Program-made: the position numbers and the translations under genes
Source of the DNA: Panicum virgatum
Taxonomy: Eukaryota; Streptophyta; Magnoliopsida; Poales; Poaceae
Assembly: GCF_016808335.1 (NCBI RefSeq)
Contig: NC_053137.1
Span: 11,086,506-11,150,505, forward strand
Length of the DNA: 64,000 bases
Reading direction: 5' to 3'
Notes under the pieces: generated by a model
Database searches by the model: none
Told to the model about the DNA's origin: nothing
The model's input: only the letters and a program-made list of their open reading frames with translations
Shown: piece by piece, positions 1 to 64,000 of the stretch
Layout: each line of letters begins with the position of its first letter
How positions within the stretch are numbered: position 1 is the first letter of the stretch

Positions 1-487
1 GGACAAAAGACTGGTCTCCATCTATTTTATCTCTCTCCTCTCGAGTTCTGACCCAACCATATTCGTTGCCTGCCTTATCTTCTCCCTCTCTCTTCTAGCT
101 TGGGGATGAGGTCGATCTGGGCCAAGGAGGGGCGCGGCTGGCCGGACCTGTGCCGGATCGAGCCGCGGCGAGTGGTGGCGCATCATGCCACGGCGAGGTG
201 CGCCCGTGGCGCAAGCTAGCGGCGAGCTGCTCCCGCGGCGCAAGGCCGCGGCGAGCTAGGCATGCGGGCGGCGGCGGCGGCTCGGGCCGCGGTGAGCTAG
301 GCATGCGGCCGGCTCGGGTCGCGGCGAGCTGCTCCCGCGGCGCAAGGCGGCGGCGATGCGGGGCCGCAGCGAGCAGCGGCCGTGGCGGCGATGCAAGGCC
401 GCATCTTGGAGCTGGACACGGCGGCGCGGGACCCGGCTTCTCCTGTCCACCGCCGCACCACCGGCCGCTCCTCCATCCCTTCTGCCA
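1..487. other. GC-rich segment upstream of the uS3 fragment
   Basis: About 400 bases of very GC-rich sequence contain imperfect repeats of a unit around GCTCCCGCGGCGCAAG (about 210-245 and 325-352). Several short overlapping open frames on both strands are explained by base composition. It lies directly upstream of a recognisable uS3 start codon and may include part of that gene's leader, or unrelated captured sequence. No separate gene is supported. Confidence 0.5.
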
Positions 488-734
488 ATGGCGACCACTC
501 ACGCGATCAGCAAGAAGGGGAAGGTAGGCCACGAACCCTCCCCTCATCTAGATCCCGAACTCGGCTTGCATATCCCGTGGATTTGAAGTCTGACGTCTTT
601 CGTGCTCACTTTCTCGCGCGCAGTTCGTGGCGGATGGCGTATTCTTCGCGGAGCTTAACGAGATGCTCACCCGTGAGCTCGCCAAGGACGGCTACTCCGG
701 TGTCGAGGTCTGTGTCACCCCCATGCGCACCGAT
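488..734 (+). pseudogene. RPS3: 5' fragment of the cytosolic ribosomal protein uS3 (RPS3) gene
   Basis: Exon 1 (488-523) encodes a short start matching the N-terminus of eukaryotic uS3 (ISKK.K). A GT-AG intron (524-623) follows, then exon 2 from 624 encodes FVADGVFFAELNE and, later, GYSGVEV and VTPMRT, which are hallmark uS3 residues ahead of the KH domain. uS3 is a small-subunit protein lining the mRNA entry channel and is usually about 220-240 residues. Here homology stops near codon 49, at about 734, and continues into unrelated GC-rich sequence, so the KH and C-terminal domains are missing. Keeping the intron means a genomic fragment, not a processed copy. The CACTA-like repeats just downstream suggest transposon capture. 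Identification is from remembered family sequence, and no full-length copy is in the window. Confidence 0.85.
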
Positions 735-1216
735 GCGGGACGGCGGCCACGGCGTAGGGCCACGGCGAGCGGCGACGCGCGGAGGCGGCGCTGGGCTATG
801 GCGTGCGTGGAGAAGATGAAGTTTGGGATTGATTCAATCATAGTAGCCCTTTTTGTTTTCTTTCTTTTTTCTTCAATGATTCTGGGATTGAAATTATGTG
901 AATGATTTGGGATATATTATATGAATGATTTGTTTGTGGATTTCGATTGTGATTGGTTTGGTGAATGATTTTGTCATCGAGAGATTTGGAAAGGAGAGAG
1001 CCGGCGTGTGGGCGAGGTCGGGCCTGCGGGATTCTTTTTTTTTATTTTGGAAAAATAGCATTGGTCCCGGGTCGTGAGCTGCCGGGACAAATAGACAAAG
1101 CACATTTATCCCGGATGCTCAATCCCGGTTGGAAAACAGGGATAAATGCCCGTTGGCAACTGGGACTAAAGGGCAGTTCTGTACTAGGGGAGATAATGAG
1201 CCGGGACGGGGCGGAC
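735..1216. mobile_element. CACTA-like subterminal repeat region (partial)
   Basis: Between about 1045 and 1195 there are alternating direct and inverted short motifs of the type GGGACTAAAG, TCCCGG and GGGATAAA, a pattern typical of grass CACTA subterminal regions. No clear CACTA terminal inverted repeat was found at the right side. The end is inferred from position 1217, where homology to the duplicated segment at 50583 begins. 735-1040 is AT-rich filler without a supported gene. The assignment is by texture only. Confidence 0.4.
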
Positions 1217-1918
1217 TTGTTCATCAGTGTGTAGTTGCTGTAAATGACGTCGGCTATTGTTGTTCATTGCGTAGCTGCGATAAAACATATGCAATTTAAA
1301 TATAGAAATCTGGTGTCAAACTGGGATTATTATTCTGCAGTCATCAGTGCTTTCTAGAAGCAATGTTCTCTGAAATGGTTCGGCAAGTTCTAGAGAATAA
1401 AATACAGGGAGACCCGTAAGTATTTCCAGCAGCGCATAGATCGTTTACCAGATGAGTCTGAAAATGGATCGTACATCAAGCATTTTCCAGGTGAGTGTGA
1501 AAATTCAGCGGTGCACCTGACACTGGCAGTGGTATCATGTACCAGATCCACTCCTCACTTTCACTGGGCGCAACACCAACTTCTGCGTGAAACACCCAAA
1601 AATTTAGGTAGCTCATGGGCTCCCTTCGGTTCATCAACAGTGAGCAAGCAATTGGATCCCAAGGCTACAGGTGCGACGACTACAGCGCCGAACCAGAGCA
1701 TGGCACAACAATCCATGTGAGTGCTTGTACTAGCTACTATCCTCATGCATCCCACACCTACTGAGGACGCACATGACTACATGAGCCTATAATTGATGTA
1801 AGCATGGTCGATTGAGTACCTGTCAAGTTGCTATTATATACCAACACATCGGTGCTTTTATTGCACATCACCACTTGCTTCTGTATACTCCCTCTATCTG
1901 TTTATAGTTGTGAGATAC
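1217..1918. repeat. Duplicated segment, copy A left part
   Basis: This stretch is diverged but collinear with 50583-51260, 52195-52640 and 62975-63454. Shared landmarks are the string GAAATGGTTCGGCAAGTTC (1373), the phrase around GGTATCATGT (1528), AACACCCAAAAATTTAGGTAGC (about 1590) and ATCCCACACCTACTGA (about 1747). Short open frames in it are not conserved between copies and no protein family is recognised. It may be the remains of a non-coding transcript, an old transposon or a gene too decayed to name. The right edge, 1909-1918, is the left target duplication (TGTGAGATAC) of a LINE insertion. Confidence 0.7.
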
Positions 1919-2355
1919 TTTTTTTTTTTGAGGTAACCGGAGGGGAGCGGCCCCTACTGATTATATATATTAAAAAGAAAGAGTTTACAAAAAAAGTTAA
2001 AAAAGAAAAGATTACATGATAGTCTCTAGCCATTGAACTATTCCTGGAATGGATTTTGATTTGGCCCTATGGATAACCTGGCAAACTCCTTGAAAAGACT
2101 TTTTACCCCATCGATAGAGAAAGCTTCATTCTTGAAAATGAAGTTATTCCTTGTTATCCAGATACTCCAGGACATTAAGATTACAACTTCCATGAAGAAA
2201 GGCTGTGAGATTTGTTGCCTTAAGGATTGCAGTGTATCAAACGGTTCCTAATTTTCATTTACCTGTAGACCAATTGAGAACCAGCAGAGCTATGCAAAGG
2301 GGCAAGTAAAGGAACAGGTGTTCCACTGATTCATCATCTTGACAGGGACAAGAAA
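1919..2355 (-). mobile_element. 5'-truncated LINE (zf-RVT end), left part, split by copia E1
   Basis: Read on the minus strand this ends in a poly(A) run (plus-strand T run 1919-1929), preceded by a degenerate tail of a plant L1-type LINE. Near 2290-2355 the minus strand encodes CPCQDDESVEHLFLYLPLC, which resembles the zinc-binding zf-RVT region after plant LINE reverse transcriptases. The remainder continues at 11655-11679 beyond E1. A 10-bp target duplication, TGTGAGATAC, flanks the whole LINE at 1909-1918 and 11680-11689. The sequence has stops in frame and is 5'-truncated. A second copy is at 63455-63898. Confidence 0.65.
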
Positions 2356-3007
2356 TGAGGAATGTTGAGTACTCTATCCTACTTGTGATGAGTGAAATGT
2401 CAACCGTGCGGTGTGATCGTGCGCTTGGTCTTTGGATTGCAGGTATACGGGCGTCGAGTGTCGACGGGGAGCTGCCGTGGAGGTGCTGTGGCCGATGGAC
2501 CGTGCGGTGGACGGCGGTGAAGGGCAGCCGGGACCGGAGCTCGGACCGGGCGGCAGCTGTGGCGTCCACTCCTGGATCGAGGGCGCAAGCGGCGACGGAA
2601 GGCGGGTTTCTTGGTTTGCGCCACAAAACCAAGGAGGCGGACGGCGGTTGAAGACGCCAAGTCGTGGAGGCACGGGCGTCGGTCTCGGGACTGACGGAGG
2701 CGACGGGCGTCGACGGCGTCTAGGGCCTCGCTGCGGGCGAGGAGGTGACGGGCGTCGGGCGGCGTCTAGGGCCGTCAGAAGGCCGAGGCGGGAACGGCGT
2801 CTAGGGCCACGGCGTGGAGGCGGGAAGCTTCCCGCGCGTGAGGTTTTGGCGGTTTTCTCAAAACCGGCCATCTACCCGGGTTTCGCGGACCCTCCAAAAC
2901 CGCGGACTGGATCTTCATCAAGACGGCGGCATCGCGGAGAAGACTTCGTTTCGAAGAAAGAACCTCGGCCGTCGGATGAGATCATGTACAGGGGGTGCTG
3001 CAGGCCA

Positions 3008-3746
3008 ACCGGTCTGACCGGTCCCTGGCACCGGTCTGACCGGTCTAACCCACCGGTCTGACCGATCCAGCGCACCGGTCTGACCGGTCCTGCGGGTATA
3101 AATACCCCTTCACTTGTGTTAGGTTAATGGCGGCTTTTGTAATCTGTTCGTGGACTCTCTGTTTCTCCAGGCCGCCGCCCCTGCGTCTCCCTCCCTCTGT
3201 TCCTCTCGTTTGAGTTGATTTTGTCCATGGATTGTTGAAACCTTGTAAGGGATTTGATTGGGAAAGGAGGCCCTATCCTCCTCGTGCCCTCTGGGCTTTT
3301 GATTTGATTCAATCCCCTGGTTTTGTGCCTTGTGCAATGGATTTTCGATTTCGTTTTTGGCACACTTGATTGAGAGGAGACCTCGAGTTCTTTGCTGTGA
3401 TTTCCGTGCTCCCAACTCTGATCTAAACCCTCTGGAATCACTGGCGTGTTCGAATTCGAGTTCTTGAGTGTTTGAGAAAACCCTAATCCCTTTTGATCTC
3501 CCCCATAATTCTCATGATTCGTTGATCCTTGGGACGAGATCTTTTGGGGATATGCTCACAGGGTAGGGGCGAAGCAATCCCCGAAGTTTCATCGGTTTTC
3601 GTGGTCGTTTGCTCCGGATTCACCGTTTGAATCCAATCTCTCGGGGGTTTTCTGGGTGCTACCGGTCAGACCGGTAGGCACGACCGGTCAGACCGGTCCA
3701 GCGCACCAGTCAGACCGGTCCAGCGCACCGGTCAGACCGGTCCAGG
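3008..3746. repeat. Paired inverted arrays of ACCGGTCTGACCGGT in the LTR
   Basis: Four units of ACCGGTCTGACCGGT (some with one mismatch) lie at about 3008-3090, just upstream of the TATA box. Four units of the reverse complement, ACCGGTCAGACCGGT, lie at about 3663-3746 in the downstream part. The same layout recurs at 10687-10770 with 11340-11424, 53377-53455 with 54030-54115, and 61577-61660 with 62230-62293. Each unit is itself nearly palindromic and contains CCGG sites. The position suggests a regulatory role (factor binding or methylation target), but that is inference. Confidence 0.85.
3097..3104 (+). promoter_or_regulatory. TATA box of the E1 5' LTR
   Basis: TATAAATA lies immediately after the upstream palindromic array and about 880 bases before the LTR end. 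The equivalent in the 3' LTR is at 10776-10783, and in E2 it is TATATATA at 53465 and 61667. It is the most likely core promoter for the genomic RNA. Confidence 0.7.
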
Positions 3747-3977
3747 CAGACCAGTTCTGCAGTTTTCCCAATTCACTTCCGATTTGCTTTGTGGTTTCGC
3801 TCGCTCGTTCGAGGCCTTTTGTGTTGGTTTAGCTTTTCCATAGCTATTCCAAACTTTGGCCAGAATGTTTGAGGGCTTGGGTGATTTTCGGGATATAGGC
3901 CGACGGTTTGAATTTCGGAAGAAATTTTGATCGGCTCCCATTCACCCCCCTCTGGTCGCTGGCTTCGGTCCCACAAT

Positions 3978-3989
3978 TGGTATCAGAGC
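3978..3989 (+). other. Primer-binding site of E1 (initiator tRNA-Met)
   Basis: TGGTATCAGAGC, two bases after the LTR, is complementary to the 3' end of plant initiator methionine tRNA. It is the site for minus-strand DNA priming in most plant copia elements. Confidence 0.93.
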
Positions 3990-4052
3990 TTGGTTGAGGT
4001 TTCCAATACCTTAACCGGTTCGAAAATCACTCGGCGACCATGGCGAAAGCTT

Positions 4053-5420
4053 AGGGCTGAGCTGGCTTGTGCTAGGGAGAAGTCTAGTGAGGATGAGTGC
4101 GCTGGCTGCATATCTCACATGAACGATCTTGTTGCTCTCCGTGCCAAGCATGATGAGAACGTCGCAAACTTAGATGTTGCTAAGATTTCGCTTGCTGACA
4201 TGTCTCATGAGCTCGCTAAGGCCAAGCATGAACTAGAATTGGTTAAGGATGCTCCTATTGTTAGCGATGTGCTTGAATGTGAGGAGTGTCCTATCTTTAA
4301 GTCTGATCTAGCTTCTTTGCAGTCTAAGTTTGCTACTGTTGTGTGCGAGCTAGAGGAGATGAAGTCTAGACCAGTTTTGCTTGGCGCTTGTAAGCTTTGT
4401 CCCACGCTTAGGTTGGAGCTAGAGGAGAAGAACGCTTTGATCAAGTCTTTTGGAAAGACTAAAGTCATAGAGTCTAGCCCACCTATTGACTGCTCTGTTT
4501 GCCCTGGTTTGATCTTTGATTTGGATAATCTTGTGGTAGAGAAAGCCAACCTGGAGAATAAGAATACCTATCTTAGGGCGATTCTTAGTTGGGTTTCTGC
4601 TAGTGAGCCGCAGTTGGGCATGATGATCAAGCAGTTCAAGCGTGGTGATGGGTATGGGGTCGGTTACACATACACGAAGTCAGACTTTGACAGGTTGTAT
4701 GGTAAGATTGGCAAGGCTGCTGGAAACACTGCTAGCACGAGCACGCAGCCTTCGCTTGTTGACCCCGCGGATGGTGTGCTTAAAGAACCACCGAAAGCAC
4801 CTCCGCAGAAGCAGGTTTGGGTTCCAAAGCCCAATGCGCTGAGGAACCCCCTCGACACGCTCCCTGCTGCCATAGCCCAGGTTGCCTAGAAGAAGAGGGC
4901 CGCTCCTCCCCGTCCGCAGGCTAGGCCTCCACCTCCCAAGCGTGAGGTGAGGTACCACTGCGAGTTCTGTGACAGGGAAGGTCACCTGGAGGAGTTTTGC
5001 TTCAGGAGGAAGCGGGCTGTGAGGCGAGAGCAGGAGAGACGGAACGCGGACATGTACTCTGCTCGGGTGCATGGTCCTTCTCGGCGTGGTGGTAGGCAAG
5101 ATGCTAGGGCGAGCCGTGTAGGTGGAGGTCAGGGAGACGGTGGTGGTTACCGTGCTCCAGCAAGTGGTCGCTTTGCCGGTCGTGCTCCTGGTCGTTTTCA
5201 GTACGGCTATGGACCACGGGACCGAGGCTTTGGAGGAGGTTTTGAGGCTCCATGCTTTCCTCGCGGTAGTGTTCGTCAGTCACGCGGTAAACGGGACGGG
5301 GGATACGCTTTGTCTGGTTTTGCTAACCCTTCTGTAGAGCAAATGGCTCGACACTGGTTTGCTTCTCACTTTGCTAACCCCAATGTTGAGACATTTGCTC
5401 ACCCTTTGTCTCACTTCTGA
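4053..5420 (+). pseudogene. E1 gag remnant (capsid N-terminus deleted)
   Basis: The expected gag ATG at 4040 is followed after three codons by a stop in its own frame. The gag-like frame continues from about 4047 in another phase, consistent with a deletion that removed the capsid region kept in E2 (54407-55050). What remains is a coiled-coil-like, lysine- and glutamate-rich part with paired Cys-x2-Cys motifs, an in-frame stop at 4887-4889, and then the zinc knuckle CEFCDREGHLEEFC (CX2CX4HX4C) near 4957-4998. An Arg/Gly-rich tail follows. The frame ends at a TGA (5418-5420) found at the same point in E2. No functional Gag can be made. Confidence 0.9.
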
Positions 5421-8400
5421 TGTGCAGGTCGGAGGCTTGGAGAACAGGTGGATCATGGACTCCGGTTGTTCGCGTCACATGACCGGAAATGACAAATGGT
5501 TCTCCAGCCTCACCCCGATGCGCTCAAAGGAGTACATTGTGTTCGGGGATAATGGAAGAGGAAAGGTACGTGGACTTGGCGCTGTTCGAGTTTCTGATCG
5601 CTTTACCCTGAGAGAAGTTGCTTTGGTTTCGAATCTTGGTTTTAATTTGCTCTCTGTTTCGCAACTTCTTGATGAGGGGTTTGAGGTTCGCTTCAAGGAG
5701 GGCTGTTCGCGTGTTTTGGATTCCAGGGGAGATTTGGTTTGCCGGATTACACCTCGCGATCGGGTTTTCTTGGTTGACTTCTCTGGAACTCCTTTTGGCC
5801 CTTCTCATTGCTTGATGGCTGGTCCTTCTTTTGATTTGTGGAAGTGGCATAGGAGACTAGGACATTTGAGCTTCGATTTGTTGTCGAGACTGAGCTCACT
5901 TGGCCTGATCCGAGGATTGCCCAAATTGAAGTTTGAAAAGGACCTTGTTTGCCATCCGTGTCGCCACGGGAAGATGATTGCCGCTTCTCATCCTCCTGTT
6001 AATCAGGTGATGACCGCTCACCCTGGAGAGTTGCTACACATGGACACAGTTGGTCCTTCTAGGGTGATGTCTGTTGGTGGGAAGTGGTACGTTCTTGTGA
6101 TTGTGGACGACTTTTCTCGCTATTCTTGGGTCTTTTTCATGAGAACCAAGGATGAGGCTTTCGAGTTTGTTCGAGACTTGATCTTGAGGTTGAAAAACAA
6201 GTTACCCCAGGCCATGAGAGCGATCCGCAGTGACAATGGCACAGAATTCAAAAACGCTCATTTTGACGCCTTTTGCAGTGATCAAGGGCTCGAACACCAG
6301 TATTCTTCTCCCTACACTCCACAGCAGAATGGAGTTGTAGAGCGGAAGAATCGGACGCTGGTTGAGATGGCGAGGACGATGCTCGATGAGCATAGGACTC
6401 CTCGCAAATACTGGGCTGAGGCGGTTAACACCGCTTGTTACGTGTCCAACCGCATTTTCTTGCGTGCTTTCATGCACAGGACTTCTTATGAGTTGCGGTT
6501 TGGACGCCAGCCCCGTGTTGACCATCTCAGAGTTTTCGGTTGCCGGTGCTTTGTGCTGAAAGATGGAAATCTTGATAAGTTTGAGTCTCGCTCTTCTGAC
6601 GGTGTCTTTCTCGGTTATGCTTCTCACTCTAGAGCGTACCGTGTGCTGATTATTGATACTAACATCGTTAGAGAGACTTGTGAAGTCACTTTCGACGAGA
6701 CGGCACCGTGCAATTCTTCTGTCTTTAAAGTTGCAGGAGATGATGAGCTCGGCACCTCCATCTTTAAAGATGAGGAGGAAGAAGCTGCAGATGGCGAGGC
6801 TGAGGCTACCACGCGTGCTGTGGACTCGGCTATCTCTGCTACGAGCTCGGGCGATGACGACGGCCCCGATCCGACTACGAATACTTCACGGGGGCTGTTC
6901 GAAGAGGTGACTCAGGCTTCACCAGCTGCACCTGAGGAGGCACCAGCTTTGGTTGAGGAGGAGGCGACTTCGACACGGGAAGCACCGTGACACATTCAGC
7001 GCCGCCATCCACCTCAACTGATGCTAGGTGATCTCAACGAGCGAGTCACCAGGTCCAAGGTAACAAGTATCGCTGGCTTTGCTCATTCAGCGTTTGTTGC
7101 CTCTTTTGAGCCCAAAGATATTGGACACGCTCTTTCTGATTCTAATTGGGTCAATGCCATGCATGAGGAACTTGAAAATTTTGAAAGAAACCAAGTTTGG
7201 GTTTTAGTCGAACCTCCACCTGCTTGTAATCCCATCGGAACGAAGTTGGTTTTCAAAAACAAGCAGGGTGAGGATGGTTTGGTTGTTCGAAACAATGCTC
7301 GTCTTGTTGCCCAGGGGTTTTGCCAAAAAGAGGGTATTGATTTTGAGGAAACTTTTGCCCCTGTTGCTCGTTTGGAAGCTATTCGAATCTTTCTTGCATT
7401 TGCTGCTTCCAAGGGTTTTAAGGTTTTCCAAATGGATGTTAAATCTGCCTACTTGAATGGCTTTATTGAAGAAGAGGTTTATGTAAAGCAACCCCCTGGT
7501 TTCGAAAATCCCAAGTTTCCAAACCGTGTTTATATACTTCAGAAAGCTCTTTACGGTTTGAAACAGGCACCTAGAGCTTGGTATGATAGATTGAAAACCT
7601 TTTTGTTGGCTCAGGGTTTTAAAATGGGATGTGTGGATAAGACCTTGTTCCTCATGCGATCTGGCACTGATTTTCTTTTAGTTCAGATATACGTGGATGA
7701 TATTATCTTTGGTGGCTCTTCTCACGCTCGTCTCCAAGTTTTCTGAGCAGATGTCCAGGGAGTTCGAGATGAGCATGATGGGTGAGTTGCAGTTCTTCCT
7801 TGGGCTGCAAATCAAGCAAACTCCTGAGGGCACTTTTGTCCATCAAGCCAAGTACACTAGAGACATGCTGCGGAAATTCGACATGAGTGACTTGTCTCCT
7901 CAGCCGACTCCGATCAGCACATCTACGGCGCTTGATGAGGACTTGGATGGCGAGGCGGTGGACCAGAAGGAGTACAGGAGCATGATCGGCTCTCTCCTGT
8001 ACCTGACGGCGATGCGACCGGACATCCAGTTCGGCGTCTGCCTCTGTGTGCGGTATCAGGCTTTGCCGCGCACCTCCCACAGGCAGGTGGTGAAACGCAT
8101 CTTCAGGTATTTGAAATTCACCCCTGAATTTGGTCTTTGGTATTCTGCGGATTCTTCTCTGGTTTTGGTGGGCTTTTCTGATGCTGATTTCGGTGGGTGT
8201 CGGTTGGATCGCAAGTCGACACCCGGCACTTGTCAATTTCTCGGTACATCTTTGGTGTCTTGGTCCTCTCGCAAGCAGGCTAGCGTAGCGCTTTCTTCCA
8301 CAGAAGCTGAGTATGTTGCCGCTGCTAGCTGTTGCTCCCAGATACTTTGGATGAAACAAACCTTGCAGGATTATGGCTTGAGTTTCGGTAGGGTTCCTAT

Positions 8401-8632
8401 CTTTGTAGACAACATGTCAGCCATTAGCATTGCAAAGAATCCTGTCCTACACTCCAGAACCAAGCACATAGACATCCGATTCCATTTCCTGCGAGACAAC
8501 CATGAGAGAGGACACATAGACCTGATCCATGTCCCTTCAGAGAGGCAAACTGCAGATATCCTCACCAAACCGCTAGAGCAGGACACCTTTGCTCGCTTGC
8601 GAGGGGAGCTTGGGGTTTGCTACCCCTTTTGA
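5359..8632 (+). pseudogene. E1 pol: protease, integrase, reverse transcriptase, RNase H
   Basis: Pol lies in the +1 frame relative to gag and overlaps its end by 62 bases. Domains in order: protease with DSGCSRHMTG (about 5458); GAG-pre-integrase with its His/Cys zinc region (about 5835-5970); integrase core with Asp in HMDTVG, Asp in RSDNGTEF and Glu in NGVVERKN; reverse transcriptase with QMDVKSAY and YVDD (about 7690); and RNase H with SDADFGG, STEAEY and DNMSAI. A TGA at 6988-6990 replaces an Arg codon intact in E2. One base is missing near 7731 just after YVDD, shifting the rest to the frame that ends at 8632. Both lesions disable the polyprotein. All catalytic motifs are still readable. 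Confidence 0.95.
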
Positions 8633-10034
8633 TTGCTGACTTTTCTTTGGTTAGCTTTGTAGATTTTATTTGCTTCTCTTTGTTTTTTAGGTTTGGTAGT
8701 TGCATTGTGCATATGCATTGTACATGTTTGCATTTTGCGTTGTCTCACTTGCACTAGCATTTTTGTATACATTGTTATGATCTTCTAGTGCCTGCTAGTG
8801 TGAATTGATAAACTTGATCATGTATAGCTTGCTCCACTGTGTATATGACATCATCTGAGTTAAGCTATTTTGATTTGAAAATCTGAAAACATGATCACCC
8901 TGTCTTGGCTACTAGCATGTTAGGGCGTGTTGATGTGCTTTGCTATCTTATTCATGCTAGTGTGCCTTTTCGTTCAGCAATTCATACTTGAAATGATCTA
9001 AATCTGATAAAAATTGCTTGAACTGCTCATGAAATGGATTGAAAAGATCCAGGTGGGATTGCTTGTCGCACTGATCGAGGTTTCGGGACGGCTCACACTG
9101 CACTTGTGAGAACCCGGGCAAGGCTGTGCATGACTGAAATGAGTGCTTTAAGCTTCTGATTGTCTTTTGGCATAGGCTTGGCCTCGTTGCTAAGTGAAGC
9201 ATGACAAGCTTTCAACCCCTGGCATTAAGAATTGCATGATATAAATTTGATTGAAAAGTGAATGTTGGCAACTTGTTTTGACTGTTTTGGCTCACCTGTG
9301 TGAGTATGAGTAGCACTGCTTTTCATTCCCTACTTGTTAGTGTTAGATCATGGGTGATGCTTTTATTTCTCATAAACTGAACTTGCCTAGCTCTAGACTG
9401 ATATGATATACCCTGTTGAGCTAGATGCAGGTCTTGTTTTTGGATGCACACGTGCTTGTGACTAGATGTTGTTCATATCCTTGTATCCCTGAATGCTTTC
9501 ACTTACACCTCCTGCATTGCATTCATTGCATAACATCTGTTCAGGGGGAGTCTCAGCTTCAGGGGGAGCTTTAGGTCTTTTTAGACTTGATGTGTGCATG
9601 TGCCAACAAGGGGGAGAATTCTGAGAGAAGTGATCGAACAAGGGGGAGACTTGTTTGATTTTTGCAAAACTTGTTGTGCACAGGGCTTCGAGAGTGCATC
9701 ATTTTGGGAGAGTTGCACTTGTGAGAGGGAAAAACTTTGCTTGGGGAGTTTCTGCTTTGGTTTTGGCTCCTGGTTTTCCTTGTTTTCCCTCTGCTTCTTG
9801 CATGACTGCGTCGAGCGTTACCTCTGTCTTTGAGGAGTCATGTTTTGGCTTTTGATCGATTGCGTCGAGTCGTTGCCCTTGTCTTAGGGGATCGATCTGT
9901 GCTTGAGTAAGTGACTGTTCTTGCCTTTCTGAGCTTTTTGTCACTTGCTTGAGTTCTTCGCTTTCTTGCTTTTCTTTTTATCACTTCTCTGGCTTCAAGG
10001 GGTGTGTTGACAATGCACTCATCAAGGGGGAGAT
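8633..10034 (+). other. E1 post-pol region with repeated polypurine motifs
   Basis: No reading frame of note lies between RNase H and the 3' LTR, and no envelope-like protein is recognisable. The last 500 bases hold AGGGGGAG-type motifs at about 9543, 9561, 9608 and 9641, and the functional-looking polypurine tract AAGGGGGAGA at 10024-10033, directly before the LTR. Such repeated tracts are a known feature of Sireviruses. The equivalent region in E2 is 59527-60935. Confidence 0.8.
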
Positions 10035-11654
10035 TGAGGAATGTTGAGTACTCTATCCTACTTGTGATGAGTGAATTGTCAACCGTGCGGTGTGATCGTG
10101 CGCTTGGTCTTTGGATTGCAGGTACACGGGCGTCGAGTGTCGACGGGGAGCTGCCGTGGAGGTGCTGTGGCCGATGGACCGTGCGGTGGGCGGCGGTGAA
10201 GGGCAGCCGGGACCGGAGCTCGGACCGGGCGGCAGTTGTGGCGTCCACTCCTGGATCGAGGGCGCAAGCGGCGACGGAAGGCGGGTTTCTTGGTTTGCGC
10301 CACAAAACCAAGGAGGCGGACGGCGATTGAAGATGCCAAGTCGTGGAGGCACGGGCGTCGGTCTCGGGACTGACGGAGGCGACGGGCGTCGACGGCGTCT
10401 AGGGCCTCGCTGCGGGCGAGGAGGTGACGGGCGTCGGGTGGCGTCTAGGGCCGTCAGAAGGCCGAGGCGGGAACGGCGTCTAGGGCCACGGCGTGGAGGC
10501 GGGAATCTTCCCGCGCGTGAGGTTTTGGCGGTTTTCTCAAAACCGGCCATCTACCCGGGTTTCGCGGACCCTCCAAAACCGCGGACTGGATCTTCATCAA
10601 GACGGCGGCATCGCGGAGAAGACTTCGTTTCGAAGAAAGAACCTCGGCTGTCGGATGAGATCATGTACAGGGGGTGCTGCAGGCCAACCGGTCTGACCGG
10701 TCCCTGGCACCGGTCTGACCGGTCTAACCCACCGGTCTGACCGGTCCAGCGCACCGGTCTGACCGGTCCCGCGGGTATAAATACCCCTTCACTTGTGTTA
10801 GGTTAATGGCGGCTTTTGTAATCTGTTCGTGGACTCTCTGTTTCTCCAGGCCGCCGCCCCTGCGTCTCCCTCCCTCTGTTCCTCTCGTTTGAGTTGATTT
10901 TGTCCATGGATTGTTGAAACCTTGTAAGGGATTTGATTGGAAAAGGAGGCCCTATCCTCCTCGTGCCCTCTGGGCTTTTGATTTGATTCAATCCCCTGGT
11001 TTTGTGCCTTGTGCAATGGATTTTCGATTTCGTTTTTGGCACACTTGATTGAGAGGAGACCTCGAGTTCTTTGCTGTGATTTCCGTGCTCCAACTCTGAT
11101 CTAAACCCTCTGGAATCACTGGCGTGTTCGAATTCGAGTTCTTGAGTGTTTGAGAAAACCCCAATCCCTTTTGATCTCCCCCATAATTCTCACGATTCGT
11201 TGATCCTTGGGACTAGATCTTTTGGGGATATGCTCACGGGGTAGGGGCGAAGCAATCCCCCAAGTTTCATCGGTTTTCGTGGTCGTTTGCTCCGGATTCA
11301 CCGTTTGAATCCAATCTCTCGGGGGTTTTCTGGGTGCTACCGGTCAGACCGGTAGGCACGACCGGTCAGACCGGTCCAGCGCACCGGTCAGACCGGTCCA
11401 GCGCACCGGTCAGACCGGTCCAGGCAGACCAGTTCTGTAGTTTTCCCAATTCGCTTCCGATTTGCTTTGTGGTTTCGCTCGCTCGTTCGAGGCCTTTTGT
11501 GTTGGTTTAGCTTTTCCATAGCTATTCCAAACTTTGGCCAGAAACGCTTGAGGGTTTGGGTGATTTTCGGGATATAGGCCGACGGTTTGAATTTCGGAAG
11601 AAATTTTAATCGGCTCCCATTCACCCCCCTCTGGTCGCCGGCTTCGGTCCCACA
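10035..11654 (+). repeat. 3' LTR of E1
   Basis: It has the same length and ends as 2356-3975, with a small number of substitutions. TATA is at 10776. The LTR is followed by the target duplication AGAAA (11655-11659), and then by LINE sequence that continues the left flank. Confidence 0.97.
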
Positions 11655-12125
11655 AGAAACACAGCTGTAATCATCTAGATGTGAGATACATTAAAACTAG
11701 TCCATTTTTCTCGTAACTAGGTTCGTACCCGTGTATTGCTACCGGCGGCGCAAGATTGATAGTACAATACACAGAGCATTCAGCAAGGTGATAAGAATTT
11801 TTTATCATGCAATGGTCTATCATATCCAATGAAAATAGTTAATTCAAGAACATATTTGAGATAATTAAACAATGCTACCCGAACAGGGTATCCGTGGTAT
11901 TGGAGTTCAATTAACGAAAAACGCTGCCGCATTAAGCAGAACAAAATCATGTGCTTTCCTTTCTGTTGTATATATATGCGTCTCCACAACTCACGGGAGG
12001 GCCGTCGTCGAGTTGAAAGACGAACCTCTAGTCGAGTTGAAAGACGAACCTCTAACATATACCTGGAGGCGTCCAGTGAGCCTGCAGATTTCATCATGGC
12101 ATACATCCTCGCCTGCCCTGGGAAC
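11655..12125. repeat. LINE end and copy A flank
   Basis: 11655-11679 completes the LINE fragment, and 11680-11689 is its right target duplication. From 11690, the sequence around ACTAGTCCATTTT resembles 51352-51372 of copy B, so this is the continuation of the duplicated segment. It contains a direct repeat of GTCGAGTTGAAAGACGAACC (12007-12051). The whole stretch from about 11680 to 12125 is absent from copy C, where the sequence jumps at 63898. No gene is recognised. Confidence 0.6.
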
Positions 12126-13105
12126 AAGATGGACGGTGTGCTGAACGGTGACTGGATACGAGGGATGGAATGGTCTCTCGTGGTGTTCATTGGGCTCAAC
12201 TCGGACAGGATGTTCATGGAGGTGGTGAACATGGGCGTAGGGGGGCGGCTGTGTTTAAAATTGTTTGCTTGTTCTTCTTTTGTTTAACTAGCATGGCGAG
12301 ATCTTTTGCCTCTGAGCACATCGGAGATTACGATGAAGCCAGTGCTTTTCATCCATATCTGGAGAAAATTCTGAATCGGTCAAAGATTAGTGTGACTTCG
12401 TACAGTCTTTTGCTACAGCCTGAGTCATGATATAGCCTTCAAAAGTAGGAATCTGAGCTTCTCCAAGCTACCAAGATGGAACTAGTCGGACAATGATTTT
12501 ATTTGCTGCCCTGGAAATGCCTGGAAACTACTCTTTCATTGAGAATTCTTTGCAGTATCTTCAGCATAGGAAGTACGCGGTTGAAACGGCAAAGATAACC
12601 TTTGATGTCTACTAATGATGTGGCTTAGCTCATGGCTTCCAGTGAGTTTCCTTTCCCTTGTCAGGCATTTTGAATTACCGATGCTTCCCAATCCTACTTT
12701 CTGAGAACGAGTGAGGATCAGGTACTTTTGCCTCCTAGCAGCCTGCATTATTGCACTTGCATTATTGTTACAGACAGTCATGATACAGCCTACAGAGTAG
12801 GGAACCTGAGCTTCTCCAATCTACCAAGATGAAACTACTCGGTCTAATTTTGCTGCCCTAGAAAATAATGCCTGAAAACTACTCTTATATTGAGAAATGA
12901 AATAAAATAACATAATGTCACCACAAAATTCTTTTCAGTAACTTAAGTATAGAAATTACATGGCCATTAACAACATCTTTGATGTCTAGTAATGCTGTGA
13001 CTTGGCTCAAGGCTTCCCGTGAGCCCCCTTTCCCTTGTCAGGCATTTTGAATTACCGATGCTTCCCAATCCCACGTTCTAAGAACGAGTGACGACCAGTT
13101 GCTTT
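12126..13105. repeat. Copy A right part with an internal tandem module
   Basis: 12126-12231 matches 63899-64000. 12290-12720 matches the two sides of E2 (52697-52717 joined to 62528-62974), so it shows the E2 target empty. Within it, about 12420-12760 and 12775-13105 are tandem diverged copies sharing GAGCTTCTCCAA, CTACCAAGATG and CAGGCATTTTGAATTACCGA. A third partial copy is at about 14500-14560. Short frames differ between copies and no protein family is evident. Confidence 0.7.
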
Positions 13106-14560
13106 TGCCATCTAGCAGCTTCAACTGTAGCTTGACTTTTTATAGCTCAAAGTACTGCAGTGAGTAGAAATAAGGAAACTTGTATCTATGAAAAACCACT
13201 AGACCATATAAAGAGCTTATCATCGCTTTTCTTAGTACTCCTACATCTTTATTGAGTAAATTCATGGATTGTACCTTCCTTCTCATCTCAGAATTGAATG
13301 ACTTTGAGCTACCAGGCCCTGGGGTGTAACTGTTTATAGATAGAAACCTTACAGAAAATAAATATAATACAATTATCTCTCCATAATATCTTTGTGGAAT
13401 TATATTCAGAATTATTGTGTCCTGGGCCTATTGCAGGCTGCAGCAAGTGATTCGCAGTAGATACACATAATGTTAAAAGAAGTGTAAATTAATTCATATA
13501 TATCAATCACGTAGTTGAGGGCAAAAAATTAAAGCCAAATTTTTTTTGTGCTACTCAAATGCAGGGAGGCGTCCCTACAGACTTTCACATCCTATGGTGC
13601 GATAATGCGTTGAACCTATTGCCCTAGTTCATGCTATATATAGCTCAAAAACTCCAGCCCTCTACAGCTAAAACGAGAACTCCAGCCATGTACATCTAAA
13701 ACTCATTGCTTTGGTAGTAAAAGGATTCATTCTGCTTTCATGAGCAAACAAATGACCAACGAGCAACAGAATCATCATATCGGAATGGGATGCATCTGGA
13801 TATAAGCTAGTATGCCCTCCCAAGGGCCTTGCCATCTCTAGTAGTTGGCTACCACATTTGGATCAAGCCCTGCTTGCTTGCAAAAACACTATAGAACATT
13901 GCGGTAGCCTGCCACGGACATAAGCCTCCGGACAGGTGGGCTGCAACGTCGTTAAACTTTGGGGCCACATGAGCTGGTCATTTTCCCTGTGCAATTCAGC
14001 AGCAACAGTACAAAAGAGGAGCCGTCTATAGCGCTTCAAGGAGATCGATTAGAACCTGGCTTTGCCCTCTTCTCATTACTCCCTCGAAATCTGTCTCCGA
14101 ATCCCTTATCCTTACAGTAGCACAGGCTGTTTTGTTCATCTGAATCCCTCCTGCCTTGTTGTACACTTGACTTGAATCTGTCATGGAACTGAAGTGTTTG
14201 CATTGTGCTTGTGTTCGGTGATTGGGTGTGCCAGCCAGGAACCTAACATCGAGTCATCCACGAATCCCACAAGGCAAGTGTTCAAAGGACTGCCTAAGAG
14301 CTAAGCCTGGCCATGAGCTGGTTCATTGGGTGAATGGTAAATGCAATCACGACGTGGCCTAACAGGCAGTGCATCCGAGAGACGTTGTCGTTGCTGCGCC
14401 GCACCCATATGAAGAATCAGACGGAGGGCGACAAGAACAGAGGCGGCACGGTAAGTTCCTGACTCTGCCAATGGTATATATCATGTACCTGACGTAGTAA
14501 TGCTGTGAGGCTTGGCTCAAGGCTTCCTGTGAGCCCCCTTTCCCTTGTCAAGCATCTTGA
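13106..14560. other. Non-coding stretch
   Basis: Mostly AT-rich unique-looking sequence without an open frame of useful length. The only recognisable part is the partial module copy near 14500-14560 (GAGCCCCCTTTCCCTTGTCA). I see no gene, RNA or transposon end here. Confidence 0.5.
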
Positions 14561-15746
14561 ATTATATTATTACTCTAATCTAGGTGTCTTCAAATTTGAA
14601 GGATTGGAGAAGCTAGCATGCACACGTATGTTGATTATGTTCCCCCTAGATTAGAGTTGCACTAACTCATTATAGTAATTGCATTGCTTTCAGGTACAAA
14701 TTTTATGGCTTCTGAGTATGCAATTTTATCTGTTACGTTGTCTTTGTGGAAAACACTAGATTTTTTTATCTAACCATAGTAATAAAATGTATCTGTTAAT
14801 TGTATATATGTGGGAGATACTAGAATTCTTCTTTTTATATGAGACATAGTATAACTCTTTACATTGTACATGTGGGGAAGCTCGAATTTCAGTCAGGGCC
14901 GCCTCTATTATAATTTTAAGGGCTCTTGGGCAGGCAAGAAGATAGGGGCTCATCTTATCTTATTATTACTAATTGGAGGCTCTTTTAAAGTCTCCATATG
15001 AAACCACCTAGGATCTTAGGTGAAAATTTTTTAAAAAAATAGAAGAATTCTAGAAATTCTTACAAACATCAGAAACATCCACCCATGAATCAGACAACTC
15101 TAATTATAACAGTCATTAGATTTCTTATCTTTCCTAATAAATTTCCCACATCTGCAATTACAAAAATAGACTAAAGTAACCCCTAAACGTGTATGTAAAT
15201 TACCCACATCTGTTATTATAAAAAATCTAAAGTAACCCTCTAATCTTCGTGTAAATTACCCGCCTATGCCATTATAAACATAATGCAAATAACCTCCTAA
15301 ATTTGTATTAAATTATCTAACTATGTCATTAGTAAAAAGTAAAGTAACCCCTAAATCTGAATCTAAATTATATAATTATAACAAAATATTAAAATGCACT
15401 TATATAAAATTATAATTATTATTTATATCATTATTAATATGTTATTTATGTTATTATTCATATAAAAATACTACCCAGCGATATGTATCACCATGTATTC
15501 ATGTATGATGCAAGAGATAATATGAATTCACAAATAAATGGTTCAATTAAATATATATCAAACACATATAGAAGTGTGATGCAAAATAAAATTTATTATA
15601 TAATGATAAGTATGTATTTTAGAGTGTGTGTTAGAATATATAATAGATGAAAGAGAGCGTGAGATAGATAATCATAATTATTAGCTATAAGCCTTATTTT
15701 TATATTATTCTAATTAGTCCGTGCGGGAGCACGAGTTGATATGCTA
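14561..15746 (+). mobile_element. Helitron-like 3' end with degenerate internal repeats (left end not found)
   Basis: The right end reads CCGTGCGGGAGCACG, a short GC hairpin, followed about ten bases later by ATGCTAGT (ending about 15746). A hairpin plus CTAG followed by T is the classic Helitron 3' terminus. Upstream, about 15110-15400, there are four or five degenerate units of about 70 bp built on AATTACCCACATCTG and AAAGTAACCCCTAAA. No Rep/helicase protein is present, so this would be a non-autonomous or truncated copy. The left boundary is arbitrary. Confidence 0.45.
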
Positions 15747-17100
15747 GTTTGACTAATTTTTAGTATCAAAATTACAGTATATAGTACGAATAATAAAAAT
15801 TACTTTGTAATATATGTATAGCTCATAAAATATAATAGTAGTGTAACCTCAATATAAAAATATAATGCTTAGTTTCTTGTATAAAATAATTATATGTACT
15901 AATTACCTATGTGTGATGGGCTTTCAAAGCTCATTATATGGGCTTTCAAATATGTAAAAGTTATATAAAATATTATATCTCTATTTATTTTTAAAGTAAG
16001 CAATAATTTCTTGGTCCGTCGATAGAAATCCGGACAAATCTATCAGAATTCCAATTGGAACCGAACAATCAATATGTCTCGCACGATCACGGCACGACCT
16101 GTACACACGAAATGAAAGGGTACAAAGTTGGTGATCTTAGATAGGTCTATTATATTACCTGTAGCAACAAACACAAAGTGAAAAGGGTACAAAGTTGGTA
16201 TATTATGTAAGTCTATTATCTTACCCATATTATGTAGGTTTATTATATACCAGTAGCAACGCACGGGCACTATGTTAGTGTAATAAAAATAACTATTGTG
16301 ATGTGCTTTACCCCCAGCTCAAGCCCCGGCGGTCGTAATTAGGGGTGGTGAAGGGTCTTTAAATTTGACTTCGATTATCTAAAGGCCGAACCTTGCCGGA
16401 CTCTAATCTTATACAATTTTGAGCTAAAAATATATAAGGATCAACCTTGAATTGTGAAGAGACTAATAGAGCCCTGGCCTATTATCACCTCTAGTTGCAC
16501 TGCACCCCCCCTCCAAACGGGGTGCTGCTCAGGGTCATGTATGTGACTCCGAGTGGACCTGTCACACCTACTCTCTCCCTCCAAGATTCTGTGTTTTAGG
16601 CCTAAAATTAGCCCAACAAACTGGCCCACTTGTGTTTTTTTGCTGGAACAATTTTTTTTGTTTCGAAATAATTTTTTTGTTGCTCGAACAATAACAATTG
16701 TTCCAGCAACAAAAAAATTATTCCATAACAAAAAAAATAATTATTGGGCTTTGTGTGATAATTTGACTGCCAGTAACACGTGTGACTCCTAACATTTGCA
16801 CTCCAAGCCAGCACTAGATGCAGTATAAGGAGGTTCGTATATTTTGGCTGAATTCTTCTTCTGGCTTCTTCATCCTTCTCCACCTCTCTCAGATTTTGTT
16901 TTGGCTGCTCCCTCCTCTGAGTGTTCATTCGATTCTGTCGCCGCTTCCTGCTTTCTTTCCTGTATACATTGCGCAAGGGAAATTTCTGTATTTTTATGAA
17001 TTCTATTTCTTTTTTACATGCATTCTATTTGTTTCTACAGAGATATCAATGTTAGCCCAAAATAGCTATTGGGCTTTTAGTTTAAGTGCCATAAATTTCA
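15747..17100. other. AT-rich non-coding stretch
   Basis: No convincing gene. An imperfect inverted repeat lies at 16636-16745 around TTGTTCCAGCAACAAAAAAA and its partner. 16130-16260 has direct repeats of GGGTACAAAGTTGGT (about 16118 and 16186). 16840-17100 has a pyrimidine-rich open frame without family resemblance. Confidence 0.4.
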
Positions 17101-17104
17101 GCCC

Positions 17105-17290
17105 CCATAGGCATCCCAGTCCCGCTCTACACACACTAACGGGTCAACTAACGGGTTTGTTTGTGCGCCCGGTAGCTGAACAGGCAGTCCCGCTCTACAC
17201 ACACTAACGGGCCCACACACACTAACGGGTCCACTAACGGGTTTGTTTTGGTGGGCCCGTTAGCTGTATTGGGTTGTTCGCAGACCCGTT
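17105..17290. repeat. Short repeats of CACTAACGGG / CTAACGGGTTTGTTT
   Basis: CTACACACACTAACGGG occurs twice (about 17127 and 17195). CTAACGGGTTTGTTT also occurs twice (about 17148 and 17233), with further ACGGG units and the inverse CCCGTTAG near 17260 and 17284. It looks like a locally duplicated sequence. The function is unknown. Confidence 0.6.
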
Positions 17291-17698
17291 AGGACAATAA
17301 TCTGTACAGATCTGTAAGACATTTTGATTTGTCTTAAGTTTAAAAGTAGTTTAGGTTTGATCAAATTTAAAGATAATAATATTAGCATATAATACATCAA
17401 ATAAGTAAATTATAAAAATATATTTCATAATGGATCTAATTATTTTCATTTGACATTATTCAAAATATTATCACTTTTTTTATAAATTTGATAAAATTTA
17501 GAACGATTTAACTTAGAATAAATTAAAATATCTTACATTTTAGACTAAAATTAAAATACCTTACATTTTAGAATGAAAGGAGCACTGCTTTTCTCCGATA
17601 CCAATTATTCATCATAGAGCAAAAGCACGTACTGATAAGTGCTGATAGCACGTGCCCGTGTCCTCTCGCTGGCTGTCGTGTCCTCCTTGTGTTATTTA
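17291..17698. other. AT-rich region downstream of the AAA-ATPase pseudogene
   Basis: AT-rich sequence with paired phrases ending in CTTACATTTTAGA near 17535 and 17560 that resemble a decayed Stowaway MITE. It includes the 3' flank of the minus-strand AAA-ATPase remnant. No gene is seen. Confidence 0.4.
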
Positions 17699-18498
17699 TC
17701 ATGGACGATTTCTGCAACTTGTTCCTTTATTTGCTTTTGCTTTGTCGTCCTTGGCGGCGCCATCGTCCTTGGCGTTCCTCAGAGCCACAACGAGACCCTC
17801 GAGGCACGCGGCGGCATCCCTCTTCTCGGTGCGTATCAGGTGCTCGGCAACATCCGCCGGAGACATGTCGACCTCCGCCAGCAGCTTCTGTATCTCGCCG
17901 AACAGGTGGAAGAACTGGCTCTCGTTCAATATGTTTGTGTCCAGGTAGTTGCGGGCCAGCAGCTGGAATGCCTCGTAGCGGCAGTAAGGACATCTCGATG
18001 TGCTTGTCCATCCTGCCTCGCCGGATCAGCGCCGGGTCCAGATTGTCCTTGTTGTTGGTGGTGAAGATGATGATGCGCTCGCCGCCGCATGCCGACCATA
18101 GCCCGTCAATGAAGTTGAGCAGCCCGGAGAGAGTGAGCTTGGTGTCCTCGTCGTCCTTGTCATCCTCCTTCGGCGGCAAGGTCGTGTTGCTGCTCTCGCC
18201 GCCGGACCTGTTGTGGGGCTTGTTGTCGCTGCGCTTTGTGGTAAGGTGGACGGAGCGGTCAATGTCCTCGATGACGATGATTGACTTGTCCGTCGTCAGG
18301 ACGAAGAGCTTCCGCAGCTCGGTGTTGTTCTTGACGGCCATGAGCTCCAGGTCATAGACATCGTATTCAAGATGCTTGGCTATGGCGGCGATCATGGTGG
18401 ACTTGCCGGTGCCTGGGGGCCCGAACAGCAGGTAGCCTCGCTTCCATGCCCTGCCGATCCTGGTGTAGTAGTCCTTCCCCTGCTTGAAGGCGTCGAGG
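17699..18498 (-). pseudogene. BCS1-like AAA-ATPase, catalytic C-terminal part (3' half of split gene)
   Basis: The minus strand encodes the AAA+ domain of the plant BCS1/HSR4-like family: Walker A GPPGTGKST (about 18405-18431), Walker B IIVIEDIDRS, a low-complexity acidic insert, sensor region IIIFTTNNKDNLDPALIRRG, and then the family's C-terminal helical part ending at 17699. These are membrane-anchored ATPases, often mitochondrial, and some respond to pathogens. A one-base insertion near 17984-17990, directly after DKHIEMS, shifts the frame. The remaining family residues (QFFHLFGEIQKLLAEV) continue in the next frame. The N-terminal part lies 19.6 kb away at 38113-38771, separated by the large MULE. 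Its first base here, at 18498, is inside the 11-bp target duplication. Confidence 0.92.
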
Positions 18499-18536
18499 CC
18501 AAATGTTTTGGTGTCCTATGGCGGACGTACCCACCC
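18499..18536 (+). repeat. Left terminal inverted repeat of the giant MULE
   Basis: It contains GGTGTCCTATGGCGGACG followed by TACCCA, matching the inverse of the right end with a two-base difference in the middle. The preceding 11 bases (18488-18498) are the left target duplication. Confidence 0.8.
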
Positions 18537-18954
18537 CCATCGACGGTCAGGCATTTGTCATTTAGATTCGCGCCGACGTTTGAGGTGACGGAAGAATAGC
18601 CAACGTTTGATGCCTCGCGCGCAGGAAGTCAAACTGGGCAAGCGGGCCGGCAACTCGTTTTCACATTGGCTGTTCTCACCGAACAGGTTTTAAAAGAATT
18701 ACTTTATTATTTTTTTTAAAAAAAGTCTATAATCGAGGCTTAGCCTGCAAGCGTTCAGCTTCGTACAGGCGAGGATAAGGATACGAGACCAGCACTGTTT
18801 TGTAGCTCGATTTATACGAGTTATTTCCTTGCGGTCTCCTCGTTAGAGCAATCCCCATGGATTGCGATGCGTCCAGTTAAACTCGCCCTTGCTTAACCCA
18901 GGTTTCACCAGTCGCCCTCGCTTAACCCAGGTTTCACCAGAACAAGAGGGAATC

Positions 18955-21934
18955 ATGAATATAGATCTAGATTTGGGAGTAGCAGAGATGATTCGGGACA
19001 AATTTGTGGGAGTTGATTCAGGTCAGATTGAAGGAAATGGACAGGAGGGTGGAGAAGCTGGAGCAGAGGAAGTTGAGCTTGCATTGGAGGCTGGTAATGT
19101 GATCACCGAGCGACGGATAGGTTGGACGAGGTTAGTACATCTACATCGTTTCAAATTTCGGAACTTCGTTTTTTTTGCTCGATCGTTTGTTATATTCACC
19201 ATCCAAATTTCGTTGGTCTTGTAGGAAATCAGCTAGGGAAGGCCCGTCCGAGCGGATTGCTGTAAACGAGGAGAGTGCGATTACAAGGGCACTGAGCCAA
19301 GCAGCTAGGAATCGAGGATCTCCAATTTTCCAACCTCTGGAGGGTACATTATTCAGTAGTAGCGAAGAGGCGAGAGATTTCTTTAATCTTTATTCATGGG
19401 AGATTGGGTTTGGAATTCGTTATGGTCGTAGCAACAAGAATAATAAAGGGTACACAACCAGGCAAGATATTGTTTGTTCTTGTGAGGTTAGTGTCGATTC
19501 AGCTCTCTTTTTTTCGCTCTCTTTTATTTTCCCTCCTTGTTGCTGGTGTTATATTATTGTTAATCATTCGTTGTATGTTTCTAAATCATAAATAATTAAG
19601 CGTTGGGACAAATTTGTCAGGGATCACCGCGAACCAAGAATTGTGCGTCTATCAGGACTGGATGTAAAGTTATGATAAGGCTGCTGAGAACAAGTGATCA
19701 TGGGTGGTACATTAGTCGAGTTAGCACAAGCCACAACCACAAATTATCAGAGGGGTATGCAGAGAAGAAACAGTGGAATTCTCACAGCATGATTGATCCG
19801 AGCACTAAGTATTTCATCAAGAAACTTCGAGACAACAATGTCAGTATTGGAAGGGTTTGCAGCATTATTGGTGTCACAGATAGTAGTGCTATGAATCCAG
19901 TTCGTAAAGAGACCATCAGATCACTCTGCGCGAAGGTAGCAAGGGAAAATATGGCTGATGACATTGGTAAAACTGTCCAACTTTTACGGGAAATGAAAAT
20001 CAAAGATCCACTTATGGAAGTGAGGTTCAAGGTTGATGAGAAGGGCACAGTTAAATCTATGCTTTGGTGTACTGGAAAGAATAGGATGGATTACAAGAAC
20101 TTCGGTGATGTTGTCACATTTGATACAACCTATCGTACCAATTTGTACAGCTTGCCGTTTGGAATTTTTATCGGTGTTAATTGCCATTTTCAGTCAATTA
20201 TTTTTGGTGGCGTTCTTTTGTCTACTGAGACAGCAGAAGACTTCCAATGGGCATTTCAAAATTTCATCGAGATGATGGATGGATCAGTTCCAATAACTGT
20301 GCTGACAGGTGAGTTAAGTTCACACAAGTAGGGGGGCCTAATTGCATAATTTTGATGCATTTTTCTGTATGAAAGTATGTTGTATGTAGTACTATGTGAC
20401 TTTTTTCTAGTGGTTTAGTTTGAGTTTTTTTTAGCCCGTTGCTTTTTCTGGCTTGAATGATGTGTAGATCAATGCGCGGCAATGGGAAAGGCAATTCGTA
20501 CTGTTTTGCCTGGGACACGTCATCGATGGTGTCGTTGGCATGTCTTGAAGAGTGCTAAGAAGAAGTTAGGGAAAGTTATTGCGAGACACAAGCAATTCAA
20601 AAGTGATTTCTATAATCTCATCACCAACGAGACATGTGTTGATAGTTTTGAATTGTCGTGGAAGAAGTTGATCATAAAGTACCGGCTTGTGAAGAGCAAG
20701 TATATGCTAAGACTTTACAAGCATAGGGAAAAATGGGCCAAACCATACTTTATGAGTGTTTTTTGTGCTGGGATGACGAGCACGCAAAGGAGTGAAAGTG
20801 CAAATCACATGCTTAAGAGGTATATTCAGAAGGCTGCGCCTATGCACCTGTTTGTAAGCAAGTTCAATGAGTTCCTTTGTGATCGGACAGAGCAAGAGGC
20901 TCGGGAGCAACATGTAACAAAAATGGTAAGTAAATGGTGTATCCCTTTTATCATTCTCCATTGTTATTAGGCAAATGTATCCATCTTTTTTCGTTTTGGA
21001 CTTTTTCTGAATTGATTAATATACATTGTTCAGGTTACAAGGAGAATGAGGGTAGGGGCTCCGATTGAAGAGCATGCCGATTTAGTGTATACTCGTGCAA
21101 TGTATGAGAAATTTTATGATGAGTTATTCGAGGCTGGGAAGTTTTGTGTTCAGAGGGAAGATGGCAATGACAGGTTCATTGTTTCCTCTGCGAAGTTGAG
21201 CTCAGATGGTGTACAAAAAAAATATGTTGTTACTCTGCACGGAGAGGATTTCATGTCTTGCCAGTGTGGTCTGTATGAGCATCTAGGTATGCTGTGCCGG
21301 CATGCTCTAAAGGTAATATGATTTACTCCTTTTTTGTGTGCTTAAGTACATTGTACTTTGCTGCAATTATTAATGGGAGAGTTATTTTTCGCTCGTTGAT
21401 ATATACGTGTGTTTGTATAATCTTTCCCCTATTTTTCTGTTCCAGGTTTTGTTACATTTGGATAGGCAAGAAATTCCAAAGTTTAATATAATGAGAAGAT
21501 GGACAAAGGAGGCGGTTGTTTACAAAGCTCATGGAGAACAAACTGATATAGCTTCAGATGCAGACCAAATGAGGAAGAAGGCTTTGATGTTGCAGACTCT
21601 TCAAATTGTGCATGGACCTTCACCGGTGGATGAGCAGATGTTCAGGAATGCTATGGAAGCGTTGAGGCCCGCTGACCGAACGCAGCGGGAGGATCCACCA
21701 TTTGATGGACAGTATCAGTGTAGTTTGCATGATGATGCTGGGCCGGTGCCTTTATCGTGCCCTCCAAGGACAATGAAGGGTGGTCGACCTCCTAGCACTG
21801 GGCTTAATGCTTGGATATCGAGGAAAGACAAGAGAAGGACTCTTGACTCTTCACTGAGGGATCCAATTTCCGAAGATTGGCCAGAGGAAGAGATGCCTCC
21901 TAGCAAGAAGACCCGGTGCTTAAAAGATATCTGA
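18955..21934 (+). CDS. FAR1-type MULE transposase (six exons, 783 aa)
   Basis: Exons read as 18955-19130, 19225-19486, 19621-20308, 20468-20925, 21034-21312 and 21446-21934. All junctions are GT-AG and the phases are consistent, giving an uninterrupted 783-residue protein. An N-terminal acidic region is followed by a FAR1 DNA-binding domain (about residues 106-200, with EARDFFNLYSWEIGFGIRYG). The MULE transposase core has Asp314 (FDTTY), Asp376 (TDQC) and Glu485 (QRSESAN), fitting the DDE triad. A SWIM zinc finger (CQCGLYEHLGMLCRH) starts at residue 604. The C-terminus is basic (PPSKKTRC). FAR1/FHY3 regulators derive from such transposases, so a domesticated FAR1-related gene is an alternative. 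Its position just inside the left end, intact catalytic residues and flanking target duplication favour an active-type transposase. The upstream in-frame ATG at 18862 is possible but less likely. Confidence 0.92.
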
Positions 21935-22426
21935 ATGTTTCTTGACCAATCACAGTATCATTGATGCCAACAAATGTTTACATTGGAAGTATGTCTGGTG
22001 GCAGTACATTGGTGTCTAAAATAAATAGTTTGCGCATTTTATTCGATGATGCTCATCATAAACCTAGTTTATGAACAAAATGTAGCACGGATTAATATTA
22101 TGCCGTCCGATGTCTAATACTGCTGTAATATATTCTTAAGTTGCATTGTTCAATTGTCGTTGGTGTAATCAACAATCCCCTGATTGACATGATGTCGCTG
22201 CACTGATGTTTTTACTGGATGTCTGTTCGGCTCCTCTTGGAAGCTGACTTAATTTGTGGGCTTGGGGTAGTGTCATACTTTGCTGCGTCCATAGGCTGTG
22301 GAGATGGTGTCATCAGTTGGTCAACTGCATTAATTTGAAAACATTAGCATCAGTGATTCCAACATTATTTCTGTTCCAAGATGGCATTTTGATGCATTAG
22401 CAGACCGTTCAATTGGTCTCCATTTG

Positions 22427-24141
22427 TTAACCTTCCTTCAGGTTGCTGGGCGGTTGGTGGGGTAACATCAAATTGTATTTGGAAAGCCCTGATGTAGTGT
22501 TGTGAAGATGGAGTCTCTGTATCTGCAATATTTTTTTAAGCGAAACCAAGTTAGTGTGTGTGAAATTCAAATATTTACAATACATGATTGCTGAATATGT
22601 TGTTCAAAAGATTGGTATTTGCTTTGTTTAGAATAATGCACATGGGTTTTCTCGCCTCTAAGCAACTGTGTAACAGCGTTTCCTGAGGGCCTTGGATGTT
22701 GCATAACTGATGTTGCTGAGAAAAGCTCGGCTGCATTCATCTGGTTATTTCCAGCGACAGAGTTCCTTGCAGCATTGACAAAATTTTGGAATGTTAGGAC
22801 CGATTTGTAATACAATATGTCAATGGTAATGTGATATCAAGGTTTATAGGTTTGTACCTGATTTGATTGAATGGAATGTTGTCAGCAGTGTCCCCAGTTT
22901 GTTCATTCATTTTTGAGGTGGCTGTACCTGTAGTGTTTGTGTGAATTGGGTGTTGCTCAGTGGCAGGGAATTTCTGCATATGTGTAGCTATAGTCATAAA
23001 TATGTTTTCATTATTTTTTTTTTACCATATAGCTGACAAAAAAGTTTGGAAAATGTAATCTACATGGTTATGTACAGCAGTTTGTTATATTTACCATATG
23101 TTGTGTACAACGGTGAAATAAAGTTTGATCTTCCATATGCTTTATCTGCTGTATTGATAAGTTGGACCAAAATGTAGCTGCTTCTGATGGTAATTTCCGG
23201 AAAGAAGAGTGATTGAAGTAGCACCAACGCATGAATACCAACTGTTGTTTGGCACATGGAAATTGAGTTAGATTTTATATGGTTTATAAGTGCAGAACTG
23301 GTGTTTTTATTTGGAACTAGGTACTTACGTTGAGTAAGGGAAGGCATCCATCCAAGTAAATGGTTGAAGTTCCAGTATCTTGCCGGAGTTGCTCTTGCAG
23401 GGATTTCGATGCTGACATTAATCTTTCTACTGTAAATCCTGCCCAGTCTAAAGCACCTTTGTATTTTCTATCTGACAAAGCAAGCATAACTGTAGGGGGG
23501 AGTGCAGGCATTGATGCTGGGTTTGTCACAGGTGCCAAGAATGTGGATACGGTATACATGATTAAGGAAATAGTGAATGCTCTTTCTTCCGGTTCAGACA
23601 ATTGCTCAACGCTGTGAAGTGATAATAGTACAGCGCGTGCTCTAGCTAAAGTGTTTGATGATTTTGCGTAGCCAATCGACATTGCTTTTGCAAGGTTCTT
23701 AGTATCTAACTTTTGCGAACAGTGCACTGTTCTAGTGACAGGTAAGTTTCCTGAAGGCAAGCCTAATACTGACAATGCTTCATTTGCGCCTATTGGAATC
23801 TCTATACCTGGTTCGATGCATATAGTTGATCGATCGTAGTTTATCGATGACAGCAGCCATGCAGACAAAACCCTATTCGGATCATACTTCAGTGGTGCAT
23901 CCGAAAGAAACCCAAGTCCGATTTGTTCGGTCAGTATTTTCTGCTTGCTCTTGAACCCCGGCAATATTTGAGCAAGCAGCAGAGGTCGGTTCTTGGGGCT
24001 GCAGAATTTGCCTTGTATTGATCCTCTAATGTTGTGGGGGATGCTGTGCGATGCTGCTTCTTGACGGAGGGAAGTAATCATTGGGGGTTGCATGCCGAAG
24101 TTGCTAGCCGCTTGTATCTGATAGAAATCGAAGTTCCGCAT
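22427..24141 (-). CDS. PMD-like protein, short paralogue (five exons, 431 aa)
   Basis: On the minus strand exons read 24141-23329, 23241-23095, 22973-22858, 22765-22642 and 22522-22427. All introns are GT-AG with matching phases and no stops. The first exon carries the same arrangement as residues 30-270 of the 826-aa cargo protein: a helical segment with an LG(L/I)P(S/C)G turn, a charged stretch, an SLIMYTVSTFLAP-type helix, then DWAGFTVERL corresponding to DWSEYVIRKL. This resembles the plant mobile domain (PMD) or aminotransferase-like region found with Ulp1 proteases in grass transposons. The rest is short, polar and without a protease domain. The start is uncertain: ATG 24141 is used, but an upstream exon near 24240-24416 is possible. 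Role unknown; a transposition accessory function is inference. Confidence 0.7.
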
Positions 24142-24889
24142 TAGTTTGGCTGCTTTGTACTTAGGAAATGCAAGCTGCGAAGGAGGAGTATTGCGGTGTG
24201 TATTTCATTTGATTCAGATTTTATAGCGACCATACCTTGGCTCGGGTGGATTTTTCTTGAAGTATGTACTGCCTTTTCTGTCCCCTTTTCGAAGCTTTGT
24301 TGACTTGGACAATACATCCTGATGTTTATATAGCGTGCGGCTATCGTGATTGCCGTCTGCGGCACGCAACCACTGGCCTTTCTTGTGGTCGAAGGTATAA
24401 GAAAGTGCTTACCCATTAAGAAAGTTGGCCCAGGTTTTTGTTAAATTTCTTTCTGATTTTGGGCGTGGCCAGGCCCCCACACTCGGTATAAATTCCTCTA
24501 TTGTTTTATAATCCCTATCGTTTGCTATGATCTCTTTGCGTTGTATTTTGTAACGGATAAAATATGCATATATCAAGCGCCCAAAGGTTTTATGGGTGGA
24601 TTGTACATGAGAGAGTAGAGACAAGCTAGCATGAACTGAAAGTTCGAATATATAATACATTGTTTTCAGCTGGAAATACGGTCTTAGGTACGGGAATTGT
24701 AACGGTTACATCAGATAAAGCATCGAATTACATGAGAATTTGTGGGGGGTGGGGGGGGTGGGGGTGTGGGGGGGGGGGGGGGTAACACTACAGTGATAGT
24801 TCTTAAGTTCATAATTAGATATATTGCTGACGACGAAGAGTCTTTCCAATTTTTCTCTCCGTCTGATCTTCTGATCTCTTCCAGCTGGT
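24142..24889. other. Intergenic stretch with a G-run
   Basis: This is the upstream region of the PMD-like short gene. 24745-24782 is a nearly pure G tract (runs of 6 to 14 G). A minus-strand open frame at 24142-24416 may hold a leader exon of the neighbouring gene, since it includes a TATAAAA-like string and a possible splice donor near 24235. Nothing else is recognised. Confidence 0.4.
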
Positions 24890-26442
24890 TCAGTTTTCCT
24901 GGTAAGCTTTGATCTGTAGAATCCGGTATAATATTACGTTACACTTGTGTTTTGAACTAAACATTGAAGCCAGGTTTACATAATGAACACAGTTTACAAA
25001 ATTTCAAAAGCATGAGTTGTAAAATTATCATATATATATGTAAATTACATAGTAACTTTAGTTAGACAGATAGTTTCATTTAAGAGATTATGTTATTTTG
25101 TTTTGGTGGGGGCAGTATTAGCTAACCTGGAAAGCCAGAAGGTCGGCATATGCACTGTCAACGTTCACCTTGTCACCATCAAGTGTCCTGACTAGATCTC
25201 CAATTAATGGCCCTGGACCCTCTGCTGAACTGAGAACTGCTTCGGTGATACCCAAAGATTGCATGAGTGAGCCCAATCCAGAAAATGAAACATTGGTTGC
25301 ATCCATTATCTTCATCCCAGTTGCTTTTACTACTTCAACCTCTTGCTCTACACTCGCTATCTTGTTCTCCATGTGTGCAAGCATGTCATATGTCAAATCT
25401 CGTATAGTTAAGTTCGCAGCTGCTTCAATATGTGTGAGTGTTTTCACCATCACATTGACCCTGGCGGCATATTGTGTTTCTGCAGGTTCACCAAGAATTG
25501 TCACCCCAGAATAACTGAGTCTAAGGATTGATTGGAAAGTTGTTTGCCCAATTTGGTGGGTCTGGACGGTTGGAACTCTGCCATTCACAGTCCGCATGAC
25601 CCGTTCAAATATGAACTTTATTATGAAAAATGAGGCATCCTTGTCAAACTGCATCGAAAAAATATTAGGGTGAAATAGTAAGGGCCATTACGAAAGTTTC
25701 TGGGATGCAATGTGTCCAGTGAATAATTGCTTTTGCTGTTTGCGAAATCTATTGCCCAATATGATGAAATGCATGACATGTTTGTTGGAAATTATTCAAG
25801 TTCTTTGAGATGTGCATGACAGGATGTTGTTTTCGATTTGTCCAGATTACTTGCCTGTGGCACGGTCATGCCGTGGAGGAAGGAACCAGCGTCTGAAGTG
25901 ATGGTTGGAGGTGCTATGATATTAGCAATGGTATCTTCTGCTTCACGGAATGCTGCTGCTGTCGGGTACACTATAGCCCCAAGATCATCAAACCATTTGG
26001 TTCCTAGTTGAGGAGCAGCAGAAGAGTTTGTCAAAATTCCAATAAGTGTGCGACGGTATGCATTTCCTGCATCACGTAAGCTTCTATATTTGTTTAAAGC
26101 AGCTTGCAGCTGTGATCTGGCATGCATGAATGGTCCATTCTTCATAATCATTTTGGTGTAGCTGAAATCTCCGATGTATCTACCAAAGGCAGCACGAATT
26201 GCTACAATGCTGCTGATCAGGGTTCCGTTAAAGCTCAGCATTGTGTCATTTGAAGCTTCACCGGACACAACTAATTTAGTTGTGTCATTATCATCGTCTG
26301 GCTGCTTCTTCTGAAAGCAGATCTCGAACATGGTGCCATTGCTGCCTTGTTTGTTTTCATAAATCTCCAGGCTTCCTTCACCAACTCCTCCAAATATCGG
26401 CCCCATCATTTCAAGCCCCGTGAAGAACTCAGTGGTGTTCAT
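24890..26442 (-). CDS. Unrecognised cargo protein (three coding exons, 372 aa)
   Basis: Minus-strand exons are 26442-25855, 25648-25127 and a tiny last exon 24898-24890 (two codons and a stop). Phases agree and the frame is uninterrupted. The first intron begins GC (CAG|GCAAGT), a strong GC-AG donor; the second is GT-AG. An acceptor-like CAG immediately precedes the ATG, so a spliced leader exon is likely, possibly near 27350-27580 (GC-rich, donor-like CCGAG|GTAACG). The protein has no motif I know. It seems mixed alpha/beta in the first half (GVGEGSLEIYENK, FEICFQKKQPDDD) and helical later, with a possible short coiled coil (HMENKIASVEQEVEVVKAT). No signal peptide or membrane segment is seen. 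Its preservation alongside the transposase suggests selection, which is inference. Confidence 0.6.
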
Positions 26443-28457
26443 GCTGCCTGTATCATTTTCAAATCAGGTTATGCAAATTAGAGCTTTTTTTGCAATTAAT
26501 AATCGTTGTTATCAGTAATTGGAGGCTCAATATGTACCTCATATATTAAGGCACATACTGTCTTTTTTATTCGCAATTCTAACCATTATGGTATATGATG
26601 TGTTATGAAACTGTAATAAATCATCTATGCGACTATGAAAATTTAGTAATATCAAACACATATATAAATTACAGTCATTTGTCTTTAATAGGTAATAATG
26701 TCATGTAAACCCCCAGTGTTCATGTAAAATTGGCACTTTTGCCATTATCAAATAATATTATCTAACCTATTAGATTTATATATCCATCATCGAATTGTAA
26801 CATCATTAAAAAGGCTAAAATTAATGTCAAGTATTATCAAAAGTATATTGTTATAGTAATTGTTATTTTGAGCCATGGAGAAGCTTCGCAGCTGATGTAG
26901 CTCATGTTTAGTTCGAAACAAATTTATCACGCCCAAGCTCGTTTGTTCGAAACAAACTATACTCGAACAGGGTCTTCTTTTTTGTCTTAGGTGGACTGGG
27001 TAGTTTTTCTGCGTGCTTTGCATAAGGGCTCGCACTTGTTGTAGCACAAAGTGTGGATTTTGTATGGGTGGGGGGTGCTCGGGATGGGGGACTGTGGTTT
27101 TGGCTTATTCAGTCGCCTGAAAGTGAACCTGCTATCAATCTCCAACCTTTTTTGTCTAAACTTTACCGTGCACCGCCTTTTCTTTTTTGCGTCGCTTTCC
27201 TTAATCATCTACTGCGCTGTTGGACCACAAGAAAATGGAGCACACTTTTTACAATTGGGACGTTGGGACCGAAGAATCCTAACAAAGGCGCTAAACATTT
27301 TGTAAATGCCAAAGTGGAAGCTGTGCTGCACCAGGATAGAGTCGTTACCTCGGCGGGGGAGCTTTGGCCGCTCTCGAATATTTTCGGGCTGATCCTGCTG
27401 CTGATGTGCTCCGGAAGTAGTCGAGGCGGAGGAGATAAGGTTTGCTGTAGCGCGATGGCTTGTGGCGGGCGAAGGGGGGGGGATGAGTCCTGGGGCCGAA
27501 GGGGTCAGCTTGGCGGGGGCAAGATGGTTCTGGATGAAAGCGGATAAGGTTGTGGGTGCTAACAGTGCACACACGTTCATTCACAAGTCCTCTATATATT
27601 TACCTCAGCTCACAGATACAGGCATGATCAAGGCGAGTGGAATGGCTAGCGGCGTCGGAGAGTCTTGCCGGACACAGCGTGCCGCGGTCGAGCCTCGTGG
27701 CATGCGTTTTGTTTAGTCTTTTTTTCTTTGTTGCTCGTCTTTTACTTTCAGTTTTGAAATTTGGTCAGCTGTATTTTGGGTACGTATTTAAATTAATTAG
27801 TATGTTATTATTTGTGTTACTAGTTAAATCTTTTTGTAGGTGGAGTCTTAATTTTGTTAGTTGGTCGCTAACAAAGATTATTTACCTTGAATTTGCGTCA
27901 ATGTAGTGTTGGTATTCCCTAGTTTATGTTTACGATAAATGGGGCTGCTTGGCTTAAAATTAAACGTTTCTCAGCCCTCTTCAAGTCTGTGGCTTTTAAT
28001 AAACGAATCAATTTTTATGGAACGCAAATGGAGTCATCAGCATATGCAGTTTTGAGTGTTCAATCAACATAAGCCTTATCATCACATGCAATCAGGAAAA
28101 TAGGAATATATATATACATATATATATATATACATATATATATGTATATATATACATATATATATATGTGGTTGCTGTTGCTCGCACAGTACACAGTTTT
28201 TTTAAATAGATACATGACAGTTCTGATACTCAAGGATACATAGTTATGGCCTTTTTAGTAGCTAGGGTGCTAATAGGCCGCTGGAATTCAGACGAAATAA
28301 CATAAACTACCCATTACGGACTAGTCTTTTTTGCTTACTTCCTGACATTAGCCAATTCAGAGTTGCATAAGATAGATACTCCCACGAAATACATACGGAG
28401 CTTGTACACGCGAGCTCGATAGTATAGTATTTCATGGTACTCATTGGATCTTGTCTC
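26443..28457. other. Region between the unknown gene and the two-B3 gene
   Basis: 26443-27200 is AT-rich with no gene. 27200-27580 is GC-richer and holds a minus-strand open frame with a donor-like end, a candidate leader exon for the gene ending at 24890. 27600-28100 is AT-rich. 28107-28170 is an alternating TATATA/TACATA palindrome that could extrude a cruciform. Nothing else is recognised. Confidence 0.45.
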
Positions 28458-30169
28458 TCAAACAATTGGGAGACGGAAGACACGGACCAAGAGGCGACCC
28501 AGGTAGAGACGGATGGAAAGCACCACTAAGTCTCCCAGTTGGAAGCCGTAGTGCTTCACAAAATCCTTCCACCCAGGTCCACTGATCAGAGCAAGTCCTG
28601 TGTTGCCAGTTCTCTTCCTCAGTGTAGCAGCAAACAGATGGTCGTCTGCTGGGTGCGACAGGGTGACAATCTTGTGTCCAGTTGGAAGCGTGTTGGAGAA
28701 GTTTGTGGTGAAATACTGTCAAAAATAAATTGAGTCAGCGGATATTGTCATTAAAAAAACTAAGAGAGACTTAACTATCAAATAAATTATGTTGGTTGGG
28801 AGTGGGGGCACTTACAAAGGTCCCACCGTTAACGTGGCTGTGGTTCAGCTTGCATGCGTACAGTGGGAAGTGAGTCTCAAAATTGATCCAGACATCGCTC
28901 AGAGCTTGCATCAGTGGACCAGTCATCATCAGCTTTGGGCCAAGCTCGTATTGCATGCCAAGCAAGTGCTCAGGCACTATTGATATGTAACCATCAGCAA
29001 AAGCACCTAGTTAGTTTTATGTGTAACATTGTCAGGAAATGTGGTTCATTGTGGTGTAAAGTTAAGTAACTACAACGTTTATTAAGCAGTGTCAGGTAAT
29101 CAATTAATGGACTGTAAGACGGGAAGGCTTACCAGCATATAGATTCACATCATCCTGAGCTGGTGGTGGGTTAGGATGCCCATCCTCCTCTCCATAAGCA
29201 ACGAATAAATTCCAAGCTGGGGGACGTGCTGACATCGGTTTCTCGTTGCCATTGCTATCAAATAGCTTCATCTCTAGGGTGTGGGGTGCAGAAAGCACGA
29301 ACAGACCATAGTCCCCGCTCACTATCTTCTCTGATTCAACAAACAAACTCCACCCAGTTGACAAGCGAATGCAGTTACCAACAATTTCAACTCCAACTTG
29401 AAACACTAGGGGTGACGCTCCTCGTACATGAACAGCAGGCAGTACGTCCATGACCAAGTCACTTCCAAACCCTTCAGGGCAGTCCTGAAAGGTTTTTATT
29501 TTATAGTTAGTCTTGGTGTGTTTTGGGGAAAGCTTGGAGACAGCAAAAGAATTGAGTAAATCATAGGTTTTTTTGTATTTTTGGGTTTGCACTAAATAGT
29601 TGAATGTAAAAATGTATGAAGAAGGGAAACTGACTGTCTTTTTTGACACTTACAAGATGGTTGATGAATAGCGCATCAAAGTGCTTCAGGAACGAACGTC
29701 CTGTCCCGATTGCCTCGAACGGGTTCATGGCTCCAAACACATTGCTCTTCAAGTCAATGGGAACCTTTTACCAGAAACAAGAAAATGATGCGTGCTTAAT
29801 GGTATATCAGATGCTTAGTGATAACCACAGTTTGTTTCAATAATCTAAATGTGGATCTGTGTGCATGCAGGTCTGATTTGCTGCTCAAAAGAGGTTACCT
29901 GAGGCTGTGCGGTTGACGAGCTGGACCCTAGCATGCTGGTCCAAAAGTTGTTTATTCCAAGACCGTATGCTCCCTCCACTGGCGCAACATGTTGTGCTGC
30001 GTTGGCAGTTTGCTCCGCAGATAGAACCGTCAGTGGTCCATTGTCCCTCGCCAGTGGGATCTCGTTTGTCTGCAATAAAGTAGCAAGCGACATCAGAATG
30101 TTCAGAATCTTCCAACCACATCGAAATCACACTACGCTGTCATGGATTTTAGTAACGTACCCGTGCCAT
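28458..30169 (-). CDS. Protein with two B3-like DNA-binding domains (six exons, 353 aa)
   Basis: Minus-strand exons are 30169-30161, 30069-29899, 29764-29654, 29484-29133, 28976-28816 and 28715-28458. All are GT-AG, phases agree and no stop occurs. Residues about 90-190 form a B3-like fold: a start strand in the FLKHFDALF region, then GNCIRLSTGWSLFVE and GDYGLFVLS, matching the GW..F...L..GD..F core. Residues about 225-350 repeat it (KLNHSHVNGGTFYF, PGWKDFVKHYG, GDLVVLSI). B3 domains are plant-specific DNA-binding domains, as in the REM and ARF families; paired B3 domains are typical of REM-like proteins. ATG 30169 gives the natural frame through exon 2. A GC-rich frame further upstream (from 30434) would join out of phase. 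Possible roles include binding the element's own ends or regulating cargo, both inference. Confidence 0.72.
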
Positions 30170-31907
30170 GACGGCGGGCAGCAGAAGACGCAGCTGTGGG
30201 TGCGACTGCTTCGTGACCACGGGATTCCAAAAACGTAGCCAAAGCATAAGCGAGAGCAGCATCCAGGCACACGGCCGGCGGGCTATCGGCTCCAGCTGGC
30301 GCTGCCGCGCCACTACTAGCCTGCAAGCTCCCCGGTGATGCAGATCCAGTCGAGGCGGACGGACGGCGACGCGGAACCTTGGAAGCTGGGCCCGTCTGCC
30401 CCACGCTGGGGCTAGCACGCACACGCCGCACCATGGATCCAGCTCGGGAACACAAGAGTGGGTGCACTGTACCCCGACGTGGACTGGACGGGAGGCTTCG
30501 CCGTGTGTACAGTAGCGGAGCTCCCCGGGGGGAGGAGGGGTGAAGAGGATGGATAGGGTTGCTACTGGTGCTGCTCGATGCTTCCGGATGGGGGGGTCCA
30601 GGTTATTTTATATTGTTCAATCCGGTCGCTTTTGGTCCGCGTTCTGAGCTCGCACGTGACAGAGCACAAGCGCTGCATTCATTTTTTCTTCATCTGTTCG
30701 CTCTTTCCCTCCCGCCATCTCGATTCTTCTGAAATTTTGCCGCGTTCAGTTACGAAACAATTCGAATTCTGCCGAGGCGCTACGGAATCATCAATTTTTT
30801 GGCGCCAAACAATGGGTTGTAAGTAAATTGATACTGTTTTATTTGTTAGAACCATTCTTGGGAGAGGGAGATTTTATTTGTTCCAACCATTGTTCGGAGA
30901 GGGGGGTTTGGTGTCGAACGGGGGTTTGGAGATGCAGTCTCTATGGTTCCAGTAGCCAAAGTTAATTTATTACCCTCCATTATAGATATGAATGTAGTGG
31001 TCTTCGATGATTCGGTAGATTGTTTATTTTCTTAAATTATGTGCTTCAATGCTTGCCTATTTTTTTCTTTCCAGCTGTAGTGTCAATTGATCTTTTTTTC
31101 TTAAATATACTGTGCTTATAATTACACAATCAAAGTTAGGTCTTTGTATTTCAGTTTTTATAGTCTTCGTTATTACCTAATTTTAAATTTTATACAGCGT
31201 GACAACTAAATAATAATTATGTTTAGTACATTATTTATAATAAATTCATTAATTTATCGAAATTCTTTTATTTCTGTTTCATTAAATTCAAGCTATCATG
31301 TAACCATTTTTTTATGTCGTGCTACTAACAATATTTGCGTTTAAATAGTATGAATATTTAGCTGTATCATTTAGCAGCCCGAGTGCAGTGACTGAGTCCA
31401 TTGGGTATTTTTGTTCGTACTCTTGCTTTGCAAGCTTCTGAACTATTAAAGAGGTTGGCGAAGGGTTGGTCGGACTGAGTCTTGCCGAGGAAGGAGCTAG
31501 TTTACTTGCCGGTGGAGGAAAAAGGACGAGCATTAAACTCATATACCTGCACACCTATACCATTTTAAATGCCTTGGCGCTCCGTGTCGCAGAAGGAAGC
31601 GAGTTGATTTGGGCCGAGCACCTCGGCTTCTTTTTTTTTCGTCCCGCACATGTTGTATTTTTTCTTTAGCGCGCCAATATGAATTTGCCGTCATTACATT
31701 TTTTGTTACGTAGCACTTTTACTTGTAAATTATAACATTTTTTTTGGTTTTCACACTGGGGCCCGTCGATTATTGTTGAGGTTATCTTTTTGCTATATTT
31801 CTTGTTTACCAAGCAACATCATCTTTATATAGCCGACCCCATTCCGCCGCACACTAGTTTCACAGTGCACGGTGCGACTTTACTTGTGTTCCTTTTCTTG
31901 TAATAGC
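30170..31907. other. Divergent region between the B3 gene and the RPA32-like gene
   Basis: 30170-30560 is GC-rich and is probably the leader or promoter of the minus-strand B3 gene, with open frames due to composition. 30560-31310 is AT-rich. A minus-strand open frame at 31312-31554 has no recognisable family and no matching exon neighbours. 31830-31840 (TATATAG) may be the TATA box of the RPA32-like gene. It should hold both divergent promoters. Confidence 0.45.
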
Positions 31908-33452
31908 ATGTCCAACCATAACAGCACAGCACGGTCTACTGCCCATCTGCTGAGCCCAACACTTGGAATCAACACAAATATAAACAAAATGCACGTGACA
32001 GTTAAGCAGATTGTTGAAGGTTCGCAGAAACCTAGGTATAAAGGAAGGATAGTTGTTAACAATAGTCAGGTTTACACGGTGAGTAGTTCAGGAGCTTCAA
32101 TATTTTTGGTGATCTATTTTCATAGTATGAAATAGGTCTATATTCAATCGGGTTAGTTCATTCGCAAATCACACTTTTAAATATCAATAAGAATGATTTG
32201 CCTGCAGGTGCAATTATGTGGCATGATGTGCCATTTGGACCACGAGGAATCTTATTGTGATTACAAATTATTTGATGGCACTGGTGAAATCAAAGGAAGG
32301 GACTGGTAAGGGTCTGCGTAACAGGCAAAACATACATGTAGTTCTTCAAAAATAATATTATGAGTTTATACAGCTCGTTTTTCACAAAAAATACTTAACG
32401 ATACTGATTTAATTTTGCTGTCAGGAGAGACTGCATGTCGGGCAATACCTTCTTCAGCGGTGGGAGGTATGGTTGGCATCTGCAAACGAAATTTGGTTGT
32501 GCCATTTTAGATGAACTGTGTACTAAGCATTTGCAGTATAATAGGGCTGTAGTCGTTAACAGGCAATTTATTTATTTATATTTGCAGTATGGGTGGATGC
32601 TAATGCATGTTTTTTTATGCAGCCTGTCAGCATATTATGTTGTTCATGCTACTGTTATCGTTGAGAGGGATTCTGCCTGCCTGAGCACATTGCATGCTAG
32701 GCAATAATTCTCTTTGTCGTCTCTTATCTATTTTTCTTGTAGTGCTATTTAGGTTATACTTGTATAATGTGCATGTAATGTGGTTCAATCAATACACAGG
32801 AAGGTGGAGGACCACAATGAATTGACGCACCATTTCCTTAATTGTGTCACTAACCACATTGAGCTGATAAGAAGCAAGAAGCGTGATTTTGAATTACGGA
32901 TGACTTCATACCATGTGGCTGCTGAACTTGATAAAGAAGGTCTAATATGCTTGTTGGCAAATGATTCTGTCAGGTTTGTTATTCTCAGTCCATATATCCT
33001 TATAATTCCTTTTTTGTTAATGATTCCACCCACTGAGACAATGTATGTTTTTTATGTTTAATAGGAAGTCTGAGGTAGGAGTGACCTATGATTTTCTACT
33101 CGGTCACATGCATATGGAAGAAAGCAAGCTCAGGTTATCATACAGTATTTAGTTTTTGAACAATCCTTTGGTGGTAATTATATTTTTCTATATCCAGCTC
33201 CCCCCCCCTACCGTCCAACATACAAACGGTCATTTGCCTTATAAATGTACCATCAAAGTGTACTGGAGTTTTGTTGTAATTCCAAAAATTATGTGTAGAC
33301 ATATCTCCTTTTTTCCTTTTTTTTAAACTGTCTGTTTATTTCTACTCACGAGCAAGTTGTAATATCACAGGGCTGCACTGAAGGAACTCATTGATGAGGG
33401 TAGTATCTACAATACTGTTGATGATTACCATTTCAAGTTGGCTGAAAACTAG
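31908..33452 (+). CDS. RPA32-like (replication protein A subunit 2) cargo protein, seven exons, 237 aa
   Basis: Exons are 31908-32078, 32208-32305, 32425-32466, 32623-32700, 32800-32973, 33065-33133 and 33371-33452. All phases agree and the frame is open. Residues 27-100 match the entry into the RPA2 OB fold (KMHVTVKQIVEGSQ, then KLFDGTGEIKGRDW, equivalent to the LDDGTG.I core), followed by a YYVVHATVIVE strand and the helix HNELTHHFLNCVTNHIE. Residues 200-237 (HMEESKLRAALKELIDEGSI, VDDYHF) match the RPA_C winged helix. RPA2 is normally 270-290 residues and binds single-stranded DNA as part of the RPA trimer. This one is shorter, chiefly lacking the phosphorylated N-terminus. Intron 4 begins GC instead of GT (after 32700), which is needed to keep the frame. 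It may have been captured from the host, then kept for replication or repair of the element (inference). Confidence 0.85.
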
Positions 33453-33692
33453 AGATGGGAGGGTACCTGGAGAGTTTTTTACTTCATATTTATCTTTTTC
33501 ATGTACTCTTCCCTTACAGCTTCAGGTTGAGGAATAAATTTAAGTGCTGATGTTGAATGTGGTCACTATGAACTTAGTTTATATTTTTCTGGCAGCCCAA
33601 GTGTTTGTAATGTTATAAACATTTTTATATTTCATGTTAATATGTTACAACTTAATGGCTGCTTGAGAGGAAGATTAGCAGTATTAGTACCT

Positions 33693-36600
33693 TTATGTTG
33701 TGGGCACGAACCCCTGGTTTTCTTTTAAGCCTAGTGCGTCAGTGAGCATTTCTGCAACCTTTGATGCATCTGCTACCTGCATAAGTTTCTCTCTCACCAG
33801 TTATACAAGTGACAGGGGGTGTAAAGAGTAGTCAGCTTTGTGTTTTACAATGCAGATGCAAACTAACTTACATTTACTCTTGAAAGTGAAGAAAGCGTTC
33901 CATTATAGTGAAAGCAGAATTGGGCAGCAGCGCAACCTGTGCTCCTATTCCTGAAATCAATATGACATCGAGATTTAATTAAATTTTGACATATGCGCCT
34001 GCACCAGTCCCGCAATTCTGTTGTCATGCAATATGGATAATATCCATTCATGCAAGCATAACCTACCAGGTGCTTCCGGCAAATTGGGTGCCTATTATTT
34101 CTATTCTTGCTGCTTCCCAGTTGTAATTCCAGCCAGTTATCAAATGACTTGCTGTCAATTTCATGGCATTTTTAATCAGTCCAATGACGTATATGTGTAC
34201 ATCCTTGTGTTCCTCAATGCAATTTTCATTGAAAAAAGGGTCAAATACAGATATTATGTTTCTATCAAGACACCATGCGTATGTCACCCATCGGTGCCCA
34301 ACAATTCCTGGGAAGAATAGCTGCTTCCAAAAAAAGAGATGAAATGAAGTTTGTGTTAACTTATTTTTTATCTACAACAGCAATTTGATGTCTGCAGAAA
34401 TGAAGTTTGTTTTGTTTTTTCTTACTATTCTGCACGATGGCAGTTCATATTCTATATGCAGCGCAGATATCTGATCTTTAATCACTTGGCTTGTTGCGTT
34501 GAATGTGCCTGCAAGCAAAGTCCCCTGTTTCAAAACATAAACTTTATTATTATTCACTGTCATTACTATTGTGCTTTGTTTTTAGTAATGGAGTGACGCA
34601 ATTAATGATAGTATCCTCAACTTACAATAAATATTGATTCAAATATGTGTCGCTGGATATAGCCTTCCACACATTCACCTCCACTCTTAGTTACCTCTGT
34701 GAATCGCCTAATTATTGCATCGAACATGTCCATAACTATTTCAGATCTGCCAGTCAGTTGTGTCTGGAATGAATTGTACGGGACCTCGATGTGTTTTGGG
34801 GTATAGTGCAGGATCACAGGGCTGTTGTTGCAACAAATGACACATTGTCAGATTGACCAAAATCAAAATATATTTAGTGTTGCCTGTTTGCATGGCAACT
34901 TTCTGTTACGATAACAAGTGGACTATCTATGTGTACACCTAGAATTACATCTTAACTGAAAAACGATTTCATTTAAATATTGGCACACATGTAGTATTCC
35001 GGCATTATCATTGACAAGTATGTGGGGGGGGGGGGGAGGTGGAGGGGGGGTCACACATACCACTGCGGTGTATAATTTGATTGAGTTGAAGCATTTCTCG
35101 TTGAAGCTGCTGATTCCTCTCTAAACCCACTGTTGTTCAGATGATGGTGGTTGCATTGTTGGCATGTTATACATGTTTTGTGTAGACAGTTGCGTCGGTT
35201 CATGCAGCACAGAGAAATATAATACCTTGCCAGGGCACGGATTGCAAGAGCCTTCTTGAAGGTCTCATATGAGGTTACTCTGTCACACTCATCAGTTGGA
35301 CCATACAACTCGATACATATGTATCCATTTGTAGCTGATGTATGAGTGAATCTTTCTTCACTAGTTTGTCCAGATATGGTTAAGCTGTTTGGTCCACGTG
35401 GCCGCTTGCGGCAGTTGCAATCTTGAATAGATGCACTACCAGTTGCATCGTTGTGCTCCGAGCTTCCATCTTCAAAAGCAAATCCTCGTCTCTGCCAATT
35501 GCAGCACACAAATAATGACGCTTCGTCCAGCATCCTGCTCACATCCGCTCCTATTGTAGTACCTGCAACAATTTATAGTGTACTGCATTTTTCGGCCAAA
35601 TCCCTTAATTTTTAAAATTTTGCAAGGTAATGCCTTGTTTTTTCTATTTGCAAGGTTAATTATTTTTCTCGCATAATGCCATTGACCGCTAATGTACGGA
35701 AAGGTTGTTTTTTTACCTAGCCACGCCATGTTGATGTCTCTCCCTGCATCGTAGCAGTATCCATTTGTGAATGGCTCGATTATTTTCGTTAGCACCGATG
35801 CAATGCTCCCTGCATGGTTAGCCTCGTGTCTGCTGCTCATCATTTCGAACTCAGCAACGGCGAAGAATAGTGCTCCCGCAGCCTGTTTTTGTAAATATAT
35901 TGTAAATGCGTTATTTTTTTTATTGGTGCGGCAATTTATACAATACGACGTGTGAAAACTGTTGCTTTTTACCTTCATATGAACGCCAAGTGCTCGTGAA
36001 AAAGAGACTGAAATTTCCCATAGGCCCGGCAAACTGCTGCCAATACCTCCACAGCAAGCACTGAATGATTCATATGCCCATGAGTAACATATGCCAGAGG
36101 CGTTGCGAAGCTGCAGGTTACAATAGCAGATAAGCATTTGTTTGAGTGATTTTGCTATTCTTACGATATTCTTTATCATAAGTTTGCTCTTTCTTTCTCT
36201 CAGGTCAAGTAAATAGTGTATAGATACCATTGCGAACATATCTTTGGAAAGTATATTCTATTTTTTTTGCGTGCTTACCTGACTCTTGCCGAACTCAAAA
36301 TCTGAACTGCCACCACTTCTGCATAAACTGTCTGCTAGGACCATAGACTTAATTGTCTCCGCGGAGAAACTGCTAATGCGGGGGAATGTCGAATGCTCCA
36401 TGTTCATCACTCCAACATCAATACTGTCTAGGTAAAGTACCTGAAGGTTGGTTCATTGTGTTTATTAGCATAAGACATGGCATGTGATATTCTTTAGTTC
36501 TGCTCTATTTTGGGGGGGAGGGGGGGGTATTGTGGTATTACTTGCAAGAAAATTGAGCAGCCTGTTATGTTTGAAACTCTGTTGCTTACTTGGAGTTCAG

Positions 36601-37500
36601 TCTTCAGCTTTACTACTGCTTGGAAAAGTTTCCTTATTACATACTCTGACCAATCAAATTTCCCAATGCTACATGGCTCTACAAGAGCACTCCAGTAGTC
36701 GACGGACACGTAGTTGTACTTGGACCCGGGGGATAATAATGTTGACATTATATATATGACAAATGCAACTTTGAATGCAGCCTGTTCAGCTTCTGTCATC
36801 TTGTTGTTATATTTCCTCTCTACAACTTCCTGCGCCGTTTTTATGCTTCGACTTTGCCTACTATCTTCTCCTAGGTACACGGTTGTAACTTTTGAAATTA
36901 TATCTCTACGTGCCATCCCGGTCTCAGATATTATGCTACCACTACATGGTATTCCAAACACTCTCTCCACATCTGTTTTTCCAAACTTTATTTTTTTCTT
37001 TGAGTCAATTACCAGTGTTTGGGTTAGTGGATCTACTCTGCTCATAAGCCAAACTGCAAATCTGCGGTTTATTTGTCGTAGAGATGGGAACAACAGCATT
37101 CCACCAAATCCAATTGACTTAACCAATTCCCGTTTAAATTCATCCAAAGATGATATGACATCATATATTTGTTTAATTGATGTCCGGGTCGATGAAACCA
37201 TGTAATCATCCCTTGGATCGTTGTTTCCTACTTGTTGCGAACCAGAGATGCAGTTTCCTGAAGGGAATAGCTGACAGGTAGTTTTTAAACAATTATGTCA
37301 GCAACATGACAATTTGTCCTGTATACGTTTTAGTTATTTTTCATTTAGTTCATCAATAAGAAGGATGCTAAGCTATCTGAATAGTGGCAATAATGTAATC
37401 TAGTTTGCGTAGAATAACCAACCTCTAGTACTTCGCGGGCTGCATCAGGAACAGAACTGCGCGCAGTAGATCCGGTAGTGATTGCCTTTCCTCTCCTCAT
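33693..37500 (-). CDS. PMD-like domain fused to a C48/Ulp1-type cysteine protease (11 exons, 826 aa)
   Basis: Minus-strand exons are 37500-37423, 37270-36542, 36440-36279, 36110-35973, 35882-35717, 35562-35061, 34821-34626, 34524-34426, 34320-34067, 33950-33878 and 33776-33693. All introns are GT-AG, all phases agree and no stop occurs. The start MRRGKAITTG is followed by a PMD-like region (to about residue 270, with FGIPCSG and AFVIYIMSTLLSPG). Residues about 590-800 resemble the Ulp1/C48 peptidase core: GHRWVTYAW (His699), VFDPFF (Asp717) and NRSTGCAAAQFC (Cys781), in the catalytic order H-D-C. Ulp1 proteases remove SUMO from proteins. Ulp1-like genes are known in plant MULEs (Kaonashi type), and PMD proteins have transposon origins. 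A host desumoylase paralogue is the alternative, but location inside the element argues against it. Confidence 0.85.
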
Positions 37501-38073
37501 TGTTAGTTAAATCCCGCAAGCAGATGGTTTCCAGAAGCTGGGAGCCACCTCTTCCAGGCTCGAATGTTCAAAATGATGAGCCCCTGATGCTGTTGCTTTC
37601 TTCGGTTAACCACTAGCTAGGAGAGGCGTTTGGGTGGAGGGGGAGTGGGGGGTTTGGTTGGGGGGGGCGCCTAGCCAAGCTCGTGGGTCAACTGCGGCGT
37701 AGAAGATTTTGCTGGTTGTGATCGGAGGAATGGGGGGTGGTGAGGGGCCTTTGCGTGCGGGGGTTCGGTATGGCTGCTGGGGTGTTCGTGGCTTGGGGTT
37801 GGGGGCTTGGGCGGCGGCGGCGGCCTGGCGATGTAGCGGGGCAGGGTCAATTGCGTAGGGGGAACAAGCGATTTCGAGAAGATGTACAGTATCCACCCGT
37901 GTTTGCCTTTTCAGTTCCTTTTATTCGCAATAAACGCATTGGTGTGAACGGGGGGTGCTTGCAGGTGGTTCTGTGAACTGGCTTGCCTACACCGCGGTGA
38001 CGCCGTAGACTAACGGCTGTTTGCGCACGAATCGCGACCAGCACCGAACTTGCTGGTTGACGGTCACGATTTG
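37501..38073. other. Right subterminal region of the giant MULE
   Basis: GC-rich promoter-like region of the PMD/C48 gene, followed by the subterminal part of the element. Open frames on both strands at 37606-37980 come from G-rich composition and are not supported as genes. Confidence 0.5.
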
Positions 38074-38112
38074 CTATGGGTACCTACGCCATAGGACACC
38101 AAATCCTCGTTG
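38074..38112 (-). repeat. Right terminal inverted repeat of the giant MULE
   Basis: The plus strand reads TGGGTACCTACGCCATAGG (about 38077-38095), then ACACC, the inverse of the left end. The next 11 bases (38113-38123) are the right target duplication AGGCGTCGAGG. Confidence 0.8.
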
Positions 38113-38771
38113 AGGCGTCGAGGTCATCGACGATGGCCTCCTTCTCGGCGGGGTCCATGGCGAGCGTCGCAAACGTGGCCGGGAGCTGGAACGCTACGGG
38201 GCTCCAGAAAGTCCCCCCTCTCTTTGGGATGTTGGTGAAGAGGCGATGCTTGCGGTTCTTGGCGATGACGGCGCGGCCCTTTTCAATGACTTGGGGCAGA
38301 TAGGAGCCGAGGATGGGGTCGCGGAATTTTTTTGTGGAAGACAAGTCGGTAGAAGCGGCGCTTTTCATCGGCCGGGTTGTGGATGATGATCTGGGACTTT
38401 GGGTACTCTGTATAGGCATACCACCAGAGCTTGGTGCCGACGTCGTGGAAGGTGTCGACGATCTCCTGGTCGTCGTCAATGGCGGCCTGGGGTTTCTTGC
38501 TGTCCCTGCCAAGCTCGGCCTTGAGCTTGCGCGCCCCGTGGATGCAGTACTCAGAGAGGTAGGCCTCAACAGCGACGAAGAAGTCTCGGTCTCTGCTTTG
38601 GGAAGGATCGGCGCCGTACTCTGGGATGGTGATTTGGATGTATGAGCTGAAGTAGGCGGCAATCTTCTTCAGCCACAATTTGATCCTCTTGCGGTTCATT
38701 GCCGCAGCAACAAGGCCGAGCAAGAACACCAGAGCTGATCCAAGGCCAGCCCACAACTCCGTGGACGCCAT
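38113..38771 (-). pseudogene. BCS1-like AAA-ATPase, N-terminal part (5' half of split gene)
   Basis: The ATG at 38771 is followed by a single membrane segment (ALVFLLGLVAAAM, about residues 13-25) and the AAA-associated N-terminal domain of the plant BCS1/HSR4-like family (AYFSSYIQITIPEYG, AVEAYLSEYC). A T run at 38327-38333 (A run on the coding strand) is one base too long and shifts the frame after FYRLVFHKK. The family sequence then continues in the next frame (FRDPILGSYLPQVIEKGRAV, then DPAEKEAIVDDLDA). The gene is broken here by the giant MULE, with the Walker A part at 17699-18498. The homopolymer indel could be a sequencing error, but the insertion alone inactivates the gene. Confidence 0.92.
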
Positions 38772-38917
38772 GGTGGGCTGGCTAGCTTAGCTTGGCTTGC
38801 AATGCTAGGGTGTTAATTTGGAAGGAAGCTAGCTAAGCTTTTGACTGGTTAGACCGAACAAAGCCAGCGAGCTCGCCGTGGCTTAGTCCTATGGAATCTG
38901 GGATGACCTATGTCAAG

Positions 38918-38919
<2 letters not shown>

Positions 38920-39000
<81 letters not shown>
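38920..39000. repeat. (TA)n microsatellite
   Basis: About 40 TA units directly abut the left end of the MuDR-type element. TATATATATA also follows its right end (43609-43618), so the element inserted into this tract. Confidence 0.97.
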
Positions 39001-39003
<3 letters not shown>

Positions 39004-42000
39004 GAAATTGATTTGTTGGCCCTTCAAGAAGTTGAGTTTAGATCCTTGGCCCTATCCCGTTTGTACTTTGGTGTATGGCCTCAAAGCGAAATTGGTTTTG
39101 GTATATGGCCTTTCCGTTAGATTTGTAGGGTTCCATCCAGTCCAACTGTTAGTTTTTTTGGGGGAAAGACTATTCTACCCTTCCTCAACTTAACCTTTCA
39201 CAGTTTCCCCCTAGCCCCGCCCCCGACCATGACGCTGCCTACTCGCGGTGGTGGCGCGACTCCCTCGTCGCGCCCTTCCCCTTCCTGGCGGATCCAGGCG
39301 CCCCCCGCGGAGATGGACCGGCCGCCGGATCCAGAGCTCCCCTGCGCCCCCTTCCCACCGGTCAGGGTCTGGTCCGGCCCCACGCCGCAGCGATTACGGC
39401 GGATCCAGGCGGCGCTCGTGACCTACGCGAGGTCCCCCGAGCCAGCCAGGGCCAAGTGTCCTCCACCGAGCGAGGGGCCGCGGGCTATGGTGGGCGAGAT
39501 GGCTTGCTGGGGGCGGGCCAAGGCGGGCGCGGTGGCTTGCTGGGGAGCGTGGCCAGCAAGGGTGCCGACAGCCGTGCAAGCAAGGGGACCGGGGGGAGGC
39601 CGCGCAGGGAGGCAGCGGCGCCGGCGCTAGCGCCGGTCTAGGCGCGCGTGGCTCCAAGGGCGCCATTGGCGAAGCCTCTTGGCGGAACGAGGATGATGGT
39701 GCTCAGGCTTCACGGGGGGTGACAACAAGGATGACCTCAACGACACGGTTCAAGGGTGAGTGTAGCATCATCGTTTTTATTCCATCACCTACAAATTTGC
39801 AGTAGTAAACAGCTTCAATTCCTTGTGCTAACAGGTTCGATTCTAGTTTTAATTTGGAAATCAAGTTGTTGGGCAATAGAAGAAACTGCAGGAAGGATGT
39901 TAAATGTTTTAGTTTTGACATGGTAGTGGATTCAGATAGAACAAATTTCAAGGATTTGGTAGAATCAGTGGTAGAGAAATATCCTCCAGGGTATATGGAA
40001 GGTGCTCATATCCAATACTATGATGCAGCTCTAAAAACCTTCTCTGAAATAAACTCGGATCATGAGTTGATGTATATGTTTAGTAAACACCGCAAGAGGA
40101 GGGTTATAATCATGTTCATCACATATCGAGGTTCTTCTGATCCATTTGTGCCAGTTACAAAGTTGGATTTTAATGATAATTTTCGAACCAAGAACACCAT
40201 AGAGCTTGATGAGGGTGCTCATTTTAGGAAACCTAAAGCACATAAGGAACATGTAGGTGTAGAAGAAGAGGCAATGTACTTAGAGAATAATCAACAGATG
40301 GCACTACATGTTGTCAATTATCCAATTGATAAAGGAAATGAGCAGGCTAATGGTGCTGATAGTGAGCATGGTGATGATAGTGAGCATGGTGATGATAGTG
40401 AGCAAGATGATGATGAAGTACATGAGGAAGATGAGGAGCCATGTACTGATGGAAATAATGATGCAAATTTAGAATGTGACGTACAAGATCCTCCAATGGT
40501 AGTAGGCTCCACTTATCCTAATATGGCTGCTTTCAGATTGGCTATTTCTCAACATGCAATCAAAAATCAGTTTGAGTTCAATATTGCTAAAAGTGGACCT
40601 CGGAGGTACATGGTACATTGTTCAAGGAGAGTCTTGGACACATGTCCATGGTGGTTGTATGCATCTTGCCGTAAAGGCACCACCACTGTGACGGTAATTA
40701 CTGAATCTAACTAATTATTTTTTTGTATCCTTTTTGGTGTTGTTCTTTACTTATTTTTTTTGTTCCACTTGTGTAGGTGAGAAAAAATCCTCATCCTCAT
40801 AGCTGTTCTAGTTCAAGAAGAAAAAAGAAGGTGAAGCATGCAACCAAGCATTGGGTTTGTGAAAAGGTGAAGGACTTCCTCATAATTGATGCAAACTTGG
40901 GTGCAAAGGAATTGTAGAAGAAGCTGAAAGAGCACCACAAGGTTCACGTCCCCTACAACAGAGTTTACGATGGTAAGGAGTTAGCATTGAAACACCTTTA
41001 TGGGGATTGGGAGAACAGTTTTGATAACCTTTATAGGTTCAAAGCACAGATTGAAGGTTGTTGCCCTGGTAGCTTAGTCATTATTGACCATCACACCATT
41101 AATGGCAAGATCAGATTTAGAAGATTCTTTTTTTGCATTGAAGCCTTGCATAGATGGGTTCCTGAATGGTTGCAGACCCTACCTTGCAATAGATAGCACA
41201 TTTTTGACAGGGAAGTTCAAGGGGCAATTAGCTAGTGCTTCTGCTGTTGATGGTCATAATTGGTTGTTTCCTGTATGCTTTGGAGTTTTTGATTCAGAAA
41301 CCAATGACAATTGGATTTGGTTTCTCAGTCACCTTAGAGATGCTATTGGATCACCTAGGGGCTTAGCCATATGCACTGATGCAGGACAGGCTGTGATGGC
41401 AGGGGTGGGTGAAGTATTTCCAGGGGCTGAACATAGGGAATGTATGCACCATTTAGTGAGCAACTTTAAGAAGCGGTAAAGTGGGAAGGTTTTTGATGAC
41501 CACTTATGGGCAGCTGCTTACTCATGCAACTAATATTTGTTTGAGAAAAATTGGATTGCCATGGAGACAGAAAAACCTGCTGCCACAAACTATATAAGAA
41601 AGTGCCACACCAAACTATGGACAAGAAGCCAATTCTCTACTATTTGGAAGGTGGACTATGTGACCAACAACCTTGCAGAATGCTTGAATAGTTGGATCAA
41701 GCCTCATAAGTCCATGAACATGGATGATTTGATGGATAAGATTAGGTGGATGATTATGCGCAAATGGAACCAAAGAAGGAAAATATCAAACAAATTTGAT
41801 GGTATTATTCTACCTCACATAATAAAGGATTTGAATGAGAAGAATAGAGAATTAAACTTTGAAGTGGAAGAATGTTCAGAAGATGTTGCTGAAGTGACCG
41901 CAATGGGAGGTAGTGCATTTCGATTTGTTGTCAACCTACAGGACATGACTTGCTCCTGTAGGAAATGGCAGGTTTCTGGGATACCCTGCAAGCATGCACT

Positions 42001-43608
42001 AGCATTCATCACATCACTTAGTGATTCACCACTTCAGAACTATGTTGACTTGTATTACTCAGTTGAAAAATTCAGACTTGCATATAGTCAGCCTATTCCT
42101 GCTATGCCTGACAAATCACAATGGCCTAAATCCACCCATGAGTTTTTCATGCATCCCCCTTTATTGAAGACAGTAGCGGGTAGGCCTAAAACAGAAAGGT
42201 ATAAAGGCAGTGGTGAGAAGAAAAAAAGGAAAAAGTGTCATATTTGCCTTGACTTTGGACATCATTGGCATACATGCAAGAAGGGCAATCCAAGAGACAT
42301 TGCAGCTATGCAAGCAATCAGGTAATAATGTGTCTGTTCTTATTTTCATTTCTTTTTTTCTTTCTAAAAATATATTAACCATGACATGTATTGCTCTTTC
42401 AGGGGACCACCAAAGAAGAAGGCCAAATCTGCTCACGGTTCTATTGTTCCTTTGGAGGATGATGCACCAGCTGCATCCATGTCTTTTCCACCAAGGTTTG
42501 CAATTTACTACTCTATGTAATAGCTACTTCCAACTTGCAATAAAAGTTGAATATTAACTTTGCCCCTATAGTCATAACTTGGAAACAACCTCTACCAAAA
42601 AGACAAATTGTGATGATTGTACTCCTGAAGTATCTAGAAGGTAATTCATAGTAGTGCTGAAATTTTGGGTTACTATGATGATCACTTGCTAAGAGGTAGT
42701 GCATTTCGATTTCTTGTCTACAATCACAGCCAAAGCTTGGAGATTTCAAGTAAGACCAAAGGAAAACAAAAGAAAAATAGCAGTGGCCTCTCCAAGAGGT
42801 TTTTTTTTTAAAAAAAACTAAATGTTTCCCATTTCTCTATTGCATATTACACTAACACAATTTGCTGTTGAAAATAAACTTTTTGTAGGTCAAGAAGTGG
42901 CTCAAATCAACCGGAAACTACTACTATCGAGGAAGTTGCAAAGAAGGTCCCAAAGAAGATTGCAAAGAAGGTTACAAAGAAGGTTGCAAAGAAATGGCAA
43001 GGTGCTAAGGATGTTAGCACTTCATTAGTGCCACTTGACAGCCCCTCCATGGGTACTAGAAGCAAAAAAACACAACCTTCCAGCCCTGCAATGAGTACAA
43101 GAAGCAAACGAAGACTTAGCCTTTAATCTTAGATGTGAACTTATTTGTCATGGATGTTGTGATCTTATTTGTACTGCATGATGGCTTGACTTGGGTATGT
43201 GATCTTTTTAATGTATGACAAACCAATCTAAACTATCATCGTCCTTTTAGTTTCAAATCATTGTGTATGTGTGCACTTATATTTCAATCTTGGATTTATA
43301 TGCAATTGAAATGGTCACTATACGGTTATGTGAAAATATATATATGAAAATGTATATATGAAAAATATTAATCAGGTTTGGTTCTCAATTTACCCACAGG
43401 AGGCACAATCCTGTGCTGTGGTGCTCCATTTACCCACAGGGGTAAAAAGGTCATTTCAGGTTGGTTCTAACACCGTTAACATGCCCATCTAACGGAAGGG
43501 CTATATACCAAAACCAATTTCGCTTTGAGGCCGTATACCAAAGTACAAACGGGATAGGGCCAAGAATCTAAACTCAACTTCCTGGAGGGCCAGCAAACCA
43601 ATTTCCTC
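39001..43608 (+). mobile_element. MuDR-type Mutator-like element, decayed
   Basis: Terminal inverted repeats of roughly 120-130 bp begin GAGGAAATTG at 39001 and end in the inverse CAATTTCCTC at 43608. Both contain GGCCCTATCCCGTTTGTACT and CTCAAAGCGAAATTGGTTTT. The flanks are TATATATAT (38992-39000 and 43609-43617), compatible with a 9-bp target duplication but not decisive in a TA tract. The element contains one transposase gene with several disabling changes. It is unrelated in sequence to the giant FAR1-type MULE next door. Confidence 0.93.
39229..43126 (+). pseudogene. MuDR transposase (mudrA-like), broken
   Basis: A GC-rich first exon (from 39229) is followed by an exon at about 39840-40700 with a PB1-like region (KCFSFDMVVDSDRTNF) and an acidic repeat. 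A MuDR N-terminal domain (YPNMAAFRLAISQHAI) follows. The transposase core has Asp in YLAIDSTF and Asp in CTDAGQ. A SWIM finger (CSCRKWQVSGIPCKHAL) and a CCHC knuckle (CHICLDFGHHWHTC, about 42238-42280) come next. The last exon has a lysine-rich repeat of the form VAKKVPKKIAKK and ends at 43126. Stops occur at 40916-40918, 41477-41479 and about 41531, and a one-base shift occurs in a T run near 41130. The gene is inactive. Confidence 0.93.
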
Positions 43609-44392
43609 TATATATATAGACGAATAGAAGATGGGAAACCAGGTTGCTACTTTTCTATCAACTAGTAAGGTGAAGTGGCTTGCGCATTGCGCGCGGCTAG
43701 ATATTTTATTAGTTGTCAGCATTTGCGCGGCTAGATATTTTATTAGTTTTCTTTTGACATCTACGTCTATTATCTTAGTATTTGGCCAATAAAAGAAGCC
43801 TCTATGTTTGCTCTCAAGCTTAGAAATTATTACGTTAATCGAAGAAAAAATTACCCACCATTGCCATAAATCTCCCTATCTATTTCTTAATTACGACCAT
43901 TTCCATCATCATAAACAAAATAGCCTAAAATTACCCCAATTGATAAATATTCTAAATGGCCACCTCTTACTGAGATCTTTGCTCCTGAGAATCATATATC
44001 CCCTCCCCACGGTATTGAAGATATTTTTTTAGTTTTTAACCTTTCTAAAAGATTGTTTCATAAACAACCCAATCCAAACTTTATTTACACGGGAGCCGGT
44101 TTGGTCGCGCAGGGCAGGGCGGCGCGATATGCCACATGCAGTTGCGCGATAGGAGTGCCACGCTGCCGCCAGAGACAACGCGGTGCCAACGGGCTACCTC
44201 CGGGGCACCCCTGTCGCACCATTGCAGGTGGCGCGACAGCCTTGTCATGCCAGCCCACCTGGCGCGACAAAGAGCGTCATTGTGCCCCGCGTCTACCCCT
44301 CTCTCTTTCTCTCTCCCTCCCTCCTTTCTTCCTTTCAATCTGGAGCAGGCTCTGGTCTGTTGCCGCCGCCCCCTATCCCCCTGACAATTTTG
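43609..44392. other. Non-coding stretch between MULE and CACTA elements
   Basis: A tandem duplication of GCGCGGCTAGATATTTTATT lies at about 43690-43748, near a GC palindrome (TTGCGCATTGCGCGC) that may be a Helitron-like or MITE end. 44090-44390 is GC-rich, with repeated gCGCGAC motifs and a pyrimidine tract. No gene is supported. Confidence 0.4.
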
Positions 44393-45002
44393 CACTACTA
44401 GAAAACATGCTATAGGTCCACCTTAAAAGTACTAGCAAGAAGCGCGGTACATAACCTATCATTGGTACCGGATCATCTTCATACCAGTATTTTTACAATG
44501 GATGGAAAGGTCCATGGACCTTTAGTACTGGGTAGTGTTACCACTCAGTGCTAAAGGTTCCACCCATATTAGTACCAGGTGGTAACACCATCCTGTACCA
44601 CTATCTAGCCTTTGTTACCGAGTAGTGTTACCACCCGGTACTAAAGGGTCATCCATATGTTACTTCAAAAATAAAACATCTCTCATCCCATGACAAAGTG
44701 CCATGTCATTAAGGTCCTGAGTTTGAATCCCGACCGCCACACGCGCGCGTATTTTACATGAAAAAATCACGTGACTTGTGACGGTGCGTGTGCAGGCCTT
44801 TTCTTGGGTTTAATATATTTTTTATCAAAAATACTTTGGTACCGTGTGGAAACTTCACCTGGTACTAAAGATGGCCTTTGGTATCGGTTGTTTTACCCGG
44901 TGACGAAGACTGAGACTTTGGTCTCGGTCTCGTAGTACCGGTTCAAGAATCGGTACCTAAAGCCCTTACCAACCAGTGCTGGTGAGCTCTTTTCTAGTAG
45001 TG
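44393..45002. mobile_element. Non-autonomous CACTA element (610 bp)
   Basis: It starts CACTACTAGAAAA and ends with the inverse TTTTCTAGTAGTG, the terminal inverted repeat of CACTA/En-Spm elements in grasses. Internally it is full of subterminal motifs such as AGTACTGGGTAG, GGTACTAAAGG and their inverses. The three flanking bases are TTG on the left and TTT on the right, so the target duplication is imperfect. There is no coding capacity. Confidence 0.88.
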
Positions 45003-45714
45003 TTTGGTGGGAAAAGTTGGAGAAAACATTCCCCAACCACCCAGGGAAGATATTTCCCTACTATTTTCTTCGGTTTAGCGCTTAATTTAATTAGCATTAG
45101 AGGTTAATGGTGGTTAGAGTTTGGTAGAGATTGTGGAATATGATGAACTAGATGAATGTAGTGCTTGATAGGTGGCTTAGGAAATACAGAGGCCATTCTC
45201 TGTCCGCTATTTGACGTGTTAAAGTTGTTGCAATTTGCATGGTTCGATTTGGTTAGCTATTGACATTGTTGAGGGACTAGCAAAATGCCCATGCATTGCT
45301 ACAGTTAAACAATAACTATGCTATCTTTTTAAAAATCGTACAAAATGTCGTCTTATTTAACCAACTGGTAGTCCTTTTCAATGAAAATGAGATTCCATCA
45401 TAATGGATCACTTGCAGCTTGCAGGAGGATGGTTTGACTACGGATGCACTGGGACCCAGCTTTTTCCTTAAGGCAGTCTAATCATGGATGGGAACTTACA
45501 CTGTTTATCCAAAAAAACTTACAGAGATAAAAAAAAAACTTACACTGTTGTTAAGATAGACATTTCATAACAGCAAAAAAGTGTCTATGCACTGTTCCAA
45601 TATGATGAGCACTGTATTCTTTTGCTACTCCGCTTTCTAAGCAAAGTTTTTAAGTACAAATTTAAGAAGTCCTTGTTGCGGCAAGTACAAACATCTAGAA
45701 TTGCTCAGTTAGCT
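45003..45714. other. Non-coding stretch
   Basis: AT-rich sequence with no open frame of interest and no recognised element. Confidence 0.4.
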
Positions 45715-46050
45715 GGGGCATGTTTGGTTCCAAACTTTTTTCAGAAGTCCCTATCACATCAAAAGAAATCTTATTATTTTATAGTATTAAATAAAATCTG
45801 TTTATAAATGTTTTTTTACAAATGAGTGCTTTTTCGCGAGACGAATCTAATGGGCCTAATTAATTCATAATTTGCTACAGTGATGCTACAGTAACCATTC
45901 GCCAATCATGGATTAAGATACCTCATTAGATTCGTCTCGCAGTTTAGCCCCAGGGTTCTGCAGTTAGTTTTATAATTAATATTTATTTAATACTTCTAAA
46001 TACTAAAAAGTCCCGGTGACTTTTTTTAAGTCCCTATTCCAAAACACCCT
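45715..46050. mobile_element. MITE with internal ATTCGTCTCGC palindrome
   Basis: The ends are loosely inverted (GGGCATGTTTGGTTCC and CTATTCCAAAACACCC). The inside has the familiar grass MITE core: GCGAGACGAATCTAATG, TGCTACAGTGATGCTACAG, and the inverse CATTAGATTCGTCTCGC. The superfamily is not assigned, because no clear target duplication was found. Confidence 0.7.
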
Positions 46051-46391
46051 CTGAGCCATGTGTTTGGGTGGATCGATCACTTTTGTTTCTATCTGTTGCT
46101 TTCTTTCCTTGTTGACAATGAGACTCTTGAGGATCGATGTGTCAGCTCAGTCTCTCAGAGTAGAGTTAGGGTTGCGTGTGTATTCATAATAGTGAGTGTA
46201 CCTGCTTTTGTGAGCATATGTATTTGTACTGTATTTCAAAAAAATTAAAGTATTTGAATATATACTTCAATTACTATATTAAGCTTCATCACCTGCCCTG
46301 GGTAATTACTTTTACATGTTGGGCAATGAGCTCATGTGTACCCTCAACTTATCATGTACATGTGTTGGCACCTTATTTTGTGACTAATTTA

Positions 46392-46623
46392 GGCTTTGTT
46401 TAGTTCGCGGAGATTTTTGAGTTTTGCTACTGTAGCACTTTCGTTATTATTTGTCAATTAATGTTTAATTATAGACTAATCAAGTTTAAAAGATTGTCTC
46501 GTTGTTTACAGTTAAACTGTGTAATGAATTTTTTTTTCAACTGTATTTAATGCTCCATGCATATATTCGAAGATTCTATATGATGGGGACTGTAAGAAAA
46601 AAATTTGAGAACTAAACAGCGCC
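46392..46623. mobile_element. MITE (232 bp)
   Basis: The ends GGCTTTGTTTAGTTC and GAACTAAACAGCGCC are inverted copies with two mismatches. The core TTTGCTACTGTAGCACTTTC is typical of abundant grass MITEs. The flanks share TAATT, offset by one base, so the target duplication is unclear. Confidence 0.75.
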
Positions 46624-48979
46624 TAATTGTTATGTCTGCTTATGGTCCCGACTATAGGCCAGGAAATAATAAATGTTCAAACTACAGTTAACTGACACCT
46701 ACGCGCACTGCCGGGTGCCGGCTCGAGCTCAAGGTGAAGGTCGACGTTGTCGGTCTCGGTCTGGTATTGCCAAGGCTGAGCACCAGCGTACGTCGTCGTA
46801 CCTAAAACTTTGGCATGGATTGAAAATGGTTCTAACTCCAGCTTTATGGATGGAGCGGCTTCATTAGTAGAGCCAAAACAGTCTGAAAAAATGTTTTTTT
46901 GCAGTAGTTCGAAAAAACGTTTGACGAACGGATTCTCCAGATATGTCTTAGATGCAAGCAAGAGAGAAGCCTGCAGTAGTGGCCGGGCGAAGCCACTATT
47001 TTCAGCTCTCTCCTGATGGTGAAAAACAGTTCCGAAGTCTAGCTGCTCTACGTGAAGAGTTGTTATTTTAGGTCTCGTTTGATTTTTTTAATTTAAGTTA
47101 TAAGTCCTGCCACGTCGCATATTTAAATATCAATTAAAAATACTGAATATAGACTTATTATTACAAAATTAATTTTATAAGTCATGATTTAATCATGAGA
47201 CGAACTTATTAAATCTAATTAATTCATAATTTGATCACTAATTGCTACAATAATTATCCGCTAAATGTAGATTCGGGATGAAAGTGGCGGAAGAGCAGTT
47301 TCATGAACCATCCCAAAGGGAACTAAATTCACCGTATCAACAGTCTGGGATTATTATATTGTAATGGCATTGGATCCCTGTCCTGGCAGTCCAGTACAGG
47401 CTACTGTGCTGTAACAAGAAGGGCAATTAACTACTCCTACCAAGAGCACTAATTCTGCCTTTGCTCCGTGTCGAGGAGGGGCCACACCCATGCACGCTGT
47501 CGGCCAGGTCAAGGTCTCCGCCTCTCTTTTTTTAGTCCAGCACGTTAGTCCCGGCCTGCACTAGTTCCGAGTCCGATGGCTAGCCCGGTGGCTGCAGGGG
47601 CACGAGCCTTTTTTATCCTGATTGGAGTCATAAATCAGAATCAAAGGTTTCTCATTTGTCCATCATATGTATATAAGACAATACCATTGTACATCCACAT
47701 TCTATTACTAGCAAAAATAATTATCAAAATACTGAGCTAAATTAACTAAATTACTGAACATTGTTCAGTAATAACTCGCTAATTACTGAACTACTGAAAA
47801 TTTATTCAAAAATTCTGATCATTTTAGCTATTGGTGTAGGATAAACTGCTACACATAAGGTGTAGCTTAGCATGTGAGTTTATATATAATATATACATAC
47901 ACACACATATATAATTTTCTCAGGACTTGTACAAAAATATGTAGTTATATTTATTGCTTAGTATAGTGTTTGTCTACTGTGATTACTATACAAATAACCT
48001 CAATACGAGATAAGAAATTATATAAGTTTGGATGAGGAGCATTTTTCACCGCCGGTCCTGATCATGGGCCGGCATTGAAAAAGTTTCACCATCAGTGTTT
48101 GCAAAACCGGCGGTGAAAACAGCAGTGGTTAAAAATACTTTCTGTAGTATAGCGTTCTCACTCCTTCAGCTCCGGTAATTTCAGATGACATCTCACTTTA
48201 TCTCGTCAAGCCAGAAGATTGTACAGGACATCCAACTCTTCGATCGACCTCAGGAGCCCTGCTCTGATGCTTTGCAGTGAGCAACCACCTAGGCGGATCC
48301 CAAGGGAGAAAAATGACACAACATATAGCTAGTCGCAGATATGCTGTGAGGAAGCTCTTGAGTCTGCAATCGAGCTGGCTGGCACTGGCTGCTATGCTGA
48401 TGCATCCCACGCCCACATGATGCTATTTTGGTGGTGACCATCTACCATCCAATTTGGTACGTGACTAATTTTCACTATGCACGGCACCACAGATTAGACT
48501 ACCTTTTTTAAGAAAACTGAGCAGTGAGCTAGTGACTATATGAAAGCCACGAGATGCCGTAATTATTGCCCATGCATGATCAGTAACGCAACGATCCAGT
48601 ACTGGTACTGTGGTCACCAACCATCAAACCATCATACTGGTTGATAACATCAAAAACACGCAAATTCTCAATGATATAAAGTTGAGGCAACCAACAAACT
48701 GATGTAACATGAGTCCCTTGGCATCAAACACAGCAATTTATGACACATCTAACAGAGCATGACCACCAACACCATAATGTCCTTTCTAGTGTTTATAGAA
48801 ATTAGAGTAATTTTGATTTGTATGTTCACAGATGTCCATGATTAATGACAAAGAGTTCAGTCTTTTAACAAGTAGTTACTAGGATAGGACGATATTTGTA
48901 GTTAGCCTTGGATAGAACAGATCGATCTTATTCCAATTTCAACATAATCTTACTACTAATGAAGACATAATAATTATAA
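46624..48979. other. Non-coding stretch with MITE and CACTA remnants
   Basis: 47065-47340 carries another MITE-like core (CATGAGACGAACTTATTAA, TTGCTACAATAATTATCCG). 48030-48160 has CACTA-like inverted motifs (TTTTCACCGCCGG and CCGGCGGTGAAAA). 48195-48420 has a minus-strand open frame with phrases reminiscent of the duplicated segment (GATGCATCCCACGCCCAC). No gene is supported. Confidence 0.45.
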
Positions 48980-50232
48980 GGGTCTTTGGCGTTTATACCC
49001 CTATTCAAAAGCGAAATGTTGAATTTGCCCTCATTTTTTTAACTTTGTGAATTTACCCTCCTTTTTGAATCTGAAATTTGGGCTTGCCCCTATTCCATAA
49101 GAAGCAATTAACGGTGTTAAATGTTGTGTGAAAAGACATTTTTGCCCTTTGTTGTATTTGTGATTTTACCTCTGCTTTTGTGAAAAGATATTAGTTTTTG
49201 CTGACGTGGCAGGCTGTGGGCCCCACATGTCATCCTCTCCTCTCCTCTCTCTCCCTCTCCTCCCCTGCCTCCCTCCCTGTAGCGCCGCCGGCCTCCATCT
49301 CTGCTCCGGCCGGCCACCCCCAGCCCTGTCACTACCACCCGCCGCCGCCCATCACCGCCGCTGCCGCCCTTGGCACCAGTCGCCACCCACCCCCACGCCG
49401 CGCTACCAGGCCACTGCGCCAAGCCGGTCGGCGGGGGAGCAACCGGCGTGCAGATCCGACCACCGCCGCCCTGGACGGAGAGAGAGCGAGAGAGAGGAAG
49501 AAGAAATGGGACGTTTGAATCCGGCTGCCTGGACGCGGCGGCACTCGTCCCCTGGCCGGAATCGACTCGATCCGGCGGCGGCGGATTGAGATCCCAGCGC
49601 GAAATCGGGATCGAGGCGAGCGGAATCGGGGGCGGCGGCGCTCATCCCGGCACTTTCCCAACCGCGAACGCGCCCACGGCATGCACTTTTACTTGCAGGA
49701 ACTCCTTGGAGTGGCCCCGCGTGATCCCGCCACCGACGCCCTTCCTGCTGAGCTGCCCGAGTCCCTCGCATGCACGGCCTGTAGGACGCGGCTCCTGATG
49801 CCCGACTTCCACGCCTGGCGGCCCGAGGGGCGCGGCTCCCTCCGCCCATGGCTCCCACCGCCTGAACCCCCCTCCTGGCGCCTGCGGGGTGCGTCTCCCG
49901 CCTGCCGACCACGGCCTCGGATTGGCTACCGCAGATCGGGATGGGATGGCCGGCTCCCCGCCTGACGATGGTGAAGGGCGGCAGTAGAAGGATGGGGTAG
50001 AAAGGCTGGGACAAAACTGAGGAGATAAGGGTTAGTTTGGTCCATTGACCTTTTCAACAAGTTTTTCTTCATTTGTTTTAATTCATTTAATCCTTCTCCA
50101 ACTAATGATGTTCAATCCTGGGGTAAACGGGAGCTTCCCGTAAAAAAAACTAGGGGTAAAATCACAAAGTTGAAATAATAAGGGCAAAATTACCATTGGA
50201 GTTTATATTAGGGGTAGAAACACCAATATCCC
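48980..50232. mobile_element. Pack-MULE-like non-autonomous element (1253 bp)
   Basis: The left end GGGTCTTTGGCGTTTATACC and the inverse of the right end GGGATATTGGTGTTTCTACC are similar, and both continue with TTTGCCCT-type phrases. The flanks TAATTATAA (48971-48979) and TAATTATAT (50233-50241) agree at 8 of 9 bases, the size of a MULE target duplication. The middle (49200-49990) is strikingly GC-rich and contains open frames on both strands, as in Pack-MULEs carrying captured gene pieces. I could not recognise the captured gene. Confidence 0.8.
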
Positions 50233-50354
50233 TAATTATATATTTTTTTTGGAAATTATTTTATTTCACTATGAGCAAGAACTTTTAGGTTGTGAATCAT
50301 CTAACATATATGCCTATTCGCAGCAGAGCTCCAAAGATTATTCACTTAATCTTA

Positions 50355-50499
50355 CTCCCTCCGTTCTAAATTGTAGGACATTTTGACAAATCTAGATACA
50401 CAGAATTCACTATGCACCTAGATAAACACTATATCTAGATGCATGCCAAAATTATGCATGTAGATTTGCCAAAACGGCCTACAATTTGGAACCGAGGAG
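50355..50499. mobile_element. Stowaway MITE (145 bp)
   Basis: The ends CTCCCTCCGTTCTAAATTGT and the inverse of ACAATTTGGAACCGAGGAG are near-perfect inverted copies. TA lies on both sides (50353-50354 and 50500-50501), the Tc1/mariner-type target duplication. Confidence 0.92.
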
Positions 50500-50582
50500 T
50501 ACTAAACATTCGATCATATCCGTCCCTGTCTTGTTTCCCAAACATTCGATCATATCACTACTTTTGTGAATCACGGCATAAC

Positions 50583-51260
50583 TTATTCATCAGTGTTTAG
50601 TTATTGTAAATGATGCGGCTTTTGTTTTTCATTGCGTAGATTCTATAAAAACATATACAATTTTAATTTAGAAATCTAGTGTCACATTGTGATTAGTATT
50701 GTTCCGTCATGAGTGGTTTCTAGCAGCAATGTTCTCTGAAATGGTTCGGCAAGTTCAACAGACCCAAAAGAGTTTCCAGCAGCACAAGTATCATTTGCAT
50801 GGATTGTACATGGATCATTTACCGGGTGAGTTTGAGAGCGCGTCGCTATTCCTGACGATGCCAATGGTGTCATCATGTGCCAGGTCCACTTCTCACATGA
50901 TAGCTCCCGGTACCTCATTGTAACAACTCCGAAAATTCAGGTAGCTCACGAACTCCTTTCAGTGTATCAACTGTGAGAAAGCAAATGGATCGCAAGGAGT
51001 GTGATGCAATGACAGTGCCAAAACATAACATGGCACAACAATGCCGATGTGTGCACATACTGGCTACTATCCTGATGCATCCCACACTTACTGACGATGC
51101 ACATGAAACTATAATTGTTGTAAGCATGGTCAGGTGAACTAGTATTGTAGTTGGGTTGATTTGCTTCTTCAACCGAGCCTTCACTGTGAATGGTTCGGCG
51201 ATTGAGTATATGTCAAGTGGCTACTATATATCAACACATAGGTACTTTTAATGAACATCA
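50583..51260. repeat. Duplicated segment, copy B first unit
   Basis: Collinear with 1217-1860 of copy A, starting at TTCATCAGTGT and including AATGTTCTCTGAAATGGTTC (50730). It lacks the LINE found in copies A and C. A plus-strand frame around 50720-50920 (GLYMDHLPGEFESASLFL) has a counterpart in the next unit (GLYMDHVPGEY), so the ancestor may have been coding, but no family is recognised. Confidence 0.7.
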
Positions 51261-52194
51261 CCATCTTCTTCAATATACACTCTCCTTCCTTTTATTTAGA
51301 TAAATAAGGTAGTTTAAGCTTGAACTAATAAATGTCACAGATGTTGTAACTATTAGTCCATTTTGCTCATAATTTGACAAAGAACGGCGGGCTACATTCC
51401 TTTGCAGCGACGGTCCAAGATTACAAAGTAGCTAACGGGTCACAACTATGACCGACAACTATCTAGAGTGGTAGTAGGAGAAATGGATGGGTCCTCAGGC
51501 AGAGCACCCGCGTCGTGTCCCGACGTGCAGTCTAGCCAGAGCTGGCAAGTGCAAGCTCGCTGAGGACCAATAGGACCAATGGTGATCACCCTTGGATGAT
51601 GAGTGATTGACAACGTTATGTGAATTTGATGTATCTCTTGGCTCGTGACGTGCAGGCATAGAATGTGACATGGCAATGGAAGGTATGCGGTGAAGGTCAA
51701 GCGAAAGGTTCATGACGATGGACCAAGGAGTGTTGAAGGGTCAATGCGAGTAGACTTGTACTGAGGGACTCAAGAAGACTGGGTGGATTCATGGGAGGTC
51801 CACGTGGTGCATGAAAGAGCATCAGTACAAGGATGTGATGAAGACGCGGCATCGGCCAAGTCAAGCAGGAAGATGATGGCAAGTTCAAATAGGCTGCCTG
51901 TGTGGTGGGAGTGCAAAAGGTCTTGAAGGTGTCGTGACACTTGGCAGGAGGTCGGACACACGTCAACATAGGAGGTCTGGAAGGTGGCAGGTTTGCCGGT
52001 TTAGGTCTCAAAACCGGGCGCACACAGGTTTGCCGGTTTGGATCTCAAAACTAGGACGCGTCCGGTGCGGCCGGATGGCGGTTGCGGAGGGCTCGTGGCG
52101 TCATCGTGAAGCTTGCGTGGAGGCAAAGCAAAGTCTTTGAAGGCGGCCTGTCCGTCCAATGGCCAGTAAAAAGTAGGACGGTTTTACACCTGGA
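51261..52194. other. LTR-like fragment inside copy B (tentative)
   Basis: From about 51380 the sequence is unrelated to the other copies. It has the look of a retrotransposon LTR: moderately GC-rich, no gene, and paired phrases of GGTTTGCCGGTTT followed by TCTCAAAAC near 51991 and 52028. No terminal TG/CA pair or target duplication was identified. Confidence 0.35.
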
Positions 52195-52717
52195 GGGTAT
52201 TTGGATTGTACATGGATCATGTCCCGGGTGAGTATAAGAATGCATCGTTGTTCCTGACACTGCCAATGCCCAACGGTGTCATGTGCCAGGCCCACGATCT
52301 CATGTGTGGTAACTCCCGGTACCAACTTCTATGTGGAACACCCAAAAATTTGGGTAGCTTATGAGCTCCTGCAGCGCATCAATTGTGAGAAAGCAAATCG
52401 ATCGCAAGGAGTGTGATGCAATGGCAGCGCCGAACCAGAGAGCATGGCACAACAATGCTGGTGCGTGTAGGTACTGGCTACTATCCTAATTCATCCCACA
52501 CCTACTGATGACCCACATGAAACTACAATTGTTGTAAGCATGGTCAGGTGAACTCGTATTGTAGCTATGGGTTGATTGGCTTCTTGACCGGAGCCTTTAC
52601 TGTGCAGTGTGCATGGTTTGGTGATTGAGTATCTATCGAAGCAGATGGTGATGTGCAATAAAAGCACCTGTGCAGTGTGTCGATATATATAATAGCCAGT
52701 ATGGCGAGATCTTTTGC
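52195..52717. repeat. Duplicated segment, copy B second unit (left of E2)
   Basis: Collinear with 50800-51240 and 1450-1850. It ends with ATGGCGAGATCTTTTGCC, equivalent to 12293-12310 in copy A. It then meets the target duplication CCCTC (52718-52722) of E2 and resumes at 62528. Confidence 0.75.
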
Positions 52718-52722
52718 CCCTC

Positions 52723-54342
52723 TGAGGAATGTTGAGTACTCTATCCTGCTTGTGATGACTGAATTGTCAACCGTACGGTGTGATCGTGCGCTTGGTCTTT
52801 GGATTGCAGGTACACGGGCGTCGAGTGTCGACGGGGAGCTGCCGTGGAGGTGCTGTGGCCGATGGACCGTGCGGTGGACGGCGGTGAAGGGCAGCCGGGA
52901 CTGGAGCTCGGACTGGGCGGCAGCTGTGGCGTCCACTCCTGGATCGAGGGCGCAAGCGGCGACGGAAGGCGGGTTTCTTGGTTTGCGTCAAAAAACCAAG
53001 GAGGCGGACGGCGGTTGAAGACGCCAAGTCGTGGAGGCACGGGCGTCGGTCTCGGGACTGACGGAGGCGACGGGCGTCGACGGCGTCTAGGGCCTCGCTG
53101 CGGGCAAGGAGGTGACGGGCGTCGGGCGGCGTCTAGGGCCGTCAGAAGGCCGAGGCGGGAACGGCGTCTACGGCCATGGCATGGAGGCGGGAATCTTCCC
53201 GCGCGTGAGGTTTTGGCGGTTTTCTCAAAACCGGCCACCTACCCGGGATTCGCGGACCCTCCAAAACCGCAGACTAGATCTTCATCAAGACGGCGGCATC
53301 GCGGAGAAGACTTCGTTTCGAAGAAAGAACCTCGGCCGTCGGATGAGATCGTTGTACAGGGGGTGCTGCAGGCCAACCGGTCTGACCGGTCCCTGGCACC
53401 GGTCTGACCGGTCTAACCAACCGGTCTGACCGGTCCAGCGTACCGGTCTGACCGGTCCCGCGGATATATATACCCCTTCACTTGTGTTAGGTTAAGTGCG
53501 GCTTTTGTAATCTGTTCGTGGACTCTCTGTTTCTCCAGGCCGCCGCCCCTGCATCTCCCTCCCTCTGTTCCTCTCGTTTGAGTTGATTTTGTCCATGGAT
53601 TGTTGAAACCTTGTAAGGGATTTGATTGGGAAAGGAGGCCCTATCCTCCTCGTGCCCTCTGGGCTTTTGATCTGATTCAATCCCCTGGTTTTGTGCCTTG
53701 TGCAATGGATTTTCGATTTCGTTTTTGGCACACTTGATTGAGAGGAGGCTACGAGTTCTTTGCTGTGATTCCCGTGCTCCCAACTCTGACCTAAAGCCTC
53801 TGGAATCACTGGCGTGTTCGAATTCGAGTTCTTGAGTGTTTGAGAAAACCCCAATCCCTTTTGATCTCCCCCATAATTCTCACGATTCGTTGATCTTTGG
53901 GACGAGATCTTTTGGGGATATGCTCACGAGGTAGGGGCAAAGCAATCCCCCAAGTTTCATCGGTTTTCGTGGTCGTTTGCTCGGGATTCACCGTTTGAAT
54001 CCAATTTCTCGGGGGTTTTCTGGGTGCTACCGGTCAGACCGGTAGGCACGACCGGTCAGACCGGTCCAGCGCACCGGTCAGACCGGTCCAGCGCACCGGT
54101 CAGACCGGTCCAGGCAGATCAGTTCTGCAGTTTTCCCGATTCGCTTCCGTTCTGCTTCGTGGTTTCGCTCGCTCGTTCGAGGCCTTTTGCGTTGGGTTAG
54201 CTTTTCAATAGCAACTCCAAACTTTGGTCAGAATGCTTGAGGGCTTGGGCGATTTTGAGACATAGGCCGACGATTCGAATTTCGAAGAAATTTTGATCGG
54301 CTCCCATTCACCCCCCCTCTGGTCGCCGGCTTCGGTCCCACA
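52723..54342 (+). repeat. 5' LTR of E2
   Basis: TGAGG start and CACA end, 1620 bp, with TATATATA at 53465 and both palindromic arrays. The LTR is followed by the primer site after two bases. Confidence 0.97.
53465..53472 (+). promoter_or_regulatory. TATA box of the E2 5' LTR
   Basis: TATATATA follows the upstream array of ACCGGTCTGACCGGT units, in the same place as TATAAATA of E1. Confidence 0.65.
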
Positions 54343-54344
54343 AT

Positions 54345-54356
54345 TGGTATCAGAGC
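54345..54356 (+). other. Primer-binding site of E2 (initiator tRNA-Met)
   Basis: TGGTATCAGAGC, identical to the site in E1 and two bases after the 5' LTR. Confidence 0.93.
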
Positions 54357-54406
54357 TCGGTTGAGGTTTTCAGTACCTTAACCGGTTCGAAAACCACTCG
54401 GCGACC

Positions 54407-56312
54407 ATGGCGTGTCTTGGTAAGATCCCAGTGTTTTCCGGCGAGGACTATGCCTACTGGAAGGTTCGCATGAGAGCCTTTCTGCAGAGCATGGGAGCCG
54501 ATGTCTGGGAGATTACCACGAACCAGCTTTACGAGGTGCTTGCTGTTCGGACCACACCTCTTCAGGTGACCCAGCACGAGGCTAACGCCAAGGCCGTTAA
54601 TGCCTTGTTCGCTGGCGTTTCTCGTGCGGAGTTCTCACGCGTCCAGGGTTTTCAGGAAGCCCACAAGATTTGGATGTGCCTTGAGAACTACCACGAGGGT
54701 ACACCTCAGGTGAAGGCCAGACTCTTCGAGACTCACCGGCGTGAGTACGAGAACTTCACACAGGAGCCGGGTGAGAGCATTGACTTGATGTTCAGTCGTT
54801 TTCAGTCGATTGTGAACAAAGTCAATGTGAACAGATCTGCTGATGCCCTTGAGTACACAGAGCACGAGAAGGCTCTCAAGTTGCTCTACGCACTTGACCG
54901 CTCTGTGTGGGATCTCAAGGTGAACACGATCATTAAGTCTGCAGGCTATGAGCTAGACTCTGACCGTGAACGAGCTTTTTAGCAAGCTCAAGGCCACGGA
55001 GGTGGATAACCAGACACGAGCCAAACTCAATGGTGCCCCTCCTTCCAAGAGCGTCGCAAACTTAGATGTTGTTAAGATTTCGCTTGCTGACGTGTCTCAT
55101 GAGCTCGCTAAGGCCAAGCATGAACTAGAACTGGTTAAGGATGCTCCTATTGTTAGCGATGTGCTTGAATGTGAGGAGTGTCCTATCTTCAAGTCTGATC
55201 TAGCTTTTTTGCAGTCCAAGTTTGCTACTGTTGTGTGCGAGCTAGAGGAGATGAAGTCTAGGCCAGTTTTGCTTGGTGCTTGTAAGCTTTGTCCCACGCT
55301 TAGGTTGGAGCTAGAGGAGAAGAACGCTTTGATCAAGTCTTTTGGAAAGACTAAGGTCGTAGAGTCTAGCCCACCTATTGACTGCTCTGTTTGCCCTGGT
55401 TTGATTGCTGATTTAGATAGTCTTGCGGTAGAGAAAGCCAACTTAGAGAATGAGAATACCTATCTTAGGGCGATTCTGAGTTGGGTCTCTAGCAGTGAGC
55501 CGCAGTTGGGCATGATAATTAAGCAGTTCAAGCGTGGTGATGGGTTTGGGGTCGGTTACACATACACGAAGTCAGACTTTGATAGGTTGTATGGTAAGAT
55601 TGGCAAGGATGCTGGAAACACTGCCAGCACGAGCACACAGCCTTCTCTTGTTGACCTCGCGGATGGTGTGCTTAAAGAACCACCGAAAGCACCTCCGCAG
55701 AAGCAGGTTTGGGTTCCAAAGCCCAATGAGCTGAGGAACTCCCTCGACACGCTCCCTGCTGCCACAGCCCAGGTTTCCCAGAAGAAGGGGGCTGCTCCTC
55801 CCCGTCCGCAGGCTAGGCCTCCACCTCCCAAGCGTGAGGTGAGGTACCACTGCGAGTTCTGTGACAGGGAAGGTCACCTGGAGGAGTTTTGCTTCAGGAG
55901 GAAGCGGGCTGTGAGGCGAGAGCAGGAGAGACGGAACGCGGACATGTACTCTGCTCGGGTGCATGGTCCTTCTCGGCGTGGTGATAGGCGAGATGCTAAG
56001 GCGCGCCGTGTAGGTGGAGGTCAGGGAGACGGTGGTGGTTACCGTGCTCCAGCAGGTGGTCGCTTTGCCGGCCGTGCTCCTGGTCGTTTTCAGTACGGCT
56101 ATGGACCACGAGACCGAGGCTTTGGAGGAGGTTTTGAGGCTCCACGCTTTCCTCGTGGTGGTGTTCGTCAGTCACGCGGTAGACGGGACGGGGGATATGC
56201 TTTGTCTAGTTTTGCTAACCCTTCTGTAGAGCAAATGGCTCGACACTGGTTTGCTTCTCACTTTGCTAACCCCAGTGTTGAGACATTTGCTCACCCTTTG
56301 TCTCACTACTGA
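54407..56312 (+). pseudogene. E2 gag, frameshifted and internally deleted
   Basis: The ATG at 54407 opens a copia-type capsid region (UBN2-like: FSGEDYAYWKVRM, then a helical part to about 54960). A small indel near 54945-54965 shifts the frame, with the next part open from 54966. At 55052 it joins the coiled-coil-like region that E1 has from 4161, and the E1-specific stretch before that point is missing. The zinc knuckle CX2CX4HX4C is at about 55849-55890. The Arg/Gly-rich tail ends at the same TGA as in E1 (56310-56312). Confidence 0.93.
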
Positions 56313-59300
56313 TGTGCAGGTCGGAGGCTTGGAGAACAGGTGGATCATGGACTCCGGTTGTTCGCGCCACATGACCGGAAATGACAAATGGTTCTCCAGC
56401 CTCACCCCGATGCGCTCAAAGGAGTATATTGTGTTCGGGGATAATGGAAGAGGAAAGGTACGTGGACTTGGCGCTGTTCGGGTTTCTGATCGCTTCACCA
56501 TGAGAGAAGTTGCTTTGGTTTCGAATCTTGGATTTAATTTGCTTTCTGTTTCGCAACTTCTTGATGAGGGGTTTGAGGTTCGCTTCAAAGAGGGCTGTTC
56601 ACGTGTTTTGGATTCCAGGGGAGATTTGGTTTGCCGGATTACACCTCGTGATCGAGTTTTCTTGGTTGACTTCTCTGGAACTCCTTTTGGCCCTTCTCAT
56701 TGCTTGATGGCTGGTCCTTCTTCTGATTTGTGGAAGTGGCATAGGAGACTAGGACATTTGAGCTTCGATTTGTTGTCGAGACTGAGCTCACTTGGCCTGA
56801 TCCGAGGATTGCCCAATTTGAAGTTTGAAAAGGACCTTGTTTGCCATCCGTGTCGCCACGGGAAGATGATTGCTACTTCACATCCGCCTGTTAATCCGGT
56901 GATGACCTCTCACCCTGGAGAGTTGCTACACATGGACACGGTCGGTCCTTCCAGGGTGATGTCTGTTGGTGGGAAGTGGTGCGTGCTTGTGATTGTGGAC
57001 GACTTTTCTCGCTATTCTTGGGTCTTTTTCATGAGAACCAAGGATGAGGCTTTCGAGTTTGTTCGAGACTTGATCTTGAGGTTGAAAAACGAGCTACCCC
57101 AGGCCATGCGAGCGATCCGCTCTGACAATGGCACAGAATTCAAAAACGCTCGTTTTGACGCCTTTTGCAGTGATCAAGGGCTCGAACACCAGTATTCTTC
57201 TCCCTACACTCCACAGCAGAATGGAGTTGTAGAGCGGAAGAATCGGATGCTGGTGGAGATGGCGAGGATGATGCTCGATGAGCATAGGACTCCTCGCAAA
57301 TACTGGGCTGAGGCGGTTAACACCGCTTGTTACGTGTCCAACCGCATTTTCTTGCGTGCTTTCATGCACATGACTTCTTATGAGTTGCGGTTTGGACGCC
57401 AGCCCCGTGTTGACCATCTCAGAGTTTTCGGTTGCCGGTGTTTTGTGCTGAAAGATGGAAATCTTGATAAGTTTGAGTCTCGCTCGTCTGACGGTATTTT
57501 TCTCGGTTATGCTTCTCACTCTAGAGCATACCGTGTGCTGATTATTGATACTAACATCGTCAGAGAGACTTGTGAAGTCACTTTCGACGAGACTGCACCG
57601 TGCAATTCTTCTGTCTTTGAAGTTGCAGGAGATGATGAGCTCGGCACCTCCATCTTTGAAGATGAGGAGGAAGAAGCTACAGATGGAGAGGCTGAGGCTA
57701 CCACGCGTGCTGTGGACCCAGCTATCTCTGCTATGAGCTCGGACGATGACGACGGCCCCGACCCGACTACGTCTACTTCCCGGGGGCTGTTCGAGGAGGT
57801 GACTCAGGCTACACCAGTTGCAGCTGAGGAGGCACCAGCTTTGGTTGAGGAGGAGGCGACTTCGACACGGGAAGCACCGCGACATATTCAGCGTCGCCAT
57901 CCACCTCAACAGATTCTAGGTGATCTCAACGAGCGAGTCACCAGGTCCAAGGTAACAAGTATCGCTGGCTTTGCTCATTCAGCGTTTGTTGCCTCTTTTG
58001 AGCCCAAAGATATTGGACACGCTCTTTCTGATTCTAATTGGGTCAATGCCATGCATGAGGAACTTGAAAATTTTGAAAGAAACCAAGTTTGGGTTTTAGT
58101 CGAGCCTCCACCTGCTTGTAATCCCATCGGAACGAAGTGGGTTTTCAAAAACAAGTAGGGTGAGGATGGTTTGGTTGTTCGAAACAAGGCTCGTCTTGTT
58201 GCCCAGGGGTTTTGCCAAAAAGAGGGTATTGATTTTGAGGAAACTTTTGCCCCTGTTGCTCGTTTGGAAGCTATTCGAATCTTTCTTGCATTTGCTGCTT
58301 CCAAGGGTTTTAAGGTTTTCCAAATGGATGTTAAATCTGCCTTCTTGAATGGCTTTATTGAAGAAGAGGTTTATGTAAAGCAACCCCCTGGTTTCGAAAA
58401 TCCCAAGTTTCCAAACCGTGTTTATAAACTTCAGAAAGCTCTTTACGGTTTGAAACAGGCACCTAGAGCTTGGTATGATAGATTGAAAATCTTTTTGCTG
58501 GCTCAGGGTTTTAAAATGGGATGTGTGGATAAGACTTTGTTCCTCATGCGATCTGGCACTGATTTTCTTTTAGTTCAGATATACGTGGATGATATTATCT
58601 TTGGTGGCTCTTCTCACGCTCTTGTCTCCAAGTTTTCTGAGCAGATGTCCAGGGAGTTCTAGATGAGCATGATGGGTGAGTTGCAGTTCTTCCTCGGGCT
58701 GCAGATCAAGCAAACTCCTCAAGGCACTTTTGTCCATCAAGCCAAGTACACTAGAGACTTGCTGCGGAAGTTCGACATGAGTGACTTGTCTCCTCAGCCG
58801 ACTCCGATCAGCACATCGACGGCGCTTGATGAGGACTTGGACGGCGAGGCGGTGGACCAGAAGGAGTACAGGAGCATGATCGGCTCTCTTCTGTACCTGA
58901 CGGCGACGCGACCGGACATCCAGTTCGGCGTCTGCCTCTGCGCGCGGTATCAGGCTTCGCCGCGCACCTCCCACAGGTAGGTGGTGAAACGCATCTTCAG
59001 GTATTTGAAATTCACCCCTGAATTTGGTCTTTGGTATTCTGCGGATTCTTCTCTGGTTTTGGTGGGCTTTTCTGATGCCGATTTCGGTGGGTGTCGGTTG
59101 GATCGCAAGTCGACATCCGGCATTTGTCAATTTCTCGGTACATCTTTGGTGTCTTGGTCCTCTCGCAAGCAGGCTAGCGTAGCGCTTTCTTCCACAGAAG
59201 CCGAGTATGTTGCCGCTGCTAGCTGCTGCTTCCAGATACTTTGGATGAAACAAACCTTGCAGGATTATGGTTTGAGTTTCGGTATGGTTCCCATCTTTGT

Positions 59301-59526
59301 AGACAACATGTCAGCCATTAGCATTGCAAAGAACCCTGTCCTACACTCCAGAACCAAGCACATAGACATCCGATTCCATTTCCTGCAAGACAACCATGAG
59401 AGAGGACACATAGACCTGATCCATGTTCCTTCAGAGAGGCAAACCGCAGATATCCTCACCAAACCGCTAGAGCAGAACATCTTTGCTCGCTTGCGAGGGA
59501 AGCTTGGGGTTTGCTACCCCTTTTGA
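56251..59526 (+). pseudogene. E2 pol with three in-frame stops
   Basis: One continuous frame (+1 relative to gag, overlapping by 62 bases) encodes protease (DSGCSRHMTG), GAG-pre-integrase, integrase (D, D, E motifs), reverse transcriptase ([12 protein letters not shown]) and RNase H (SDADFGG, STEAEY, DNMSAI). Stops at 58156-58158 and 58978-58980 are TAG where E1 has CAG, and 58660-58662 is TAG where E1 has GAG. No frameshift is seen in this copy. Confidence 0.95.
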
Positions 59527-60935
59527 TTGCTGACTTTTCTTTGGTTAGCTTTGTAGATTTTATTTGCTTCTTTTTGTTTTTTTAGGTTTGGTAGTTGCAT
59601 TGTGCATATGCATTGTACATGTTTGCATTTTGCATTGTCTCACTTGCACTAGCATTCTTGTATACATTGCTATGATCTTCTAGTGCCTGCTAGTGTGAGT
59701 TGATAAACTTGATCATGTATAGCTTGCTCCATTGTGTATATGACATCATCTGAGTTAAGCTATTTTGATTTGAAAATCTGAAAACATGATCACCCTGTCT
59801 TGGCTACTAGTATGTTAGGGCGTGTTGATATGCTTTGCTATCTTATTCATGCTAGTGTGGCTTTTCGTTCAGCAATTCATACTTGAAATGATCTAAATCT
59901 GATAAAATTGCTTGAACTGTTCTTGAAATGGATTGAAAAGATCCAGGTGGGATTGCTTGTCGCACTGATCGAGCTTTCGGGACGGCTCACTTTGCACTTG
60001 TGAGAACCCGGGCAAGGCTGTGCATGACTGAAACGAGTGCTTTAAGCTTCTGATTGTCTTTTGGCATAAGCTTGGCCTCGTTGCTAAGTAAATCATGACA
60101 AGCTTTCAACCCCTGGCACTTAGAATTGCTTGATATAAAAAAATTTGATTTAAAAAAAAGAAATGTTGGCAACTTGTTTTGGCTGGTTTGGCTCACCTGT
60201 ATGAGTTTGAGTAGCACTGTTTTCCATTTCCTACTTGTTAGTGCTAGTTCATGGGTGATGCTTTTATTTCTCATAAACTGAACTTGCCTAGCTCTAGACT
60301 GATATGATATACCCTGTTGAGCTAGATGCAGGTCTGGTTTGTGGATGCACACGTGCTTGAGACTAGATGTTGCTCATATCTTTGTATCCCTGAATGCTTT
60401 CACTTACACCTCCTGCATTGCATTCATTGCATAGCATCTGTTCAGGGGGAGTCTCAGCTTCAGGGGGAGCTTTAGGTCTTTTTAGCCTTGATGTGTGCAT
60501 GTGCCAACAAGGGGGAGAATTTTGGGAAAAGTGATCGAACAAGGTGGAGACTTGTTTGATTTTTGAAAAACTTGTTGTGCACAGGGCTTTGAGAGTGCAT
60601 CATTTTGGGAGAGTTGCACTTGTGAGAGGGAAAAACTTTGCTTGAGGAGTTTCTGCTTTGTTCTTGGCTCCTGGTTTTCCTCGTTTTCCCTTTGCTTCTT
60701 GCATGACTGCGTCGAGCGTTACCTCTGTCTTTGAGGAGTCATGTTTTGGCTTTTGATCGATTGCGTCGAGCCGTTGCCCTTGTCTTAGGGGATCGATCTG
60801 TGCTTGAGTAAGTGACTGTTCTTGCCTTTCTGAGCTTTTTGTCACTTGCTTGAGTTCTTCGCTTTCTTGCTTCTCTTTTTATCACTTCTCTGGTTTCAGG
60901 TGGTGTGTTGACAATGCACTCATCAAGGGGGAGAT
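59527..60935 (+). other. E2 post-pol region with repeated polypurine motifs
   Basis: It has the same layout as 8633-10034. AGGGGGAG-type motifs occur at about 60444, 60462 and 60509; a fourth is mutated to AAGGTGGAG near 60540. The terminal polypurine tract AAGGGGGAGA is at 60925-60934. No envelope-like frame is present. Confidence 0.8.
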
Positions 60936-62522
60936 TGAGGAATGTTGAGTACTCTATCCTGCTTGTGATGAGTGAATTGTCAACCGTACGGTGTGATCGT
61001 GCGCTTGGTCTTTGGATTGCAGGTACACGGGCGTCGAGTGTGGCCGTGGAGGTGCTGTGGCCGATGGACCGTGCGGTGGACGGCGGTGAAGGGCAGCCGG
61101 GACCGGAGCTCGGACCGGGCGGCAGCTGTGGCGTCCACTCCTGGATCGAGGGCGCAAGCGGCGACGGAAGGCGGGTTTCTTGGTTTGCGTCACAAAACCA
61201 AGGAGGCGGACGGCGGTTGAAGACGCCAAGTCGTGGAGGCACGGGTGTCGGTCTCGGGACTGACGGAGGCGACGGGCGTCGACGGCGTCTAGGGCCTCAC
61301 TGCGGGCGAGGAGGTGACGGGCGTCGGGCGGCGTCTAGGGCCGTCAGAAGGCCGAGGCGGGAACGGCGTCTAGGGCCACGGCATGGAGGCGGGAATCTTC
61401 CCGCGCGTGAGGTTTTGGCGGTTTTCTCAAAACCGGCCACCTACCCGGGTTTCGCGGACCCTCCAAAACCGCGGACTGGATCTTCATCAAGACGGAGGCA
61501 TCGCGGAGAAGACTTCGTTTCGAAGAAAGAACCTCGGCCGTCGGATGAGATCGTTGTACAGGGGGTGCTGCAGGCCAACCGGTCTGATCGGTCCCTGGCA
61601 CCGGTCTGACCGGTCTAACCAACCGGTCTGACCGGTCCAGCGTACCGGTCTGACTGGTCCCGCGGGTATATATACCCCTTCACTTGTGTTAGGTTAAGTG
61701 CGGCTTTTGTAATCTGTTCGTGGACTCTCTGTTTCTCCAGGCCGCCACCCCTGCGTCTCCCTCCCTCTGTTCCTCTCGTTTGAGTTGATTTTGTCCATGG
61801 ATTGTTGAAACCTTGTAAGGGATTTGATTGGGAAAGGAGGCCCTATCCTCCTCGTGCCCTCTGGGCTTTTGATCTGATTCAATCCCCTAGTTTTGTGCCT
61901 TGTGCAATGGATTTTCGATTTAGTTTTTGGCACACTTGATTGAGAGGAGGCTACGAGTTCTTTGCTGTGATTCCCGTGCTCCCAACTCTGACCTAAACCC
62001 TCTGAAATCACTGGCGTGTTCGAATTCGAGTTCTTGAGTGTTTGAGAAAACCCCAATCCCTTTTGATCTCCCCCATAATTCTCACGATTCGTTGATCTTT
62101 GGGACGAGATCTTTTGGGGATATGCTCACGGGGTAGGGGCGAAGCAATCCCCCAAGTTTCATCGGTTTTCGTGGTCGTTTGCTCGGGATTCACCGTTTGA
62201 ATCCAATTTCTCGGGGGTTTTCTGGGTGCTACCGGTCAGACCGGTAGGCACGACCGGTCAGACCGGTCCAGCGAACCGGTCAGACCGGTCCAGGCAGATC
62301 AGTTCTGCAGTTTTCCCGATTCGCTTCCGTTCTGCTTCGTGGTTTCGCTCGCTCGTTCGAGGCCTTTTGCGTTGGGTTAGCTTTTCAATAGCAACTCCAA
62401 ACTTTGGTCAGAACGCTTGAGGGCTTGGGCGATTTTGGGACATAGGCCGACGATTCGAATTTCGAAGAAATTTTGATCGGCTCCCATTCACCCCCCCTCT
62501 GGTCGCCGGCTTTGGTCCCACA
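60936..62522 (+). repeat. 3' LTR of E2 (33 bp shorter)
   Basis: It lacks about 13 bp near 61041, where the 5' copy has a TCGACGGGGAGC stretch, and one 20-bp unit of the downstream palindromic array near 62275. It ends CACA at 62522 and is followed by the duplication CCCTC. Confidence 0.96.
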
Positions 62523-62974
62523 CCCTCTGAGCATATCCGAGATTATACAATGAAACGAACTGGTGCTTTTCATCAAACTCTGGATAAAATTCTAAATCGG
62601 TCAATGATTGGTGTGAGTTAGTACAGTCCTTTGCCTATAGCCAGAGTCACCATACAGCCTACAGAGTAGGGAACCAGAGCTTCTCCAATCTACCAAGATG
62701 AAACTACTTGAACAATAATTTTGCTGCCCTGGAGATGCCTGGAAACTACTCTTATATTGAGAAATGATAAAAAATTAACATGATGTCACCCCGACATTCT
62801 TTGCAGTATCTTCAGTATAGGAATTACACGGTCAAAATGACAGATAACATCTTTGATGTCTAGTAATGTTGTGGCTTAGATCAACGCTTCCTGTGAGTCC
62901 CCTTTCCCTTGTTACGCATTTTGAATTACCGATGCTTCCCAATCCCACATTCTGAGAACGAGTCCGAGAACACA
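62523..62974. repeat. Duplicated segment, copy B right of E2
   Basis: It starts with the right target duplication and continues copy B. 62528-62970 matches 12308-12720 (GTGCTTTTCATC, GAGCTTCTCCAATCTACC, CATTTTGAATTACCGATGC). At about 62970 it switches to sequence matching 1435, so copy C follows directly in tandem. Confidence 0.75.
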
Positions 62975-63454
62975 TAGATCATTTACCAGGTGAGTCTGAA
63001 AATGGATCGCGCATCAAGCATTTTCCAATTTAGTGTGAAAATTCAGCGGTGCACCACCTGACACTGGCAGTGGTATCATGTACTAGGTCCACTCCTCACT
63101 TCACTGGGCTCAGCACCAACTTCTACGTGAAACACCCAAAAATTTAGGTAGCTCATGGGCTCCCTTGAGTTGACCAACAGTGCGCAAGCAAATGGATCCC
63201 AAGGCCACAGCCCACAGGTGCTACTGCAGCGCTAAACCAGAGCATGGCACAACAATCCATGTGAGTGCAGGTACTGACTACTATCCTGATGCATCCCACA
63301 CCTACTGAGGACGCACATGAGCCTATAATTGATGTAAGCATGGTTGATTGAGTACCTGTCATGTTGCTATTATATACCAACACATCGGTGCTTTTATTGC
63401 ACATCACCACTTGCTTCTGTATACTTCCTCTGTCTATTTATAGATGTGAGATAC
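62975..63454. repeat. Duplicated segment, copy C left part
   Basis: Collinear with 1435-1918: CATAGATCATTTACCAGGTG, AAAATTCAGCGGTGCACC and ACACATCGGTGCTTTTATTG. It is closer to copy A than copy B is. It ends in the LINE target duplication TGTGAGATAC (63445-63454). Confidence 0.8.
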
Positions 63455-63898
63455 TTTTTTTTTGAGGTAACAGGAGGGGAACGGCCCCTAATGATTATAT
63501 AAACTAACAAGAAAGAGTTTACAAAAAAAGTTAAAAAATAAAAGATTACATGATTGTCTCTAGCCATTGAAATATTCCTGGAATGTATTTTGGTTTGGCC
63601 CTATGGATAACCTGGCAAACTCCTTGAAAAGACTTTTTACCCAATAGAGAAAGCTTCATTATTGAAAATGAAGTTATTCCTTGTTATCCAGATACTCCAG
63701 GACATTAAGATTATAACTTCCATGAAGAAAGGCTGTGAGATTTGTTGCCTTAAGGACTGCAATGTATCAAACGGTTCCTAATTTTCATTTACCTGTAGAC
63801 CAATTGAGAACCAGCAGAGCTGTGCAAAGGGGCAAGTAAAGGAACAGGTGTTCCACTGATTCATCATCTTGACAAGGACAAGAAACACAGCTGTAATC
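63455..63898 (-). mobile_element. LINE fragment, copy C (empty of copia)
   Basis: The same 5'-truncated LINE as at 1919-2355 plus 11655-11679, here uninterrupted. GACAAGGACAAGAAACACAG (about 63871-63890) is the intact E1 target site. Its right target duplication is missing because of a deletion that joins CTGTAATC to AGATGGACGG. Confidence 0.75.
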
Positions 63899-64000
63899 AA
63901 GATGGACGGTGTGCTGAACGGTGACTGGATACAAGGGATGGAATGGTCTCTCGTGGTGCTCATTGGGCTCACCTCGGAGAGGATGATGTTCATGGAGGTG
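63899..64000. repeat. Duplicated segment, copy C right part (runs off the window)
   Basis: It matches 12126-12231 with a few differences (GATGGACGGTGTGCTGAACG). The copy continues beyond the window. Confidence 0.8.

What the first reader, a model, noticed from the sequence alone, without database searches (positions are those of the whole stretch)
18499..38112. Giant (19.6 kb) FAR1-type MULE carrying six intact genes, inserted in an AAA-ATPase gene
Seen: 11-bp direct repeats, inverted ends sharing GGTGTCCTATGGCG, and exact continuity of the host reading frame once the insert and one repeat copy are removed. Six multi-exon genes inside splice to open frames, while the split host gene and the adjacent MuDR element are decayed. 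Known: MULEs make 9-11 bp duplications and can carry gene pieces or Ulp1-like genes. Inference: this is a self-contained mobile unit whose cargo (protease, OB-fold protein, B3 protein, PMD-like proteins) may aid its transposition or counter host control. The combination is, to my knowledge, undescribed.
Basis: partly seen in the sequence, partly recalled or inferred. Interest (0 to 1): 0.93.

Follow-up and report, generated by a model that had tools for sequence, protein, structure and literature searches.

The report
Giant multi-gene plant jumping gene
A 19.6-thousand-base jumping gene in what looks like switchgrass carries its own mover enzyme plus at least four further genes, among them a relative of a known plant anti-silencing protein and a relative of a DNA-repair protein, which makes it a richer and larger version of a known kind of mobile element.

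Summary
An 11-bp direct repeat, inverted ends (27 nt, 93%) and an exactly restored AAA-ATPase frame mark one 19,614-bp insertion, 18499-38112. It is a FAR1-type MULE with an intact transposase model; no nested element stood out inside. The 'OB-fold protein' is an RPA32 paralog: one annotated switchgrass protein differs at 6 of 201 residues, and another is encoded piece for piece by this window. The 'protease' gene belongs to a family whose Sorghum member is predicted to fold as a domain like VANC21 (the Arabidopsis VANDAL anti-silencing protein) plus an Ulp1 fold. Ser or Thr stands where the catalytic Cys belongs in the ten relatives that reach the site and in this copy. A second gene is homologous to the VANC/PMD-like domain, a B3 gene is supported, and a sixth gene is only an open frame. 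ULP genes in Jittery-like MULEs and 12-18 kb MULEs are published for grapevine, so this is a new variant. A second whole copy could not be sought, because the genome tool did not complete. Likely mechanism: cut-and-paste transposition aided by VANC-like anti-silencing; the RPA32 role is speculative.

The parts
18488..18498 (.). left copy of the 11-bp direct repeat (target-site duplication, 9-11 bp)
38113..38123 (.). right copy of the 11-bp direct repeat
18499..18533 (+). left terminal inverted repeat (core 18507-18533)
38077..38112 (-). right terminal inverted repeat (core 38077-38103)
18955..21934 (+). FAR1-MULE-SWIM transposase, 6-exon model, 783 aa, open; D314, D376, E485 and C-x2-H motif present (roles of the residues recalled)
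   Evidence: (MULE 2.6e-25, FAR1 1e-13, SWIM 1.3e-4)
23317..24141 (-). second gene homologous to the VANC/PMD-like domain, single-exon model 274 aa, no Ulp1 part found downstream
   Evidence: tblastn down to 4.5e-19; profile E 3.9e-21 among 1,997 window ORFs; no Pfam hit by itself
25118..26442 (-). open two-exon model of 372 aa (GC donor), no homolog found; identity unknown
   Evidence: none; pLDDT 38; ORF length against null
28458..30093 (-). B3-domain gene, 5-exon model, 368 aa, two B3 stretches; 5' end uncertain
   Evidence: B3 3.7e-8, 2 stretches
31908..33452 (+). RPA32-like gene, 6-exon model, 228 aa, OB-fold region plus C-terminal RPA_C domain
   Evidence: PDB RPA32 chain 9.1e-7; RPA_C 1.2e-6, above cut-off
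33863..37500 (-). VANC/PMD-like domain plus degenerate Ulp1-like gene, 10-exon model, 762 aa, all introns GT-AG
17699..18498 (-). 3' part of the split host AAA-ATPase gene
38113..38786 (-). 5' part of the split host AAA-ATPase gene

Best explanation
The stretch 18499-38112 is one long FAR1/Jittery-like Mutator-like element, probably autonomous or recently so, that jumped into an AAA-ATPase gene of a Panicum genome. Shown: ends, duplication, restored host frame, intact transposase model, open accessory genes. Inferred: the transposase, read inward from the left end, binds the ends and moves the element by cut and paste. The VANC/PMD-like plus Ulp1-like protein, read inward from the right end, binds element DNA and counters silencing as VANC does for VANDAL elements. 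Its Ulp1 domain, without the usual catalytic Cys, acts as a binding (perhaps SUMO-binding) module rather than a protease. The second VANC/PMD-like protein and the B3 protein act as further element-directed DNA binders. The RPA32 paralog joins or competes with the host single-strand-binding complex during repair of the excision gap. The single-insertion part is about 0.9 likely; VANC-like anti-silencing about 0.45; the RPA role about 0.2.
Against: No second full copy was seen. The RPA copies could be inherited homeologs rather than transposed copies. No over-represented short motif was found in the element's 11,235 noncoding bases, although VANC targets are clustered motifs. The VANC21 match is mostly helical and only just above the range where the tool warns of chance arrangements; it is for a relative, not the window protein; and no sequence search reached VANC21. 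The DUF1985 and PMD scores are below Pfam cut-offs. The window copy has another Cys two residues after the Thr (STGC), so loss of activity is not proven. The outermost 8-9 bp of the ends differ. At a laxer 12 of 16 matches, 7 internal pairs appear (null mean 4.6, maximum 10). No expression data.
Confidence: 0.55

Rival explanations
1. A shorter FAR1-MULE inserted first, and the RPA32, B3 and VANC-like genes came in by later nested insertions or rearrangements, so the six genes are not one mobile unit.
For: Large size. Two homologous VANC/PMD-like genes, which could mark a composite. A weak inverted pair at 24937-24964/26904-26931, 79%, flanking the unknown gene. Seven internal pairs at the lax threshold of 12 of 16, which is within the null.
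Against: No internal pair at 13 or more of 16, although the scan recovers the outer ends. The gene models are open and their spans fill 61% of the element. The two outer genes are read inward from the ends, as mudrA and mudrB are in MuDR (recalled).
Confidence: 0.2
2. The cargo consists of host genes or gene copies captured in passing (Pack-MULE style) with no role for the element.
For: MULEs often capture genes; capture of PMD genes by MULEs is published (PMC5418596).
Against: All six models are open. The RPA protein is far from solved RPA32 proteins, and a word-limited protein search returned only 3 relatives among 120 candidates, which suggests an old, separate lineage rather than a fresh capture. 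ULP/DUF1985 genes recur in unrelated MULEs.
Confidence: 0.2
3. The element is dead or partly domesticated: the genes are kept because they now serve the plant, and the ends no longer move.
For: Outermost end bases differ between the two ends. Two RPA relatives are annotated in switchgrass as gene products.
Against: The transposase model with its catalytic residues is open, and the target duplication is still perfect, which suggests a fairly recent jump.
Confidence: 0.1

Closest known systems
Jittery-like MULEs with ULP sequences in melon and grapevine
   Same: Jittery-like transposase with a ULP sequence on the same element; the two multi-copy grapevine Jittery-like families are 11.9 and 14.4 kb (PMC2528002; the passages do not say which of them carries ULP)
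   Different: Here 19.6 kb, inverted ends and an 11-bp repeat are found, plus RPA32, B3 and a second VANC/PMD-like gene; a VANC fold of the ULP gene's N-terminal half is not mentioned in the passages I read
VANDAL / KAONASHI (KIU) elements of Arabidopsis: VANA, VANB, VANC and VANC-Ulp1 fusions
   Same: MULE with an anti-silencing DUF1985 protein, in some fused to an Ulp1 domain (PMC13317346; PMC5735166)
   Different: VANDALs are a group apart from the Jittery (FAR1) group, and the original ones lack TIRs or have short degenerate ones (PMC6446971); the relation here rests on fold and a weak DUF1985 score only
MUDR-clade MULEs with an antisense PMD gene
   Same: a PMD-type gene on the opposite strand to the transposase (PMC6446971 Table 1)
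   Different: that is another transposase group; the Table lists one ORF and no PMD for the plant part of group 36, which has FAR1
Plant Helitrons carrying RPA
   Same: a transposon with its own single-strand-binding protein (PMC6431247)
   Different: rolling-circle elements; here a MULE with an RPA32-type protein

Membership tests
Mutator-like element (MULE) | 8-11 bp target-site duplication | tested here: met
   11-bp exact repeat
Mutator-like element (MULE) | terminal inverted repeats | tested here: met
   27 nt at 93%; outer 8-9 bp divergent
Mutator-like element (MULE) | MULE-type DDE transposase | tested here: met
   PF10551 2.6e-25, D314/D376/E485
FAR1/Jittery-type MULE | N-terminal FAR1 domain and C-terminal SWIM zinc finger | tested here: met
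   PF03101 1e-13, PF04434 1.3e-4, both above cut-off
FAR1/Jittery-type MULE | transposase falls in the Jittery clade of a tree | not tested
VANC anti-silencing proteins | DUF1985 domain above Pfam cut-off | tested here: not met
   24.1 bits against cut-off 35.1
VANC anti-silencing proteins | VANC21 fold | tested here: met
VANC anti-silencing proteins | sequence-specific hypomethylation of its own element | not testable with these tools
   -
Ulp1/SENP cysteine protease (C48) | Ulp1 fold | tested here: met
Ulp1/SENP cysteine protease (C48) | catalytic His, Asp and Cys | tested here: not met
   window copy: His and Asp present, Thr at the Cys position with a Cys two residues later; 10 of 10 relatives judged to reach the site have Ser (7) or Thr (3); position assigned by motif
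RPA32 (RPA2) | RPA_C domain above Pfam cut-off | tested here: met
   29.6 bits against 22.6
RPA32 (RPA2) | OB region matching RPA32 chains | tested here: met
   6i52_B 1.1e-4, 4gnx_B 1.4e-3
B3 domain proteins | B3 domain above Pfam cut-off | tested here: met
   33.7 bits against 30.1, two stretches
Pack-MULE | no transposase, fragments of host genes | tested here: not met
   intact transposase model and open genes

The most novel reading that the evidence does not exclude
A self-sufficient giant MULE whose accessory genes form a working kit: two VANC-fold proteins and a B3 protein that unmask the element from silencing, and its own RPA32 that steers repair of the excision gap so that the element is copied back. 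As far as my limited searches show it would be the first cut-and-paste transposon with its own RPA subunit, and it would extend VANC-type anti-silencing to grasses and to FAR1-type MULEs.
Probability: 0.22. Interest if true: 0.87.

Novelty: new variant of a known kind. Interest (0 to 1): 0.62.

Why it matters
If the unit moves whole, plant DNA transposons can carry a multi-gene counter-defence and repair kit. The giant-transposon review calls capture of full-length host genes exceptionally rare, in Pack-MULEs as in Helitrons (PMC6431247, passage). The fold link between the grass PMD/DUF1985-Ulp1 family and VANC21 turns a poorly named grass gene family into testable anti-silencing candidates.

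Tried and rejected
Second copies in the genome: the genome search where=own was sent 20 times in the same form and never answered, so copy number is untested. A scan of viral contigs with the transposase found nothing. Single-sequence fold of the 223-residue ORF of the unknown gene: pLDDT 38, not used. Short-motif enrichment in noncoding DNA: none above null. Profile search of the PDB with alignment A1 and single search with the N-terminal domain did not find VANC21 or Ulp1. Pfam on the 13 members of A1 gave no C48 protease hit. Nested elements: a first scan (0 hits) demanded inverted ends directly beside the repeat and so also missed the outer element; I replaced it by the scan, which finds the outer element. 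B3 against the PDB: only weak auxin response factor 1 matches, E 0.41. The idea that the ULP part is an active protease was dropped.
Full report
Boundaries. The sequence AGGCGTCGAGG stands at 18488-18498 and again at 38113-38123. Between them the ends carry inverted copies of TTTGGTGTCCTATGGCG...GTACCCA: 18507-18533 against 38077-38103, 27 nt, 93%. The end-to-end alignment scores 55.5, against a maximum of 33 in 500 resamples. The end motif occurs only at these two places in the 64-kb window, with none in 100 shuffles. A scan of 18399-38212 for direct repeats of 8 bp or more with inverted 16-mers up to 12 bp inside them returns this pair (16 of 16) and nothing else at 13 or more matches; 30 resamples gave no pair at 14 and a mean of 0.37 at 13. 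In the whole window, 459 inverted 14-mer pairs lie more than 3 kb apart; those others that have a direct repeat of 9 bp or more nearby fall, by eye, in tandem ACCGGTCTG-type repeats, AT runs or the neighbouring MULE (read). Removing the insert and one repeat joins the host frame through the conserved AAA-ATPase stretch, and both host halves are recognised by Pfam. This is one insertion of 19,614 bp. The true duplication may be 9 to 11 bp. The outermost 8-9 bp of the two ends match poorly, which I cannot explain.

Organism. The database protein P0002, named replication protein A 32 kDa subunit B-like of Panicum virgatum, was cut into six pieces, and all six are found letter for letter in the window's translation. 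The window is therefore very probably switchgrass. The whole genome could not be searched (20 unanswered requests, listed under Tried and rejected).

Transposase. A 6-exon model at 18955-21934 gives 783 aa without a stop. It has FAR1 (1e-13), MULE (2.6e-25) and SWIM (1.3e-4) domains, D314, D376 and E485, and the C-x2-H motif (the roles of these residues are recalled knowledge).

RPA32 paralog. The corrected 6-exon model at 31908-33452 gives 228 aa. It scores RPA_C at 1.2e-6, above the curated cut-off, and an RPA32 chain of the PDB at 9.1e-7; 6i52_B and 4gnx_B match its OB region at 1.1e-4 and 1.4e-3. Three database proteins matched at E <= 0.001 among 120 candidates: P0001 and P0002 from switchgrass and P0003 from an unnamed ENA record. 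The search reaches only proteins that share exact words with the query, so more distant RPA32 proteins would be missed. P0001, locus tag PVAP13_5NG301955, differs from the window protein at 6 of 201 positions. Its contig has another length than P0002's longest contig (72,287,751 against 69,011,629), so there seem to be at least two loci; whether these are transposed copies or homeologs is open.

Other genes. The gene at 24141-23317 is homologous to the VANC/PMD-like domain (profile E 3.9e-21 among 1,997 window ORFs; tblastn down to 4.5e-19), with no Ulp1 part found after it; by itself it has no Pfam hit. The gene at 30093-28458 has two B3 stretches (3.7e-8, above cut-off). The gene at 26442-25118 is only an open frame: its 223-aa ORF exceeds the 95th percentile (215) of the longest ORF in 200 resamples, whose maximum was 258, and ORFs of 220 aa or more occur 0.045 times per resample. 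It found no relative, and its intron model uses a GC donor.

One unit or several. No internal pair of inverted ends with a duplication reaches 13 of 16 matches in the scan that recovers the outer ends. At 12 of 16 there are 7 internal pairs, against a null mean of 4.6 and maximum of 10. The six gene spans fill 61% of the element. The two outermost genes are read inward from the two ends. This favours one unit, but only a second copy could prove it.

Comparison with print. In the 2019 MULE survey, the plant part of the Jittery group, with FAR1, is listed with one ORF, and antisense PMD genes are listed for other plant groups (PMC6446971, passages and table). Jittery-like MULEs with ULP sequences in grapevine and melon are published, and grapevine MULEs reach 17.7 kb (PMC2528002, passages, section 8). 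Arabidopsis VANC and VANC-Ulp1 (KIU) genes are the functional precedent (PMC13317346 passages; PMC5735166 passages and abstract; PMC10398659 passages). Capture of PMD genes by MULEs, with an anti-silencing guess, is published (PMC5418596 passages). Plant Helitrons carry RPA, and capture of full-length host genes is called exceptionally rare (PMC6431247 passages). My searches for RPA or B3 genes in MULEs gave no such report (listings only, most papers not opened; the library lacks most subscription journals).

Mechanism. Shown: anatomy, open gene models, predicted fold of one relative. Inferred: cut-and-paste movement by the FAR1-type transposase; VANC-like binding of element DNA against silencing; a binding rather than cleaving Ulp1 domain; a repair role for the RPA32 paralog. 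The search for repeated short motifs that a VANC-like protein might bind was negative, which counts mildly against the VANC reading.

Verdict. The finding is real and well placed, its gene content needed correction, and it is a new variant of a known kind rather than a new kind.

Noticed in passing
39001-43608: A separate MURA-type MULE with 122-bp inverted ends (93%), beside TA repeats, with MuDR, MULE and SWIM domains in three open pieces.
   Followed up: partly
about 2.0-11.7 kb and 52.7-62.5 kb: Two LTR-retrotransposon-like copies; most listed repeat families between them are 94-99% alike, some stretches only 63-72%. Integrase- and reverse-transcriptase-like ORFs in the first (Copia type by eye).
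   Followed up: no
17699-18498 and 38113-38786: The host AAA-ATPase gene has frameshifts besides the insertion, so it may have been a pseudogene before the jump or decayed after it.
   Followed up: partly
protein P0032 (Panicum miliaceum RHOMBOID-like protein 1): Its residues 304-385 are 62% identical to the VANC/PMD-like domain of the element, a possible gene fusion or annotation error.
   Followed up: no
18499-18507 and 38104-38112: The outermost 8-9 bp of the two ends do not match well, unlike the strong core just inside.
   Followed up: no
proteins P0007, P0009-P0013, P0015, P0016, P0026, P0027: A family of grass proteins (one member unnamed) aligned to an Ulp1-fold model, with Ser or Thr at the catalytic Cys position: a likely pseudo-protease family.
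   Followed up: partly
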